From Aotearoamyces nothofagi (taxonomy: Eukaryota; Ascomycota; Leotiomycetes; Leotiales; Tympanidaceae), in contig JADDTR010000007.1 in NCBI GenBank assembly GCA_015345905.1, forward strand, positions 868,001 through 932,000: a stretch of 64,000 nucleotides of DNA. Direction: 5' to 3'. The number at the start of each line of letters is the position of its first letter. Within the stretch, counting starts at the first letter, position 1. Positions 1 to 64,000 of this stretch are shown here, in pieces. Made by a program: the position numbers and the translations under genes. The notes beneath the pieces were generated by a model that searched no databases, was not told the DNA's origin, and saw only the letters and a program-made list of their open reading frames with translations.

Positions 1-349
1 CACTATCTTCTTTCTTCAGGCCCCAGAGAGTTCCAGATTGCCCACTGCGTTCGACCGTTACGAAGCTTGTCCGAACTTTTGAGAGAGGTCGAGGTGACGC
101 GCCGTTACTACCTCCACCTATGCCAGAAAAATCAGCCTTGTTACATCAGATCCACGAAGGGTATATAGGTGTTGTGGCTGGGAAATTGGAAAGAGCTTGC
201 GGTGTGCTTGTTTCCGGATACGCACCTATTGAACCTGCAGGTGAGCGACCGCGATCTGGAGGCGACGTTGATGATTCTTCTTTGTTCTGTTCAAACATGG
301 CGCGTAGATTCCGTACTCCTCCACTGGAGGACTGTCCCTGACTAGACAT
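1..349 (-). CDS. Conserved fungal protein of unknown function, N-terminal part (runs off the window)
   Basis: The ATG lies at 349-347. Exon 1 is 349..226 and begins MSSQGQSSSGGVRNLRAMFE. A 108-bp intron (225..118, donor GTGCGT, acceptor CATAG) leads to exon 2, which stays open to base 1 and contains PRPLSKVRTSFVTVERSGQ. The combination of an NLRAMFE-type start, a Ser/Pro-rich stretch with RGRSP, and a KVRTSFV..E block resembles the N-terminus of a conserved fungal protein, but I cannot name the family with certainty. A weaker donor 13 bases upstream of the chosen one would give a shorter exon 1. It is divergently arranged with the LYS12 homologue. No functional domain is visible in the part present. 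Confidence 0.6.
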
Positions 350-917
350 TGCGGTAGACTTCAGACTAGATCAAATAGAGCACGCAAACAAAGTATAATC
401 CTCAAAGGAATGCCCGCCCAATAACTGCGAACAAGTCCACTCCAATGTTCAAAATATGTCGGATTGGCCGTCGCAGATATCTAATGACTGTTTGTAGTTT
501 TCACTCAACGCCCGATGTCTCAGTGAGGAGCTCGGGGAAATTGACAAATCGAACAAGCAAACGAGCTGGTACGACGCGCCAGATCAGATCAACACGTAAA
601 TGACGCAGGGACCTGTGCAATTGCGGTGAGGACTACAACGGAACTTATGTGAACAGATAGCCAAAATGTCAAGTATTCCGGCATAATTATTCGTTCATGG
701 TATACCCTGTGTCTCGAATTTAATCACGGTCAGTTATGCACATGGTTCACCCCTAGTGGGGTCTACAGGATTGTGGTCCAATGTCCTCCTCAAGAAAGGG
801 GTTTCAAAACGCGCAGGGCGTGCCGAAGCTACCTCGCGTATAACTGCCAACGTTGTCGCAAAGGTCAAAAATATTTCCAGCCTCGACCGGTATCGCAGCA
901 ACTTCACAACTCCAACC
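350..917. promoter_or_regulatory. Divergent promoter between the partial gene and LYS12 homologue
   Basis: This 568-bp stretch separates two start codons that face away from each other, so it should hold both promoters. I see no clear TATA box, Gcn4 site or repeat. From about 756 the plus strand is open in the frame of the LYS12 start codon (see findings). Confidence 0.5.
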
Positions 918-2052
<1,135 letters not shown>

Positions 2053-2248
2053 AGTATAAAAGCATGTGAACGTATTTATGTAAATGGTAGCAAAAGCTCT
2101 TGGCCTTAATTGGCAGAATAATTATCTCTAACTTAATTGCTGTAGAGTCCTTACATACTCCTGATGTTCTGAGAAAATAAACCAAACCGAATGCCCAAAT
2201 CGATCAACTACCTCTTTGACGCCAGCTATCGAATTCGATACGGGCAGA

Positions 2249-4227
2249 TCAAAGACTATTAATAAGGCCGTCAATTGTCGCGTCTCGGGCGTTTCTAGTC
2301 TCGCCAGCCCTAGGATTGAAATTCGCAAGGTTGAATGTCGGGAAAGATATCGTGTTATCTGAACATGTAGAGTCCTGTCCGTCGCTCGATCGATCATTTA
2401 GGCCCGGGGATTCAGGGATAGTAGGAGTGTTGTTTGAGGGCATAGAATCTCCTACTTCGTCGAATGATCGAGTGTTCAAGCTTTCTGAAACCCCTGCTAG
2501 TTCTTCTACATCTTTGTTATTCTTCTCATCTTTATATCCAATATCAATAACCGATCCAGCTCTAGATCCGCTAGCCACCAATACCTGATCTTCCTCTGCA
2601 ATATCGGATAGCATCCCTATGCCATTTGATTCGTAGCCGTTGAGCCCCTTAAATATAGTCCCATTATTTGAGAATTGAATCTTGACTTTCGCTAGTTCGT
2701 TCTCAACTGCACCGGGAAAGCTTCGACTTTCGTTTGATGCTAGGTAAATACCTAGGCCTTCATTATTGGGGCTGCCGGGTATGATGCTTAGCTCCTGCTT
2801 GAAAGGGTATGTTGTCGAAGAGCGGCAACTACTCCAGCTAGTCTGGGTGGAGGAACGCGACGCCAGATTTGTTGGCGGCATCGGAGAATGAAGTGGAGTA
2901 AAAACCGGTGGTGGTGGGGTATACTCCACCCAAGCCTGTTCTGATGGCAGGGTGCAATGCGGTGAGACATCATCAACACGGAAGAGTTCGCGCAGACTAT
3001 AGTAGGTGTATTGAACACTGAATCCAGACATTCTGCCTTTCCGAACTCTACCTCGAAGTTTTTGAACAACATCATTAAGGACTTCCATCGACTCATCAGG
3101 ACAGTAAGGCGTAGTGGATTCATGTGCTGTTAGGACCGTTAGTCGTGTAGGAGAGCGGGGAAGGAATATTCATGCCTACCTGAGGTGTTGCTGGAGGTAG
3201 TCAAGGATGGTCGCATTCCTGCATAGCGCCTGCACATGAAGTGGACCTCAGCAGCGGCACCAGAGCGGTTAAGAAACCTTTGCATCAGAAGCTCCAATAG
3301 AACCTGTACTCTCTTCGTGGATGTACTCAGATACTGAGCCCCAGGATCAGCACTAAGACCAAAGTGTGTGAGGTCGAGTTCAACAGTGAGATGTTGGATG
3401 CGGTTGGCGTATCTGATTAACCATTTCTGCGAAAGAGGAGAGGTTTTGGGAAAGGTGAAACCAGAGAGTGTAACATGAAAACGATACTTCGCCAAGAAGA
3501 AAGTCATGAGTTCTTCTCGTAGTCGACGGCTGCAACTTAGGGCGTTGTCAAGGTCCTTTAGAATGTCATTTGGATGGAGGAAATGGTCTGGAGGGAAAAC
3601 GGCCTTCGTTGATCGGTTACCTGAAAGGGATATTTTCTTTTCATTCGCAGGATGTCCGAAGACATAGCCATAGATCTTGAGGCGAATATGGATGGGAATA
3701 ATTGTGAAGAAATTTTGTTGTTGATCGACAGCAGCCACGAAAGACATACGCCGAGTAAAATCGTCAACTGGATTAGAAGCAATAAAGTTCGAAGCTTCCA
3801 GATCGATCGATCTATCGTAAGGAGGGAGAACAACTGGCACTGCCGGTGCGCTAATCCTTGGCTTTCTTGGTGTCTTCGGGGTCTTGGGAGCTTTGGGTGA
3901 CTTCGGTGTCCTTGGCGTCTTCCTGATTGACGGCACAGCAGCATCTGTGAATGCCGAAGCAAAAGGAGGGGGTCTCGTTCTTGAGTCGTAACTGCAAAGA
4001 CCAACATGCCTGCTTGAGTCTGGAGTCTTCTGATCACAATATTGTATACACGGGGTGAGCTCGGAGAAGGATATCGGAAGTGAGTTTGTAGCAGGAGTTT
4101 GGTTATAATCCTCGCTGTCCACAGTGGAGTCCAAACTCGATCGATGGGATACAGTAGGGGTTAAATGTTGATGAGAGCTCAAGATCGTGGGACTTGCCAG
4201 AATAGCAGTGATGGAGGAGAAAGGCAT
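2249..4227 (-). CDS. Hypothetical fungal protein with a 2EXR/F-box-like segment
   Basis: Exon 1 is 4227..3180 and exon 2 is 3126..2249, joined across a 53-bp intron, giving 641 residues. Residues about 102-124 form a basic Thr-Pro-Lys repeat (KTPRTPKSPKAPKTPKTP). At about 171-195 the line IIPIHIRLKIYGYVFG matches the short P.E.R..IY motif common to 2EXR/F-box-like fungal proteins. The middle part looks helical and ordered up to the intron; the C-terminal third is Ser/Asn-rich and probably disordered. I do not recognise an enzyme domain. The stop lies about 200 bp from the LYS12 stop, so the two genes converge. Function unknown; a role in protein-protein contacts is only a guess from the motif. 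Confidence 0.7.
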
Positions 4228-5802
4228 TCTTACAGGGTATGACTTCCCGATAGAAGGAGTTAGGTGATAATTTGTAGGGTCTTTAGCTAGGGACAGCCAA
4301 CATTGTGCAACGATGCCTCGGTGTAGCTACTTCAGGTTCTGAGAGTCAAATCCCAAATTCCAGAAGTTTTTTGAGGTGCAGTTCTAATGCGCCAACTTAA
4401 CAAGACATACGATCTGACAATTGGAGATCTGTAGCTTATAGACGTAAGACAAAGAGACCGTTCATGACTAACAGGTATGAAACGGGGAGAAAAGAAGTGA
4501 CGGGATACTTTGATCCAAAACTCCAATTTAATGAGCCCTCTATCAATTACTGGCAATCAATCATATCAATATCTAAAAGGAAGTTTTAATTTAGTTGCAG
4601 TTGTTCAGGCATGGAGCTAGTAACTTGTCACATTTGCTTGCCCCTTCCATGCAGAACTTTGCTGTATTTAGTCTACTTACAAGTAATAGGGAACGGAACT
4701 CTTTCGAGTAAGAAATTTCTGAGCCCAATAGTGATAATAACTATAGAGAAGTTCTAGGACTAATGCTTTATTGTCTCCATCAATCTACAATATTAGAGTA
4801 AGAGTAAGAAATGGGTGTCTGTTTCTCAAAATTCACTTACTTCACTTGCTTCACTTACTTCACAATATCACCTTATCAGCTGTAACTTACTCCATGTGAC
4901 ATATATATACTACTTGGTATCATATCCAGCGTAGTGTAACCTTGATATGTTATGATAGCTTAAGGATAATGAATCCATCCACAAGTAGATAGAGGGCGGG
5001 ATCAGGAAATTCAAGAAATATGACTTGTAACTGAAAGTTGCTACGAAAGGATCCCGGCATAGACGGGAAGAGCAATGGCGGTAAAAATGAAGTAGTCAAT
5101 GCAATGCTTTGAGTGCCATGCGCTAAGGGAAGCATTAATACCCCAACGAGCCGTATTGCAATAGTAAGTTATGTAGCAAGAAACAAACAGAGATGACAAT
5201 ACGTAAACAGCTGATACTGTAGTAAGCTGGTTGAGATCATGATGAGGGAGAGAGAGAGAGAGAAGATGAAGTTTAGGACTGGAAAGGCTGTGGGTTGTGC
5301 GATTGTGAAGGAAGGAAGGAAGGAAGACAATTTCGACTTTGGCTCCTTCCTCGCTCGCTCAACTGTTTGTTCGTGATATCGTGATGCCCATCATTCCAAC
5401 AGTTACAGCGCCACGGCTAGGATCATCTGAGAGGCTGCAACGTAAGGACTAACATGATGCGAGCTCACAATGAAATTTTGTAATGATTTCGGGGGGTTTT
5501 GGGTATCTAATGCCACTAGATAGATGATATTGAGCTCTAAATAGTAGTATACTCCAATATGTGATAACTGGCGAGGGATGTCGTTGGATTTGGGCCTGAT
5601 AACGCAAAGCTAAGAAAAGACTTCTCGGCAATTCCCGCGTCGTCATTCTTTTCGCTACTTTTGGCGGTCTGCCCCTCCTCTTCCCATAATATTTTGCGAC
5701 ATCGTAGACACGCGCAACATAGTCTATTCAAATATACAAAATCTAAGATAAGTGCGCGAGACCTTTTAGTAATATACTATTACGTCCTACTGGAAAGGAA
5801 AT
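4228..5802. other. Intergenic, shared upstream region of the hypothetical gene and PBDC1 homologue
   Basis: About 1.6 kb, mostly AT-rich, with no supported gene. It contains a short TTCACTTAC-type run near 4835-4863, a GA run near 5247-5266 and a GGAA run near 5310-5328. Both neighbours are transcribed away from it. Confidence 0.6.
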
Positions 5803-6562
5803 ATGTCCGCACAGGCCCCAGCAACCTTCAATGCCGAGGAGGCCGACAACCTTGAAGATGTACGAGATCTTCCCTTCTTGCCTCTAGGTATTTCTAACGT
5901 GTACGCAGATTGAGAAGCAGTTTGCTGTCAAGGGTGAGCCTCGATATGTTAGACACACTGAGTCTTTCAAATAACTAACATTTGCCTCTTGTTATACAGT
6001 TGTCCAGCACATGTCCACGTACTGGGCAATCCTCGAGAAAGTGAGAGGCTCTACACTAAAACTTACGAAGATCGACGATGAAATTTCCGATCATCTAAAG
6101 AAAGATTTCCCTGAGTTCGATCCCGCGGCCACGATTGACGAAGACGAGATGAAGAGCAAGACAGGCAAGGAACGGTGGCGGAAGTTCATGATGGCATACG
6201 AGAAAAAGGTCGATGATTATAACTTTGGCACAATGATGAGAGGAAATCCAAAGTGGGAGTATGGGCAAGATGAAACAATCTTTGGTAAGTGGTCTTGATG
6301 AGTTGTTAAAACCCGCGACTAACGACACTCTGTGAGCAGTGCCACGAATGCAATTCTACGCTATCGAGATCGCTAGGTAAGCTCATCAACAACTTCCGAG
6401 GCCTCCTCTTTTACCTTTTAATGGAATCATACTCGGCATAAAGGATTATCGGAGGTTACTAATTGGCTCTATAGGAATCGAAGTGGACTCAACGATTGGA
6501 TCTATGAGAAACATCAAGCAGAGACGAAGGCAAAAGACAGTGAGGATGCGTCTAAATCATAA
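5803..6562 (+). CDS. PBDC1/Ypl225w-family protein (eEF1A biogenesis chaperone in yeast)
   Basis: Five exons, 5803..5859, 5909..5933, 6000..6284, 6340..6376 and 6475..6562, join in frame to 163 residues. All four introns have GT..AG ends. The product runs MSAQAPATFNAEEADNLEDI, then VVQHMSTYWAILEKV, LRLTKIDDEI-like and FPEFDP segments, KWRKFMMAYEKKVDDYNFG-like sequence and the closing ARNRSGLNDWIYEKHQ. This is the polysaccharide-biosynthesis-domain (PBDC1) family, about 150-200 residues long. The yeast member Ypl225w (Chp1) is known to act at the ribosome in folding of elongation factor eEF1A; a cytosolic role here is inferred from family membership. Exons 2 and 4 are only 25 and 37 nt, so simple gene finders could miss them. 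Confidence 0.85.
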
Positions 6563-6936
6563 AGCCAAATATTTATCTGAAATACTCTCTTCGTATTCCC
6601 TTGTGATTTCCCCTGGAAAGCAGATTTTGGAGAACATAGTCTTGCAGGATATTCACTTGCATTCTTCTGACTCTGCCGTCGTCATCATGACCCACGATTC
6701 AATTACGCATTCTGATCGCAGTTTCAATGATTCACTATTTCATTTTTATGTATTTTACTAACATATTTTCCTCAACTCCGAATCATCGATCCTTACAAAC
6801 TATTGCATCACGTGACAAATACTTCTTGCTTCAACATTGTAGCATGATTATTTCATATTTATCTCACCATTCAAGCAATAATATTTTAGGTCCCTTTGAC
6901 GAGGCTGCTGGCGAGTGATATTTTATGTTAAGATAC

Positions 6937-6943
6937 TGAAACA
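6937..6943 (+). promoter_or_regulatory. Pheromone-response-element-like site TGAAACA
   Basis: TGAAACA, the core bound by Ste12 in yeast, lies 287 bp upstream of the ATG of a Ste6-type pheromone exporter. A 7-mer like this can occur by chance in a region this size, so the gene context is the main argument. Confidence 0.35.
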
Positions 6944-6980
6944 TTCTTCGGTAGCACTCCCATATCATTTTCATTGTTCG

Positions 6981-6998
6981 GTTCTGATTCATCAGAAC
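6981..6998. promoter_or_regulatory. Perfect inverted repeat upstream of the Ste6-type gene
   Basis: GTTCTGAT TC ATCAGAAC is a perfect 8-bp inverted repeat with a 2-base centre, 232 bp upstream of the start codon. It could be a dimeric regulator site; no known consensus comes to mind. Confidence 0.3.
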
Positions 6999-7229
6999 TG
7001 GCTCCGCTAAAGAACAATCTTAAGGAGAGCGCCACATTATCATGACCCCTGACATTATTAAAGGCAACATAATCACTTGTAAGTCATTCGTTTCTTTGAT
7101 ATTATGAATTATCTGGTCATTTTTGACTTCGAAGAGTCGGTGTTCTCAATATTTCAACCAAGAACATAGTGCACCAGATTTCCGTTTCAATTCTTGCTGT
7201 CTTCCTCTACTTTTGAGATTTTCTTCATA

Positions 7230-10200
7230 ATGACATTTCTTTTAAGCAGGAGCTCTGCAAGTTACGAAGACCTTAGTAAGACGCCGGTGGTAATGTGCAA
7301 GGACAATACCGCACATTCCACAGCTACGGCTATCCGGACGCTAATGGTCAGTGAAGACACTCAAGAAGACCATAAATCAGTGTCATGGAGGTCTATATTT
7401 ACATTCACGAAAAAGGAACATATTACAGTCATGGCGACAGCATTTGTTCTTTCGGCCTTGTCTGGAGCTCTCAAACCCACGATCTCGATTTTCCTCGGCC
7501 ACATCTTTGACGATTTAGCTGCATATAGTGCGGGGTCCTTTACCCAGGCTCAATTGCTGAAAGATGTTTCAGTATGGTGTATTGCCTTGACAGCACTGGG
7601 TTTGGCAGCGTGGCTGCTCAACGGCGGATTTTTTGCACTATGGCTACTCTTTGGCGAACTGCAAGCAAAGACTGTGCGAGAAGACTTGTTCGCCGGCATG
7701 CTTCAGAAAGAAATAAATTGGTTCGACCTTCGCAAAGATGGCATTGCATCACTATTGACCCGGATACAGACGTAAGTAACTGGAAATTCCTAGAATTTCA
7801 AACATGACACTGATAATTCCGCAGACAGACTCGTGAGCTCCAAATGGCAAATTCTCAACCTCTAGGCTTTTTCACCGAAGCTGTCGCAAGTGCTAGCGTT
7901 GCATTGTCTATTGCCTTTTATTACTCGTGGAAATTGACTTTAGTCATTTTAGCCGGCGTGCCTGTAGCTGTTGGTGTCCTGTCATTCATCACAAGACGAC
8001 TCCAACCAGCGATCGAAGCGCAGAAAATACAGTTAACTAGGGCATCAAAACATGCCAATACAGCCATTACATCAGTTGATACAGTCAAAGCTTTCAATGG
8101 TCAAGAATGGGAAGTGCAAGAATATGCGTCGGCCATCAAAGTCGCTGCGGAGTCGTATCTTATTCAAGCCAATGCGAACGCTTTGCAAATGGGCACAAGC
8201 CGTTTCATGTCAACTGCTATGTTCGTAGCAGGATTCTGGTACGGTCTAGTTCTTGTTAAGCAAGGTATTAGCCCGGGACAGGTACTCACTACCTTCTACT
8301 CTTGTTTGATGGCTACTCAAGCTGTGGAGTCGCTCCTGCCTCAATGGCTTGTACTGGCAAAGGGTATGTTCGCCGGACAAACATTGAAAGGTATGGTAAT
8401 ACAGATGGAGCGAGGGCGAAAGGTAATCAACATGACGGGCTCTCGTAGGCCAGAGGCATGTCATGGGGATATAGAAGTCAACAATGTAAGCTACGTCCTT
8501 CTTTCAAAGCAATAGCCGTTCACGCGAACTCACAGGTCACATTTTCATATCCGTCAAACCCAGGACATCCCGCTTTGAGCAATGCAACATTCTTTTTCCC
8601 TGCCGGCGAAACTACGTTCGTCGTAGGTAGGAGCGGCTCAGGAAAGAGCACACTGAGTAATTTGTTGCTCAAATACTACGAGCCATCCTCCGGTGAAGTG
8701 TGTATTGACGGAGAAGCTATCCAGACATTAGATCTGGAATGGCTACGAACCCATGTAACACTTGTTCAGCAGCAAAGCACGCTCTTCAATGAGACTATGT
8801 TTCGGAATATCGCTTTTGGCCGACGAATGCATGAGCTCGTGACGAAGGACGATGTCCAACTGGCATGCCAAACAGCTTTGCTTCAAGAGACGATTGATAA
8901 CCTCCCTGAGGGACTCGATACTGCTATAGGCTCAGGGGGGAGCTCATTGAGCGGAGGTCAGAAACAAAGGGTTGCCATAGCTCGCACACGACTCAGAGAT
9001 GCGCCTATACTGATTCTTGACGAGGCAACTAGCGCTTTAGACCCTATCAGTAGGATCCTTGCAATGGAAGCTATCCGCGAATGGCGACATGGCAAGACAA
9101 CCATCATCATCACCCACGATATCAGCCAAATCCTAGGAAGCGACTATGTGTACGTCCTAGATCATGGAGAAATTATCGAGGAGGGATATCGCAAGCATCT
9201 TGTGGAATATCCTTTTGGGCTTTTCACGTCTTTTCTTTCAACCGCTTCCAACGACAATGAAAACACGAAGCCTAGTGCACTGAATGGCAAGATTCCGATG
9301 CATACGAACTATTCGGATCTAGGACTGGTCGCGAGTAATTTAGATGATAATTCTAGTATTGAACTTCCACGTCGCATACATCACCTCTCGCAATTTCTCG
9401 GATTCAATGAGGATTTAATGCCCAAATCTCACGCTCCGAATAGAAGAATGTCCCTTGGAATGGCTTCTGCCTACGCAAATACCTTGCGCACAGAACATTC
9501 GTGGGCAGTCCCAGAAGTGTCCGTTGATCTTTCTAAGCCACTGCCTATTCTCCCTTCGCTCATAGAGGACCGGGGGTCTTATCATGGGGTCGTGTCTTTT
9601 CCGACACAAGAATTTGAGAGTGTTGAGTTGATGGAAATAATGGATAACACCGCACTAAGTAGTCGATCTTATCCTGTCAACATCAATCGATCTCGTGAAA
9701 GTCAAACGTCGGCAACGCCAAAGCCGAGTGCATACGATCATATGATAGCTATACTCAGTAGAACAGCTCGCCGTTGTAAGAAAAAGAGCCAACCACAAGA
9801 CAAAACTAGCAATAGGCAACGTAAGCCTGCGTCCCTCAAAATGATCTTAGGTACGGTGTGGCCGATATTGCAATGGAAGGATCGTCTCGCACTTCTGTTA
9901 GCCTTTCTCTTTGCCTTCATCAATGCCGCATCGACACCAGTATTCTCGTACGTCCTTGCAAAGCTACTCAATACTTTCTATCTGCCAACAGGCCAAGAGG
10001 AAGCGGCAAAGAAATGGGCAATTATTATTCTGGGAATAGCGATCATTGACGGATGCTCCAGCTATATTTTTCACTATTTCCTCGAGTATTGTGGTCAAGT
10101 TTGGATCGATACTCTTCGTACCGAAGCTCTGAAGCGAATATTAGCACAACCTCGAGCATGGTTTGATAAGGAGAAGAATTCGCCCAGTCATCTGAGCGAG

Positions 10201-11652
10201 TGCCTGGATAGAAATGCTGAAGAAATGAGGAATCTCGTCGGTCGTTTCGCCGGCTATGTCTTCGTGGCAACATCAATGGTCTCCATCGCATTAGTTTGGG
10301 CCTTTGTCTTCTGTTGGCAACTCACCCTTGTTGGTCTTGCAAGCGCACCTGTCATGTACGTTTTTACACGGATCTTCGAGACGGTTAGTGCGAAATGGGA
10401 AAACAAAAGCAATGAAGCATCCGAGGTCACGGGCAGCATTTTTACAGAAACATTCTCCAATATCCGAGTGGTACGAGCGTTGACCCTCGAGAGCTATTTC
10501 AAACTGAAGCATTCCAATGCTACTTTGAAAGCGTACCATGTCGGTTTGCGCAGAGCCACTTATTCAGGGATATTCTTTGGCTTGTCTGATTCTACGAACT
10601 TTTTCGTCACAGCCCTGGTCTTCTATTACGGCTCCGTCGTTGTTGCCTCAGGGCGATGGACCGTTGAAGATATTCTGGCTGTGATTACCCTGCTTCTCTT
10701 TAGTAGCGGCAACTCCAATGCCATGATGGCTTTTATTCCCCAGATGAATACTTCACGTGCGACTGCCACGAACATGCTATATCTCGCGAACTTGCCGAGG
10801 ACAGCATCACATGAGGCTCGAGGTAACAAGCGATTAGCCTCTCCTTTTCCAATCCGCTTAAACTCGCTATCCTTTACTTATCCTAGAAGGCCAACAGTCA
10901 GGGTTCTTCATGACGTTTCTCTTACCTTTGAAGCAGGGTCATCTACAGCTATTGTCGGTTCATCAGGGAGTGGCAAGTCTACTATCGCGGCCCTACTTCT
11001 GGGTCTTTATCCACCAAACGAGCCTCTTAATCACCATAAGTCATCACTCTCCTTCGCGGGCACTTCGATCTTTGATCTCAACATTTCAAGTATTCGAGAC
11101 ATGATAGCAATTGTACCCCAAAGTGCTATCCTCTTCCCAGCCACCGTTGCAGCAAACATCGTGTACGGTGTCCCTGAAAGTTCCGAGCTGCGCAATCCAT
11201 TCAACATTCAGCATGCAGCTCGTGAAGCTGGCATCCACGACTTCATCCAAAGCATGCCCCAAGGGTACGAAACGCTTATTGGCGAAGGAGGCCAAGGTCT
11301 ATCAGGCGGACAAGCGCAGCGTATCTCCATTGCACGGGCACTAGTTAGGCGCCCTAAGATCCTAATTCTTGATGAAGCGACATCAGCACTCGATATTGAA
11401 AATGCAGAGACAATCCGCAACACGATTTCGAGATTAACCAGCCGCAGACCTAGTAATGGCCGGGGCAGTCACCTAAGTCAGGGTAGCATGGCAATTATCA
11501 TCATCACCCATAACATTGAGATGATGCGCGTCGCGGAGAAGATTGTCGTCCTTGATCATGGCCAGATCGCTGAGCAGGGTCGTTTTGACGAACTATCTAG
11601 GAGGGACGGGGCCTTTTCGAAGTTAATTGCTGCTGGTGCCAGTCTCGACTGA
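7230..11652 (+). CDS. STE6: Ste6-type full-size ABC transporter (a-factor-like pheromone exporter)
   Basis: Exons 7230..7771, 7825..8485 and 8536..11652 give 1439 residues. The order is TMD1 (about 60-370), NBD1, a linker of about 200 residues, TMD2 and NBD2. NBD1 has Walker A GRSGSGKST (about 432-440), signature LSGGQ and ILILDEATSALD; NBD2 has GSSGSGKST (about 1210), LSGGQ and again ILILDEATSALD. Both ATP sites look complete. The segment GMFAGQTLKGMV before NBD1 and the overall spacing fit the Ste6/ABCB branch, whose yeast founder exports the prenylated a-factor pheromone. The first ATG at 7230 is chosen because upstream in-frame codons contain none. Alternative: another ABCB multidrug exporter; Ste6 is favoured by sequence flavour and the TGAAACA site. 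Confidence 0.85.
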
Positions 11653-12720
11653 TAAATTCGGGATACAGAGACAGTGTTTAAAGTACTAACATGGTTAGTA
11701 TCATTCATTTGGGTATGATTTTTGAGTATTGGGACTTGAGCATGTTGCGGCGCCTACCTAGATTCTCTTGACGATACTATGATCTAATTCTTCGTCGTTG
11801 TTATAGTAAATATCTATGAGGTGGCATATATGGAGAACATGGCGTAGACTGTGTATTTACAGATTAGAATAGTTGGCCAGGTAGTATGAATACGGTAAAA
11901 TCCTATATTAAACCACAACTCGACTTTGTATAAAACATGTGTATGAACCATCTAATGCCATGGGCATCTTCTATACGCATAAGGTATTCTTGAATTATGG
12001 CGCGTTATATACCGTGTAACTCTTCCACCTCATCATGAGATTCAGCGTTCAACCTCAAACCTCAACCCTCAATATGAAATGAAGCACCTGAAATTACTAT
12101 CAGTCTCTATAAGCCGTAGGACAACTGCTATCTTGTGTCTTCAGTCTCACTTAACGAGTCCAGCCCCCAAGTCCTTCATTTGCTACCAAAACATCTGCCT
12201 TACTCTAATATCCCAACGCTCAAAAGTTACCTTCCTTACAAATTCAACCTCCAGTTGCCTCATCCGCTATAATATGCATTCGACTCTATCCCACTGGTCT
12301 CAATGTAGAGTTCTTCAGTTTGCTGCTGAGTTTATTTATATTCTTCTCTAATACCTCAATGCAACCATCGGGCCTCAACCTCACAACAAAGACTTCAACC
12401 TGGCACTACTGCCTAACCAAATTAGGACACCATATAGCTGTTGCCTATTAGGACTACGCAATTCAATCATATAAAGCCGAATTGGGTCTAGCCCTACTGA
12501 GGATCCAAGATCTATATAAACCCCTCCCCCTCTCTCTCGTCTTCTCCTTCTCCTCCTTCTAACGCAAAGGTTTCCCGATTCACTGCCCGCTCCTCCAATC
12601 TCTTGACACGCCTTCATTCAAATTCTCCAGTATCGTGCACGCAATAACTTAAAAAGGCCTCCCGATTCATTCCCCCCACTTTATGTGAGTTCACGTATCG
12701 GCATCAGACGTGACAACGCC
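11653..12720. other. Intergenic, 3' of STE6 and upstream of the coiled-coil gene
   Basis: About 1.07 kb without a supported gene. A pyrimidine-rich stretch with CCTCAA words lies at 12045-12080, and a CT-rich tract near 12525-12560 is typical of fungal core promoters ahead of the start at 12721. Confidence 0.5.
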
Positions 12721-13733
12721 ATGGATAGATATTCCTACCATCGAGGCTCCTACGCGACTACGCCAATGCATAATGGTAAGAGTTTTCTGCCTTCCTTCAA
12801 GATCCAATCTAATATCCACTAACATTTAACACCTACAGGTTCAACGTTCACTCCACGTCGCTATATGCAGCAACAGCCATCAATCAACTCCTACGAAAAT
12901 CTCAAGCTAGTTGCTGACAATATCATACGGTCTTCCATCGCAGACGGTGTCCATCCAGAGGTTGAGGAAAGCCGCATCATTGATGAACTCAAGTACGGCA
13001 GATTGAGTGCCTCGGAACATGACTTTCTTAGTGATCTACTAGAGGTCTTGAGGCAGTTATTAGATCGCGCAGAGACTGAGGGTGCTTTCAGAAAGGAGAT
13101 GACAAAGGCCGAGAGAGAAGAGATTTCTCGAGGTAGGTTACTACTTCGAGATATTATGATCTTACATCACGCTAATTTGATTTCAGAGTACGAGAATGAT
13201 CGGAAGGAACATATTGCGAACAAGGAGCGAAAGCGAGCGGCGAAGAACGAGAGTGATGGTAAGTCTCTTCAATACGCGCTTGAATTTGGGGATATTAATG
13301 CTGATAGTTTGAACTAGCTCGTGAGGAGGTCCTCCGCCAAGAAAAAGAGCAAGCCATTAAGAATGAAAATTCCCGTCTGGAGATAGTTGAGCTACAGCAC
13401 CAAGGTATGTTCTTCATGTCAACGGTTAAGTATTAATCTAACTATTTTCTAGCTCGCGTGGCCGCTCTTGTCAAGGAAAATGAAGATGCCATGGAGCAGT
13501 TGCGGCGGGAGCGTGAGCGTTGCAAGGCATTGGAACGAGATAATAAATGCTTGTTGGCTACTGAACACTTTCTTGAGTTACAACTAAAGAAATCCGAAAG
13601 CCAGCACCAAAAGCACTGTTCCTGTGGCGGCCGAGACTCCCCACGCCCATCTCGGTATCCCAAATATCCCTCAGAACGTACGTCTCGAGATCGGCGGGCA
13701 AACTTCTGCGATCGTGGTAGGGATAGACACTAG
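12721..13733 (+). CDS. Hypothetical coiled-coil protein
   Basis: Exons 12721..12775, 12839..13132, 13187..13258, 13318..13404 and 13453..13733 join to 262 residues; every junction is GT..AG and keeps phase. The start is MDRYSYHRGSYATTPMHN. From about residue 110 onward the protein is almost all charged and helical, rich in Glu, Lys and Arg with heptad-like spacing (KNERKRAAKNES-type and REEVLRQEKEQAIKNENSR), so a long coiled coil is likely. The C-terminus is short, Arg/Asp-rich and contains CSCGG. I do not recognise a family. The last exon is the least sure part: an unseen intron near 13630 could change the tail. Confidence 0.6.
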
Positions 13734-14105
13734 TGAAATAGCTTGCAGAGACCATTGGATGGTTAGAGTTGATGGCAGACAATGGAATGATATTTGGGTT
13801 TACATGGTGCTACATAAAGCACATCCGTTTAGGTAGTCTTCTTGCTTGGGTGCCGTGGCCAGCGTCGCTGATTTCAGACGAGCTATGAGGAAAGATAGAC
13901 GTGGCATCTGAGAATTATAGGGATAGCTCAGTGGATGGCTCCAGATTGTGTCTAGGCATCATAAATCCTCTGTGCTTTATAAACAGCATGCGTACTCTAA
14001 TCAGCATGTGATTGCTTATCGCTGAATTGCTAGTCTAGCTAACGCGGTCTAGTTCTCGCTGCGGCTCAAAGATGCTATTAAAATAACTAGTGCAACAAAG
14101 CTTAA
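13734..14105. other. Intergenic between convergent genes
   Basis: A 372-bp stretch between two 3' ends, AT-rich towards the right. Nothing recognisable in it. Confidence 0.5.
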
Positions 14106-15739
14106 TCATATTAGTGATATCCCATTACTCCCAGTCCCAGTTTGCGCGCAGTATGCCTTAATCACCTTTACCAATATCATCCTCGTTGCTTTCTTATCAA
14201 ACACCTGCGCATGGTCTAATTTCGCGAACCAAAGCACGTCAATCCCCTTGCCTTTCCACGTCCTCTCTTTCCATGCATCAGGTTTCTCCTCACCTTCCTT
14301 ATCTATTTCGACATAATCCTCGGTGGCGGCCGGAGTAGCGGTTAATGAAGAGCTTGCTCCCATGTATCGACCCACAGCTGTTGTATCAACGATTAAGTCC
14401 TGGCCCGCAAGACTGACGGTGACATTTCGACCTTTGAGATCTTTCTTCCACAGGATATTTTCTGACCAGAAGAAATGTCTTGCCAAAGTGTGACTAACAC
14501 CTATGTCCATGCTCGCAAAGTAATACAGCTGGTGCTCATTTGCCCTCTGTGGTATCCGTCGGGTGAAATTGAACGCAACATCGGGAAGATGAAGGAGTAT
14601 TGAAACGGGGTCAACGAGCACCATTGGGCCAATAAGGTCTGCCGTCTTAGGATTCTTGATAAGGTGTGTGGATATAACGGTTCCATATGAATGAGAGACT
14701 AGGACGACTTTATCCCAGCCATGGTATGCTAGTATAGATGCAATCTCAGCACACATGGCGTCTTTCTCGAGTGTTGAGCGCGTGATTCTGAAGGAAACTG
14801 GCATGATTTCAATGGCAATTATGCCAACTTGGCCGTCCTGTCCAGCGCTCTCAATACCTTCCTCGGAATTAAGCTCAGCCAAAAAGTTGACATACGGATA
14901 GAGGCCGATGCCAATACCATGTATAAAGAGCACTGGGAGCTTCGTTTTGGAAGTGTGTTTTCGATGCCAGTATGTGATATTCTTGGCAGGAGATCGTTTC
15001 GTAGCTAAAAGAGTTTGTGGTCGAAACGGAAAGAGGGTGAAGAAGCGCAAAATCGAGGTGCGATGGAAGTGAAAGCCACGGTACAAGAGGTTTATATAGG
15101 TCAAAAGATCGACGAATGCGACACACTGAGAGCCTTTATTAGCAGGATCTTTAGTAGCAAGGGGCATAATTAACTTACAGAGTACCATGTCAAACTTCGA
15201 TGCGTCATGTTAACTCTATCAAGAGTTAAGCGTATAGCAACGGCCGCGCCTCTTCCTGGCTCAATCTTCCTCCCCAGCAGATGCTCAGTAGCCGTCACAT
15301 ATTCCTCTAGCTCCCCGTCATCGTCGCCAGGCGGCCCACCACGGTTGAAGAACGCCCACAAAAGGAAGTCCTTGAGGTTCTCGCGCTTTATCTCCTCCAG
15401 CGGCGCGCCAAAGAACCACCTCCTTACGTACGACTCTGCATCTGGTACATTGGCATTGCACAAGTCGAAAAGCTCCTTCCTAGCTTCTTTTGACAGCAAG
15501 GTCGGATGTACGGCTTCTCGCTGGAGGTATACTTGATATGGCAGGAAAGCCACGAGGTAGAATAGAGTCTCGGCGGCTGCTATGGTCTCAATGATAACAG
15601 GCACGGGGTAATTTACAGCGGAGAAACCGTATATTGCGACAAGAGAGGCGCAGTAGAGAACGCAGGCAGGCGCTAGGTAATGCAAGCCTATAATGGTTGT
15701 CCGAATGAAATAATAGTCGAAGGTCGAAGTCCCGATCAT
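14106..15739 (-). CDS. Membrane-anchored alpha/beta hydrolase
   Basis: Exons 15739..15179 and 15125..14106, split by a 53-bp intron, give 526 residues. Two hydrophobic segments (about 10-37 and 45-68) suggest an N-terminal membrane anchor. The hydrolase domain starts near residue 245 with LPVLFIHGIGIGLYPYV, the oxyanion-hole HG strand. The nucleophile elbow is VVLVSHSYGTVIS with the serine at about 333, so the usual first glycine of GxSxG is serine here. LAGQDLIVDTTAVG and LDHAQVF near the end are fitting sites for the acid and the catalytic histidine. Substrate unknown; lipase, esterase or related activity on a lipid is plausible because of the anchor. Domain call firm, substrate open. Confidence 0.8.
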
Positions 15740-18195
15740 TGCAAGGTATCAGGCAGCTGAGCTACGACGCGACACATGGGAAGGATATCGACGATTGCCG
15801 TCTTAGATAACTCTACGCGTAGTCGGAGCATGTGGGGGATTGAGGGTATATACAACTTAATCGGCCTCTCAACAATTTATAGTGGGGTCAGTCCGTGCTT
15901 CATGGATCGGATGTCAAGTCGTCAAGGCTGATCGAGATCTTTCGGAGGAATGCACTTCCACGTCGGGTCAGGCGTCTATCACGCATTCCTGGCGCTTATC
16001 AGGTCTGCGACTCGGCGACTAAGAGAGGTAGGTGGGAGAGCTACTGGGCCTTTCCGTTGAGAATGGGCACCCGCGCGTGCTTAGCGAGAGCCCTGTGTAT
16101 ACCCCTGTCGTTCACCGTTTCATGCCCAAGGCCACGTGATATATCACACTTTCTGCACATGCGACGACATCTTCAGTAAGACAGCCATCATATGATCTGT
16201 CCCAATGAAGCAGCTCTGGCTAGTACGAAACAGAGGACCCGGCAAGGTGCCTGTTATCTACCCTGTTAAGCTTGATGTTATCATTTCGAGCATGGGCTGT
16301 GAGTTTCACATGGCAATGCTTCAGCGCAACTCCATCTCAAAGTCCTGTCGTCTGTGCCGAGGTCAACGTCATGATGATCCTTCCGAAACTCCTTCACCTC
16401 TCATATCTGAGTCCCAACATGCGGGTATATATATGCCAACCAAGAAATGATACTCGTGGAAACCATTCGCTAATAATGTCTGCCCATTGTGGCTCCCGAA
16501 TGGGCTTAGAATCCCAACATCTACTATCTTTATGTGGACCTAGATAAAACTTCGATTGCTGATTACTAAGTTGGTTCTATAAACCATGGCATGCTCCTGA
16601 GGATACTTGGGATTCTTATTGGAGATATTTTACTCTATGTATAGGCATGTACGTGCTAAGCAAAACAACATGATGACAACAGCATACTCTGCCAGCTCCT
16701 GCATATCCTCGTCTACCACTTATTCCGATCTAGCAACGGATTTCTACTTAGCTCAGGAATCACATGACCCCCCGCTTAAGCAGCTCAAACCGGCAACACC
16801 ATGCCCAAAAAAAGAAAAAGAGATATATAAAAAGTCGCTAAAAGCAAAGGCCAGAGAGGCAAAAGAAACCACACGGTGGGAAGAAACTACTAGACAGGAA
16901 CATGGACCGGTTCAACATGCTCCCACGTTGGTTTACTTATTACGGGCCAGTAAACATCTCTCGAAACCCGCGTCCGGATTTCCGAGTCCTCTACTGCCCA
17001 TTCAGCCAATCGATGCCAATGTGCCAGCCCGTCGACTTGACCATTGCACCAACTGGCTGAGTGGAGGAATTTGGCTTATTCTAGTATATGTAGTTTGGGT
17101 GGGGTGGTGCGGGGAGTGAATTTAGATGTGGCGGCTGCACGGGCTGCCGCGCTTACTTTCTGGTGGCACGTGTAGTTACTTCTTTTAAACGCCTTTTAGA
17201 GGTGCTAAAAACAAGCACTGCCTTGATAGGTATATACATGTAAACGTCAATGTGGCAGTCATATATTTTGTTCTCGAGTCGTGCAGGAATTTTATCTACG
17301 AGAGCGCCTTAAGGGGGGACAGAGTGCTCATGCTGCTCATGTCGCTATGTAAAACCATAATATAAGCAGGGTTTTTTTTTGCAGTCGAAGATATCTATGC
17401 CCGTTTAGAGAGAGTCCGCTTCTTGTAATGCTAAGTATATTGCATATACAGCCACTTGATTAAGTGAACCAAGAAGGCGGCAATGTTATAGCGCTGTACA
17501 GGCATTGCAGACAGTCAACAGACTACAAATCTTTTAGGATGTTGAGATGGTACATATAAATGACAGGGTGTTGACCGGGTGTTGTATTCCATATTCAGCA
17601 ATACCCCTTCTCTTCAAACTTATGGAGCATATGTGCTTTGAATACATGGAGTTAGATTTGGTTTCAAATCCCACTAGGCGAGGGGGAAATCTCTTGGCCT
17701 CGTAGAGGACGCATGGAGTAGCAGTATATGGGGTGGGTGCAGTGAAGTCGTAGAGTGGCTAGAGTCAAGTGAAGTCCATAGCAACCAAGATGTCGCAAAG
17801 TGGAGGGGTCCCCGAGATGTACTGCATCACGTGCATCCAGCAATCATAAAGCGAGTCACGTGCATCCTAGGTACGTACCTCTCGGCATTTTAGCGTGGCC
17901 CACTATACGCTAGACACCTGTCTACGGGAAACTTGAAATATGCATAGCTGAGTTGATGCGATTTCATGATCGTCAATTGCCGACTTCGCAATGTCAGCCT
18001 CAGTATTCCAGGAACAGCTTAGTCACCCATCCTCCATTGCGCCTAAATGTCATATGACGATGCATTTGGTAGCCAACTTTTGATGGCCAACTTTTCAAGA
18101 TATATACAAAGCGATGCTATTATCATACGGATCAACAGATATATTGTTCGCATCCCATCTTATGTTTGAGTAGAAGGACGAGTTTCTGTTCTGCC
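15740..18195. other. Intergenic, 2.5 kb, upstream of both neighbours
   Basis: No gene supported. Open frames here lack an ATG start or homology-like composition. CACGTG words occur at 16133-16138 and in a 12-bp direct repeat listed separately. Confidence 0.5.
17827..17867. promoter_or_regulatory. Two direct copies of TCACGTGCATCC
   Basis: The 12-mer TCACGTGCATCC occurs at 17827-17838 and 17856-17867, a 29-bp period, 330-370 bp upstream of the kinase start. The CACGTG core is the site of bHLH factors such as Cbf1 or Pho4. The same spacing and face suggest a real element rather than chance. Confidence 0.4.
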
Positions 18196-19852
18196 ATGAA
18201 CAGCTACTATGCTCCGAGCTTGACTCGAGTTGAAAGCTTGGACAAGTATAAGTCAGGTGGTTTTCATCCGGTTCATCTAGGTGACCTATTCAAAGATGGC
18301 AGATACCGTATCGTGCACAAGCTGGGGAATGGAGGATTTGCAACTGTCTGGCTCGCCCGGGACGAAGAGTGTCACCGTTATGTTGCCATCAAGATAATAT
18401 CCGCACGTCTGTCTCGCAAGTGCCACGAAGTTGCTATTTTGCAACGGCTCACGGACTCCCCTTCAAAGCATAGGGGACGATCGTACGTCATGTTATTGAT
18501 TGACCATTTCGAGATCGAAGGCCCAAATGGCACTCATCTCTGTATCATCTCGGAAATCGGCGGTCCGAGTATCAAGCAGTTCAATGACGCCCCTGGTCAA
18601 TGTAGTGGTAGCCGACGACTTCGCGCAGAGGTTGCTCGAAAGGTTGCATTGCAAACCACCGAAGGGCTTGCTTTCATCCACTCTACGGATACAATGCATG
18701 GAGGTATGTGTTGGATCCAGTACTCCTCGTAAAAGGGCGTTGACTAATCAATCTGGTGTAGATCTTACTTGCGCAAATATCCTGTTGCATTTGGTAAGTC
18801 TTGACAACTGGTCGGAGAAGGAACTGTTTGAGCGATTCGGCGAACCACAAACGGAGGATATCCAATATTCGTCTGATGAACCTGAAGACACATCTGGTCC
18901 TAGATACGTGGTGAATTCCATCAGCATGAAGACTGTCGATCCGCAATGGCTGTCTGAACAGATAATGATTATCGACTTCGGAATAGCCTTTACTTCAGAT
19001 AGCGTCCCCAAACACGGAATAGGTACCCCGAAAACTCATCTGGCACCAGAATTTCTCTTTAAAGCTAAGGCTAGTAAAAGTTCTGATCTCTGGGCTTTGG
19101 GATGTAGCATCTTTGAGATTCGTACTGGGTGCTATTTATTTGAGTTACCAGGAGCACCGACAAAGAATCAGACATTGGTTGCTATGGTGGAGATGTTAGG
19201 GAAGCTTCCAGATTCTTGGTGGACAGAATGGGAAGAAGGCGCACGTCTGTTTGGAAAAAACACTGCGCCTGGTCGCAGACTAATAAAGAACAGAAATGGA
19301 ATGCTGCATGATCAAATAATGGAAATTGGTGTACATGAAGGAGCTCTCATAACTGGTAAACGGAAGTATGAATCTACCAAAGGCAGCAGCTCGGACCCGA
19401 AGTCGGGGATTTTTGAAGAATATAAATCACCCGATAGCGATGAGTTGATCGCGGCAGCCGAGACACTGAATAACGATGAAGCTGCTGCAGTGATAAAGGA
19501 ATTAGGAAGGCAGAGCAGTTCAGAAGAAGCCAAATCTTCATCTCAAAGCGAATACAATGCGGACGAATCCTCGTCTCCAGATGATTCCGTGTCCGTCACG
19601 AGACAGCCTCCATCAAAGAAACAGCCAGCAGTCGCATCAACTAATGGCTCGACCGAAGTCAGTAAGACCCAGGACTTCCTGGAATCAACGGGAATGAGGA
19701 TCTCAGCAGAGGAAGCTGCCAGCCTGGAGGATTTGCTTCGTAAAGTACTGGCATATACACCAGATAAGAGAATGGGAGCTTGTGATCTGGCTTCGGAGCC
19801 TTGGTTTCGTGGGAATTTTGAGATTCCTACACCTCTTCCGATTGTTGGATAG
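18196..19852 (+). CDS. SRPK-like protein kinase
   Basis: Exons 18196..18703 and 18762..19852 (58-bp intron) give 532 residues. The glycine loop LGNGGFATVWLA (about 43-54), the lysine in YVAIKII (about 66), the catalytic loop MHGDLTCANILL (H168-D170), IIDFGIAF (DFG at 241-243) and LAPEFLF are all present, so the kinase should be active. HGD in place of HRD and the YRIVHKLGNGGF start are typical of the expanded fungal SR-protein-kinase-like group. A Ser/Glu-rich acidic insert of roughly 110 residues sits in the C-lobe. The intron falls exactly between G169 and D170 of the catalytic loop. Substrates unknown; splicing factors are the family's known targets, but fungal expansions need not keep this role. 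Confidence 0.85.
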
Positions 19853-20215
19853 CACGTCGGCGTTTCTTGGATTACAAGAGAGAGAGAGAGTTTGAAGTAA
19901 GATGGCTCGGCCGAGTCATCCGATGTAGGATCGGATAATCTACATGCAATGATATCATCGCCTGATCACTGAAAGCCGTAACAGCAACCGAAGATTGGTC
20001 TATCTGTACCATCTTTCATACGTAACCAAAGAATGCATACTCCTAAACTCCGAGCGCCGGAATTAAGACGGAGGTACAGGTTACGAGACGTAGCAGTACT
20101 CTGCGAAATGTGATATAGAAGCCCAACAGTAGGTACCAGACACGCATCTAAATTTTCTTATAACAGACCTTATCATCCATTATCCTTTCTAACAATCTCA
20201 ATTATCTTTACCACA
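19853..20215. other. Intergenic between kinase and SDR
   Basis: A 363-bp gap with a GA run at 19881-19890 and AT-rich sequence before the SDR start. Nothing else seen. Confidence 0.5.
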
Positions 20216-21213
20216 ATGTCGTACCCACCAGCCCCACCAGCCAACGGTAGCTCGTCCCCTCCGACTACAGACACACACTAACCCCTTCCCCCAAGGCTTC
20301 AACTTCACAAAGCAGGTCCACTCAGAGACCTACCCCGCGATCGACCCGGCGACAAAGTCCAACCTCAGCGGCAGATCCGTCTTCATAACAGGCGCCTCAA
20401 AGGGCATCGGTAGCGCTACAGCCATCTCGTACGCAAAAGCAGGCGCCTCAAAAATTGGGTTAGGCGCGCGCTCCGACCTGGGTACTGTCGCGACAGAAGT
20501 CGTCGCAGCCGCCAAGGCGGCCGGGAAGCCCGAGCCCAAGATCCTCGCGCTCAAGCTCGACGTGCAGGACTACGCCTCGGTCGAGGCGGCAGCGCAGGCC
20601 ACGGAGACGGCGTTTGGCGGGCTCGACATCCTGATCAACAACGCGGGGCGCATGGACGACTGGGTCCCGATCGCGGACTCGGACCCGGCCGAGTACTGGG
20701 AGACGTGGGAGGTCAACTACCGCGGCGTCTACTGGGCGACGCGGGCCTTCCTGCCGCTGCTCCTGGGGACCTCGGGCGGGCTCAGGACGCTTGTCAACGT
20801 GAGCTCCATCGGGGCGCACGTCCTGACCCCCGGCGCCAGCGCCTACCAGACGTCCAAGCTTGCGCTGCTGAAGTTCACCGAGTGCTGCATGGTCGAATAT
20901 GCGGAGCGCGGCTTGCTGGCCTATGCGGTCCATCCCGGCGGGGTCATGACGGAGCTCGCGTCGAAGATGCCGGCAGGGATGCACGGTTGTGAGTATTCGC
21001 AGTGCTGGGGTTGTAGGACAGGCTGACTGATATTGCCCAGTATTAGTAGATAAGCCCGAGGTTGCGGCTGATGGGCTGGCGTTTCTGACGCAGGAGAAGA
21101 GGGATTGGCTGGCAGGCAGGTATCTCAGTCTTACTTGGGACATTCCGGAGCTCTTGTCGAGGGAGGAGGAGATTGTGAAGGGGGATAAGTTGAAGGTGAG
21201 GCTTGTCTTGTAG
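20216..21213 (+). CDS. Short-chain dehydrogenase/reductase (SDR)
   Basis: Exons 20216..20246, 20296..20988 and 21041..21213 give 298 residues. It has the classical SDR marks: TGASKGIG cofactor loop (42-49), NNAG (125-128), the serine in NVSSIG (about 180) and the YQTSK active site (Tyr194, Lys198). HPGGVMTEL follows, as in classical SDRs. The substrate cannot be read from sequence. Codon use is strongly GC-ended in exon 2, unlike the AT-richer flanks. It converges with the P450 gene next door (148 bp between stops), which would fit a shared oxidative pathway but does not prove it. Confidence 0.88.
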
Positions 21214-21360
21214 GATCGGGACAATACGAGCAGGACCAAGACATGGAGCTCCAAAATCAAAGATTATAACACAATGGTAACAATACCTAAGGCTTTTTTC
21301 CGATTTTACTCCATTCCATATCCATTACCATCTATCCCACCACCCTTTAAAACGCCTCTC

Positions 21361-23297
21361 CTAACCGACTGCTAGCCCTTCAAATCCCTTGCCGCTACGA
21401 AGATCAAACTCCCAAACCACGCCCTCAAACTCCTCCCTCCTAGAAACACGCCCTTCCACATCCCCCTCGGGCTTCTTCGTATTCGTCACCAAATTCTGCC
21501 TCATCGTCTGCGGCACCCTTGCGCCCTCGATGTCGAAACCCACCACCACCATTGCGACCCAGGCAACCACCTCAGTAAAGGCCAAGTGCCGTCCGGGACA
21601 GAGATGCCTGCCGCCCCCAAAGGGGATGAAGCCTTGCATCTGCACCCTCTTGGCATCACCGCGGGGCAAGGCGTCGCGACGCAGAAAGCGCCGTGCGTCG
21701 AAAGAGTCCGCGTCTGCCCCCCACGTGCGCTTGTCGTGGTGCAGGACGCCGGCGGGCATCTGGACGACGGAGCCGGTCTTGAGCAGGTACCGGCTGTTGA
21801 GCAGAAGGTCTTCGGTGACCCAGCGCACCGAGGTGCCGGCGTTGACCATGCGGAGGGTCTCGTTGAAGGCGGAGACCAGCAGCGGGCACCTGGAGTCTAG
21901 GAGCGCCACGTCGAGGCTGGCCCGCGTCGTGCCGTCCGCGTCGGTCGTCCGCGTCACGACCTGCTTGACTTCGGTGCGGATCGAGGCGGTGAGGTCGGAC
22001 GAGGCGAAGATGTATATCACCATCCAGAAGACGGTGGGCACGGCGTTTGCGATGGCCGCGAAGAGGATCGCTATTTCGAAACTACCAAGCTCGGTACTTC
22101 CCAGACCGTATTTGCGGGCGGTGCGGGCACGTCCGGCGATGAAGGTGTTGGCGAGCCTGTCTTGTCCCGAGGCGTAGTATTCCGTAAAGGCGGCGCATAT
22201 AGCGGTGCGGGCTTTGTAGGCCTTGCGTGCCGTGATGGATGGGAGGAAATTGAGTAAAAGAAGATCGAGGTCTTCTTCGAAATCCCTAAAGGGAGAAAGT
22301 TGGTTTCTTGTATTGGAGCGATGGGTGGGAGGACGTACCAGACTGCATCGATGAGAGTGGGATCTTTCTCGAGTGGGTTTCCTGGCCCGTAAAGGGTCTG
22401 TGCTGTAGCGGATGTATAGAGGTTCCCGAACCATTCATAGAGTTTAATGGAGTGTGCCGTCGTGTCGATGGCGTTCAGGGAATGGACGAGACTGGTCAAT
22501 ACGCGGGTGTTGGATTCGAGAAGGCCTGGACCAAGAGCCAGAGCGCTGTACATCTCGTTGTGTAGATCATTTAGGTAAGTGCTCTCTCCTTCAACAGTTG
22601 GCACATATTCAATTACAGCCGTAGCTTTCTTGTTTACGTTTATGGCTCTTTGGGTAAACATGATGGAGAAATTTTCGAATGACAGCCCTTTGCTGTTGCG
22701 GATGGCGCTTTGGACAAGTTCAGGTGAGCAGATAATGTAGGTTCTGAAAGAGAATATCTTCAAGGTATATATTGGATAAGCATATTTGGCGCTGTAAGGA
22801 GTATTAACAGAACGTGCTACTGCATTGAGACTTGAGAGAACAAATGCAAAGATCGGCAGTAGTTCTATTCACAAATGAGATGAGACAAGGAAAGATATAT
22901 ATATAGAAGTATAGAAACCTGACACTGAAGAAATCATCCTACCCTCCATTTCCCTCTCACAGAAACTAGAACGCCTCGATAGCAATCATTAGCAAAGCAG
23001 GCTCCCTATTCCCAACGAAACCAAACCAAGTAAAAGGCAAACAACTAACCTCAGCATCTCAAAATACCTAACCTGCCACCTCAGCATGCCGAGCGCATGT
23101 CCAACAAGCGGAATCCCCGACCTCACCAACGGCGGTTCTCCCGGCTCCAACCCCCCATCCGCCGCATAGAACCCCGCAACCGCAATCGCGATGCCCAGAA
23201 CCGCAATCCCGGCAAGCAGAGTGGCGATCCCGTCGTTCGGGAGCGCTGCTGACAGTGTGCTGGTGCTGCGTGGCGAGCCGTATTGTAGTAGTTCCAT
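21361..23297 (-). CDS. Cytochrome P450, CYP7/CYP8-like
   Basis: Exons 23297..23050, 22791..22339 and 22285..21361 give 541 residues; introns are 258 and 53 bp. One membrane segment lies near residues 25-47, followed by PPLVRSGIPLVGHALG. The ExxR pair is ETLR (376-379) and the haem loop is PFGGGRHLCPGRHLA with Cys463. The I-helix reads FAAIANAVPTVFW, which lacks the usual acid-Thr pair and has the A.AN..P pattern of the CYP7/CYP8 branch (sterol 7-alpha-hydroxylases, prostacyclin-synthase-like). The ATG at 23297 is chosen because upstream in-frame codons hold none. The long first intron may hide a small exon, though the join gives a sensible YFEMLSAKYAYPIYTLKIF. Probable substrate: a sterol or lipid, by family. 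Confidence 0.85.
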
Positions 23298-24012
23298 CTT
23301 CCCATGCAACCTGCGTTGCGTTCTAGGCTTAGATAGGGCGAGATGTAGGATAAAGAGAGATATAAGCAGGGGTGGGTGTGGTTAGGATGGAGTGAATAGG
23401 TGCTGGAAACTCCAGTGGATTGGATAAATCCAAGGGATTATTTTATGAGAATACCAACATGTGAAGAAAGAAGATGATGTCTAGATGAGGCTGAGGCTGA
23501 GGCTGAGGCTGACCTCGTATACGGTACTTATATTTATTCGCTCAAGCACGTGCTCTACATCACATGACAAATTACGTCACATCACAAGCCAGATCGGCGA
23601 TCCAAACCCAGCTTTGGCAACCTACGACCTACTGTACAATGAGCACGACAGACAGAATACAACAATCACAGTTCCAAGAGCAGGAGATTTATAGATAATA
23701 TAGATTTGGTATATTGCCCCTAAGACAAACTCCAGCACTAAGTACAACAACAAAAGAACTTCTATGACATTTCTATATGTGGGTTTGCAATAACAACCTC
23801 CATTACGAGTACGAACCTTGATCGACGCGGAACTAATAAGTCCGCGCCTTTCGATCAACACTCCACAATATATACAGTTGTGTTGTCGACTAAAGCGCAG
23901 TTGTCAGACTTCCTCGCAATTGAATTACAGCAGGGTCAACGACGTGGTCTTGAGCGCAACAGAGCACTGGAAGATTTTCACGAGTGACAACTGCTTTCGA
24001 CAAACAATTGAT
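23298..24012. other. Intergenic, P450 promoter and PMA1 3' flank
   Basis: This 715-bp gap holds a GAGGCT hexamer repeat (23487-23511), the 10-bp palindrome AGCACGTGCT (23545-23554) and TTACGTCA, a bZIP/CRE-type word (23572-23579). All three are placed to act on the P450. No gene seen. Confidence 0.5.
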
Positions 24013-27000
24013 CTAGTCATCCTCCTCAGCTTCCGAGGCCTTTGTGATGAGGTGATATCTATCGACACCAGCTTCATCTTGAGAGTGCTCAACGGCAAGC
24101 TTGGACAAGTGACCAATGATATTCTCCATTTGGGTGTCCGCATTGCTGCGTCGGGCACGTCCAAGGTTGTCCAGCCATGAGATGGTGTTGAGGAGGTAGT
24201 ATACAATCGCAATAACGATAGTAACAGCGATCGAGTAACCCCAGATAACAACGACGGTGACAATGCTAGTACGTCCATCTCCACTGAGGAGGTGGTTGAC
24301 AGTCTCAGGGTCGGTGGTCTCGTGGTGACCGGTAAGCCATCCGAAAACACAGAAGAGAGTAGACAGCACGTCGACACCGAAAATGGCGCCAACCAATTGC
24401 CACGATGGGTAAGTGTTACCACCACGGGTGACGAAGATAAGCCAGTTCTCAGTGAGGGAGACTTCCAAGAAGAGAATACCCTGGACGTTACCGAAGTTCT
24501 CGATGATACCTCCGTTTGGCAAGAACATGGAGCCACGAACAACCCAGGTAGCTAGGGCAAGAAGTAGGCCGAGAATGACAGAGATAATCCAGATCTTGGG
24601 TAATTGCCACTCGACTGGGCGTTGTTCGAAATGAGCGTTGTCGTAGGCGACGGCAATGGTGGCCAAATCAGCGAAAAGAGCAAGGAAAACGATTAGATCG
24701 GTGGTGATGGTCTCGTTGATGATGATCATAGAGGTAACCAGGTAGATTTCCATGTGGAGGCAAAGAGCGATACGGTATTGAATATAGGCCTTCATACGCT
24801 GGAAAATTTGGCGAGCAATCTTGATGGCAGAGACAATGGTTGATAGACCAGGGGCAAGGAAAACAATATCGGCAGCGGCCTGAGCAGCTTCGGTAGCACC
24901 CTCGACGGCAATACCACAGTCGGACTTCTTCAGAGAAGGAGCGTCGTTGACTCCGTCACCAGTCATGGCAGTAAGATGTCCACGTTGTTGAAGCATCTCA
25001 ACGACTTGGTACTTGTGCTCTGGGAAAACTTCGGCGAATCCATCAGCCTTCTCAACGAGATCGTGCTGAGTGGTACCGTTGAGGCCACCGTGGATAAGCT
25101 TGTCGGAGTTGTAAACCTTGGTGCCGAGAGCAAGCATCTTGCAAGTCTCCTTAGCAATAGCGATAGCGTCACCAGTAAGCATCTTAACGGAAAGACCAAG
25201 AATTTGAGCTTCAGCGATGGTGGAAGCGGTATCATCACGAGGAGGGTCGAACATGGGAAGCATGCCCAACAATTGCCAGTCAGCATTGCCCTCCTTGACG
25301 GCGACACCGAGGGAACGGAAACCACGACGAGCGAACTCGGTAGACTTTGCCTTGTACATGTCGGCCATTTCCTTGCTGCAGTTGGAGAGGTTCAAGATTG
25401 CCTTGGGGGCACCCTTGGCGCAAGTGAAAGTAACACCTCCCTTTGTGCAAACAGCAGTGATACGCTTAGAGACGGGGTCGAAAGGAGTGAACTTGATAGT
25501 CTTCCATCCCTGCTCGAGGATCTCACGGGCTTTTGGGTAACGCTTGAGAGTGAGAATGGTGACTTTATCAATGGGATCAAGGGACTTGACGTTGTGGGAA
25601 GAAGCCAAAGCAGCGACTGCCATCATCCAGTTGATATCAACACCCTCAGAGACGAAAGGCTCACGGATAGAAAGCTGGTTAGCGGTGAGAGTACCGGTCT
25701 TGTCAGAGCAGAGGACATCTACACCGGCAAGGGATTCAATGGCAGTGAGCTTCTGAACAATAGCCTTCTCCTCAGCGAGGTAAGCGGCACCGACAGCGAG
25801 AGTGGTGGTAGTAACGACTGGAAGACCGACTGGGACACCAACGATCAGGAGAATAAGAGCGTAATGAAGCAAGTTCTGGGACGAATCTTCTGGGGTGGCG
25901 ATCTTGAGGTGGTGGAAGAAGCCTCCAATCCAAGAGAGAAGGATGAAAATAACGACCAAAACCAAGAGAGACGTTCCAATAGAGTTCATGATAGCCTTGA
26001 AATGACCCTGGTCCTTTGCGCCAGTAACCAATGAGGCAGTGCGACCAACGAAAGACATCTTGGCAGAGTGTGTGGCAATAGCATAAGCCTTTCCACGCTT
26101 GCAACCAGTGGTGTAGTAAACGACATCAGCAACGTACTTGTCGACGGCGAGGGATTCTCCAGTCATGGCAGATTGATCGATGGCAAGAAGAGCGTATCCA
26201 GAGCCGTGCTTCTCTCCGTGGTCATCGTCGTCCTCATCTTCGGCCAACTTCTCGGGACCGTCGTGAACTTGAGCCTGGAGTTCAGCAACATACTCTGCGT
26301 AACCGTTGGGGTTGTCGTAAGCGCAAATAAGACGGCAGTCGGCGGGGACAACTTGTCCATCCTCGATGACAATCTGGAAACAGAGTCAATTGAAATGCTC
26401 AAATCTGAAGACGATGGTGGGACTGCTTACAATGTCACCAGGGACGAGTTCTCTCGCCTTGATTTCGATCTCGTGACCATCACGAACAACAGTAGACTTC
26501 ATAGCGATGTCACCCTTCAACGAGGCGACAACGTCGGCGGCCTGCTTCTCCTGATACCAACCAACAACAGCGTTAAGCAAAAGAATACCAATGATGACAC
26601 CGAAATCGATCCAATCTCGGAGACCAGCTGCGAGAAGGACAGCGAGTTCCATGACTAGCACAATGGTCAGCTGATCATTCTCGCGTGGGAAAAGAGGGCG
26701 GGCAGGTTAGGAGACTCACCATAAAGAATAGGGCCAGTGAAGAAACCCAAGAATTTGAGCAAGAGGTTCTCCCTCTCGGTCGTCAGTTCGTTCCACCCCG
26801 TCTTCTTCCGGCGGCTCTCGACGACGGCAGAGCTCAGGCCCTGCTTCATGTCGGTCTGCAGCCATTCGTCGGGCGTCTCGAAGTTGTCGCCTCCATTGTC
26901 CTTGCCCTTCCTCTGCCACCAGTGACGCTTGACGGGCGAGTCATCACCATGCTCCGAAGCTGCCTTCTTGGCTCCCTGGTAGGTCGAGATGTAACGAACA

Positions 27001-27104
27001 AGACCGCTGTACTCGTCTAGGTTCTCCTCCTGCTGGTTTGCAATTCTATCGTTGTGCTCCGACTCCTTTGTGGCATTGCCGTTCTCAAGGTCATGGGCGG
27101 CCAT
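24013..27104 (-). CDS. PMA1: Plasma-membrane H+-ATPase (P-type, P3A)
   Basis: Exons 27104..26720, 26654..26431 and 26373..24013 give 989 residues; introns are 65 and 57 bp. It pumps protons out of the cell and sets the membrane potential used by nutrient symporters. Visible P-type marks are TGES (274-277), IVGVPVGLP in membrane helix 4, the phosphorylated Asp in CSDKTGTLT (about 427), KGAPK for nucleotide binding and MTGDGVNDAPSL in the hinge. About ten hydrophobic segments occur. The protein is some 70 residues longer than yeast or Neurospora Pma1 (about 920): the N-terminus is long and the actuator domain carries an acidic insert with EDEDDDDH. Very even codon use, typical of high expression, leaves long open frames on the opposite strand. 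Confidence 0.95.
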
Positions 27105-27250
27105 GATGGTCGATGGCTGCTGGTCAGCGCGATGGGGCGAAGGAATGTTACCGCGACTGAAGGCCGGATGAGTGCTGAAAGGGAGGGAAGCAGAAATGGG
27201 CGAGAGGCTCGTTCTTATCTTCTTTTTAAGAACGGAGGGACAGCCGGCTA
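27105..27250. promoter_or_regulatory. PMA1 5' leader and proximal promoter
   Basis: The first 150 bp upstream of the PMA1 start are of normal composition and contain a purine-rich AAGAACGGAGGG block. Beyond about 27,250 the sequence turns into the GC-rich repeat island. Confidence 0.4.
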
Positions 27251-27435
27251 CTCAGGGCGCTAGGCCGAGTGGGGCGTAGGGACGGCGTGACGGCGTGTTG
27301 GTTTTGGGGGGGGGGTGTGTGTGGTGTGTGTGGGAGGGAGAGAGAGAGAGGGAGCTTGGGTGAGGTCGATTGAGCTCGAGGGTGTTTGCGTAGTGGGTGG
27401 TAGGGTGGGTGGGAGGGTGGATGTGTGCGTCCAGG

Positions 27436-27458
27436 GCCAGTCCAGTCCAGTCCAGTCC
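27436..27458. repeat. CCAGT pentamer repeat
   Basis: About four tandem copies of CCAGT, followed at once by a CAGCAG/CAGCGT-rich stretch up to about 27,520. Confidence 0.8.
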
Positions 27459-27664
27459 GGGAGCCAGGCCCAGCAGCAGCGCAGCGCAGCAGCGTAGCAG
27501 CGTCGCAGCGTAGCAACGCACGCCGCGGGCCAGGCTAGGGTGGCCCGAGCAGAACCGCGGAAAATGCGACATCGGGGGCCGGGCGGGCGCCTGGGAGCTC
27601 GCTCGCTCGCTCGCTCGGGCTTAACGGCACGGCGGGCAGCGCAGGCGACGCCGCGGCTGGCTGG

Positions 27665-27705
27665 TGGTGCTGGAGTGGTGCTGGAGTGGTGCTGGAGTGG
27701 TGCTG
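27665..27705. repeat. 11-bp tandem repeat TGGTGCTGGAG
   Basis: Three full copies and a partial fourth copy in direct tandem. Confidence 0.85.
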
Positions 27706-28129
27706 CACCAGGCCCGGCGGCAGCGAGGCAGAGGGCATCGTGGCCGGGACGAGGGCGGAGGGCTTCGCTGCAGCAGCAGCATCAGCATCACAACAATTAT
27801 ATCGCGCATACCAGCGAGCTGCAGGCCTGCCGCAGACGACGGCGCGCGCGGCGGATCCGCCCTAGCGACGGGCCAATGGGGCGGCGGCAGGGCGGCAGGC
27901 GAGATTCGACGGCCCCAGCGGGCCCCCGATGCGGGCTAGCGGCGGCGCACCGAGGGTGGTAGCGCGGCGCCAGGGTCAGCGACTGGATTTCCCCATTAGG
28001 CAAGACTCGGGCATGGTTCGGCAGATGGGGCCACCTGCAGCGTCGGCATCGCGGCACGCTGGCGCACAGGGCCCGTGAGCGGGATTAGAGGAGACCAGAG
28101 AGCAGAGTAGTGCAGGGCAGCGTATGGCA

Positions 28130-28300
28130 GAGTAGGGCAGAGTCGAGCAGAATGTACATACAGTAGAGTGTACGTACATACAGTAGAATGTACAGTAGAT
28201 TGACAGTAGAATGTACATACAGTAGAATGTACAGTAGAGTATACAGTAGAGTGTACAATAGAATGTACAGCAGAATGTACATACAGTAGAGTGTACAGTA
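28130..28300. repeat. Degenerate ACAGTAGA / GTACATACAGTAGA array
   Basis: Words of the type AGAATGTACAGTAGA and GTACATACAGTAGA recur about ten times with small changes in spacing. Each holds GTAC and half of a TACTGTA palindrome. Confidence 0.8.
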
Positions 28301-28494
28301 GATCGACGACGACGACGATGACGATGATACAGAGCAGGTACAGGTTAGTTACAGGGCGTGCGGTAAGAGAGAAGCTGCCTCTCGACGTACAGGCCCAGTT
28401 CGGTTCCGCAGCTGCGACAATGGCTGCGAGCGAGGAAGAACAGCCTCGCTGGAAGCACCGGCTGCAGCAATACAGTGAGTGAGTGAGTGCAGCG

Positions 28495-28850
28495 GACAGT
28501 GTATACAGTGTATACAGTACAGTGTACATAGTACAGTGTATACAGTACAGTGCAGCATACACAGCACGGTACTGTACTGTAACTGTATATCCTGCACACT
28601 GGAGGAGGTACAATACAGTCGGTCGGTACCTGAGGCGCACTGCACAGGGCTGCACTGCGGCACTGCTACCGCAAAGTATGCACTCACAGTACACACAGTA
28701 CAGTACATACAGCACTCACAGCACTCAATGCGCTCACAGTACAATACGTACACCACAGTATGTACACACACCACAGTATATACACACACTACAGTATATA
28801 CACACCACAGCACTCACCCACAATACACCACAATACATACCACACAAGAC
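28495..28850. repeat. TACAGTA / CACAGTA-rich stretch
   Basis: Dense TATACAGT, GTACAGT and CACAGTA words with intervening ACACAC runs. Little else is present for about 350 bp, apart from a more complex spacer near 28,620-28,680. Confidence 0.75.
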
Positions 28851-29060
28851 AGCAAAAAACGCCAAGTTGCCAAGCCAACCCCAGGTAACAAGCAACAAGC
28901 ACAGGAGGGAATGCATTACCAGCACGAAGGGCCCAGTATACAGGTACAGCAGGGTCCATTAGGGCGGGTCCCCCTGGGGGCCGTAGCGAAGCGAAGCGAG
29001 GCGCTTTGCTGCAGAACACCCTCTTTCTCGGAGAGCGCGAGAGAGAGAGAGAGAGGGCGC

Positions 29061-29115
29061 AAGAGTAAACAAGAGTAAACAAGAGTAAACAAGAGTAAAC
29101 AAGAGTAAACAAGAG
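29061..29115. repeat. Decamer tandem repeat AAGAGTAAAC
   Basis: Five perfect copies of AAGAGTAAAC and a half copy; a GA run precedes them and a 22-base poly(T) follows 24 bp later. Confidence 0.95.
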
Positions 29116-29138
29116 CAGCAGCAGATGATGGCATGGCA

Positions 29139-29160
29139 TTTTTTTTTTTTTTTTTTTTTT
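29139..29160. repeat. Poly(T) tract, 22 bases
   Basis: An uninterrupted T run. It marks the point where the plus strand changes from ACAGTA-rich (left) to TACTGT/TGCTGT-rich (right). Confidence 0.9.
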
Positions 29161-31821
29161 GGTGTCTGCTCGCTTGTACTGTAGGCTGGGCTGGGCTAGT
29201 TGCTGCTGTGGTATAGCTATAGTTGATGCTGGTAACTATACTCTGGACGGACAGCACGGCACGGTACGGATTGCAATTTCACGGTATGCATCTGCCAGCG
29301 CTGGCCTTTACGTACTGTGTTTACACCGTCTTGCTCTCTAGTGTGTGTGTATGTGCTGTACTGTGTTTTTGCTGTGTTTACAGTACTGGCTATATGCATT
29401 GCTGGGTACTGGATAGCTTTGCTGTGGCTGCTGTGCTTGCTGTACCTACGCCCTCCCTATACTGCCTATCCAGACGTGCTGGTGCTTACTATACGTCATT
29501 GCAAGTTACTGTACTTGCTGTGCCTGCTGTGCGTAGTCATTCTGCTTTGTTTACTGCACTTGCTGTGCGTCTTCAATACCGTCCCTCTCCAACACCGTCC
29601 CTCTCCAACACATCCTTCTATACAAGCAAAGCGCAAGCCAGAATAAATCCGTCTTGTAGTACTGCACTCTATACTATAGATTACAGTTCAGTTCTGTACC
29701 ATACCGTACCGTATAATCCACAAATGCACACTACTGTACATGCAAATACCTACCTACAGTGCCGCACAACACCCACCAACCAGCCACTCTCCCACCCACC
29801 CCTCCAGCCCAGCAGCACGACCCCCCTCCCCCCCCCTACCGTACACATTTCCCAAGACCCTGCAAACAAACAAAACCATGCCGCCCTGTCGTTCGTTCGT
29901 GTCGGGAGAAGAAGAAACAGGGACTAGTGAGGAAAAGCTTAGCATGTTTTTGGCACTGCTGTGCGGTGCAGTACTGTGCAGTACTGTGCAGTACATTCGG
30001 GATCGGGGGGAGGCAGAGGTCTGAGACATGACATGACGAGGGGGGGGGAGCGAGATGAGATGAGATGGGCGAGTTGGCATGGAGAAGGGAGGAGGAGAGG
30101 AACTTGGTTGATGTCCCCTACCGGCGCACGCACGCGCGCACTGGTTTTCTTATTATGTTTATTCTATTATATTTTATTATCTTATATTCTATTTACATAC
30201 CTGTTTCGCGGTTTCGTGGTTTTGGTTTTCTTTGATTTTAGAAGGGGGCGTCGGTGATGCGCTCGCTGAAAGGGACGGGAGGGGGGGGGGCGCGAGATGC
30301 AAAGTACCAGTACCGCACGGTGCCGCACGTGCAGGAGATCTGCCCTCCCTAATCTGACTGACTGACTGGCCTGGCAAGCCTCATCTGCCTGCCACTCTCC
30401 CTCCTGCTATTCCTATCCATCTCCCCCCGTTTATCTCCCTTTGGCTTTCCTCTTCTCTTCTCTCCCCCCTTTTGCCTCTTGCCGCCGACTCCGAGGCTTC
30501 TTCCCCTTCCCTCTCGCAAAGCCAGCCAGCCCAGCCCATCCTCATCCTCATCCTCATCCTCATCCCACACAGCAGCAGCAGGAGGAGAAATTCTTCCTTC
30601 GCCACACAACAAAAAAAACCCCATATTTGCCGGCTCGCGTCCCATTTCCTTTCGCCTCTCTTCTCTTTTTCGCTGGGATGGCTCGACCCGTACGTACAGT
30701 ACAGTACAGTACAGTAAGCAGGCGAGCCCGGCTCCGGCGGCACCTCTTCCTCCCCCAGTCTGCCCTATCTCTCTAATCTACAGACCTGTAATCTGTCGCA
30801 GAGCCGGCCGGCCGACAGCGGGATACTGCTTTTCTGTCCTGTCGCAGATGGCGGGAGACGGAGGGCTCGACAGAGGCAGGATGACGTGGGTGCCATCGCC
30901 CATCCCGAGCTTCCGCGGGTGCAGGAAAAAAAAAGAGAGATCCCCTCCCCCCCCTGGTCTCCCCCCCGAGCCTCAGCGTCGCGGGTTGCGGTGCCTGATC
31001 CTGGACGGGACCTCGTAGACCTGTGTACAAGGCGTGCGGCTTCTCCTTATTCTGCAGGCAAGGCAAGAACGGGCAGGCCGGCTGCGTGGTTTATCGGGCT
31101 GCACAGTACATACTGTACAGTATTGGTGTATCGGACTCGATATCCACCACGCTGCAAGGCGCCTCGCACGTAACTGTGCTGTATGTACGGTACATTTAGC
31201 ATTGCCCGTATACGGGGACAGCTGCCGAGGTACTCATGCTCTACTGCCTTTCTTAATTGCGATATTCTCGCTGTACCCACAATCCACAATGTGCTATTTG
31301 TATGTACTATCCGGTATCCATCCATACCGTCCATACATACGGTCCAAGTGTACAGCCCAAGTGGTGCCTCCGTCGTCCGTGGTCCGCCGTCCGCCGTCCG
31401 CCCAGCACCAACGAAAAGTAAGCTTTTTATCGTGACGCGCTTGACTCCCAGGTCAGGCCAGTCTGTACGCACTACGCTGCCCTACTGTATGAGGGATTAA
31501 TCAGTGGCCGCGGTGGGAGCAAGATAGCTGGCAACCCTTCGGCGGGCTACCGTGGGCTTGCTCGGGCTGCTAAGTTCTACGCCTGTTCTAGCATGCTTCC
31601 CTCGGCCTGTGGTTGATGCCATCCCATCTGTGGCTGCTGAATCGGTCCATGGCCCACGTCTCATGATGTTTAATGTTTAATGGGCTCTGGCTGCGGACGG
31701 TAGCGCAGGGACGGCACTGTACAGCACTGGCTATCCCTCTCGCTGCGGCCCCATTAACTGCTCATCCCTCGCAGACTCCCTCCTGTATTACCGCCGCGGC
31801 CACGGCAAACAGCCGCCGCAG

Positions 31822-31860
31822 CAGGCCCAGCAGGCCCAGCAGGCCCAGCAGGCCCAGCAG
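31822..31860. repeat. 9-bp tandem repeat CAGGCCCAG
   Basis: Four perfect copies plus CAG. Confidence 0.9.
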
Positions 31861-31973
31861 AGAGCCCGACAAAAGCCGCACAGATTCGAGGCAAGGAGGC
31901 ACGAGAACAGGGCCCTCGTCCAACCCCGGCCTGCTCTGCTCTACTCACAGTACTACACTACACTTGCAGTACT

Positions 31974-32001
31974 ACTGTATACTGTATACTGTATACTGTA
32001 T
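31974..32001. repeat. 7-bp tandem repeat ACTGTAT
   Basis: Four perfect copies of ACTGTAT, another form of the TACTGTA theme of the island. Confidence 0.9.
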
Positions 32002-32344
32002 ACCTGCGCACCGATGCAAATCAGCGTTTCGCCATTTGCAGTGGCCCCCCGTCGCTCAGTCTCCCATCCGCCTTTTCCGTTCGGGGCCCAGATCGTAAGC
32101 GTGCATAGTTCGTATCGGAGTGGGAAGGGGGGAGATTGCGTCGTGGGCTGGCTGGCTGGCTGGCTGCTCAGCAGCAGGGCGCTCGAGCGAAAAAGCCTCA
32201 CTGTGCTCTCTGCCTGCTCCTGCTCCTGCTGCCAATCTTACTCCAGCAATGCGGGCTGGGCTGGGCTGGGCTGGGCTGGCACGGCCGGCCGGCAGGCAGC
32301 CTTTGGCAGATTTGCAGATTCGATTAATAAGGAGCAATGACGCC

Positions 32345-32401
32345 GGTGACGACGATGATGATGGCGATGATGATGGCGATGATGATGATGATGATGATGA
32401 T
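32345..32401. repeat. GAT/GAC trinucleotide repeat
   Basis: About 18 units of GAT with a few GAC or GGC interruptions. Confidence 0.85.
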
Positions 32402-32570
32402 TGTGCTATTCCAGTACTGCATCGAGCAGAGAAGGAAATGAAATGTCGATCGAGAGGCCGACTACTCGCTGTCCCTGGCCTCCTACCCTGTGCTCGTATG
32501 TACTGTACTTTACTGGGGACTGGATGGGGCTCGGAGAGACAGAGAGGGACGATACAGCCGCAGCGTTATT

Positions 32571-32607
32571 GCGCTGCGCTGCGCTGCGCTGCGTTGCGTT
32601 GCGTTGC
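32571..32607. repeat. GCTGC / GTTGC pentamer repeat
   Basis: Seven pentamers in which the first half reads GCTGC and the second half GTTGC, as if a C-to-T variant had itself been duplicated. Confidence 0.8.
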
Positions 32608-32753
32608 GCCAGCGCCTGTGCGCGTACCTGTGGGTGCTTGTGGGTGCCCTGTGGATGCCCTGTGGGTGCCCTGTGGGCGTGGGCGAGGGCGCTTCCCACA
32701 GCACCTACAGAGTCGCTAAAGGGCCGTCGAGCATTACGTATAGTCCACTATGT

Positions 32754-32789
32754 ACGTCCACTACGTCCACTACGTCCACTACGTCCAGT
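32754..32789. repeat. 9-bp tandem repeat ACGTCCACT
   Basis: Four copies; the last ends in AGT instead of ACT. Confidence 0.9.
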
Positions 32790-33064
32790 GCTACGCAGTT
32801 GCTACCCGGTGCAGCCAGCATTGCGTAGGGCATTCTTGTATCGCATGGGGTATGTGTATTGTAGTGTACTGTATATGCTTCGGCGATGCACCATCCGTCT
32901 GCTATCCATCTCTCTAGTGCGGCCGAGTCTACTACGTGCAGTACGTATGTGCAGTGCAGGTAAACAACAGCAACAGTTGCTGGCAGCAGCCGGGTAGGGC
33001 GGGCATAGCCCAGGGCTGGCAGCGTGTGGCTACGGGCTGTTTTGTTGCAGGCGGTAGGCAATAG

Positions 33065-33300
33065 CGAGAGGGTAGAGCTGTAGGGTACGGGATACAGGTA
33101 CAGGTTATAGGGTACTACTGTAGCTATAGTCTACAGGCTATAGGTTACAGGCTATAGGGTATAGGGTACAAGCTACAGGCTGTTGCACCCTACAGGTATG
33201 TAACTGGCGACAGGCTGTTACAGGCTCCAGGGTACAAGCTACAGGCTCTTACACCCTACAGGCTACACGCTACAGCGATAGGCCACACGCTACAGGCCCC
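33065..33300. repeat. Diverged TACAGGCTATAGGGTA repeats
   Basis: Words such as TACAGGCTATAGGGTA, GGTACAAGCTACAGGCT and ACCCTACAGG recur with shifts for about 235 bp. The array is older or less regular than the other tandem runs. Confidence 0.75.
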
Positions 33301-36300
33301 CCTCTGCTGCCCACGCAGGAACCGCAGACACAGGTGCAAAAACATGCAAGCCACAGACGGCCAGCCAGCCAGCCAGCCAGCCCTGTAGGTCCCCGTCGCT
33401 CGCCCTGCAACGCCCTGCAACAGCCCTGGCCAGCCCGTCTCTCCCCCTCGCTCGCCGTCCAGCAACGGCACTGCTCCCTCGCTCTCCTGCCTGCCTGCCT
33501 GCCTGCCTGTCTACCCGCACCGCACAGTAAAAAAATCCCGCAGCGCGCACGGGATCGCTTATCTTATCTTGCGCAAGCCCTTCCCTCTCCTCTCCTCTCC
33601 TCTCCTCCCCCCCCCCGGTCTGTCTCCAAACCCGCAGGGAATAGGGGTCTGTCTCGCACGCACGCAGAGGGGGAAAAGAAAAGAAAGAAAACATGATGGG
33701 CGCGCTGCATATGCGCTGCGTCCCATCCCATCCCATCCCAGCCCAGCCCCCCGTTCGCACCGACATTGGCATCGGCAGGCGGTGCGCACCTGCTCTGCTG
33801 TGCAGTACAGACAGTACCGTATCTGTATCTGTCTACTGTATCTGTCTACTCTCTACCGCATCTGCCCAATCTTGCCGCATGCACGCAAATCGGGGCAGCG
33901 CCGTAATAGATTTGTCTAATCCCGCCCCGCCAGACCCGACCCGACCCACCCCCTCCCAGTCCCCGTCCGCTCGGACGGCGCTGCGGAAGAACGACGCCGA
34001 GCTCCGAGGTCTGCGCTGGGCGGCCGCCGCGACGAGCTCTTGGCGGCCTTCTTCTTCTCTCGCAGGCCTTGGGCTTCAGCCACAGGGGGGGGGGGGTTGT
34101 ACTGTACGTATCGTGCCGTATCGTCGCGCTGTGCTGTGTTTTGTATGTGCTTGTACAGCGCGGCGAATTGTTGCGGTAATCCCCCATCCCCTGTCCCTGT
34201 ATGCAATGTACGTGATCGCTGTTCCCTGCTGTTTGATCGCCGGTTTGAGGGAAAAAAGACGTTTCTCGTCTACGGAGGGCCTCCGCGCCCATCTCATCTC
34301 GTTGCCTGCCCCGGGCCGCGGCTAATGAACGAGCGCATGGATGGAGGGAGGGCATTGAATAAAGAAGGTGCTGTGATGGTCGTGTACGCACTCTGCCGTG
34401 CTGGATAGCCAGGATGGGCATGCGGCACGGTGCGATGCTGTACGGTATACGCATTCTACTATAGGTCCAGCTACTTGGTATTGGTGTTGGTACAGCACAT
34501 CTCACCCAATAGGGCCCCGTCTCGAGGTCAGCAGCAGAGTATCCGATGCAATAATATCACATCCGTCCGAAACCGAGGTAACTTGCTCATCCATCCAGGT
34601 CTTTCTGAGTAGTAATCAGAGAGGGAGAGCCTGCTTCCGTGCGAGCCATTTCCCGGACCCAAAACACCCAATAGTCGATGATTCACTTTTGCTGCAGCTA
34701 TTCCGGGGTTCTTGGCAGCGCAGGTGGGAACATAACCACCTCTCGCCTTCCGCTATTGCCGTTGCTGTACATCTCTCCAAAGATAGATAGAGAGATAGAG
34801 AGAGAGAGCGAGCTAATGGAGATAGATGCCGTACTGGCTTACTCTACCTGCCTTTGGTGACGCTGCGCTGGCTCTTCTTTTCCTTCTTCTCGCTCCGCTC
34901 GTCCCTTCCTCGCCCTTGGCAGACGTCTGGGTGGGTTCTCCCGTGCATGGTGCCTGCGGTCTAATAATAATAATACCGTTAAGAGGTCGAGTGGGAGATG
35001 GCATAGCCGTCGCTCATTTGAGAGAAGCACATATCATAATTTAAAAGCGCGGCATTCGGAGCGAAGTCGTCTGCCTCCCCGTCTCGCCGCCTCGGCCATC
35101 TTCCTCTGATTCCGCCTGCACGCACCGTGTGCGGGAGGACAGGACGGAGATTTCCCATTCATGCACGGTGTGGGTCCGATGTGGCCGTCCTATTTCAACT
35201 CGCTCTGCATCGCATCTGCTTTTTCTTGGGCTGCAAGCTGTACATTCTTTGCAAAGGTTGTTTGTTTACAGCTGCTTCACGCACGCCGCTTGTGCTTCTA
35301 GCGCTTGGGAAGGGAGTCAATCTCCGGGTGCTGGTAGTCTCCATGGCGGGTAGGTAGGCCAGGCACAAGACCGAGAGCAAGAACAAGAACAACAACAAGG
35401 CTCGCATGGGCAGGCCAAGACTCGAACTTTCCTTCTACCGCCTACTGAGATCTCAAGCTTCCCTTGCTCTACCATACCACCGTGTACTCCAAGTCCCTCT
35501 CTCTCCCTCCATCTAACAAGCAACTCGAGACTCGACCGCGCGAGACCCCTACCCGTGCCTAGCTCGCCCTGAGACTCGGGTCTCTTGTTTCGAGGCGCCT
35601 CCAGCACGACTAACTCCGGGAAACAGGCGGCACAGCACGAGGAGATCCGTTTCATCCTTCCGCCCTACAAGGCTGTGACACATCACGCCTTACGTACAGT
35701 GCCTACTGCACCTCCTCCGTCGTTTCGGTACAATACATGGGACGCAAACGACTGCCTCGCCGCCTCGCCGCGCTGTGTCTCTGTGACATGCACGCTTCTG
35801 GTGCCGTTTCCCAGCATATTACGTCTTGCTCGTGACGGAACGGGCCTGCGCCGTTCACAGCCAGACTCGGCCTCGAGGCTCGCGGCTGAGGCGAAATGGG
35901 GTGGGAAAAGGGTCGGTCGGGATGGAATGAGACAAGCGAGCGAGAGAAAGAAAGGGTCCCAGGGGTCCCAGGGGCCCTCCCGCGTCGAGTCCGGCCCGTC
36001 GAGGCCTGAGGCCTGAGGCCGCCAGCGCTGGGCCATTGTGGCTCGCGCAGCCGAACACCACACCACGTGATATTACGTACCCAGGACGAGAGGCGAGCGT
36101 CGCGAGAGTGGAGCGCCCGAATCCGACCAGACAGCCGCCGCGCGACCAGCGTCCGCAGGACGGACGACGGCCGACGGACGACGGGCAGCCCAGGCCAGGC
36201 CAGCGCTGGGCAGGTCTCCCTGTGCCTTATACCCGGGCGTGCTCGTTGCGCCGTCATATCGCCCACCCGCGGCCTTTGCACCTCGCCCGGCGCAGCCAGA

Positions 36301-37317
36301 ATAGAATCAAATAAACAAAACTCAAATAAACAAAACAAACAAAACAAAACAAAGCCATGCCGGCGTGGGAATGGGCCGGCCGTCCTTTCCACTCGCCACT
36401 TGCTGCACTTCCTGCGCTTCCTTTGCCCCTCCAGGGCCGATCTGGCGGGTGCGATAGCAGCCCTCCTCGAAATGCACCCTCTCTGTACTGGTAGTATTGC
36501 AGTGCAGTGCAGTACTCACTGCCGCCGCTGCTGCCCGTGCTAGCCGGTCGCCTAGACATGCAAAGGACGTACGCGCCCCGGCCTTCTTTGGCCGCCTCCC
36601 GATCCCACCATGCGATCCATCTGTTTCGCCACCCGACATCTCCCTCACTCTTAATCGAGGGGACTTGGGATTTCGCCGAAACTCCCTCCGCGAGCCGTGT
36701 TGCCGTGCGTTCTAGAAAAGGATGGAAACGGCTATCTCTGGTTCGGAAGATGCCTCTTGGCCGCGCAGGGCAGGACGGAGTACAGCACGCAGGACAGCAC
36801 GCAGGACAGCACGCAGTACAGCCCACGGCACGGTATGTACGGATGCGAGCGCGTCGTCTGTCCGATCTGGGTTTCTTGCATCTGGCCGGTAGAAGTTCGC
36901 GGAAACCGAACATGGCATTTGTGCCTATTCGGGTCGGGGGACAATGCCTATCACGCAACGAAAACACTCTTTGGAAGCGCGGATGGAGCTCAGGATGTGC
37001 GTAGCAACCTCTTCTCTCCTCGACCAGGCCGGTCCGGTCAAAGGCGGCAGGCCTACGCTCCCAGGCCCACGGCTGGACTACTCTACAGTACTTCCCAGGC
37101 CCGCGGCTGGAGATCTGTTCCGTCCTAGGTGCTGTACTGTGCTGTGCTGTAGGACGATCATGCGAGAATCCCTTCCCTGAAACCCCCTGGTGCGTTTGCT
37201 GTCTTTGCCTGGTCGGCTCGTTCCTCCCGGCCTGGAGAGAGGCGGCCAACCGCGTGCTGCTGATGGGGTCTGTCAAGGCGCTCGAGGGATTTAGTCTATT
37301 CGGGGCCCATTTTAGGA

Positions 37318-37349
37318 GTATGCATCGTATGCATCGTATGCATCGTATG
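37318..37349. repeat. 9-bp tandem repeat GTATGCATC
   Basis: Three and a half copies, followed by GTATGTACC. Confidence 0.9.
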
Positions 37350-38280
37350 TACCGGATCGTATGTATCGGGCGGCCGTCGTGGTGGTCAAAGGGCACTACC
37401 CGTCAGGCCATCGGGAAATGCCCTATACGTAAGTCGAGGCATGGGCCGCTCTGGTGCGCTGGCGTGCTCCCCTAAGCGTCCCTGGGCCTCCCTAAACACC
37501 GCACCGCAGCGTAGAACTATCCCTCTCGCCCTCGAAACCTACTTTCCCTGCTAGCCAGCACCTACAGTACAGCTAGCACGCCGTCTAGCACATACGACTT
37601 CCCAATCCTTAGGTTACCAATTTACCGCCAATTCACCGCCTGTGCATCATCTCATCTCGCCCTGTTCCCTCTGCCCTGCCCTGCCCTGCTCTGCCCTCTT
37701 CTCCCTCCCTCTCGCTTGGCACCACGTGACATATCCTCAACCCATCCCACCCATCGCTCCATCGACTGTTCGTTTTCAAATAACCTTTTTTTTTTTTTTT
37801 TTTCCCTCCTCCCTCTCTTCCCCCTTCCTCCTCCCTCGTCTTCCGCGCCGTATGGTGGTCCCGCACGATGACGTAAACCGCAAAGTATAAACAACAGAGC
37901 AAACCCACCCGCCGCCGCCGCTGCTGCACAGCAGAAGGCTCTCTCTTGCCCGCAAAAAATAAATTCCGCGGTCGAGCAACAGCTGATGCCGCATCGCGCC
38001 CACTTTCCCATCCCACCCCCCCCTCATCCCACGTTTTTCCCAGAGACGTCCTGTGCGCTGCACTTATTGCGCTGGCTTTAGCGCGGGGAAGCACGAACGG
38101 AGGGCCGTATGTTCTTTTTTTTGCTTTGGTTCGGTCTGGAGGTATGATGGATAGGATGGGATGGGATGGGATGGGACAAAATGATTTAACGGCTTGCTGT
38201 AATTTTCTTTTGAATGCGAGAGAAATCGGGGGTGCATCTTTTCTTTTAAATTCTGATATCGATCTGATCTCATCCAATCC

Positions 38281-38308
38281 AATTCCAATTCCAATTCCAA
38301 TTCCAATG
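38281..38308. repeat. Hexamer repeat AATTCC
   Basis: About four and a half perfect copies. Confidence 0.9.
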
Positions 38309-38500
38309 AATCGACCCCAAGCCGACTGCGCACTTCATTTCCTGCTCCCTCTCTCTCTCTCGCGCTCGTGATTGATCCGTCGCCATTGAATTGAGTGAGC
38401 GAGCGAGCGAGCGAGCCTATCTCTAATACTGCAGCAGCACGACACAAACGGGCCGAGATGCAGACATCTGACTTTGGGGGGGGAGAGGAGAGGCGCGCCG

Positions 38501-38570
38501 GACTGGACTGGACTGGACTGGACCGGACTGGACCGGACCCGGCTGGGCTGGGCTGGGCTGGGCTGGGCTC
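38501..38570. repeat. GACTG then GGCTG pentamer repeats
   Basis: A run of GACTG units with some GACCG variants passes into a run of GGCTG units. Confidence 0.85.
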
Positions 38571-38832
38571 CTGCGACGTTCAGACTGGGGGAGGGAGGTG
38601 AGGAAGGCGTTGGAGGAGGGGGTGGAGGGAGGGAGAGGGAAGGAAGGAAGGAAGGGAGGGGACGGAGCGAGTCATGTGATGTATATGATGTCATGTGACG
38701 AGCGGGGATCTCTTTATCTATCGTTTGCTGGGTTTGGATTCGGCGCAGCTGAGTATAGTATTCAGAGGCTCCTCGACGGTGGTGCTGCGATGGTGCTTTG
38801 GGTTTTTCCCTTTTTTTTTCTTTTTCTCTTGC

Positions 38833-38862
38833 GTACGTACGTACGTACGTACGTACGGTACG
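38833..38862. repeat. GTAC tetranucleotide repeat
   Basis: Six perfect GTAC copies followed by GGTACGG. GTAC is self-complementary, so the run can fold on itself. Confidence 0.9.
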
Positions 38863-39216
38863 GTCGGCGCGGGGTGCGGGAGGGAAGAGGCGGGGTACGT
38901 GCGTGCTCGCGGGAGGGGCTGCTGGCGAGCTGAGAAGAGCGATCTGTCGGGGCAGGGTTTTGGGAGGCTGGAACTGGGATTTGGGATTGTGGGAGTTGGT
39001 GTGGTGGGTGGGCTTTTGAGGGGGGGGTTGGAAATGGAAATGATATGATATATGGTATGGTATGGATCAAATCGATGGTTTTCTTTTTGGGGAGGGGTTT
39101 GGTTCTGGTTCTGGTTCTGGCGAGTGGATAGGATGATTATATATTATTAGTGGTAGGGATTTAGTAAATATATATATATTTAACTATATATTTAAATATA
39201 TTATAATAAACAAGAA

Positions 39217-39284
39217 GAATATCAGAACAAGACGAATATCAGAACAAGACGAATATCAGAACAAGACGAATATCAGAACAAGAC
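39217..39284. repeat. 17-bp tandem repeat, four copies
   Basis: The unit GAATATCAGAACAAGAC is repeated four times without change. It directly follows a TA-rich block (39,137-39,210). Confidence 0.95.
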
Positions 39285-39748
39285 GAACATGAGGATTAGC
39301 AAAAAAAAATATGAATCCTAGAGCCCTATCGTCTTTCCATCCGGAGAAGAGTCTCGTGTCGGGCACCGAAACAAGAAGAAGACGAGAGGCTAGAGGAGAG
39401 ATAGGAGAGGGACGGCTTGCAAGATCGGGATCATGCTTCACGACTGGCAGCGCGGAAGGTCTGTTTTCCGATGAGGGAATGAGACGGTGCTGGCGTTGAG
39501 GGGCTGTGATAAGCGGCTCTTCGTCACGGGGGCGCGTCTCCTTTTTGGCTCGGCGGGGGGTGGTAGCTGGGATGGTATATTGAAGAGGTAGAGGTGGAGG
39601 TATGCGATTATGGTATAGGTCGAGTGAGATATGTATGGAACGGCGACAGGAATACCCTTGGCTTAGCTCCTTGGGTCCTTTCGTGTAGTTGTACTGCCGC
39701 TCTGCCTGGAGGACTCTTCTCTCTTTATCTTCCATCCGTGGCCAGCAA

Positions 39749-39864
39749 ATGCTTCCCGGTTCTACTCTCCTCTCTTCATCTTTCGTCCTTGTCAGCCAAT
39801 GCTTCCCGGTTCTACTCTCCTCTCTTCATCTTTCGTCCTTGTCAGCCAATGCTTCTCGATTCTA
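39749..39864. repeat. 50-bp tandem duplication
   Basis: A 50-bp unit beginning ATGCTTCCCGGTTCTACTCT occurs at 39749-39798 and 39799-39848 with no difference seen. A diverged third start follows to about 39864. The identity points to a recent event. Confidence 0.95.
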
Positions 39865-41638
39865 GATCTCTCTGTTTCCATGTCCTTGTCGCTCCGGACA
39901 CTGGGTTGTAATAGCGTCGTGCATTATTCATACAGGGAGAGTCTGGTAGAGTTCTGTAGATGGGTATAGTGGAGTTGTTTTGGGATGAGGAGATCATCAG
40001 CTGGTAGACACGAGTCTGTGGGCACTTGTCGTTAAATTTGCGTAGTGCACCGTCTACAGACTTGGGTCTACCGGTTCGTAAAAAGGTATTTAGAAGGGAG
40101 GGGGAGGTGGATCTAGAGATGTTGGAGACTGTAATCGGGCCGAAGAATTTATAGAGGACGGGAAGGTTGTAGGATTGGTGATGAAGAGTTTACTTATTTG
40201 AGAGGGAAGGAAGAGATGAGAGGAAAATGGTAGGTGCTATAAAATATGATAGAAGTGACTCGAAACTGACTGAGAACGGTGGCGGGATATTTCAAGAATC
40301 AAGCGGTCGGGGTAGGCCTTTATGTTATAGACAGTAAATCTCCTAGTAGCCTAGTAGCATTGAGGCTATAAAAATAGACCACCCAGTCTTTGCCGACTTA
40401 AAATTAGTTCTCGTATGTTATATAAAAATATCTATACATTTCCGTAACGAGAAGAGACTATGTAGGCTTCACACCGGAGCTGCAAAAGTCGACACAGAGA
40501 ATTCACCAGTGCGCTGATTCTACCAGCATTCATCTAAAGCTGGAGAGAATTCTAGACACAAAATAGCTAATCCCAGTGATATTCAAAGAGAGTGTTCAAC
40601 TTGGAGTAGTTCTTGAATATTATTAGAAAGCTTAATCTATATTCATGTTCTGCGCGTCTTCAATCTCCCTAACGTCGATCAAATAGTAGCCAAGTCATTC
40701 AGAATAATATTATGAAGCTTCTAGACTTTCGGGCGTAGGAGATCAATAGGAGACACGATAGAGTTGTCGCTGTCTGTTGCGACTGAATTTCTAGCGTTGG
40801 AGGCCACTAGAACGTGCTCGAAGACTAGGGCAAAGAACTTTTGCAAGCTAGAGAGTTGGCCTATTGGTTTCGATATAGAAAGTAGCTGGGATCAGTGCCT
40901 TGGTTGGGCGATACGACGCTGTAGCTGTATAGCTGACGACAGCCAGAGAGGAGATAGAAGGCTGATGAAAAATGCATTCTGAATTTGAAGAGAGTAGAAT
41001 AATGAAATTATATTCGAAATATGCAGAGATGAGCTTGAGCGCTACCAGAAGAAAATAAAGCTACTTATATCCAAAAGTGGTAGACATTCTGTGTCTGCTT
41101 ATTTTGATCTTTGTTGAGATCGACACATCAACGCCGTTATAGTCTATCATAAGAATTGTCGCGCTTAGAGTTAGCTGACGATGAGCTCTAGATACTTACA
41201 GTTGATGTAGCCTCCACATAAAACATAAGAATTGCCATATATATCATCCTAAAGGCGTTTAATAATATATATTCGGAGCTTTGAGTGTGAGTTGATCCTG
41301 GCACGTGATTACCCAGTCGAAAAGTCGAGTCTCTGACCCATATAGGTTGAATACATAGAATCGTACATATATAAGAGTATTTCGCAAGGACTGTAGTCTG
41401 CCAGCGTCGCTATGATGGGAGTGACTCGAGCTCGAGACGAACAATCTCCGATAACTTTTCCGTGACGGGCTGGCAGCTCAGTTTCCGTGTCCTAGGAAGT
41501 TGGCAACTAGCAATTGGCAATCGGCAACCGGCATATGGCGACTTGTCGACGAGAATGTCAAGCTTCTTTAACTGGATATTTGTCCAGCGGCATAATGATC
41601 AGTCGGTGAGGACGGTGCGGACGTTGTGGACGTTGAGT

Positions 41639-41647
41639 CGGAGTCCG
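41639..41647. promoter_or_regulatory. Inverted CGG site (CGG AGT CCG)
   Basis: CGGAGTCCG, an inverted pair of CGG triplets as bound by Zn2Cys6 regulators, lies 156 bp upstream of the MFS start. Short, so chance is possible. Confidence 0.25.
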
Positions 41648-41802
41648 AATTGCGCAATTATCGCCGATCATTCCCACAGAGCGCTAGACCGTAAATGGCT
41701 AATACATGTGTATTACTCGGATTTCCATGTCGATGCAAGTTGCAGATTTTCCATCATTTCCACTCATGTGGAAAAGCTTCGTGGAGGTGAAGAGTTAGAA
41801 CA

Positions 41803-43328
41803 ATGGCTATCCATCCATATCTACACGGGCTCCTCGAAGAGCTGGGAATAGTTTCAATCTATCATTCTGCTGGTGACACTAAACTGCTCTTTGCTCAACG
41901 TTTCGTACGTCTCTTTGCTTATGGAGGAACCACACTCATTCTCGCCTTATATCTTTCCGCCGTGGGAACATCGGATCCAAAGATTGGGCTGTTTATGACT
42001 TTGACCCTGTGGGGCGATGTATTGATCAGTCTTGTGTTGACGCTCTTCGCCGACTCTCTGGGTCGAAAGTCGATCCTCTGCGTTGCAGCTCTTTTGGTGA
42101 CTGCAAGTGGGTTTGTATTTGCTCTGAGCCAAAACTATTGGGTTTTATTAGCGGCTGCTATATTTGGAGTCATAAGTCCTGCGTGTGTAGTATTATCTCT
42201 GTCAGACTTACCCAATACTCACGTATTATAGCGGGAACGAGATTGGACCCTTCCGAGCCATTGAAGAGTCCGTTATTGCGCATCTATCTCACGCAGACGT
42301 TCGAAGTGACATATACGCTTGGTATACTCTCGTGGGACAAGCTGGGACTGCCTGTGGGATGATGACATGCGGATGGGTTGTTGAATATCTTACTTCTCTG
42401 GACGGATGGAACAATGTGCGAGCATATCGAGCTATCTTTTTTGCTTATGCCGGCTCTGGCATACTTATGTTTTTCTTGTCATATCTCCTTAGTAAGGGGA
42501 TCGAGGCCGAAAAGAAAGTTCCACGTCTCGATCCAGAAGAAGCGCCGTTGTTAGTAGACGGATCATCTTCGACTACTTCGACACAAAATCTCAATAAGAA
42601 ATCGTCAACAAGGTCTTGGCTTCCTTCCATTACTCCGGAGAGTATGGCAATTGTGGTCAACTTGTGGATCTTGTTTGGGATAGACTCCTTTGCTTCAGGA
42701 CTGACACCAACGTAAGGAAACTTTCATTATTCATAGGATAACTGAACTAATCTGGTCAAGGTCGTGGGTCACGTACTTCTTTAAACGCAAATTCAGCATG
42801 GAGGCTGGCGAGTTAGGATCACTCTTCTTTACCACTTCTATGATATCGGCTGCCTCTACACTCGTGGCGTCATCCGTAGCCAAGCGAATCGGTAATATCA
42901 AGGCAATGGCATTCACGCATCTTCCGTCAGCCATCTCATTGATTCTTATACCTTTCCCGACGCAACTTCCGTATGCTATGTTATTCCTTATTACTCGTTC
43001 ATGCACAGCAATGATGGATGTTGGACCACGAACAGCCTTTATAGCTGCTGTGGTTCTGCCTAGTGAGCGAACAGCTGTCATGGGTACATTGAATGTTGTC
43101 AAGACATTCAGTCAAAGCATTGGCCCTTCAATCACTGGTATATTAGCCGCGAGGCAGCTATTCTGGGTGAGTTTTGTGGCAAGTGGGTCATTGAAGGTTG
43201 TTTATGATTTGAGTATATTGGCTGTATTTGTCAAGCATGTTAGTAGAGAAGACAGAGCAAAAGCAGAAGCAGCGGCGGCCGCGGAGGATCAGGAGCAAGA
43301 GGGGCGAGACCTGAGTGATGAGAGCTAA
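41803..43328 (+). CDS. Major facilitator superfamily transporter
   Basis: Exons 41803..42182, 42232..42711 and 42761..43328 (introns of 49 bp each) give 475 residues. It has about twelve hydrophobic segments. The loop between helices 2 and 3 reads GDVLISLVLTLFADSLGRKS, the MFS signature with the ADSLGRK element. A polar middle loop rich in Ser, Thr and Glu separates the two halves (about 235-270). The cytosolic C-terminus is charged and Ala/Glu-rich. GPFRAIEES and the MDVGPRTAF segment recall fungal MFS proteins of unknown substrate. It is probably a plasma-membrane or vacuolar carrier driven by protons, as is usual for the family; the substrate cannot be told. Confidence 0.85.
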
Positions 43329-44638
43329 GAGTTGTGAATGTGACACTGATTCAGGCTGCCCTGAGTTATTATGGGCCACGCAGAACAAAAGCCCGCCACC
43401 TATAGTGAAGGTACTTGGGTATTTGAAAGTCTCGTGATATATGAGAATTCCTAAGACAAAATGACGCCTTTAGATATTAGATCTTACGTTGAAATAGGTT
43501 TATGAGGCAGCTCGAAATTAAGGAGACGAGAATGTTCGAAATTTTGTCAGATGGTTATCTATTAGACAATAGAAAAAATTGTACATAACCTAGTTCGGCA
43601 AGAATCAATTATCATATTCGTCAAAAGAGTCAAAGCGGCGAGGAATTCAACCAGTTCCTGGATCAAGGCCCTGAGTAAAAAAGTCAACTCCGAAGATGAG
43701 CTCCGAGCTACCGTCTAGAAGACTTGGTATTCCTCGATACAAATCCTCGTCCAAAATCTCATGGATATCAGTATCTGTCCAACCCGAGTGTCTCAAAAGA
43801 CTCTTGCCATAGGTCAACGGTATTTGTATAGATAGCATGTTGAGTGACAGACATATTGAGAAAGTTTGATGCCCAGTTATCGGGTAGCAATTTGCAGCAC
43901 GTCCGACAGCTTTCCTGACGTGAAGCAGCTATACACACTCTTGCGAGAGGATCATCCCGAGCCAGCATCGGCCATTGTGTTCTCAAAAAACTCGAGCTTC
44001 GTAGCTATCGAATATCTGTTCAGCCATAAGGCGTCTAACTACCGCCTTATTTGTTCTCTGCCTTGTTACATTTGCTTTCGCTTTATACGAGACTACTAGA
44101 AAGTATACGTCTAAATTGCCTCACGTGGCCAACACTGCAACCCCGCACCTCCTAAAAAAATGTGGGGAGAATTACACTCAGAACGAGGGCGCTACTTGTT
44201 AAGCTTTAGTCCAAGCAGTTATTCTGTCATTTTGAAATAGCTTCACAAGTCGTTTCTCGAATAAAGATAAGAGATATGATATGGCATGGCCAACCCTAGT
44301 ATATAATGCAACGGGCAATAAGGTACGTAGACTCTGAGTTTTTTGACCTTATCGCTTAAGCTTTTGATGTGAAGTATAGAGCTCTGTTACAGATAGCATC
44401 GCGTTATTTTACTCGTCAACCCATGCTGATTATCTTATATACCCATGCACGGAAGAGATCCGCACCAAGGGATCATAACAGCCAAAATATCATCGTCCAA
44501 GATAAGATGATAGAGGAATAGATGCTCAGATAAGAAGAGCCTTTCTTATATCATCCTGCAAGCACGGTGCGTCGTTTCGAGGTCTTGTCCGTCTTTCTAT
44601 ATCCATCTTTCCGTAAAGAAAGATAAAACAGAGCGGCC
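43329..44638. other. Intergenic, permease promoter
   Basis: About 1.3 kb. The left half holds possible coding relics on the minus strand (43,650-43,990, see findings). The right half carries four GATAAG sites ahead of the permease. Confidence 0.5.
44266..44534. promoter_or_regulatory. Cluster of four GATAAG sites
   Basis: GATAAG occurs at 44266-44271, 44501-44506 and 44529-44534 on the plus strand and at 44348-44353 on the minus strand. GATA factors of the AreA/Nit2 type bind HGATAR and control fungal nitrogen-source permeases, which fits the gene downstream. Confidence 0.5.
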
Positions 44639-46345
44639 ATGGCAACCACGGATTTCGAAATCCTTGATACCTCCAAGATGGCAGAGCCGAGCAATGAAGA
44701 GAAGCAAAGCCCTTCATTGCTCTCGTCGCCCCAAGATGCAGAAGCCGAAGAAACCGGCGAAATAGACGCAATGGCCATCCCAGCCTTTCTAGTCACAACC
44801 AAATGGCAACGCCTGGCCAACAAGCTAGAATTGCTATCGGGCGCCGAAGCACGAGGTATTGAACGTGTCGCAGAGGTTTTGCGAATGGGCCGAAATACTG
44901 CGAGAGACTATTACAACATGACAGTCATTTGGTTCTCCGTAAATCTCACTGCAAATATTCTCACGATTGGCGTTCTGGGGCCCGTTTCTTTTGGCCTTGG
45001 GATGCACGATGCTATGATATGCTGTCTTTTCGGGACCATCATCGGCTCTGCGGCGACTTGTTACATCGCCACTTTTGGACCCATGAGTGGGAATCGTACG
45101 CTTGTGACGGCGAGGTTTACGATGGGCTGGTGGCCGACGAAGTTGTGCGTGATCCTCGCGGCGGTTGTCACTCTCGGATATGGTCTCGTCGATGCGATCA
45201 TCACGGGTCTTATCCTGTCGGCTGTTTCTGGTGGGAGCATGAGTACGATTGTTGGGATTGTTGTATTTGGAATCATTGTGTGGTTTGTGTCTTCGTTCGG
45301 CATAAAGTATTTCAACTACTTTGAGAGATACGCCTACATACCTCAAGTCTGCGTCCTATTCAGTCTCATCGGTTGTGCTGCGCCATATTTCGATGTATCA
45401 TCGAAAAATACAGTATCTGGTTCGGCCCTCGCTGGTGCACGTCTATCATACCTCTTCGTCTGCGCATCCGGACCATTAGGGTGGTCCCCCTTCGTGGCCG
45501 ACTACTTCTGCTACCATCCGAAATCCACAAATCGTTATCTAGTTTTCGGGATGACCTTTTTAGGATTCATAGCGTCTAAGATATTCGTAGAATTCATTGG
45601 CATAGGTCTCGGATCTGGTCTAACGACAAACCCGACGTGGGAGGCTGGATTCGCAGACGGAAACGTCGGCGGTCTCATCGTCGCTGCGTATGCCCCTCTT
45701 GGAGCATACGGCAAGTTCTGTGCTGTCATTATGGGACTAGGAATCACTGCCAACATGATCCCTGGGAATTACTCTGCTGCTTTCTGTGTGCAGCTCTTGG
45801 GATCCGGTGCTCAGAAGGTTCCTCGAATATTCTGGAATACCGTTGCGACAATCGTCTACATTGTTTGCGCCATCGGTACGTCGTTCTCTTCTCCTTCCAC
45901 TATAGTCTTTGCCAAAGACCATATCTAATATTCTTTAGCCGGCCGTGACAAACTCCTTTCAATCTTCCTCAACTTCCTGCCCTTAATTGGCTACTGGACC
46001 ATAATCTGGATAACAATGACCCTTGAAGAAGAGCTCATATTCCGTCGCAGCCCGAAACATTCATATGACTGGTCTCAATGGAACAAGCAGAAATCTCTTC
46101 CGATCGGTATTGCTGCTTTCTCCTCGTTTCTTATAGGCTGGGCGGGTGCTATTTTATGTATGAGCCAGGCCTATTATGTCGGTCCCATCGCTGCAATGAT
46201 ACCAGCAGATCTTGGACTTCCCGTATCTGCTGCTTGGACGGCGCTGTGTTATCCTCCTTTACGCGTAAGTTGCGCCGCATCTCTCTCGTTTCCTGGCTAA
46301 TGGCGTGTATTGCAGTATATGGAATTAAAGAAGTTTGGCCGTTGA
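44639..46345 (+). CDS. NCS1-family purine/cytosine permease
   Basis: Exons 44639..45875, 45939..46264 and 46316..46345 give 530 residues; the last exon codes for only nine residues and the stop. The product carries a soluble N-terminus with GIERV, then about twelve membrane segments. NMTVIWFSVNLTANILTIG, FGPMSGNRTLVTARFTMGW and GYWTIIWITMTLEEELIFR are marks of the NCS1 Fcy-type branch (yeast Fcy2, Aspergillus FcyB), which imports cytosine, adenine, guanine and hypoxanthine with protons across the plasma membrane. The exact substrate cannot be read here. The GATAAG cluster upstream agrees with nitrogen control. Confidence 0.9.
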
Positions 46346-46864
46346 ACAGATATCTTTCTGAAAATTTTGAGCAAAAATAAGGGTGCTGTATAAGGTGTCT
46401 TACATTATATAATTAGGATATTATCATATTAGTTGGCTCAAGTGATGGGTGTAAAGCAAAGTGATTGATTTAAAGTATCTCGCTATCTCCGAGTCCTAGT
46501 CTCCATCTAACAACAACCTCAGTCTTCTACATATAGTAACTCTATATAATATATAAATTAAACCCCATAGACCAATCACAGCGACACAATTAGGCAAATG
46601 TCATCCAATTAACCAAAAAAAGGCCCACTAGATCAGATTTCCAGATCGATTCGGGACCCCGTAATTGATAACGATAAGAAGTAAGGTAAGCATCGAGTCC
46701 CCCAAACTACGAATGGCATTCTTATCTTATCGTCGGCGGACCCGCCGACAAACAACCACGACTTCAATGACTTCAATTGTAGATATGAATACCTTAAGAC
46801 TCTCGGACCATTCGCATGGTCAGTTCTAGAGCCAGTATCAATATCAAACTCAAAGATCAAAATA
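46346..46864. other. Intergenic, promoter of the second P450
   Basis: A 519-bp AT-rich gap with GATAAG at 46673-46678, two overlapping CTTATC words at 46721-46731 and a strong palindrome listed separately. Confidence 0.5.
46732..46749. promoter_or_regulatory. Perfect inverted repeat GTCGGCGG AC CCGCCGAC
   Basis: An 18-bp palindrome with 8-bp arms and a 2-base centre, 116 bp upstream of the P450 start. It contains inverted CGG triplets, the half-site of Zn2Cys6 binuclear-cluster regulators, and stands out from AT-rich surroundings. Confidence 0.5.
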
Positions 46865-48419
46865 ATGGCCCTCCTCAGCCTCCTCAACCCCCTCCTGAGC
46901 ACCGCCCAATCCAACCCGCTCTTCACGACGCTCGTCGTCCTCCTCGTAACCACCACAGTGTTTACCGTCTACCTCCTCTTCCTCCATCCCCTCTCCCATA
47001 TCCCCGGCCCACTGCCCGCCAAGTTCTCCTCTCTATGGCTCCATTACCACGCCTACATCGGCGACGAAGCCTCCGTTATCCACGAACTGCATCAACTCCA
47101 TGGCCCTTTCGTGCGCGTCTCGCCAAACCAAGTCGATATCTCAGACGCCGATGCCATCCAACCCATCTACACTGCTGCTGGCGGTTTCCAGAAATCGCCG
47201 TGCTATTCTAACTTTGACATCGATGGGCACATGACCATTTTCTCGGCAACAGATAGCGTGTATCGGAATATCCGTGCCAAAGCCGTCGCGCCCATGTTTT
47301 CCACCACGAGTATTAGATCCAATAGCGCCGCTATATATGGCTGTGTTGATCGGATGGTGGCGCGACTGCAGGCTGAAGCTAGTACTGGGAAGCCGGTTAA
47401 TATATTAAATCTAACGAGATCATTAGCTATCGATGCTGTGAGCACGCATTTGTTCCAGATGAACTATAACGGCACGAGCGAGAAGAGCTCAACGTTAAGT
47501 GTTAGTGCTTTCGTCGATGCCTTTGTTGCTGTGGGTCGTTTTTTCTATCTGCCAAACTGGGTCTTTGCGTGGCTCGATTGGAGCATTGCGAAGCTTGCGC
47601 CGGACGAGCATACAAACCAGTCCATGGAGGTGGTAGATAGGTTCATTGATGATTTGGTCAACCAGACGCAGAAAGGAGGACCCAATTTTCCGGGCCGGTT
47701 GATGGCTCTCGGTTTGGAGAGATCAGAGGTAAAATCACAATGTAAAGATCTTGTATTTGCCGGCACAGATAGCACTGGAATGAATCTGGCTACTGTATGT
47801 CGACAGCTAGCATTGCATCCAGACGCGTAAGTTTCTGACCTCGTTATCCCCACAAGGTCGAAATTCCTTCCGTTACCACAAGAAACTAATCGGCCACAGG
47901 CTCGAAAAGGTGCGCAGAGAACTCGAGGAAAACAAATCATCCGGCCGCAATGCCGAGATCCAAGCCCTTCCATACCTAACCGGAGTCGTCAAAGAAACCC
48001 TCCGTCTAAGCATGGCAAACCCAACCCGCCTCCCTCACGTCGTGCCAGCCGGCGGCTGGACTTTCAAATCCACATACTTCCCAGCAGGCACAGATGTCGG
48101 CTGCTCCGCATATGAACTCCACCTAAACCCCATAACGTTCCCCAATCCTGAAGCCTTTCTGCCAGAGCGCTGGGATACAGATGATGCCGAAAGCAAGGAG
48201 CAGATGAACAAGCACTGGTTTGCGTTCGGCGCTGGCAGCAGGGCGTGTCTTGCGCGGAACCTTGCTATGACGGAGATCTACATGACGACGGAGCGCTTAG
48301 TGGAGAGTCGGGTTCTGCAAGGTGCGAGACCGTGTCAGCAGAAGGTGGAGATATATGAATGGTTTAATAGCAGTGTGATAGGAGAAAAGATCGAGCTTGT
48401 ATGGCCTGCTAAGGCTTGA
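46865..48419 (+). CDS. Cytochrome P450 monooxygenase
   Basis: Exons 46865..47826 and 47900..48419 (73-bp intron) give 493 residues. An N-terminal anchor (about 20-40) is followed by the Pro-rich hinge IPGPLPAKFSSLW. The I-helix reads VFAGTDSTG (about 297-305) with the normal acid-Thr pair, the K-helix ETLR (353-356), the PERF-like block LPERWD and the haem loop FGAGSRACLARNLA with Cys437. All catalytic marks are present, so an active ER enzyme is likely. The family resembles the large group of fungal class I E-type P450s around pisatin demethylase, but I cannot give a CYP number. Its promoter holds a strong CGG palindrome, which suggests a dedicated regulator. Confidence 0.9.
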
Positions 48420-48865
48420 GAATCGGAATAATGGAGTCATGGAATTGAACGCGAAATACGGGCTAGCATATGGGATATCTTGAAAAGAGTCGCGTCTGGT
48501 GTATAAGGAATATGTAAGATGACCAAAGAGCCTCGATATATTTTCACAGCATGGCTTTGAACAAGAGCCTGCCACACTTCTACAAAGTGTTCTTTCAAAA
48601 ACTGTTCGCGAAATCGATCCAGCCTTCCCTTGTGCAGTCCTCTGTAATTTTCATTATCGAAGTTGGCGGTCAGAACAGGGACATTCCAGGGACACTTTTA
48701 TACTTCTCAGGAAACCAATGAAGTTTCTGACCAGTACTTTAACCGGGGAGTGTATATATGCCCCTCCAATTCCCTAGTGACATCTCCAATTGAAACATCT
48801 GGCACCAAAAGTCGAATCGGGGAATATTGTACAGAATTGAATGCGCGTATCATTACTAGCTGGGT
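48420..48865. other. Intergenic between convergent genes
   Basis: A 446-bp gap between two 3' ends with nothing recognisable. Confidence 0.5.
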
Positions 48866-50237
48866 CTAAGGCCACATAGCTGCCGGAAAATATTCGGCTC
48901 CCCTCGGCTCTCCGTATATCACACTAAACTCGTCCTCCATCGCTTGTGTGCCATTCAAATAATCCACTCTCTTGCTAGCAAGATGCCTTCTGAGTGCAAT
49001 ATTCCACGCAAAACTACTCTGCAATATCCCGCCAAACTGACTGCTCCTCAACAGTACCTCAAAATCTACTATAGCCTGCTGATCCCATGACAATCGATTT
49101 AGAGCCTTCAAATCTTCCCCTAAAAGCAAGTCTGATTTTGTTGATACTGTATAATTCCATAAGGCAGCATCAGAACGAAACCGCTCTACACCAGTAGCAG
49201 AGCCTGATGATATATAAATATGAGATAGGTTGTGTTTCGCTGCTTGTGCCAGATAGTTCGGTGCTTGGACCCTATACGCTGGCCATCCAGCTCTAAGTGC
49301 GTCTGCTGCAGTGCGGAGATGTGCTCCGAAGAAAGCTCGTTGGGTGATTTCGGCTGTAGGGTCAAGGCTTAGGGAGAAATTAGCGGAGAGCTCGAAAAGG
49401 ATAATGGCTGCTAGACGGCGTGCGTCTTGGCGGAAGCGAAGAATGCGACTAAAGTTGCCATTAAATTCCGGACTGTCGTATGAGAGTGGAAACTGGAAAA
49501 GAACATTGTGTATCTGGACGAGAGCGGGGAAATCGCTGGAGAAGCCGTCAGGAGTATTAGATTTGAGAAAGGCATTAAACGAAGAGCGCCATTCAGCTGG
49601 TTTTCCGATGACACGGCCGAAAACAAGTTCGCTTGAAAGAGCTTTAGGATTGAGGATGATAGGACTTGAGACTGTAGGTTTATCATAAAGGTCGTTGATG
49701 CTGTCGTAGAGCTTCATTTGCGGGCAAGCTTCCGCAAGAGTATTCGTAAAGTATGAGCGATCGAAGAGGTAGGAGATATCAACTACATCGTTAGTCGTAA
49801 GGACTGAGAGGGATTTTTCGGATCTAGACATGATTCTAGGTACGATCAGTGCGCCTAAAGCTATATTCAGTGACTACTCCAAGTATATTTCGAAGGTATA
49901 TCGCACCTCCGCCTTCGATAGCATATCGTATACAACTCAAGAAGAAGTTCTTTACATTACCAACTCCGCCTTGGGGCGCGTCGCATTGGAAAATAAGCCC
50001 ATCGGTCCAAGTCTTGTTATTACACAAGTCTTTAATCGGTTGGCTGTCAAAGGCCCCGCCAATGCTTGTCTGTATAGCTGTATTGATGAACGTTTCTCGG
50101 TCACCAAGATTCTGGTAGCTCAGGCTTCCGATAGCATCATTCTCACTGCTTCGCAATAGATAAACGCTCAAGGCGAGAAAGAAAAACGCGGCAGCAGAGA
50201 CTTGGAGCAACTTGGCGTATCGTACCGCTAGGACCAT
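48866..50237 (-). CDS. O-fucosyltransferase-like type II membrane protein
   Basis: Exons 50237..49907 and 49854..48866 (52-bp intron) give 439 residues. A single membrane helix (about 10-28) near the N-terminus followed by a luminal domain with several NxS/T sites is the layout of a Golgi or ER glycosyltransferase. GAHLRTAADA carries the HxR pair of fucosyltransferase motif I, IYISSGSATG fits motif II, and VDFEVLLRSSQFGG with SSFAWNIALRRH fits motif III. The family in fungi is common but its acceptor is not known to me. NVKNFFLSCIRYAIEGGGAL at the intron joins well. The product is likely a glycosyltransferase; donor and acceptor are inferred at best. Confidence 0.7.
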
Positions 50238-51569
50238 ATTTGAAAGGTAGAACTATACACAGATCCGGTATAATTGACCGGCAGGACGGTCGCCAGCAGT
50301 TGGGAGGGGTTCTAGACAGGTGACAGATGGCAGACAACTGATGACGAGGCCTTGAAAAGTGTTAAACCCCACCACGTGACTCCCAGGTAACACTAGCGGG
50401 ATGGATATAAGGCCACTTCATGATTCTACAAAGATTAGACATGATAGACTCGCAACAAAGAGGGATTGTCTGTGATAATATGAAGAGACTCAGCAATCAG
50501 GGACGACTCGCCGCCGGGAAAGGTAGTAGAGAGATGAATACTTGTACCTGCACAGTACAGACACAGCAATCAAGACAGCAGCTCGAGGCTGACGAGAATT
50601 GAGAAACCAGCAGGGCGGCAAGGACGGATTACTATCGGTGAAGATCCACGTCATGCTCATGTACATCTTTGTAGTTTGTGTTAGAGTGCCCTGTACGGCA
50701 CTCTTAGATCCCATGCTTCCTGTGCTGCGGAGCGGATGTTGATTGTTGATTGTCGCACGATACGGTATAAAGTTGGGCGCTTACGGAGTATCTGCCGGCC
50801 CGGCGAAAACTCTGTTTTGGGTATGCCGTCAGCAGTTGAGCCTCCATGGAAGAAATGTTAATCCATCCCGATGCTGGCGATTTAGCGACCACAGGACAGC
50901 GCAAGATAACGGCGTATAAGTTTCATGTGCCGCATTAGCACATATATACCACCTGTAATGTCACAGGCCCAGCAAGCTGTACAACAAACCCCTTTTAAAT
51001 GATGTCCCTACTGTGTATACAGTATCTATGCTTGTTGCATCAACATGATTTATGTCTCGGAATCTATTGTCAGGTACCAACCAGTAAGAACTCAACAGCA
51101 CATACCAGGGGAAATATCCCAGATTACCCAGGACTTGAGCTTCAGACTGTGAAGGCAGCTGCATTTATCACACATGGCCATATATCTTCTTGCAGTTTGC
51201 TCTTGCCTTATTTATGGCTAAGACATTTTCTAAGACAGGAATATGGTGCGTGCTGGCTGTGAAGATGCACATAGACCTGTGGTCAATATCCTCATTGGGG
51301 GTTATTATGTGCTCGTGACCGCATAGTTTGGCATTTCTGTAATAGGGATTGGAATTGGGTGTCAGGTTTGAAGAATTCCAAGAGTTTATTCTGTGATGGA
51401 ATCTTGTTATGACACAATCAATCTAGTGCGTGCGTGCCTATCTAAATGAAGCATATTCCTAGGCCAGTTCATTCCCCGTGCATATCTCCTCTACATGCAC
51501 ATACTTCAGGACGCCGCCTGTTTCCCACCGTGCTTTTCCTTCGCTGCTCTCTCGCGAAAAAAAGTCCAC
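50238..51569. other. Intergenic, 1.3 kb
   Basis: No gene supported. A CACGTGAC word at 50373-50380 lies in the promoter of the fucosyltransferase-like gene. The right part, next to the 3' end of the following minus-strand gene, is AT-rich up to about 51,450. Confidence 0.5.
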
Positions 51570-52780
51570 CTATTCCACTATCATACACCCATTCTCCGTA
51601 CACCGGCCCCTCCCCACATACCTCACATCCACCCTCTCCAAGCCCCCGATCCGCACCAGCTCGCTCCACCCGCTCGTCTCATTCAAGCTCTGCTCCTTCA
51701 ACCTCGCAGCCACCTCTTTCCGGCTCGCGCTCATCGCCTCTCCCCTACCCTTTGGCATCTCCTCCGACTTCCTAATCGTCGCTTTCGTCAACAAAATGTG
51801 CGGGATTTTCAGATTCTGAAACTCGACGAGCGCGAAAAAGGTCGAGGCTGCGAAGGGTCCTTCCCAGTGGATTGTGAGCTCGCGGACGGAGGTGGATAAG
51901 AAGGGGTTGCGGAGAGACTTGGAGACGGGGCTGTCGGTGTATGGGATGGATATGTGTGCGAGGTGGATCAGCATAGACACCGCTTCGCGGTAGAATTGGT
52001 GGTTGGTAAAAAGGAGGGGCATGCAGGGCAGTAGTGGTTGATCTTGAATACAATGGACGACCAACTGACGGCCTTCGGGGACGTATTTGGGGTGGAGTCA
52101 TTTGGGGGTGAGGATCTTGGATCTGACGCATGGATGGATGTGAAGCTCGTAGATTATTTTGCGGAGTTCAATGGGAAACGAGAGGAGAGGGAATAGGCCG
52201 AGCCATTCTAACGAGAAGATGTTAAAGAACGTTTTGTCGCAAAGGGGGCTTATTCTAGTTATTACAGCCTGGTGCGGGGGAGGAGCTAGGCTTACCCATA
52301 AGACAGTCCCCTAATTCCTCAAGTTGGCCACGTAGAGGAAGACGGGTAACATCGAGAAACCTTTCTTGCCCACGGAGGGGAAGAAGATTGGTGTTATTTA
52401 TCATCTGTCTAGAAATATTCCTTTCTGGTTCATCGAGACGATTATGGACCTCGATAATCTCGGCCGAGATATCGTGCGGAGTCTTGATAGGAGATATGAA
52501 CCGAAGAGCATCGAGTTTTCCCTCCAGGAGCCATTTACGATCCCTAATTGAGTGGGATTGCTCCTCGCTTGTAGTACTGGCGATCAGTTTGACGAGGTTA
52601 TTGTTGATCTTTTCGATGAATGGACGAGAGTCTTGTGCGAGGTAGAATGATAATGAAATTACGAGAAAGGAGGTGGATGTCTAGAAAGAGCGTGGATATC
52701 ATGCTACAAGAAGTTGCTAGGGAACAATGAATTACGAATGTTTGAAATTGGACATCTCGTAATATGAGACTAGCAATCAT
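51570..52780 (-). CDS. Conserved 2EXR-like hypothetical protein with an in-frame TGA; possible pseudogene
   Basis: Exons 52780..52736, 52680..52296 and 52207..51570 join in frame over introns of 55 and 88 bp. The product starts MIASLILRDVQFQTF and contains a helical part and then LLSFPIELRKIIYELHIHP, the same short P.E.R..IYE motif seen in the gene at 2.2-4.2 kb. Codon 180 (52100..52098) is TGA, although both sides look coding (VRSKILTPK before it, LHPKYVPEGRQL after it). Either the gene is freshly broken, or a 63-bp intron with donor GTCAGA and acceptor GTCAG removes the stop in frame (52130..52068 approximately), or the base is a sequence error. The total frame is 356 codons. Function unknown. 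Confidence 0.5.
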
Positions 52781-53313
52781 ATCCTACAGAAGAGAGACTT
52801 TCCTTCCCGAGACAAAATAAGAGTCCAGAATATAAAATATATAGAAAATGTTGTTTCTAGGTACCTCGGGGTTTCTGTTCTTTCATCTAACGGGTTCTGG
52901 AAGAAAGCGGATTACAGGAGCATATGCACGTATCCAGACCGCATATAAAGTATATACTTTGACCACGGGTGCATTTAAAGTAGCTCTCCGTATGAACACA
53001 TTTGTAATTCGAGGCCTACACAGAGCCATAGGCCTGGCGATCGGTAGGTCATATTAATGATAGGATTCATTGACTTCATTAGGACATATTCAGTCCAAAG
53101 AAAATGAAAATCTATGCCTACCAGAAACCAGGTCTTCAAAATGGTATTTATCCATCCGCTGTTTCTCTCCTTGGGTATCTCTCCAGACCATTCCCAGACC
53201 AAACCTAGCCTGATAAACTATCCATTATTCTGAATAATTCCCAACTTGGTACCAAGCCTTGTTTATCATATGAATCATAAAGCGAAAACACGACCATTGG
53301 ATATAGATATCCC
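52781..53313. other. Intergenic, 533 bp
   Basis: AT-rich gap between two minus-strand genes; nothing recognisable. Confidence 0.5.
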
Positions 53314-55230
53314 TCATTCCGTAAAGCCAGCCCGTTGCAAAAGATCTATATCTGTAGGATTCATCATTTGACCATCACCCATAGCCATGAGATTTACGTC
53401 TAAGCCGAGATTTACAAACGTGTTGGTTTCGAAAGAGTTATTAGTGTTGAAGAGAAGATCCTCTCTAGAGAATTGTTCCTGGTAGGTCGGGATGTTACTG
53501 GATGATTCTGATTGTGTGATGGGTGGTGGCGGTGGGAGCATAGAAAGTTGGGACGGCGCATAAGCTGGTTGTTGTCGTATTGGAAAATCAGGTTGTGACG
53601 TTTGACCTGATGTTGACTGTAGTAGAGGATAGTCCACCGATTGCAATATCGGAAAGTTTATTGGTTGAGATGTCGAAAGTCCCAGATCAGTTACAGGTAA
53701 TAATGGTGTAGATCGTTCCACCAACGCTGCGATATGAGGTTCAAATCCCAAATCCCCAATCCAGTCTTTCATTGTTAGATGGTATTTGAAATGCACAGCC
53801 AGATGATTCGCACGACTCGCCCAAGTTGTGAATGTTGCAGTGCAGAATCCACAACTGGCTCTCACATCTGTGATCTCCGTCTTCCAAGTCTCCATTCGCT
53901 TATTGATCTTCGATTCATGTGTTAGTCGCAAATGCTGCTGGAAATGGTCTTTCCGATAAAACATCCGTTCTTCCGGATCTTTCATCCGGCATGCGGAGTA
54001 GTTGTGTATTTCCAAATGTTTTGCATCAGGATTGAGGTGGTCGCAAAAGGCGCAGGTAGGACCATTTATGGTGTCTATCGTCCCCCCGGATAAACAGCAA
54101 ATCCATTTCTCTAGGCTGAGATGTTGCGATTTCTCGTGCCGCTGCCAGTCATGCTTTGTTGAAAAACTAGAGTTTCGGCAGAATGTGCATTGAAAGATTC
54201 GCTCCTTGGTTGCAGGCTTACATACATTGGCAACATGACACTTCCGGCGACGACGTTCTCGGACAACCCGCCTCTGCAATTGGTAATTTGGTAAAGGGTT
54301 GAGTGATTGATACGAAAAGGCTGTACCTTCTGAGATAGATGATCCATCTGCTAAGCTTGCCAGTCCACTGAATCCTGTTTCATAACTAGCCATAGATTGT
54401 GCCCAAAAGGCATCAAAGTGCGACATGTTTGCTATAGATTGATCTGTATCAAAGACACTGGCAGGGTGAGAAACTTCTTGATCAATGAAATCAAGGGGTT
54501 CGAGAGGATTGTCTTTACAAGCAGCTTCAATGGCGGGAGGTTCGACGGCTTCCTCTTCAATGGGCATTATCTTCCATCTATCCATGGGATTGAGCAATTC
54601 CATAGGTTGAGACGGTAGAGAGTCGATATATTGGGCAATATGTTGCTTTCGAGCCCGGTACTTTCGCCGAGTATTAGCAAGCCAAAGGGAGATTTGAGAT
54701 CGCTTCAGTTGCGTCTTTGCAACCAGTTCATCCCTTTCTTTGGTTGAAGGATAAGGATTGTCCCTATGTTCATGATACCATGTCCTCAAGATGCTCCGGT
54801 CCTCCTTAGAGAAGCGAGAGACACTCTTGGGTTCCCGCGGAGAGGGATTACTATAACAACTGCCATCATCGGCAGGGTTACCACGTAGAATGGATGAGCC
54901 ATTAACAGCGTCCTTTGCCTAGTCAGAAATATATCCCAGTGGTAATCTCGATTAACTAACCTTTGAGACCGCGAGCCTCGAGTTGGCAGATGACTCCTCA
55001 CACTCGCTGTCACTGCATCTCGAACATGGCAGGCACTGGGCATTAGCAATTGAAGAAGTGTCATCATCATCCTCATATGCTGAGCCATGTTCTGGCCAAT
55101 TAATGTCGGCAAATAAGTCGTCGTCCACGTCAATTTCCTTTGCTAGCGTAGGGTGTCCGCGAAGCCTCGGATCTAGAAAATCATCTCTAGAAGACATCAT
55201 GCGCATAGATCGAGGAGAAAAGATGGTCAT
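53314..55230 (-). CDS. Homeodomain plus C2H2 zinc-finger transcription factor
   Basis: Exons 55230..54961 and 54918..53314 give 624 residues; the intron is only 42 bp. The N-terminus is acidic. At about 125-180 the sequence RTWYHEHRDNPYPSTKERDE and then SQISLWLANTRRKYRARK form a TALE/KN-type homeodomain with its three-residue loop extension region (DNPYPS) and recognition helix (W.AN.RR). A C2H2 finger follows at about 334-356 (CTFC..H....H), then CAFCDHLNPDAKHLEIH and a third Cys/His cluster (CGFCTATFTTWASRANHLAVH). The C-terminus is Pro/Gln/Ser-rich with PPPPP, typical of activation regions. It is a nuclear DNA-binding regulator; targets unknown. Such homeodomain plus zinc-finger fusions are found in several Pezizomycotina. 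Confidence 0.85.
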
Positions 55231-58200
55231 CTTCCATGCCCTTTAGTATGTTAACATAAAAGATACCAGCAAAGAATCTGAGGAGAAAGATAATACGCCA
55301 CAGAGCATAAGTACGAAAGACAGGATTGATGACTATCAATCGGGTGAGCAGGGCCGAGCCAGCTAGGCTTAAAGAGGGAAAGTGTCGCGCCCTTTTGAAC
55401 ATCAACATCACGTGCTCGTCAGACTTTCTACTTGTTTATTCAATTTCAGTTGAGGTTAAAGACTTGATTAATTAAGAGTATCTAGAAGCAGAGATATATA
55501 AGCTGTGTATACTACTGTGGTCATGAAGTACCTAAGTATTATGTCCTCCAAACATTATTTTCCTGTAATCTACTGGTATTGCTCAATCGCTTATGCGCTA
55601 TTGCTTCGAATCGTATAACTCACTCAATGGGCAAAATACGTAATCCAGAATAGCAAGTTTAAATAATCCGAAATGTACTGCTTTCATCTAAGCACGACTT
55701 GCAATGTTACAACGTATGTATAAAACGCAACTAATGCTATGGGACCAAAGTATTGCATACGAAGCTTTCAATTGAGAAATGGTATGGAAGGATTACCTTT
55801 TCTGCCATCATACAGGTTGACTCCAAGTTATGTTTATAAGATGGTACTGTAGGAAGCAACATTAATTGATAGTAGATCAAGCCTTTTGACTTTATATCAT
55901 TGATGCAACGTATCAATTCTTTATATCATGGATGCAACGTATCAATCACAAACATGGTAATCCCAGTTCTAGACTAGGGACGGTTCTGTGCGGAAATAGT
56001 TAATGAAAGCCAACATCTTTTATAACGAGTGCCAGCTGCCACCTGCCACCTAGGTCTGGAATTCCGCTACGTCTTGATATCGCAAGTATAACAAGATGAA
56101 AGAGTTGCTCTGGTACGTTATCTGATATTGACTTTTTCTTCCCGAAACTGTGCATCTGGATCACTTTCTTCTCTAATACATCATAATATCTACCACTTTC
56201 AATCATTGGGATCCTTGAGCTTGACTAGGAGCAAGGCTTGATACTATGTGAGGTTGAGAACTAAATAATCCACTTACCAGTTCATGGCAATAGGTGTCAA
56301 CCATGAAGAAGGTACTGGCAACTACTATAGCACAGCATAGTACAACGAGTGATCCTATCCCTATGTTTAAATACCAAGTTCACCTCCAGTGAAAGGAGAC
56401 ATATACCGACATCACTTCTCAGGAGGTGTGTACAGCCCCCCAATCGGAATCTCCGGACCGCGGCATTCCGTGACTGCGAGTTGGAATGCGATTGCGATGT
56501 CTAAATAGATACACTTAGCATTTATCGGCGCCGAAACTTGTGTCCTCCGTTGTGGCTGCTAAGCTCTGCAATATCGGTGCATTCGGTGTTCCCGACGATG
56601 AGGTAGATCAAGTAAGTCTCAGGAGCCGGGTGCATCAACCGAGCGACATCAGAAGTTGCTGATGTGTTTCTAGAACTGTCGGTGCTCTCACTGTGATCAG
56701 TTGATATGTACAGAGTTATGTATCGATAGATATCACGGAATGATAGCAGTCGCAGTTAATAGTGCACAGGTATGATGCCAAGATCCCGTCGGCGACGCCC
56801 TATATCGACAATATTAAGATAGCTAAAGCGGAATATCAGTGTCTGTACTTGGGCCAATCCAAAAGTTATTGAGGTGACGGTGATAAGCTTGAATCTATTG
56901 TTCAGCTTAAAATATGACTACAATGTCATCATATTTCACAACAGTCAGCAATATCTCATCCTCGTCACCCTATCCAGAAGGGTTTATTCATCGGCGTATA
57001 GAGCAGGTTTCCGGCAGTAATCCTGTACGAGTTCTGCGCGTAATTGCACTCATGCGATGGAATATTCAGAGGCTGGCTGAGAATGACCTCCTAGCTATGC
57101 AATTCGTGTTCTAACACGTCACGGTCTTCGAAGGGCAAAGGAGACGCAGCGCCAAGCCTACCGTTTGACGGCGCTCCAATAAACTCTAGCAATCTGGATA
57201 ATACAACACGGCGTGCTAGATGATAAAGGGCCGCCCAAACGTTCAAATCGACACGGGAAGGTGATACATAACTCGATGGCATTACTGGTCGGCGATTACA
57301 TGCCCCTCACTCACTCTACCCTGTCTTGACACCATGTTGAGTAAGCATTTGATGGGCCTATTCTGCGCCGGAGGGCAGGCGATGGTGGGTTGGCACGATC
57401 CAGTTCAGGACTGACCACACCCACCATTAACCAACAGCTGGGGGCCATAGGCTTAAGCAATACTCTTCATGGCTAGCCGTAACCCTGCTGACTAACACGG
57501 CTACGTTACTGTCGTCGACATGCCGCTCGGGAAGTATGTTTTCAAATCGTGAATGTATATCTTGCATCTCGTTGTTCTCCAGGTCAAAAAAGCAAAGCGC
57601 GCTCTGCCCGAATAGGATATTGCACCTATGTCACGCAAAGGCGGCCGGCCAGTCAGCAGCTTCTCGGAGATATAACGAGGCGGATGCAACTTGGCGTGGA
57701 TACTGCAGTACATGGGTGAACAACATGGCGATATCACAAAACAGGGAGCTCGTGTAGCTTCCAATCTACCCCCATAGACCGAAGAGGCCAGGTTCATAGC
57801 GAGTGCATGCAGTCTTCAACTGCATATCACGTGATCTCAATCGAAGTGGCCCAAAAGCCGGGAAGACTTCTTGATCAATATTAGTGAACCGTACATGAAT
57901 GCGTACAGAGGAAGCACTGTACCTACTGTACGGCAGGAAGACAGTTGGCTGGTTACTTGGGTAGTCGGCATCACAGACCGGAAAGCAAGATTGGCAAAGG
58001 CAATGCAGATAGAAGATAGATAGACACCTGCATCCATGCCGGATCTGGTCATTGCCGAAGCTGTCAACACCCTGTTGGGGCCAATACGGGCCCAGCGGGA
58101 CATATGAGTAAGCCGACACGCCAGCGCCCAACATCAGCGAGCAGTCAGATAATAGTGAGCGACGGCCACCCAGGCGGTGGGCGGGTGTTCTCCCCTCCAG

Positions 58201-58656
58201 AATCCAGAAGCTATTTTTGTGCGGTGGAATGACAAGAGAGGCCGGGCTGCCGTGGATTAGCTGCCGTGTACGAGCGGGTGGACAGGAGATGCACGAGAGC
58301 TCTCTCACCTCCGTTCCTGAACAGAACAGTCGCCGTAAGCAGCCGCCCGTTGCAGCCTTTGCGCGGTGCGATGCAGAGAAGTCGCAGCAGAAGCAGAGAA
58401 GAAGCCGCGCAGAAGCCGCGCCGGCGCAGACAGACACGCCGCTTTGCTTTCGTACGAGTACAGTACGATACAGTTCCGGCAACTACGGTAGTTCGTTTAC
58501 GGGCCTAGTGCGGAATTCGCGATGGATGATGAGCTTCAAGACGCAGCGATGCCAGACGGCCACTTTCTCTACAGCTAAACGGATCGCATGAAGCCGCTGG
58601 CACAGCACATTTGTCAAGCCCGAAGCTCAGCGCCGAAGGGGTGATTCCACACACAG
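55231..58656. other. Intergenic, 3.4 kb, upstream of both neighbouring factors
   Basis: No gene supported. The left part is AT-rich with a 29-bp-period duplication at 55891-55946. The right part (57,800-58,650) is more GC-rich and is presumably the promoter and long leader of kapC. Two transcription-factor genes diverge from this gap, and long upstream regions are common for such genes. Confidence 0.5.
55891..55946. repeat. Direct duplication of a 27-bp block
   Basis: TTTATATCAT.GATGCAACG-type blocks at 55891-55917 and 55920-55946 differ at one base. The period is 29 bp. Confidence 0.85.
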
Positions 58657-59918
58657 ATGTCCCCGATGAACTCAATGCAGCCCACGCTGGCCCCGGCGCC
58701 CCCTCATGCTGCTCAGGTAAGCAATCTATCACCTCCCATCCGGCCTATCCTGCCTCTCTACCCTACCTGCCACCGCCCTCCAAGTACAGTGGTCAACGCT
58801 GGCCGTTCCCAGTCCCCGTCCCCGTCCCCGTCCCCCAACCTCGCGCCCTTTCAAGACGCTGACTCAGGATCTCGCACAGGAAATGGCCTCGGACAATGGT
58901 ACGTGGGATGGAGAGATGGATAAAACCTTGGCGCATGCTGCCAACCCCTTCCTTTCGGGCCCTCTGCCTTCCCAAATTACCCCGTGCAGTGCTGACATGG
59001 TCGCGCACCTCTTTCCAGACTTAAGAGCGCAGCTCGCACAGGTCATCAACGCTCCGCATTCCCTCGCCCACAGCTCGCTCCCTCACAACACACATGGCTA
59101 CGTCGACGTTGCGGCCTCGAGCTCTCCAAGTCCACACGGCCACAACATCGACCCTGCCATCGCGGGCCACGCCGACATGATGAGCGGCAGCGCCGGAGAG
59201 AGCGGCGGCGACGACAGCCTGGGCGATAGCCGCAAAGGCGGGAAACGCGAGCTCTCGCAGTCGAAGCGCGCGGCGCAAAATCGCGCTGCTCAGGTATGTG
59301 CTGCTTCCATTTGCGCGAGGTCTAGAGATTTATTTTTTCAAATTATGGATGCGACAATTCCTGAGGTCGCGATTCTCGTTAGATGGTGCTTTCTGCTTTG
59401 TCAATTCTCATGTCATCCATCTTGGACCAGAAGCTTACGTAACCAACCACCAGCGTGCCTTTCGACAGCGCAAGGAAGGCTACATCAAGAAGCTTGAAGA
59501 ACAAGTTCGCGAATTGCACGCCTTGGAGGATAATTACAAGGCGATCCAGACTGAGAATTACTCGTTGCGTGAATACATCATCCATTTACAATCACGCCTC
59601 ATTGAATCTCATGGCGAGTTTCCACAGCCTCCGGCGAATATCAACTTGAATCATCCAAGAGAAGGCATAGATGGAATGCAGCGTCACGTCGAGACGCCTA
59701 CGGCTCCCATGGGAGTGAGTGCGATAAGTCATCTACAAGCGTCCGCAGCGCAAGCAGTTGCGGACCTGGGTAACAAGAGGATGCAGGAGGAAGGCTATCT
59801 GAACAATGCAGGGCCATCAAAGAGATTCAAGGAGTCGGACACGACAGATCCGGGGGAAGAGCTAAGTCGACAACTACAAGCCAGTGCTGATGCTCTACCA
59901 AGTTCACTTTCTATGTAA
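58657..59918 (+). CDS. kapC: KapC-type bZIP transcription factor
   Basis: Exons 58657..58716, 58868..59293 and 59454..59918 give 316 residues. The start MSPMNSMQPTLAPAPPHAAQ matches the MQP.LAPAP start of Aspergillus KapC. The basic region KRAAQNRAAQRAFRQRKEGY (about 153-172) is of the AP-1/Pap1 type, followed by a leucine zipper (YIKKLEEQVREL to LREYIIHLQSRL). The second intron falls between AAQ and RAF, in the middle of the basic region, so splicing is needed for DNA binding. NIDPAIAGHADMM before the basic region also agrees with KapC. The factor should be nuclear and bind as a dimer. The second exon start is the least sure point; a start at CAG 58878 would remove four residues. Confidence 0.88.
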
Positions 59919-60260
59919 GGAAGCAGATTTCTGTCCAGATTTCTGTCCAGTTCACTGTAGGGCAAGGCGTTCAGCGAGTTGTAGTTTGGAGAGAGTGGAG
60001 TCGTGGTTTCTGTTCACTTTGTCCAGAATGGCTGTCGGAGGCAGGCGTTAAGCATGGCGAGGAATATCGGCGTATATTGAGCATTTGGACCTGCAATTGG
60101 CTAGAGCAGAACCAACCTGCTGTGTAAAACAAACATTCTAAACTATCTGTTTCAGTTTACCGTTTCAATGACGATACATGACTGTTGATTACTCCCTGCT
60201 TTTAGCTCCCGAAGTCCCACCAGATCCAATCCGTTCCCATATGTCTCTTATAATTTCCCA
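59919..60260. other. Intergenic between convergent kapC and ARP5
   Basis: A 342-bp gap between 3' ends with nothing notable apart from a small TTTCTGTCCAG duplication at 59926-59950. Confidence 0.5.
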
Positions 60261-62700
60261 TCAAGAAAAGGCATTCCCAAGGTCATGCTCCTAGAATAGT
60301 GTTAGCGCCAAGATTGCAATGCCTTCGCTGAGACAACAAACCTTCAAATAATCCGACCCCTTCTCTAGATACTCCTCTCTAGTGACCGCGGCACTTTTCA
60401 ACCCAGCACCATTGGCCCACCCAGCAGCGCCCTTCCACGCATCTAGTATACTATCCCCTGCTCTCCGTATACGAAGGTCAGCCTCAGCCGGTAGAACCGC
60501 TCGTAATTCCTCCCTCAACCTATCATCAAAACCTTGGAAAAGGGTGTTGCCCCCTGTTAGGAAAATATCTTTTAGTACATTATCGGCATCGGATAGTCCG
60601 TTCACCCGATGTCCCAGAATATCAGCTACAATCTCAATAATTCCAGCTTGATCAAGCCCGGCGATGGAGGGTTGGAAAATGACTTCTGGAACACGGATTC
60701 GTTCAACATTCAAGTGCAGCTGGTGAGCTTCTTGTTGGCTAGCGGGGTCAAATGGTCGAGGTCCTCGGAGGAAGGCATGAACGAGGCTCTTTGTCCAGTC
60801 TGTTTGGGCATCCAGTGTATGTTGATCCGTGAACTCCGGGTCATACTTTAATAGCTCTGCCTCTATCGTCTTCAAGGTAGTACCTACGTCCTCTTCTTCC
60901 TCATCATCACTGCCATCGCCTGTGGCAATCTGCCGATACACGCCCCAATCGTCGTCGTTCTGTCCGAAGTTGTCATCATCTCCCCCACGGCGGCGTTTCT
61001 TAGTTGGATTATCTGAAGCAAGATTCGCAATACTTTTCATACGAATTTGGCTTGCCAAAGATTTGCGGTTGCCTAGGTCAGCCTTCAAGCGCTCGCGATC
61101 TTTGAGTTTCTGTACCATAGCGGTGCGAGCAGCCCGACGATCTGCTAGCCATCCCTCGAGATCATTGGTACGGCGCTCTTCATCGAGGCGAGCTTCTTCG
61201 GCGACGCGGGCTTTCTCCTTCTCCTTTTCGGCTTTAGCACGGGCACGGGCGTCGTGGTTAGACTTCATCAGGCGCTGGTGTCGTTTTTGCTTCAGGCCAG
61301 CTTCGTCGAGATCCTCGTCGGGAATGTCGAGTAGTTCGAAAGAGGGCACTTCAGCTTCTTCTTCAATTTCTGGGCCGCCCAGATCTTTTGTTCGGGATTT
61401 GCGAATAGAGAGGTCGAGCTCTTTGATAGTTTTGATCAAAGCAGCTTCGTCGCGCAGGTCTTCGGCATCCAAGAGACGCTTTATTTCCTTTTTGCTTTCC
61501 GTAGACAGCTTTTCTTGCAGATCCCTATAATAGTCAAGCTCTTGCTCCTTGCGCATGAGTTTCTCTAATCGCATCTTCGCTGCTTGCTCTTGCAATCTTC
61601 TGCCGCTCTCCTTTCGCTTCTCGGCAGCCTTTGCTAGTTCTTCTTCGCTCTTTTGAATAACAACTTCCTCTGTATACGGATACTGAATAACGTGATCCCT
61701 ATCTTCTAGTCCTGGCCAGTCTAGATATCTGTCTAATTCCGCATTATAGTCAAATGATACATTGCAGTGATCTCGTATCATATATTCAGTCTGTGACGCG
61801 TTCGTCTTCCCTGGAAATGTTGGGTACTTTAACCGGATGAGCTTCAGCAGATATTCGGCGCTCTGTGAGCCACCCCAGTTGAGCCTTGTAGCCTGGGCAA
61901 GTAGTGGTTTCGAGTTGATAACTGGAATTAGATGGGTTGAACTATGTGAAGATGATACGACAAGTCCAGTCTTGCCGTTGTTATGTGCGTATGAGAAGAG
62001 AGAATCAATACCGTAGGCCAAAGACGGCGCAGAGTAGCATTCGAATATGATCTCGGTCATTGCTGTAAGTACGAACATCAGCGGAGCTCAGCCATACAAA
62101 AACTGCATATATAGATCTTACATCTGCGAGAGTATGGAAGATTGGCGACAGCCTCTGTCATGACAATAGGTCTATCCACAGCACCATTTTTACCATCTAT
62201 GCCCAGCTTAAGGAAGATGAAGTCTAAAACGGATTCCATGACATCCCAATTGCTGACAATGCCGCTTCCTGCCTCAAAGGCATTCCTCATATGGCCTCGC
62301 GCAGTCGTATCGGCATAGACGTCTGAGCCCACAAATGCATACGTCTTCCCTAGCTTCCGATCCCGGTATTTCGACATGATTGGAGGGATGCTAAACCGCG
62401 GGGCATCTTCAAATGACCATCCAGCTCTTGTAGCTGATGAACCTGTGAACGGAAATATGAGCAAAGCTGTGAAGGGAGATGGAGTTTCTCTTCGAGGCAT
62501 CGTGAGGCATCTTTACCATTGTCAATCACGATCGCTGCGTTCCCTTGCCCACGGGCAACCGCCTTCTGGTAGCCATCTGGTTGAGGTGGAATGAAGTCCT
62601 CAAAGTGAGCTTCATTCACAGAGTATAGACGTGGCGGGCGAACTGCATTTGACTGAAATCCTGAATCGGGCGCAGAGGGTTCAATTGCTGAAGGGGCCAT
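60261..62700 (-). CDS. ARP5: Actin-related protein 5, INO80 complex subunit
   Basis: Exons 62700..62517, 62442..62122, 62062..60342 and 60290..60261 give 751 residues, close to yeast Arp5 (about 755). Introns are 74, 59 and 51 bp. The actin fold is split: YRDRKLGKTYAFVGSDVY, VANLPYSRRSMTEIIFECY, DSLFSY and GLVVSSSHSSTHLIPVI form the front; FLTGGNTLFQGFDDRLREEL and WKGAAGWA form the back. Between them lies the long charged insert (about 330-560), mostly Lys/Glu/Arg coiled coil, that is the mark of Arp5. The last exon adds EHDLGNAFS. In yeast, Arp5 pairs with Ies6 and couples the INO80 motor to the nucleosome. A likely IES6 start lies 1.1 kb away. Confidence 0.93.
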
Positions 62701-63081
62701 TGCGATCCGGTTTGTTGGTAATATGGATTGATTTATGGCATCGTCGGCGCGCGTATTAAACTCAAAGATTATTTATGATAGAATTTCAGCTCCTATCTCT
62801 CACATTAATGCTGAACGTGCACCGAGTTGTTGATTATGGCGTTGTTCTGAAGCTCCAACGTTTGAATTTGGCGAAGGAGTTCAACGAGGCTACGATTTGA
62901 AGCGATTTGGCTCGCGCGATACCACAAGGCTGTGCCAAAGGCATCCCTTTAACCACACGCAATTACAGGGAGAGTTGCATCTTAAAGTATTTATTTAGCT
63001 CTATCCATGGTCATTATGAATTTAACCTTAACACATTTTGCGCCAGACGCCTTCCCCGAACACCTCCAACGGCGCCTCTCT
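62701..63081. other. Intergenic, ARP5 promoter and DAD4 3' flank
   Basis: A 381-bp gap between two minus-strand genes. Nothing recognisable. Confidence 0.5.
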
Positions 63082-63526
63082 TTACGATGGTTCTTTCAAA
63101 CTATCCGTTGCTAGAATGTCCTTAGTATACGTCATACAGTAAGGGAAAGGAGGAATGAAATGCATACCTTCAAGGTGGAATAGCACATTAGATTGGTAGT
63201 TTTTAAACATTTGAGCTACTAGTTCAACGTTCATGTTCTGAATATTGATCTCCTGCTGGATATTAATATCTCCCCACGTGATCACATACAGTTCTTGCTC
63301 CAGCATACCTGTAAACTCTTGTTAAGCACCATTATAGCCTCATTGAGCTTCTCCTGTAATAGTGATCAGCATGTGCAATTTATTAGACACAAGTCAACTT
63401 ACCACATTGGTGATGATACGAGAAAGCAGCAAGTTCTGCTGGTGTTCATGGGGGCTTTCCTGTGAACGAACGCTGTTAATCACGTCTTCGTTTAACTTCT
63501 GGAAGTAAAGCACTGCTACTTACCAT
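63082..63526 (-). CDS. DAD4: DASH/DAM1 complex subunit Dad4
   Basis: Five tiny exons, 63526..63524, 63459..63403, 63353..63309, 63252..63168 and 63110..63082, join in frame to 72 residues, exactly the length of yeast Dad4. The first exon contributes only the ATG. The product starts [20 protein letters not shown] and contains [30 protein letters not shown] and [20 protein letters not shown], a clear match to the Dad4 line (MENPHE..., LSRII, NYKSSVQFHLEATN). All four introns have GT..AG ends. Dad4 is part of the ten-subunit ring that ties kinetochores to spindle microtubules in fungi. No single exon exceeds 85 nt, so the gene is easy to miss. Confidence 0.93.
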
Positions 63527-63574
63527 CTTGCCTAACTCAAGTACTTAAGTCTGAACTGCAATGTTTTGCATTTA

Positions 63575-63593
63575 CGCGTCAATGTTTGACGCG
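63575..63593. promoter_or_regulatory. Perfect inverted repeat with MCB cores between DAD4 and the IES6-like gene
   Basis: CGCGTCAA TGT TTGACGCG is a perfect 8-bp inverted repeat with a 3-base centre. ACGCGT at 63574-63579 is the MluI cell-cycle box bound by MBF at G1/S. It lies 49 bp upstream of the DAD4 start codon and 190 bp from the opposite gene. Cell-cycle control of a kinetochore subunit would make sense. Confidence 0.5.
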
Positions 63594-63782
63594 AGGTCTA
63601 TTGCCAGGTGAGTATACAGAGGCGGTAAACTTTGGCAGTATCGCTGGGACATGCATTAAGCTTGGAACTTCGTCAGCTACCCAACTAAGGACAAGGACAA
63701 CACTAGCAAATACTCACGCACGCTTCCTATATTGGTATCACTTCGACCTTTTCTTTTGAAATCCAATCACAATATTTGTAGA

Positions 63783-64000
63783 ATGGCACCACCAAACAGC
63801 GCCGCGGAAGAGGCCCAGCTCGCCCACCAACAGCTAATCGACCAACTGGACATTCACTCCCTCCGGAAACCCTTCCGAAGCCCAACATGGAGGCCTAACC
63901 AGCGACGAAATAAGAACATCAAGACTATACTGGGCGACGCGACACGCAAGGAAGCTTCGGTCATGGCGACCCAGGACAACAGTGGTGCCGCGACTCCCTT
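63783..64000 (+). CDS. Probable INO80 complex subunit Ies6 (INO80C), N-terminal part
   Basis: The ATG at 63783 opens a frame that runs off the window after 72 complete codons. It reads MAPPNSAAEEAQLAHQQLID, then SLRKPFRSPTWRPNQRRNKN followed by IKTILGDATRKEASVMATQD. The KPF..P.W....RRN.N.KTIL pattern resembles the start of fungal Ies6 and the matching PF.....KNR..KNLKQIL part of human INO80C, upstream of a YL1 C-terminal domain that would lie outside the window. The call is from memory of the family and only moderately sure. It is divergent from DAD4 over a 256-bp shared promoter. Confidence 0.5.
   Translation, partial: MAPPNSAAEEAQLAHQQLIDQLDIHSLRKPFRSPTWRPNQRRNKNIKTILGDATRKEASVMATQDNSGAATP

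Follow-up and report, generated by a model that had tools for sequence, protein, structure and literature searches.

A GC-rich, microsatellite-dense island, noncoding as far as tested, upstream of a Pma2-class proton pump gene in Aotearoamyces nothofagi

The window considered here is a 64-kb stretch of Aotearoamyces nothofagi DNA (contig JADDTR010000007.1, positions 868,001 to 932,000), in which no ambiguous base (N) occurs. An intact plasma-membrane H+-ATPase gene of the Pma2 class, encoding 989 amino acids, is located on the minus strand at 24013..27104 and comprises three exons (26720-27104, 26431-26654, and 24013-26373). The gene-free interval upstream of it is bounded on the right by a divergent MFS transporter gene on the plus strand (41803..43328, start codon placed by eye). 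Within this interval lies a GC-rich, microsatellite-dense island (27251..39130, without strand), with 57.4% GC against about 46% in the flanks. Two-breakpoint segmentation of 22.5-50 kb places a block of 57.6% GC at 26760-39040, between stretches of 49.2% and 46.1%; when 14-56 kb is segmented, the block is wider (20220-39040) and has 55.9% GC, compared with 46.9% and 45.9% on its two sides. The composition border at 39.0 kb, the right end of the island, is sharp. Two genes at 20-22.5 kb, an SDR and a P450, also have a high third-position GC (0.80 and 0.73, respectively), so this composition is not specific to the region upstream of the pump.

The preliminary description of this DNA reported a gene-free, GC-rich repeat island of about 12 kb, and segmentation, array counts, and Pfam, Rfam and tRNA scans all bear this out; compared within the 64-kb window, the island stands out both in GC content and in tandem-repeat density. 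Its limits, 27251-39130, hold for the GC-rich repeat block, but the gene-free stretch is longer, from about 27105 to 41802 (14.7 kb), and its rightmost 2.6 kb are AT-richer. This remainder (39200..41802, without strand) holds a 17-base array of 4.6 copies (39209-39287) and a 50-base array of three copies (39713-39864).

To judge from its sequence, the neighbouring pump bears the marks of the Pma2 class and is not PMA1, as had first been stated. It is identical to Neurospora PMA-1 at 443 of 827 aligned residues (53.6%), while the Pma1 cluster is described as more than 60% identical to that protein (PMC4437780). The assignment also rests on an insertion in the actuator domain (pump residues 221-264 opposite three residues of yeast Pma1), the replacement of the C-terminal regulatory Ser-Thr pair by Ala-Val, and the change of Ser699 to Cys (YRIALCLH in TM5). 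According to PMC4437780, ChPMA2-type H+-ATPases of Colletotrichum, Magnaporthe, and Leptosphaeria share the actuator insertion, the Ser699 to Cys change, an altered C-terminus that lacks the Ser-Thr pair, and an identity to Neurospora PMA-1 below 60%. The pump retains Glu805 (SLTENW), unlike ChPma2, which has Gln there; that source gives the substitution for ChPma2 itself and not as a class-defining mark. Aligned with yeast Pma1, the C-terminal part of the pump has about 17 extra residues and its tail is about 20 residues longer. An N-terminal extension is not evident, since the first aligned residue is 68-73 in the pump model and 66-71 in the solved pumps. Used to scan viral contigs, the pump found no match, and among bacterial and archaeal contigs it found one bacterial relative, with 24% identity. 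In Colletotrichum higginsianum, expression of the Pma2 class is weak in mycelium and high in appressoria and in planta, according to PMC4437780. The pump being Pma2-class rather than PMA1, the idea that the gene beside the island ranks among the most strongly expressed in fungi is unsupported. Nonetheless, codon usage in the ATPase gene is biased (third positions carry 9% A, 32% T, and 39% C), which suggests that it is well expressed in some stage; the third-position GC of the gene is 0.71-0.72 in the first 150 codons and 0.51-0.67 further on.

The island is noncoding over its whole length as far as tested, though it could hold a small gene for an unfamiliar peptide. Conserved protein genes were absent from it at the Pfam cut-off: a search in six frames (X at stops) gave four matches, all far under that cut-off (E 0.036-0.47), and the six frames of the right 2.6 kb of the gene-free interval gave none. 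Rfam yielded nothing in the island at the gathering score, nor at E up to 1, and a tRNA scan in the bacterial setting, which an intron-bearing fungal tRNA could escape, found none. A codon model trained on 16 of the 19 Pfam-supported frames (omitting 7170-7772, 18073-18729, and 42191-42712) was applied to 97 island sub-windows and 144 coding ones; the median score per codon was -0.23 in the 75 of the former that have an open frame and +0.09 in the latter, and 12 of the 97 fall within the upper nine tenths of coding scores. The median three-base periodicity is 0.79 in 33 island sub-windows and 3.32 in 46 coding ones. A value of 4 is exceeded by one of the former, which starts at 32165 and contains a GAT array, and by only 18 of the latter.

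Long open frames are nevertheless frequent. The island has 30 stop-to-stop frames of at least 150 codons, where local dinucleotide shuffles have 6.0 +/- 2.2, and nine ATG-started frames of at least 150 codons, compared with 1.7 +/- 1.3; the longest open frame, of 382 codons, was equalled in none of 200 such shuffles. Under stricter models, which preserve words of three or more bases (order-2 global, order-2 local, and order-4 global), the mean number of long frames rises to 18.1, 22.7, and 19.6; 30 were reached in 0, 7, and 1 of 200 sequences, and a 382-codon frame in 16, 77, and 21 of 200, respectively. Stop words are depleted (z of -8.4 for TGA, -6.9 for TAG, and -5.8 for TAA), and it is mostly because these trinucleotides are scarce as words that long frames occur; the small excess that remains over the models probably stems from the arrays. 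Hidden protein genes were rejected in view of the scarcity of stops, the lack of a codon or periodicity signal, and the spread of the long frames over all six frames, with three to seven in each.

The most conspicuous feature of the island is its content of short arrays. Perfect arrays of 1-7-base units number 67 (5.6 per kb), whereas 50 shuffles gave a mean of 1.2 and a maximum of 3, and four other stretches of the window have 5, 3, 2, and 1 (0.1-0.4 per kb). Tandem Repeats Finder, with overlapping rows merged and a score of at least 30, gives 77 loci in the island (6.5 per kb, covering 23.5% of it) against a mean of 1.7 in 20 dinucleotide shuffles; densities elsewhere are 0.50, 0.56, and 0.76 per kb in three flanking stretches and 1.85 per kb at 57.5-60.2 kb. 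Among the 120 overlapping rows for the island, 87 have periods of 4-12 and 36 show a 100% match without indels. Examples are a perfect, unmutated 10-base array of CAAGAGTAAA with 5.6 copies (29060..29115) and a degenerate array of TACAGTAGAATG-like units with periods of 12-64 bases (28146..28302), neither assigned to a strand. The perfect-array density peaks at the right island end (38001..39130, without strand), which closes at the composition border: 13 arrays begin within 38001-39000, and five G4-type motifs begin on the plus strand at 38158-39006. The repeats had been called unrelated, and the units are indeed mostly different, but 8 of the 37 unit classes found among the 46 perfect arrays with 3-7-base units occur more than once. 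Such a diversity points to repeated local slippage and not to a satellite, in which one unit throughout would be expected, or a transposon; no transposon protein domain appeared in the six-frame Pfam search, and long terminal direct repeats are absent. Apart from a single weak pair that is dispersed, direct repeats of at least 30 bases form four families of tandem copies, and the 25 inverted repeats listed out of 106 pairs (22-33 bases) are mostly simple-repeat arrays pairing with each other.

The preliminary description considered unmutated repeats unusual here, a view that depends on RIP. By the usual RIP index cut-offs, neither the island nor its flanks show the signature (high TpA/ApT, low (CpA+TpG)/(ApC+GpT)); all 13 stretches, which overlap in part, have values of 1.08-1.38 for the latter index. 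Escape from RIP therefore does not set the island apart, and the flanks, whose intergenic DNA had been called AT-rich, are AT-richer than the island without being RIP-mutated. Leptosphaeria maculans has a bipartite ascomycete genome of AT-rich and GC-balanced parts. GC-rich and AT-richer blocks also alternate in the window, but its AT-richer blocks carry genes with recognisable domains and lack the RIP signature.

Several sequence features of the island may be relevant to transcription. The probable proximal promoter and leader of the ATPase gene (27105..27430, minus strand) contains a polypyrimidine tract on the coding strand, seen as a pure purine tract of 23 bases on the plus strand at 27332, and a G4-type motif (27395-27417, plus strand), one of 20 in the island, compared with a shuffle mean of 0.8. 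A possible bidirectional-promoter-like layout (30000..30565, without strand) is suggested by a purine tract on the left (30081, 20 bases), a centre that appears AT-rich by eye (30150-30200), and pyrimidine tracts on the right (30445, 29 bases; 30497, 19 bases). With arrays masked, TACAGTA occurs 14 times in the island against 0.5 expected and GTACTGTA eight times against 0.1; elsewhere in the window, with the same masking, the ratios are 2.6 and 1.3, respectively. Of the known regulator motifs CCAAT, GCCAAG, GCCAGG, AGGGG, CACGTG, TGACTCA, ACATTC, and CATTCT, none is enriched more than 1.4-fold in the masked island. The CATTC sites of the array at 28.15-28.30 kb resemble AbaA sites; this reading was dropped because the word is not enriched outside arrays (ACATTC, one seen against 2.5 expected).

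We consider the island, with a probability of roughly one half, to be an unusually long upstream region of a regulated pump gene that has expanded in place by slippage; as an upstream region it is ordinary in kind and extreme in degree. The core promoter would sit in the proximal few hundred bases, and the distal 11 kb would be open chromatin, in which poly(dA:dT), polypyrimidine, and G-rich tracts would keep nucleosomes scarce. Dispersed elements in this distal part, for which the TACAGTA/GTACTGTAC word family is the best candidate, would control the pump stage-specifically in A. nothofagi. Slippage in such open, structure-prone DNA would continually make new arrays, many replication-slippage events growing the island and turning it over in place and leaving short arrays whose 4-12-base units mostly differ. 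The setting for this expansion would be a GC-rich domain (20.2-39.0 kb), to which the two genes at 20-22.5 kb belong as well. The lack of coding signal, the diverse and often perfect units, and the TACAGTA words outside arrays favour this reading, as does the upstream region of a bZIP transcription factor gene (57300-58650), which shares related words (seven merged TACAGTA-related sites, 5.2 per kb, where eight other gaps have 0-3.6 per kb) and a GC content raised to 54.5%. Stage-dependent expression of the pump class in Colletotrichum, the long upstream regions of fungal genes such as WOR1 and ros1, and the reported effect of tandem repeats on nucleosomes in yeast promoters point the same way. 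That region, however, does not have the array density of the island, no perfect arrays having been found in it, and the failure of known regulator motifs to be enriched in the masked island also argues against a long control region, as does the high third-position GC of the SDR and P450 genes. In C. higginsianum, the upstream insertions reported to have an effect on ChPMA2 are no further than about 515 bp from the start. Being all near the start, they give no pointer to a 12-kb control region, and the screen says little on distal DNA.

Of the four ideas offered in the preliminary description, an expanded regulatory domain is the likeliest, a recombination hotspot and a long noncoding RNA being kept as less likely rivals. 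The main rivals are the hotspot and neutral growth. In a hotspot, recurrent breaks and repair would bring GC-biased gene conversion and slippage during repair synthesis, regulation being incidental. The extension of GC enrichment to coding third positions (SDR, P450, and early ATPase codons), the excess of G4-type motifs, and the sharp right border agree with this, but third-position GC is highest at a distance of 5-7 kb from the island instead of next to it, the ATPase gene stays at 0.51-0.67 over most of its length, and its values are explicable by expression-driven codon choice. In addition, GC-biased gene conversion is reported to be extremely weak or absent in Zymoseptoria (PMC5844332), and we regard a hotspot as unlikely. 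If real, it would allow GC-biased conversion to be tested under natural conditions in a filamentous fungus.

Neutral growth by slippage within a GC-rich domain, unopposed and with only the proximal promoter mattering, seems about as doubtful. It would fit the mostly different units, the lack of an evident shared architecture, and the known regulator motifs not being enriched. However, other stretches of the window, gaps included, are nearly array-free, so that being noncoding is not in itself enough to produce arrays, and the TACAGTA words remain when arrays are masked. Even a neutral island would mean that array density can vary strongly among stretches inside 64 kb. Somewhat less probable still is a locus-specific repeat-generating domain, an open regulatory region in which self-propagating TACAGTA/GTACTGTAC words and G-rich tracts would cause repeated slippage or break repair; the control region of a stage-specific pump would then expand and be rewired at a much higher rate than other parts of the genome.

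Control of the pump gene by one or more long noncoding RNAs, or by a long spliced leader of its mRNA, is improbable. The purine and pyrimidine tracts switch strand and the layout at 30.0-30.56 kb resembles a divergent promoter, but Rfam has no match in the island, which also holds no more intron-like motifs than its shuffles do (3 and 3, with 6.0 and 7.1 in the shuffles), in a scan that is weak because gene-bearing stretches are not clearly above shuffles either (e.g., 8 and 2 against 6.9 and 5.2). An assembly artefact or foreign insert adjoining the pump gene, to which the abrupt composition change at 39.0 kb might point, is very improbable, given no megablast match to plasmid and phage records, no N in the window, TACAGTA-type words elsewhere in it, and a left side that runs into an intact gene whose first codons are GC-rich at third positions.

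In other fungi, too, regulated genes are known that are preceded by noncoding DNA several kilobases long: WOR1 of Candida albicans has about 6 kb of bound upstream DNA and a 2-kb leader (PMC2924316), and ros1 of Ustilago maydis, also a regulated gene, has a very long upstream region (PMC4917244). Unlike these, the island precedes a proton pump gene, extends over 12-14.7 kb, and is GC-rich and packed with microsatellites. For ChPMA2-type genes, the sections of PMC4437780 consulted contain no comparable long repeat-rich upstream region; among the literature matches listed, in which subscription journals are thinly covered, no such region is described upstream of any fungal H+-ATPase gene. If regulatory, the island would be an extreme fungal control region made of microsatellites, and slippage-driven regulatory growth at particular genes would become testable. 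In yeast promoters, arrays are usually single or few and lie close to the start, while in the island the 67 perfect arrays are spread over 12 kb. The repeat promoters of Saccharomyces cerevisiae are like the island in their short tandem repeats and in tracts said to exclude nucleosomes, and tandem repeats are reported, in a review, to disfavour nucleosomes in yeast promoters (PMC3899988).

The set of genes and the form of the introns suggest that the window comes from a filamentous ascomycete. The interval 27251-39130 (hereafter the island) is a real and statistically extreme gene-free, GC-rich and repeat-dense region, noncoding by the tests applied and rightly spotted in the preliminary description; the GC segmentation and the array counts bear it out. 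It holds 67 perfect arrays of 1-7-base units (among others, 18 of unit 5, 16 of unit 4 and 16 of unit 1), against 11 summed over four other stretches and a mean of 1.2 (maximum 3) in 50 shuffles. Tandem Repeats Finder gives 77 merged loci (6.5 per kb, 23.5% of the length), compared with a mean of 1.7 loci in 20 dinucleotide shuffles, with three neighbouring stretches at 0.50, 0.56 and 0.76 loci per kb, and with 57.5-60.2 kb at 1.85 per kb. The repeat density is therefore far beyond chance. G4-type motifs are also abundant (20 vs 0.8 in shuffles).

The 46 perfect arrays with 3-7-base units fall into 37 unit classes. Eight of these classes occur repeatedly, for example GGGCT at 32253 and 38541; another is GTCCA with its complement (27437 and 38500). 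Tandem Repeats Finder lists 120 overlapping rows, and 36 of these match at 100% and contain no indel. Four tandem families make up the direct repeats of at least 30 bases in 27105-41802, together with one weak dispersed pair; two of the families lie at 39.2-39.9 kb, beyond the island. The pattern is that of many separate, partly recent slippage events and does not resemble a satellite or a transposon; the arrays would have arisen in place by slippage. Just past the right border, in AT-richer DNA, lie a 17-base unit repeated 4.6 times (39209-39287, 98% matched) and a 50-base unit repeated three times (39713-39864, 90% matched). An AT-rich gap holds two copies, at 96%, of a 29-base unit (55890-55946).

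Homology searches inside the island found no protein gene: the six frames, with stops read as X, gave four Pfam matches only (E 0.036-0.47), all far below the cut-off. Neither Rfam nor ARAGORN (bacterial setting, for tRNA) returned anything in the island. A codon model was trained on 16 of the 19 Pfam-supported frames of the window, the gene under test being excluded from training; the median score was +0.09 per codon over 144 coding windows and -0.23 over the 75 of 97 island windows with any open frame, 12 of which score as high as the bottom tenth of coding windows. Three-base periodicity has a median of 3.32 in coding DNA but only 0.79 in the island and 0.83 in AT-rich gaps. Counting against a noncoding reading, the island has 30 long open frames, spread over all six frames, vs 6.0 ± 2.2 in dinucleotide shuffles. 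Models preserving trinucleotides or longer words yield 18-23, because the words TAA, TAG and TGA are scarce, and reach 30 in 0, 7 and 1 of 200. It is concluded that the island contains no ordinary protein gene; a small peptide gene of a new type is conceivable.

The left neighbour, at 24013-27104 (-), is an intact plasma-membrane H+-ATPase gene that encodes 989 residues and has two introns; the preliminary description mislabelled it PMA1. Its closest solved relatives are the Pma1 proteins of yeast and Neurospora, with just 53.6% identity to Neurospora PMA-1 (827 residues aligned). The pump has some 40 additional residues in the actuator domain and others in the C-terminal part; Ala-Val replaces the regulatory Ser-Thr pair, and Ser699 has become Cys. 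These features are described for Pma2-class pumps or ChPma2 (PMC4437780). The N-terminus shows no evident extension, and Glu805 is retained. In Colletotrichum higginsianum, the class-1 gene is high in every sample, while expression of the class-2 gene is barely detectable in conidia, low in mycelium and high both in planta and in appressoria (PMC4437780). The premise of a strongly expressed housekeeping PMA1 is therefore to be dropped. The third-position codon bias of the gene (9% A, 39% C, 32% T) hints that it is well expressed at some stage. Scanned with the pump, viral contigs gave no match, and bacterial and archaeal contigs gave a single bacterial relative (24% identity).

The next gene to the right encodes an MFS transporter (+, start near 41803), is divergent from the pump gene and shares with it a 14.7-kb interval, whose right part (39.2-41.8 kb) has 45% GC and no Pfam match in six frames. 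At 27-39 kb GC is 49-67% per kb, compared with 40-52% in most of the window; further peaks occur at 20-22 kb and 58-60 kb. Segmentation fitted on 22.5-50 kb yields a block of 57.6% GC at 26760-39040; fitted on 14-56 kb it yields a wider one, 20220-39040, and raised GC thus extends beyond the gene-free part. The SDR and P450 genes (20193-22434, within 20-22.5 kb) exceed the window's other genes in third-position GC (0.80 and 0.73); the pump gene has 0.57 and 0.74 in its two parts, and the remaining 12 frames examined have 0.42-0.60. With the SDR and P450 genes the GC-rich domain reaches back to about 20.2 kb, and high GC is a property of the entire 20-39 kb domain.

The most economical reading, with circumstantial support, is that the island is the very long region upstream of a regulated gene: probably a long promoter, unusual in degree though not in kind. 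It relies on the class of the pump gene, on a second upstream region that resembles the island, and on word enrichment outside the arrays. With arrays masked, TACAGTA occurs 14 times in the island (0.5 expected) and GTACTGTA 8 times (0.1 expected); the corresponding observed/expected ratios in the masked remainder of the window are 2.6 and 1.3. The two form one word family, prominent in the island outside the arrays, and related words reach their highest density, 26 and 15 per kb as merged sites, at 28-30 kb. Precedents in published work for long fungal control regions (PMC2924316, PMC4917244) and for repeats within promoters (PMC3899988) also count in favour of this reading. Against it, the known regulator motifs counted in the island show no enrichment.

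The strongest rival is a recombination hotspot, in which recurrent breaks and repair raise GC by GC-biased conversion. It accounts for GC in both the genes and the island, but among the genes the peak of GC does not adjoin the island, and a study on Zymoseptoria reports such conversion to be extremely weak or absent there (PMC5844332). Neutral growth, in which slippage enlarges the island without selection, carries equal weight.

The resembling region (57300-58650) is a smaller cousin of the island, upstream of a bZIP transcription-factor gene with exons around 58650-59294 and 59455-59918 (bZIP_1 1.2e-10, 80 residues joined across the intron), which we take to be kapC-like. It has an island-like GC of 54.5% and 5.2 TACAGTA-type words per kb, vs 0-3.6 in eight other gaps; in arrays it is unlike the island.

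Unmutated repeats had been thought unusual on the assumption of RIP; this argument fails, since by the usual cut-offs none of 13 partly overlapping stretches shows RIP (the substrate index is 1.08-1.38 in all of them). In the island the product index is high (1.02; by quarters 1.46, 1.10, 0.89 and 0.68), which we attribute to TAC/GTA words. Elsewhere, 12001-12720 lies upstream of a gene with its start near 12.7 kb and has a strong C-over-G skew (-0.35 for 12001-13000); this promoter-like stretch is rich in pyrimidines, and TC tracts occur near 12520-12560.
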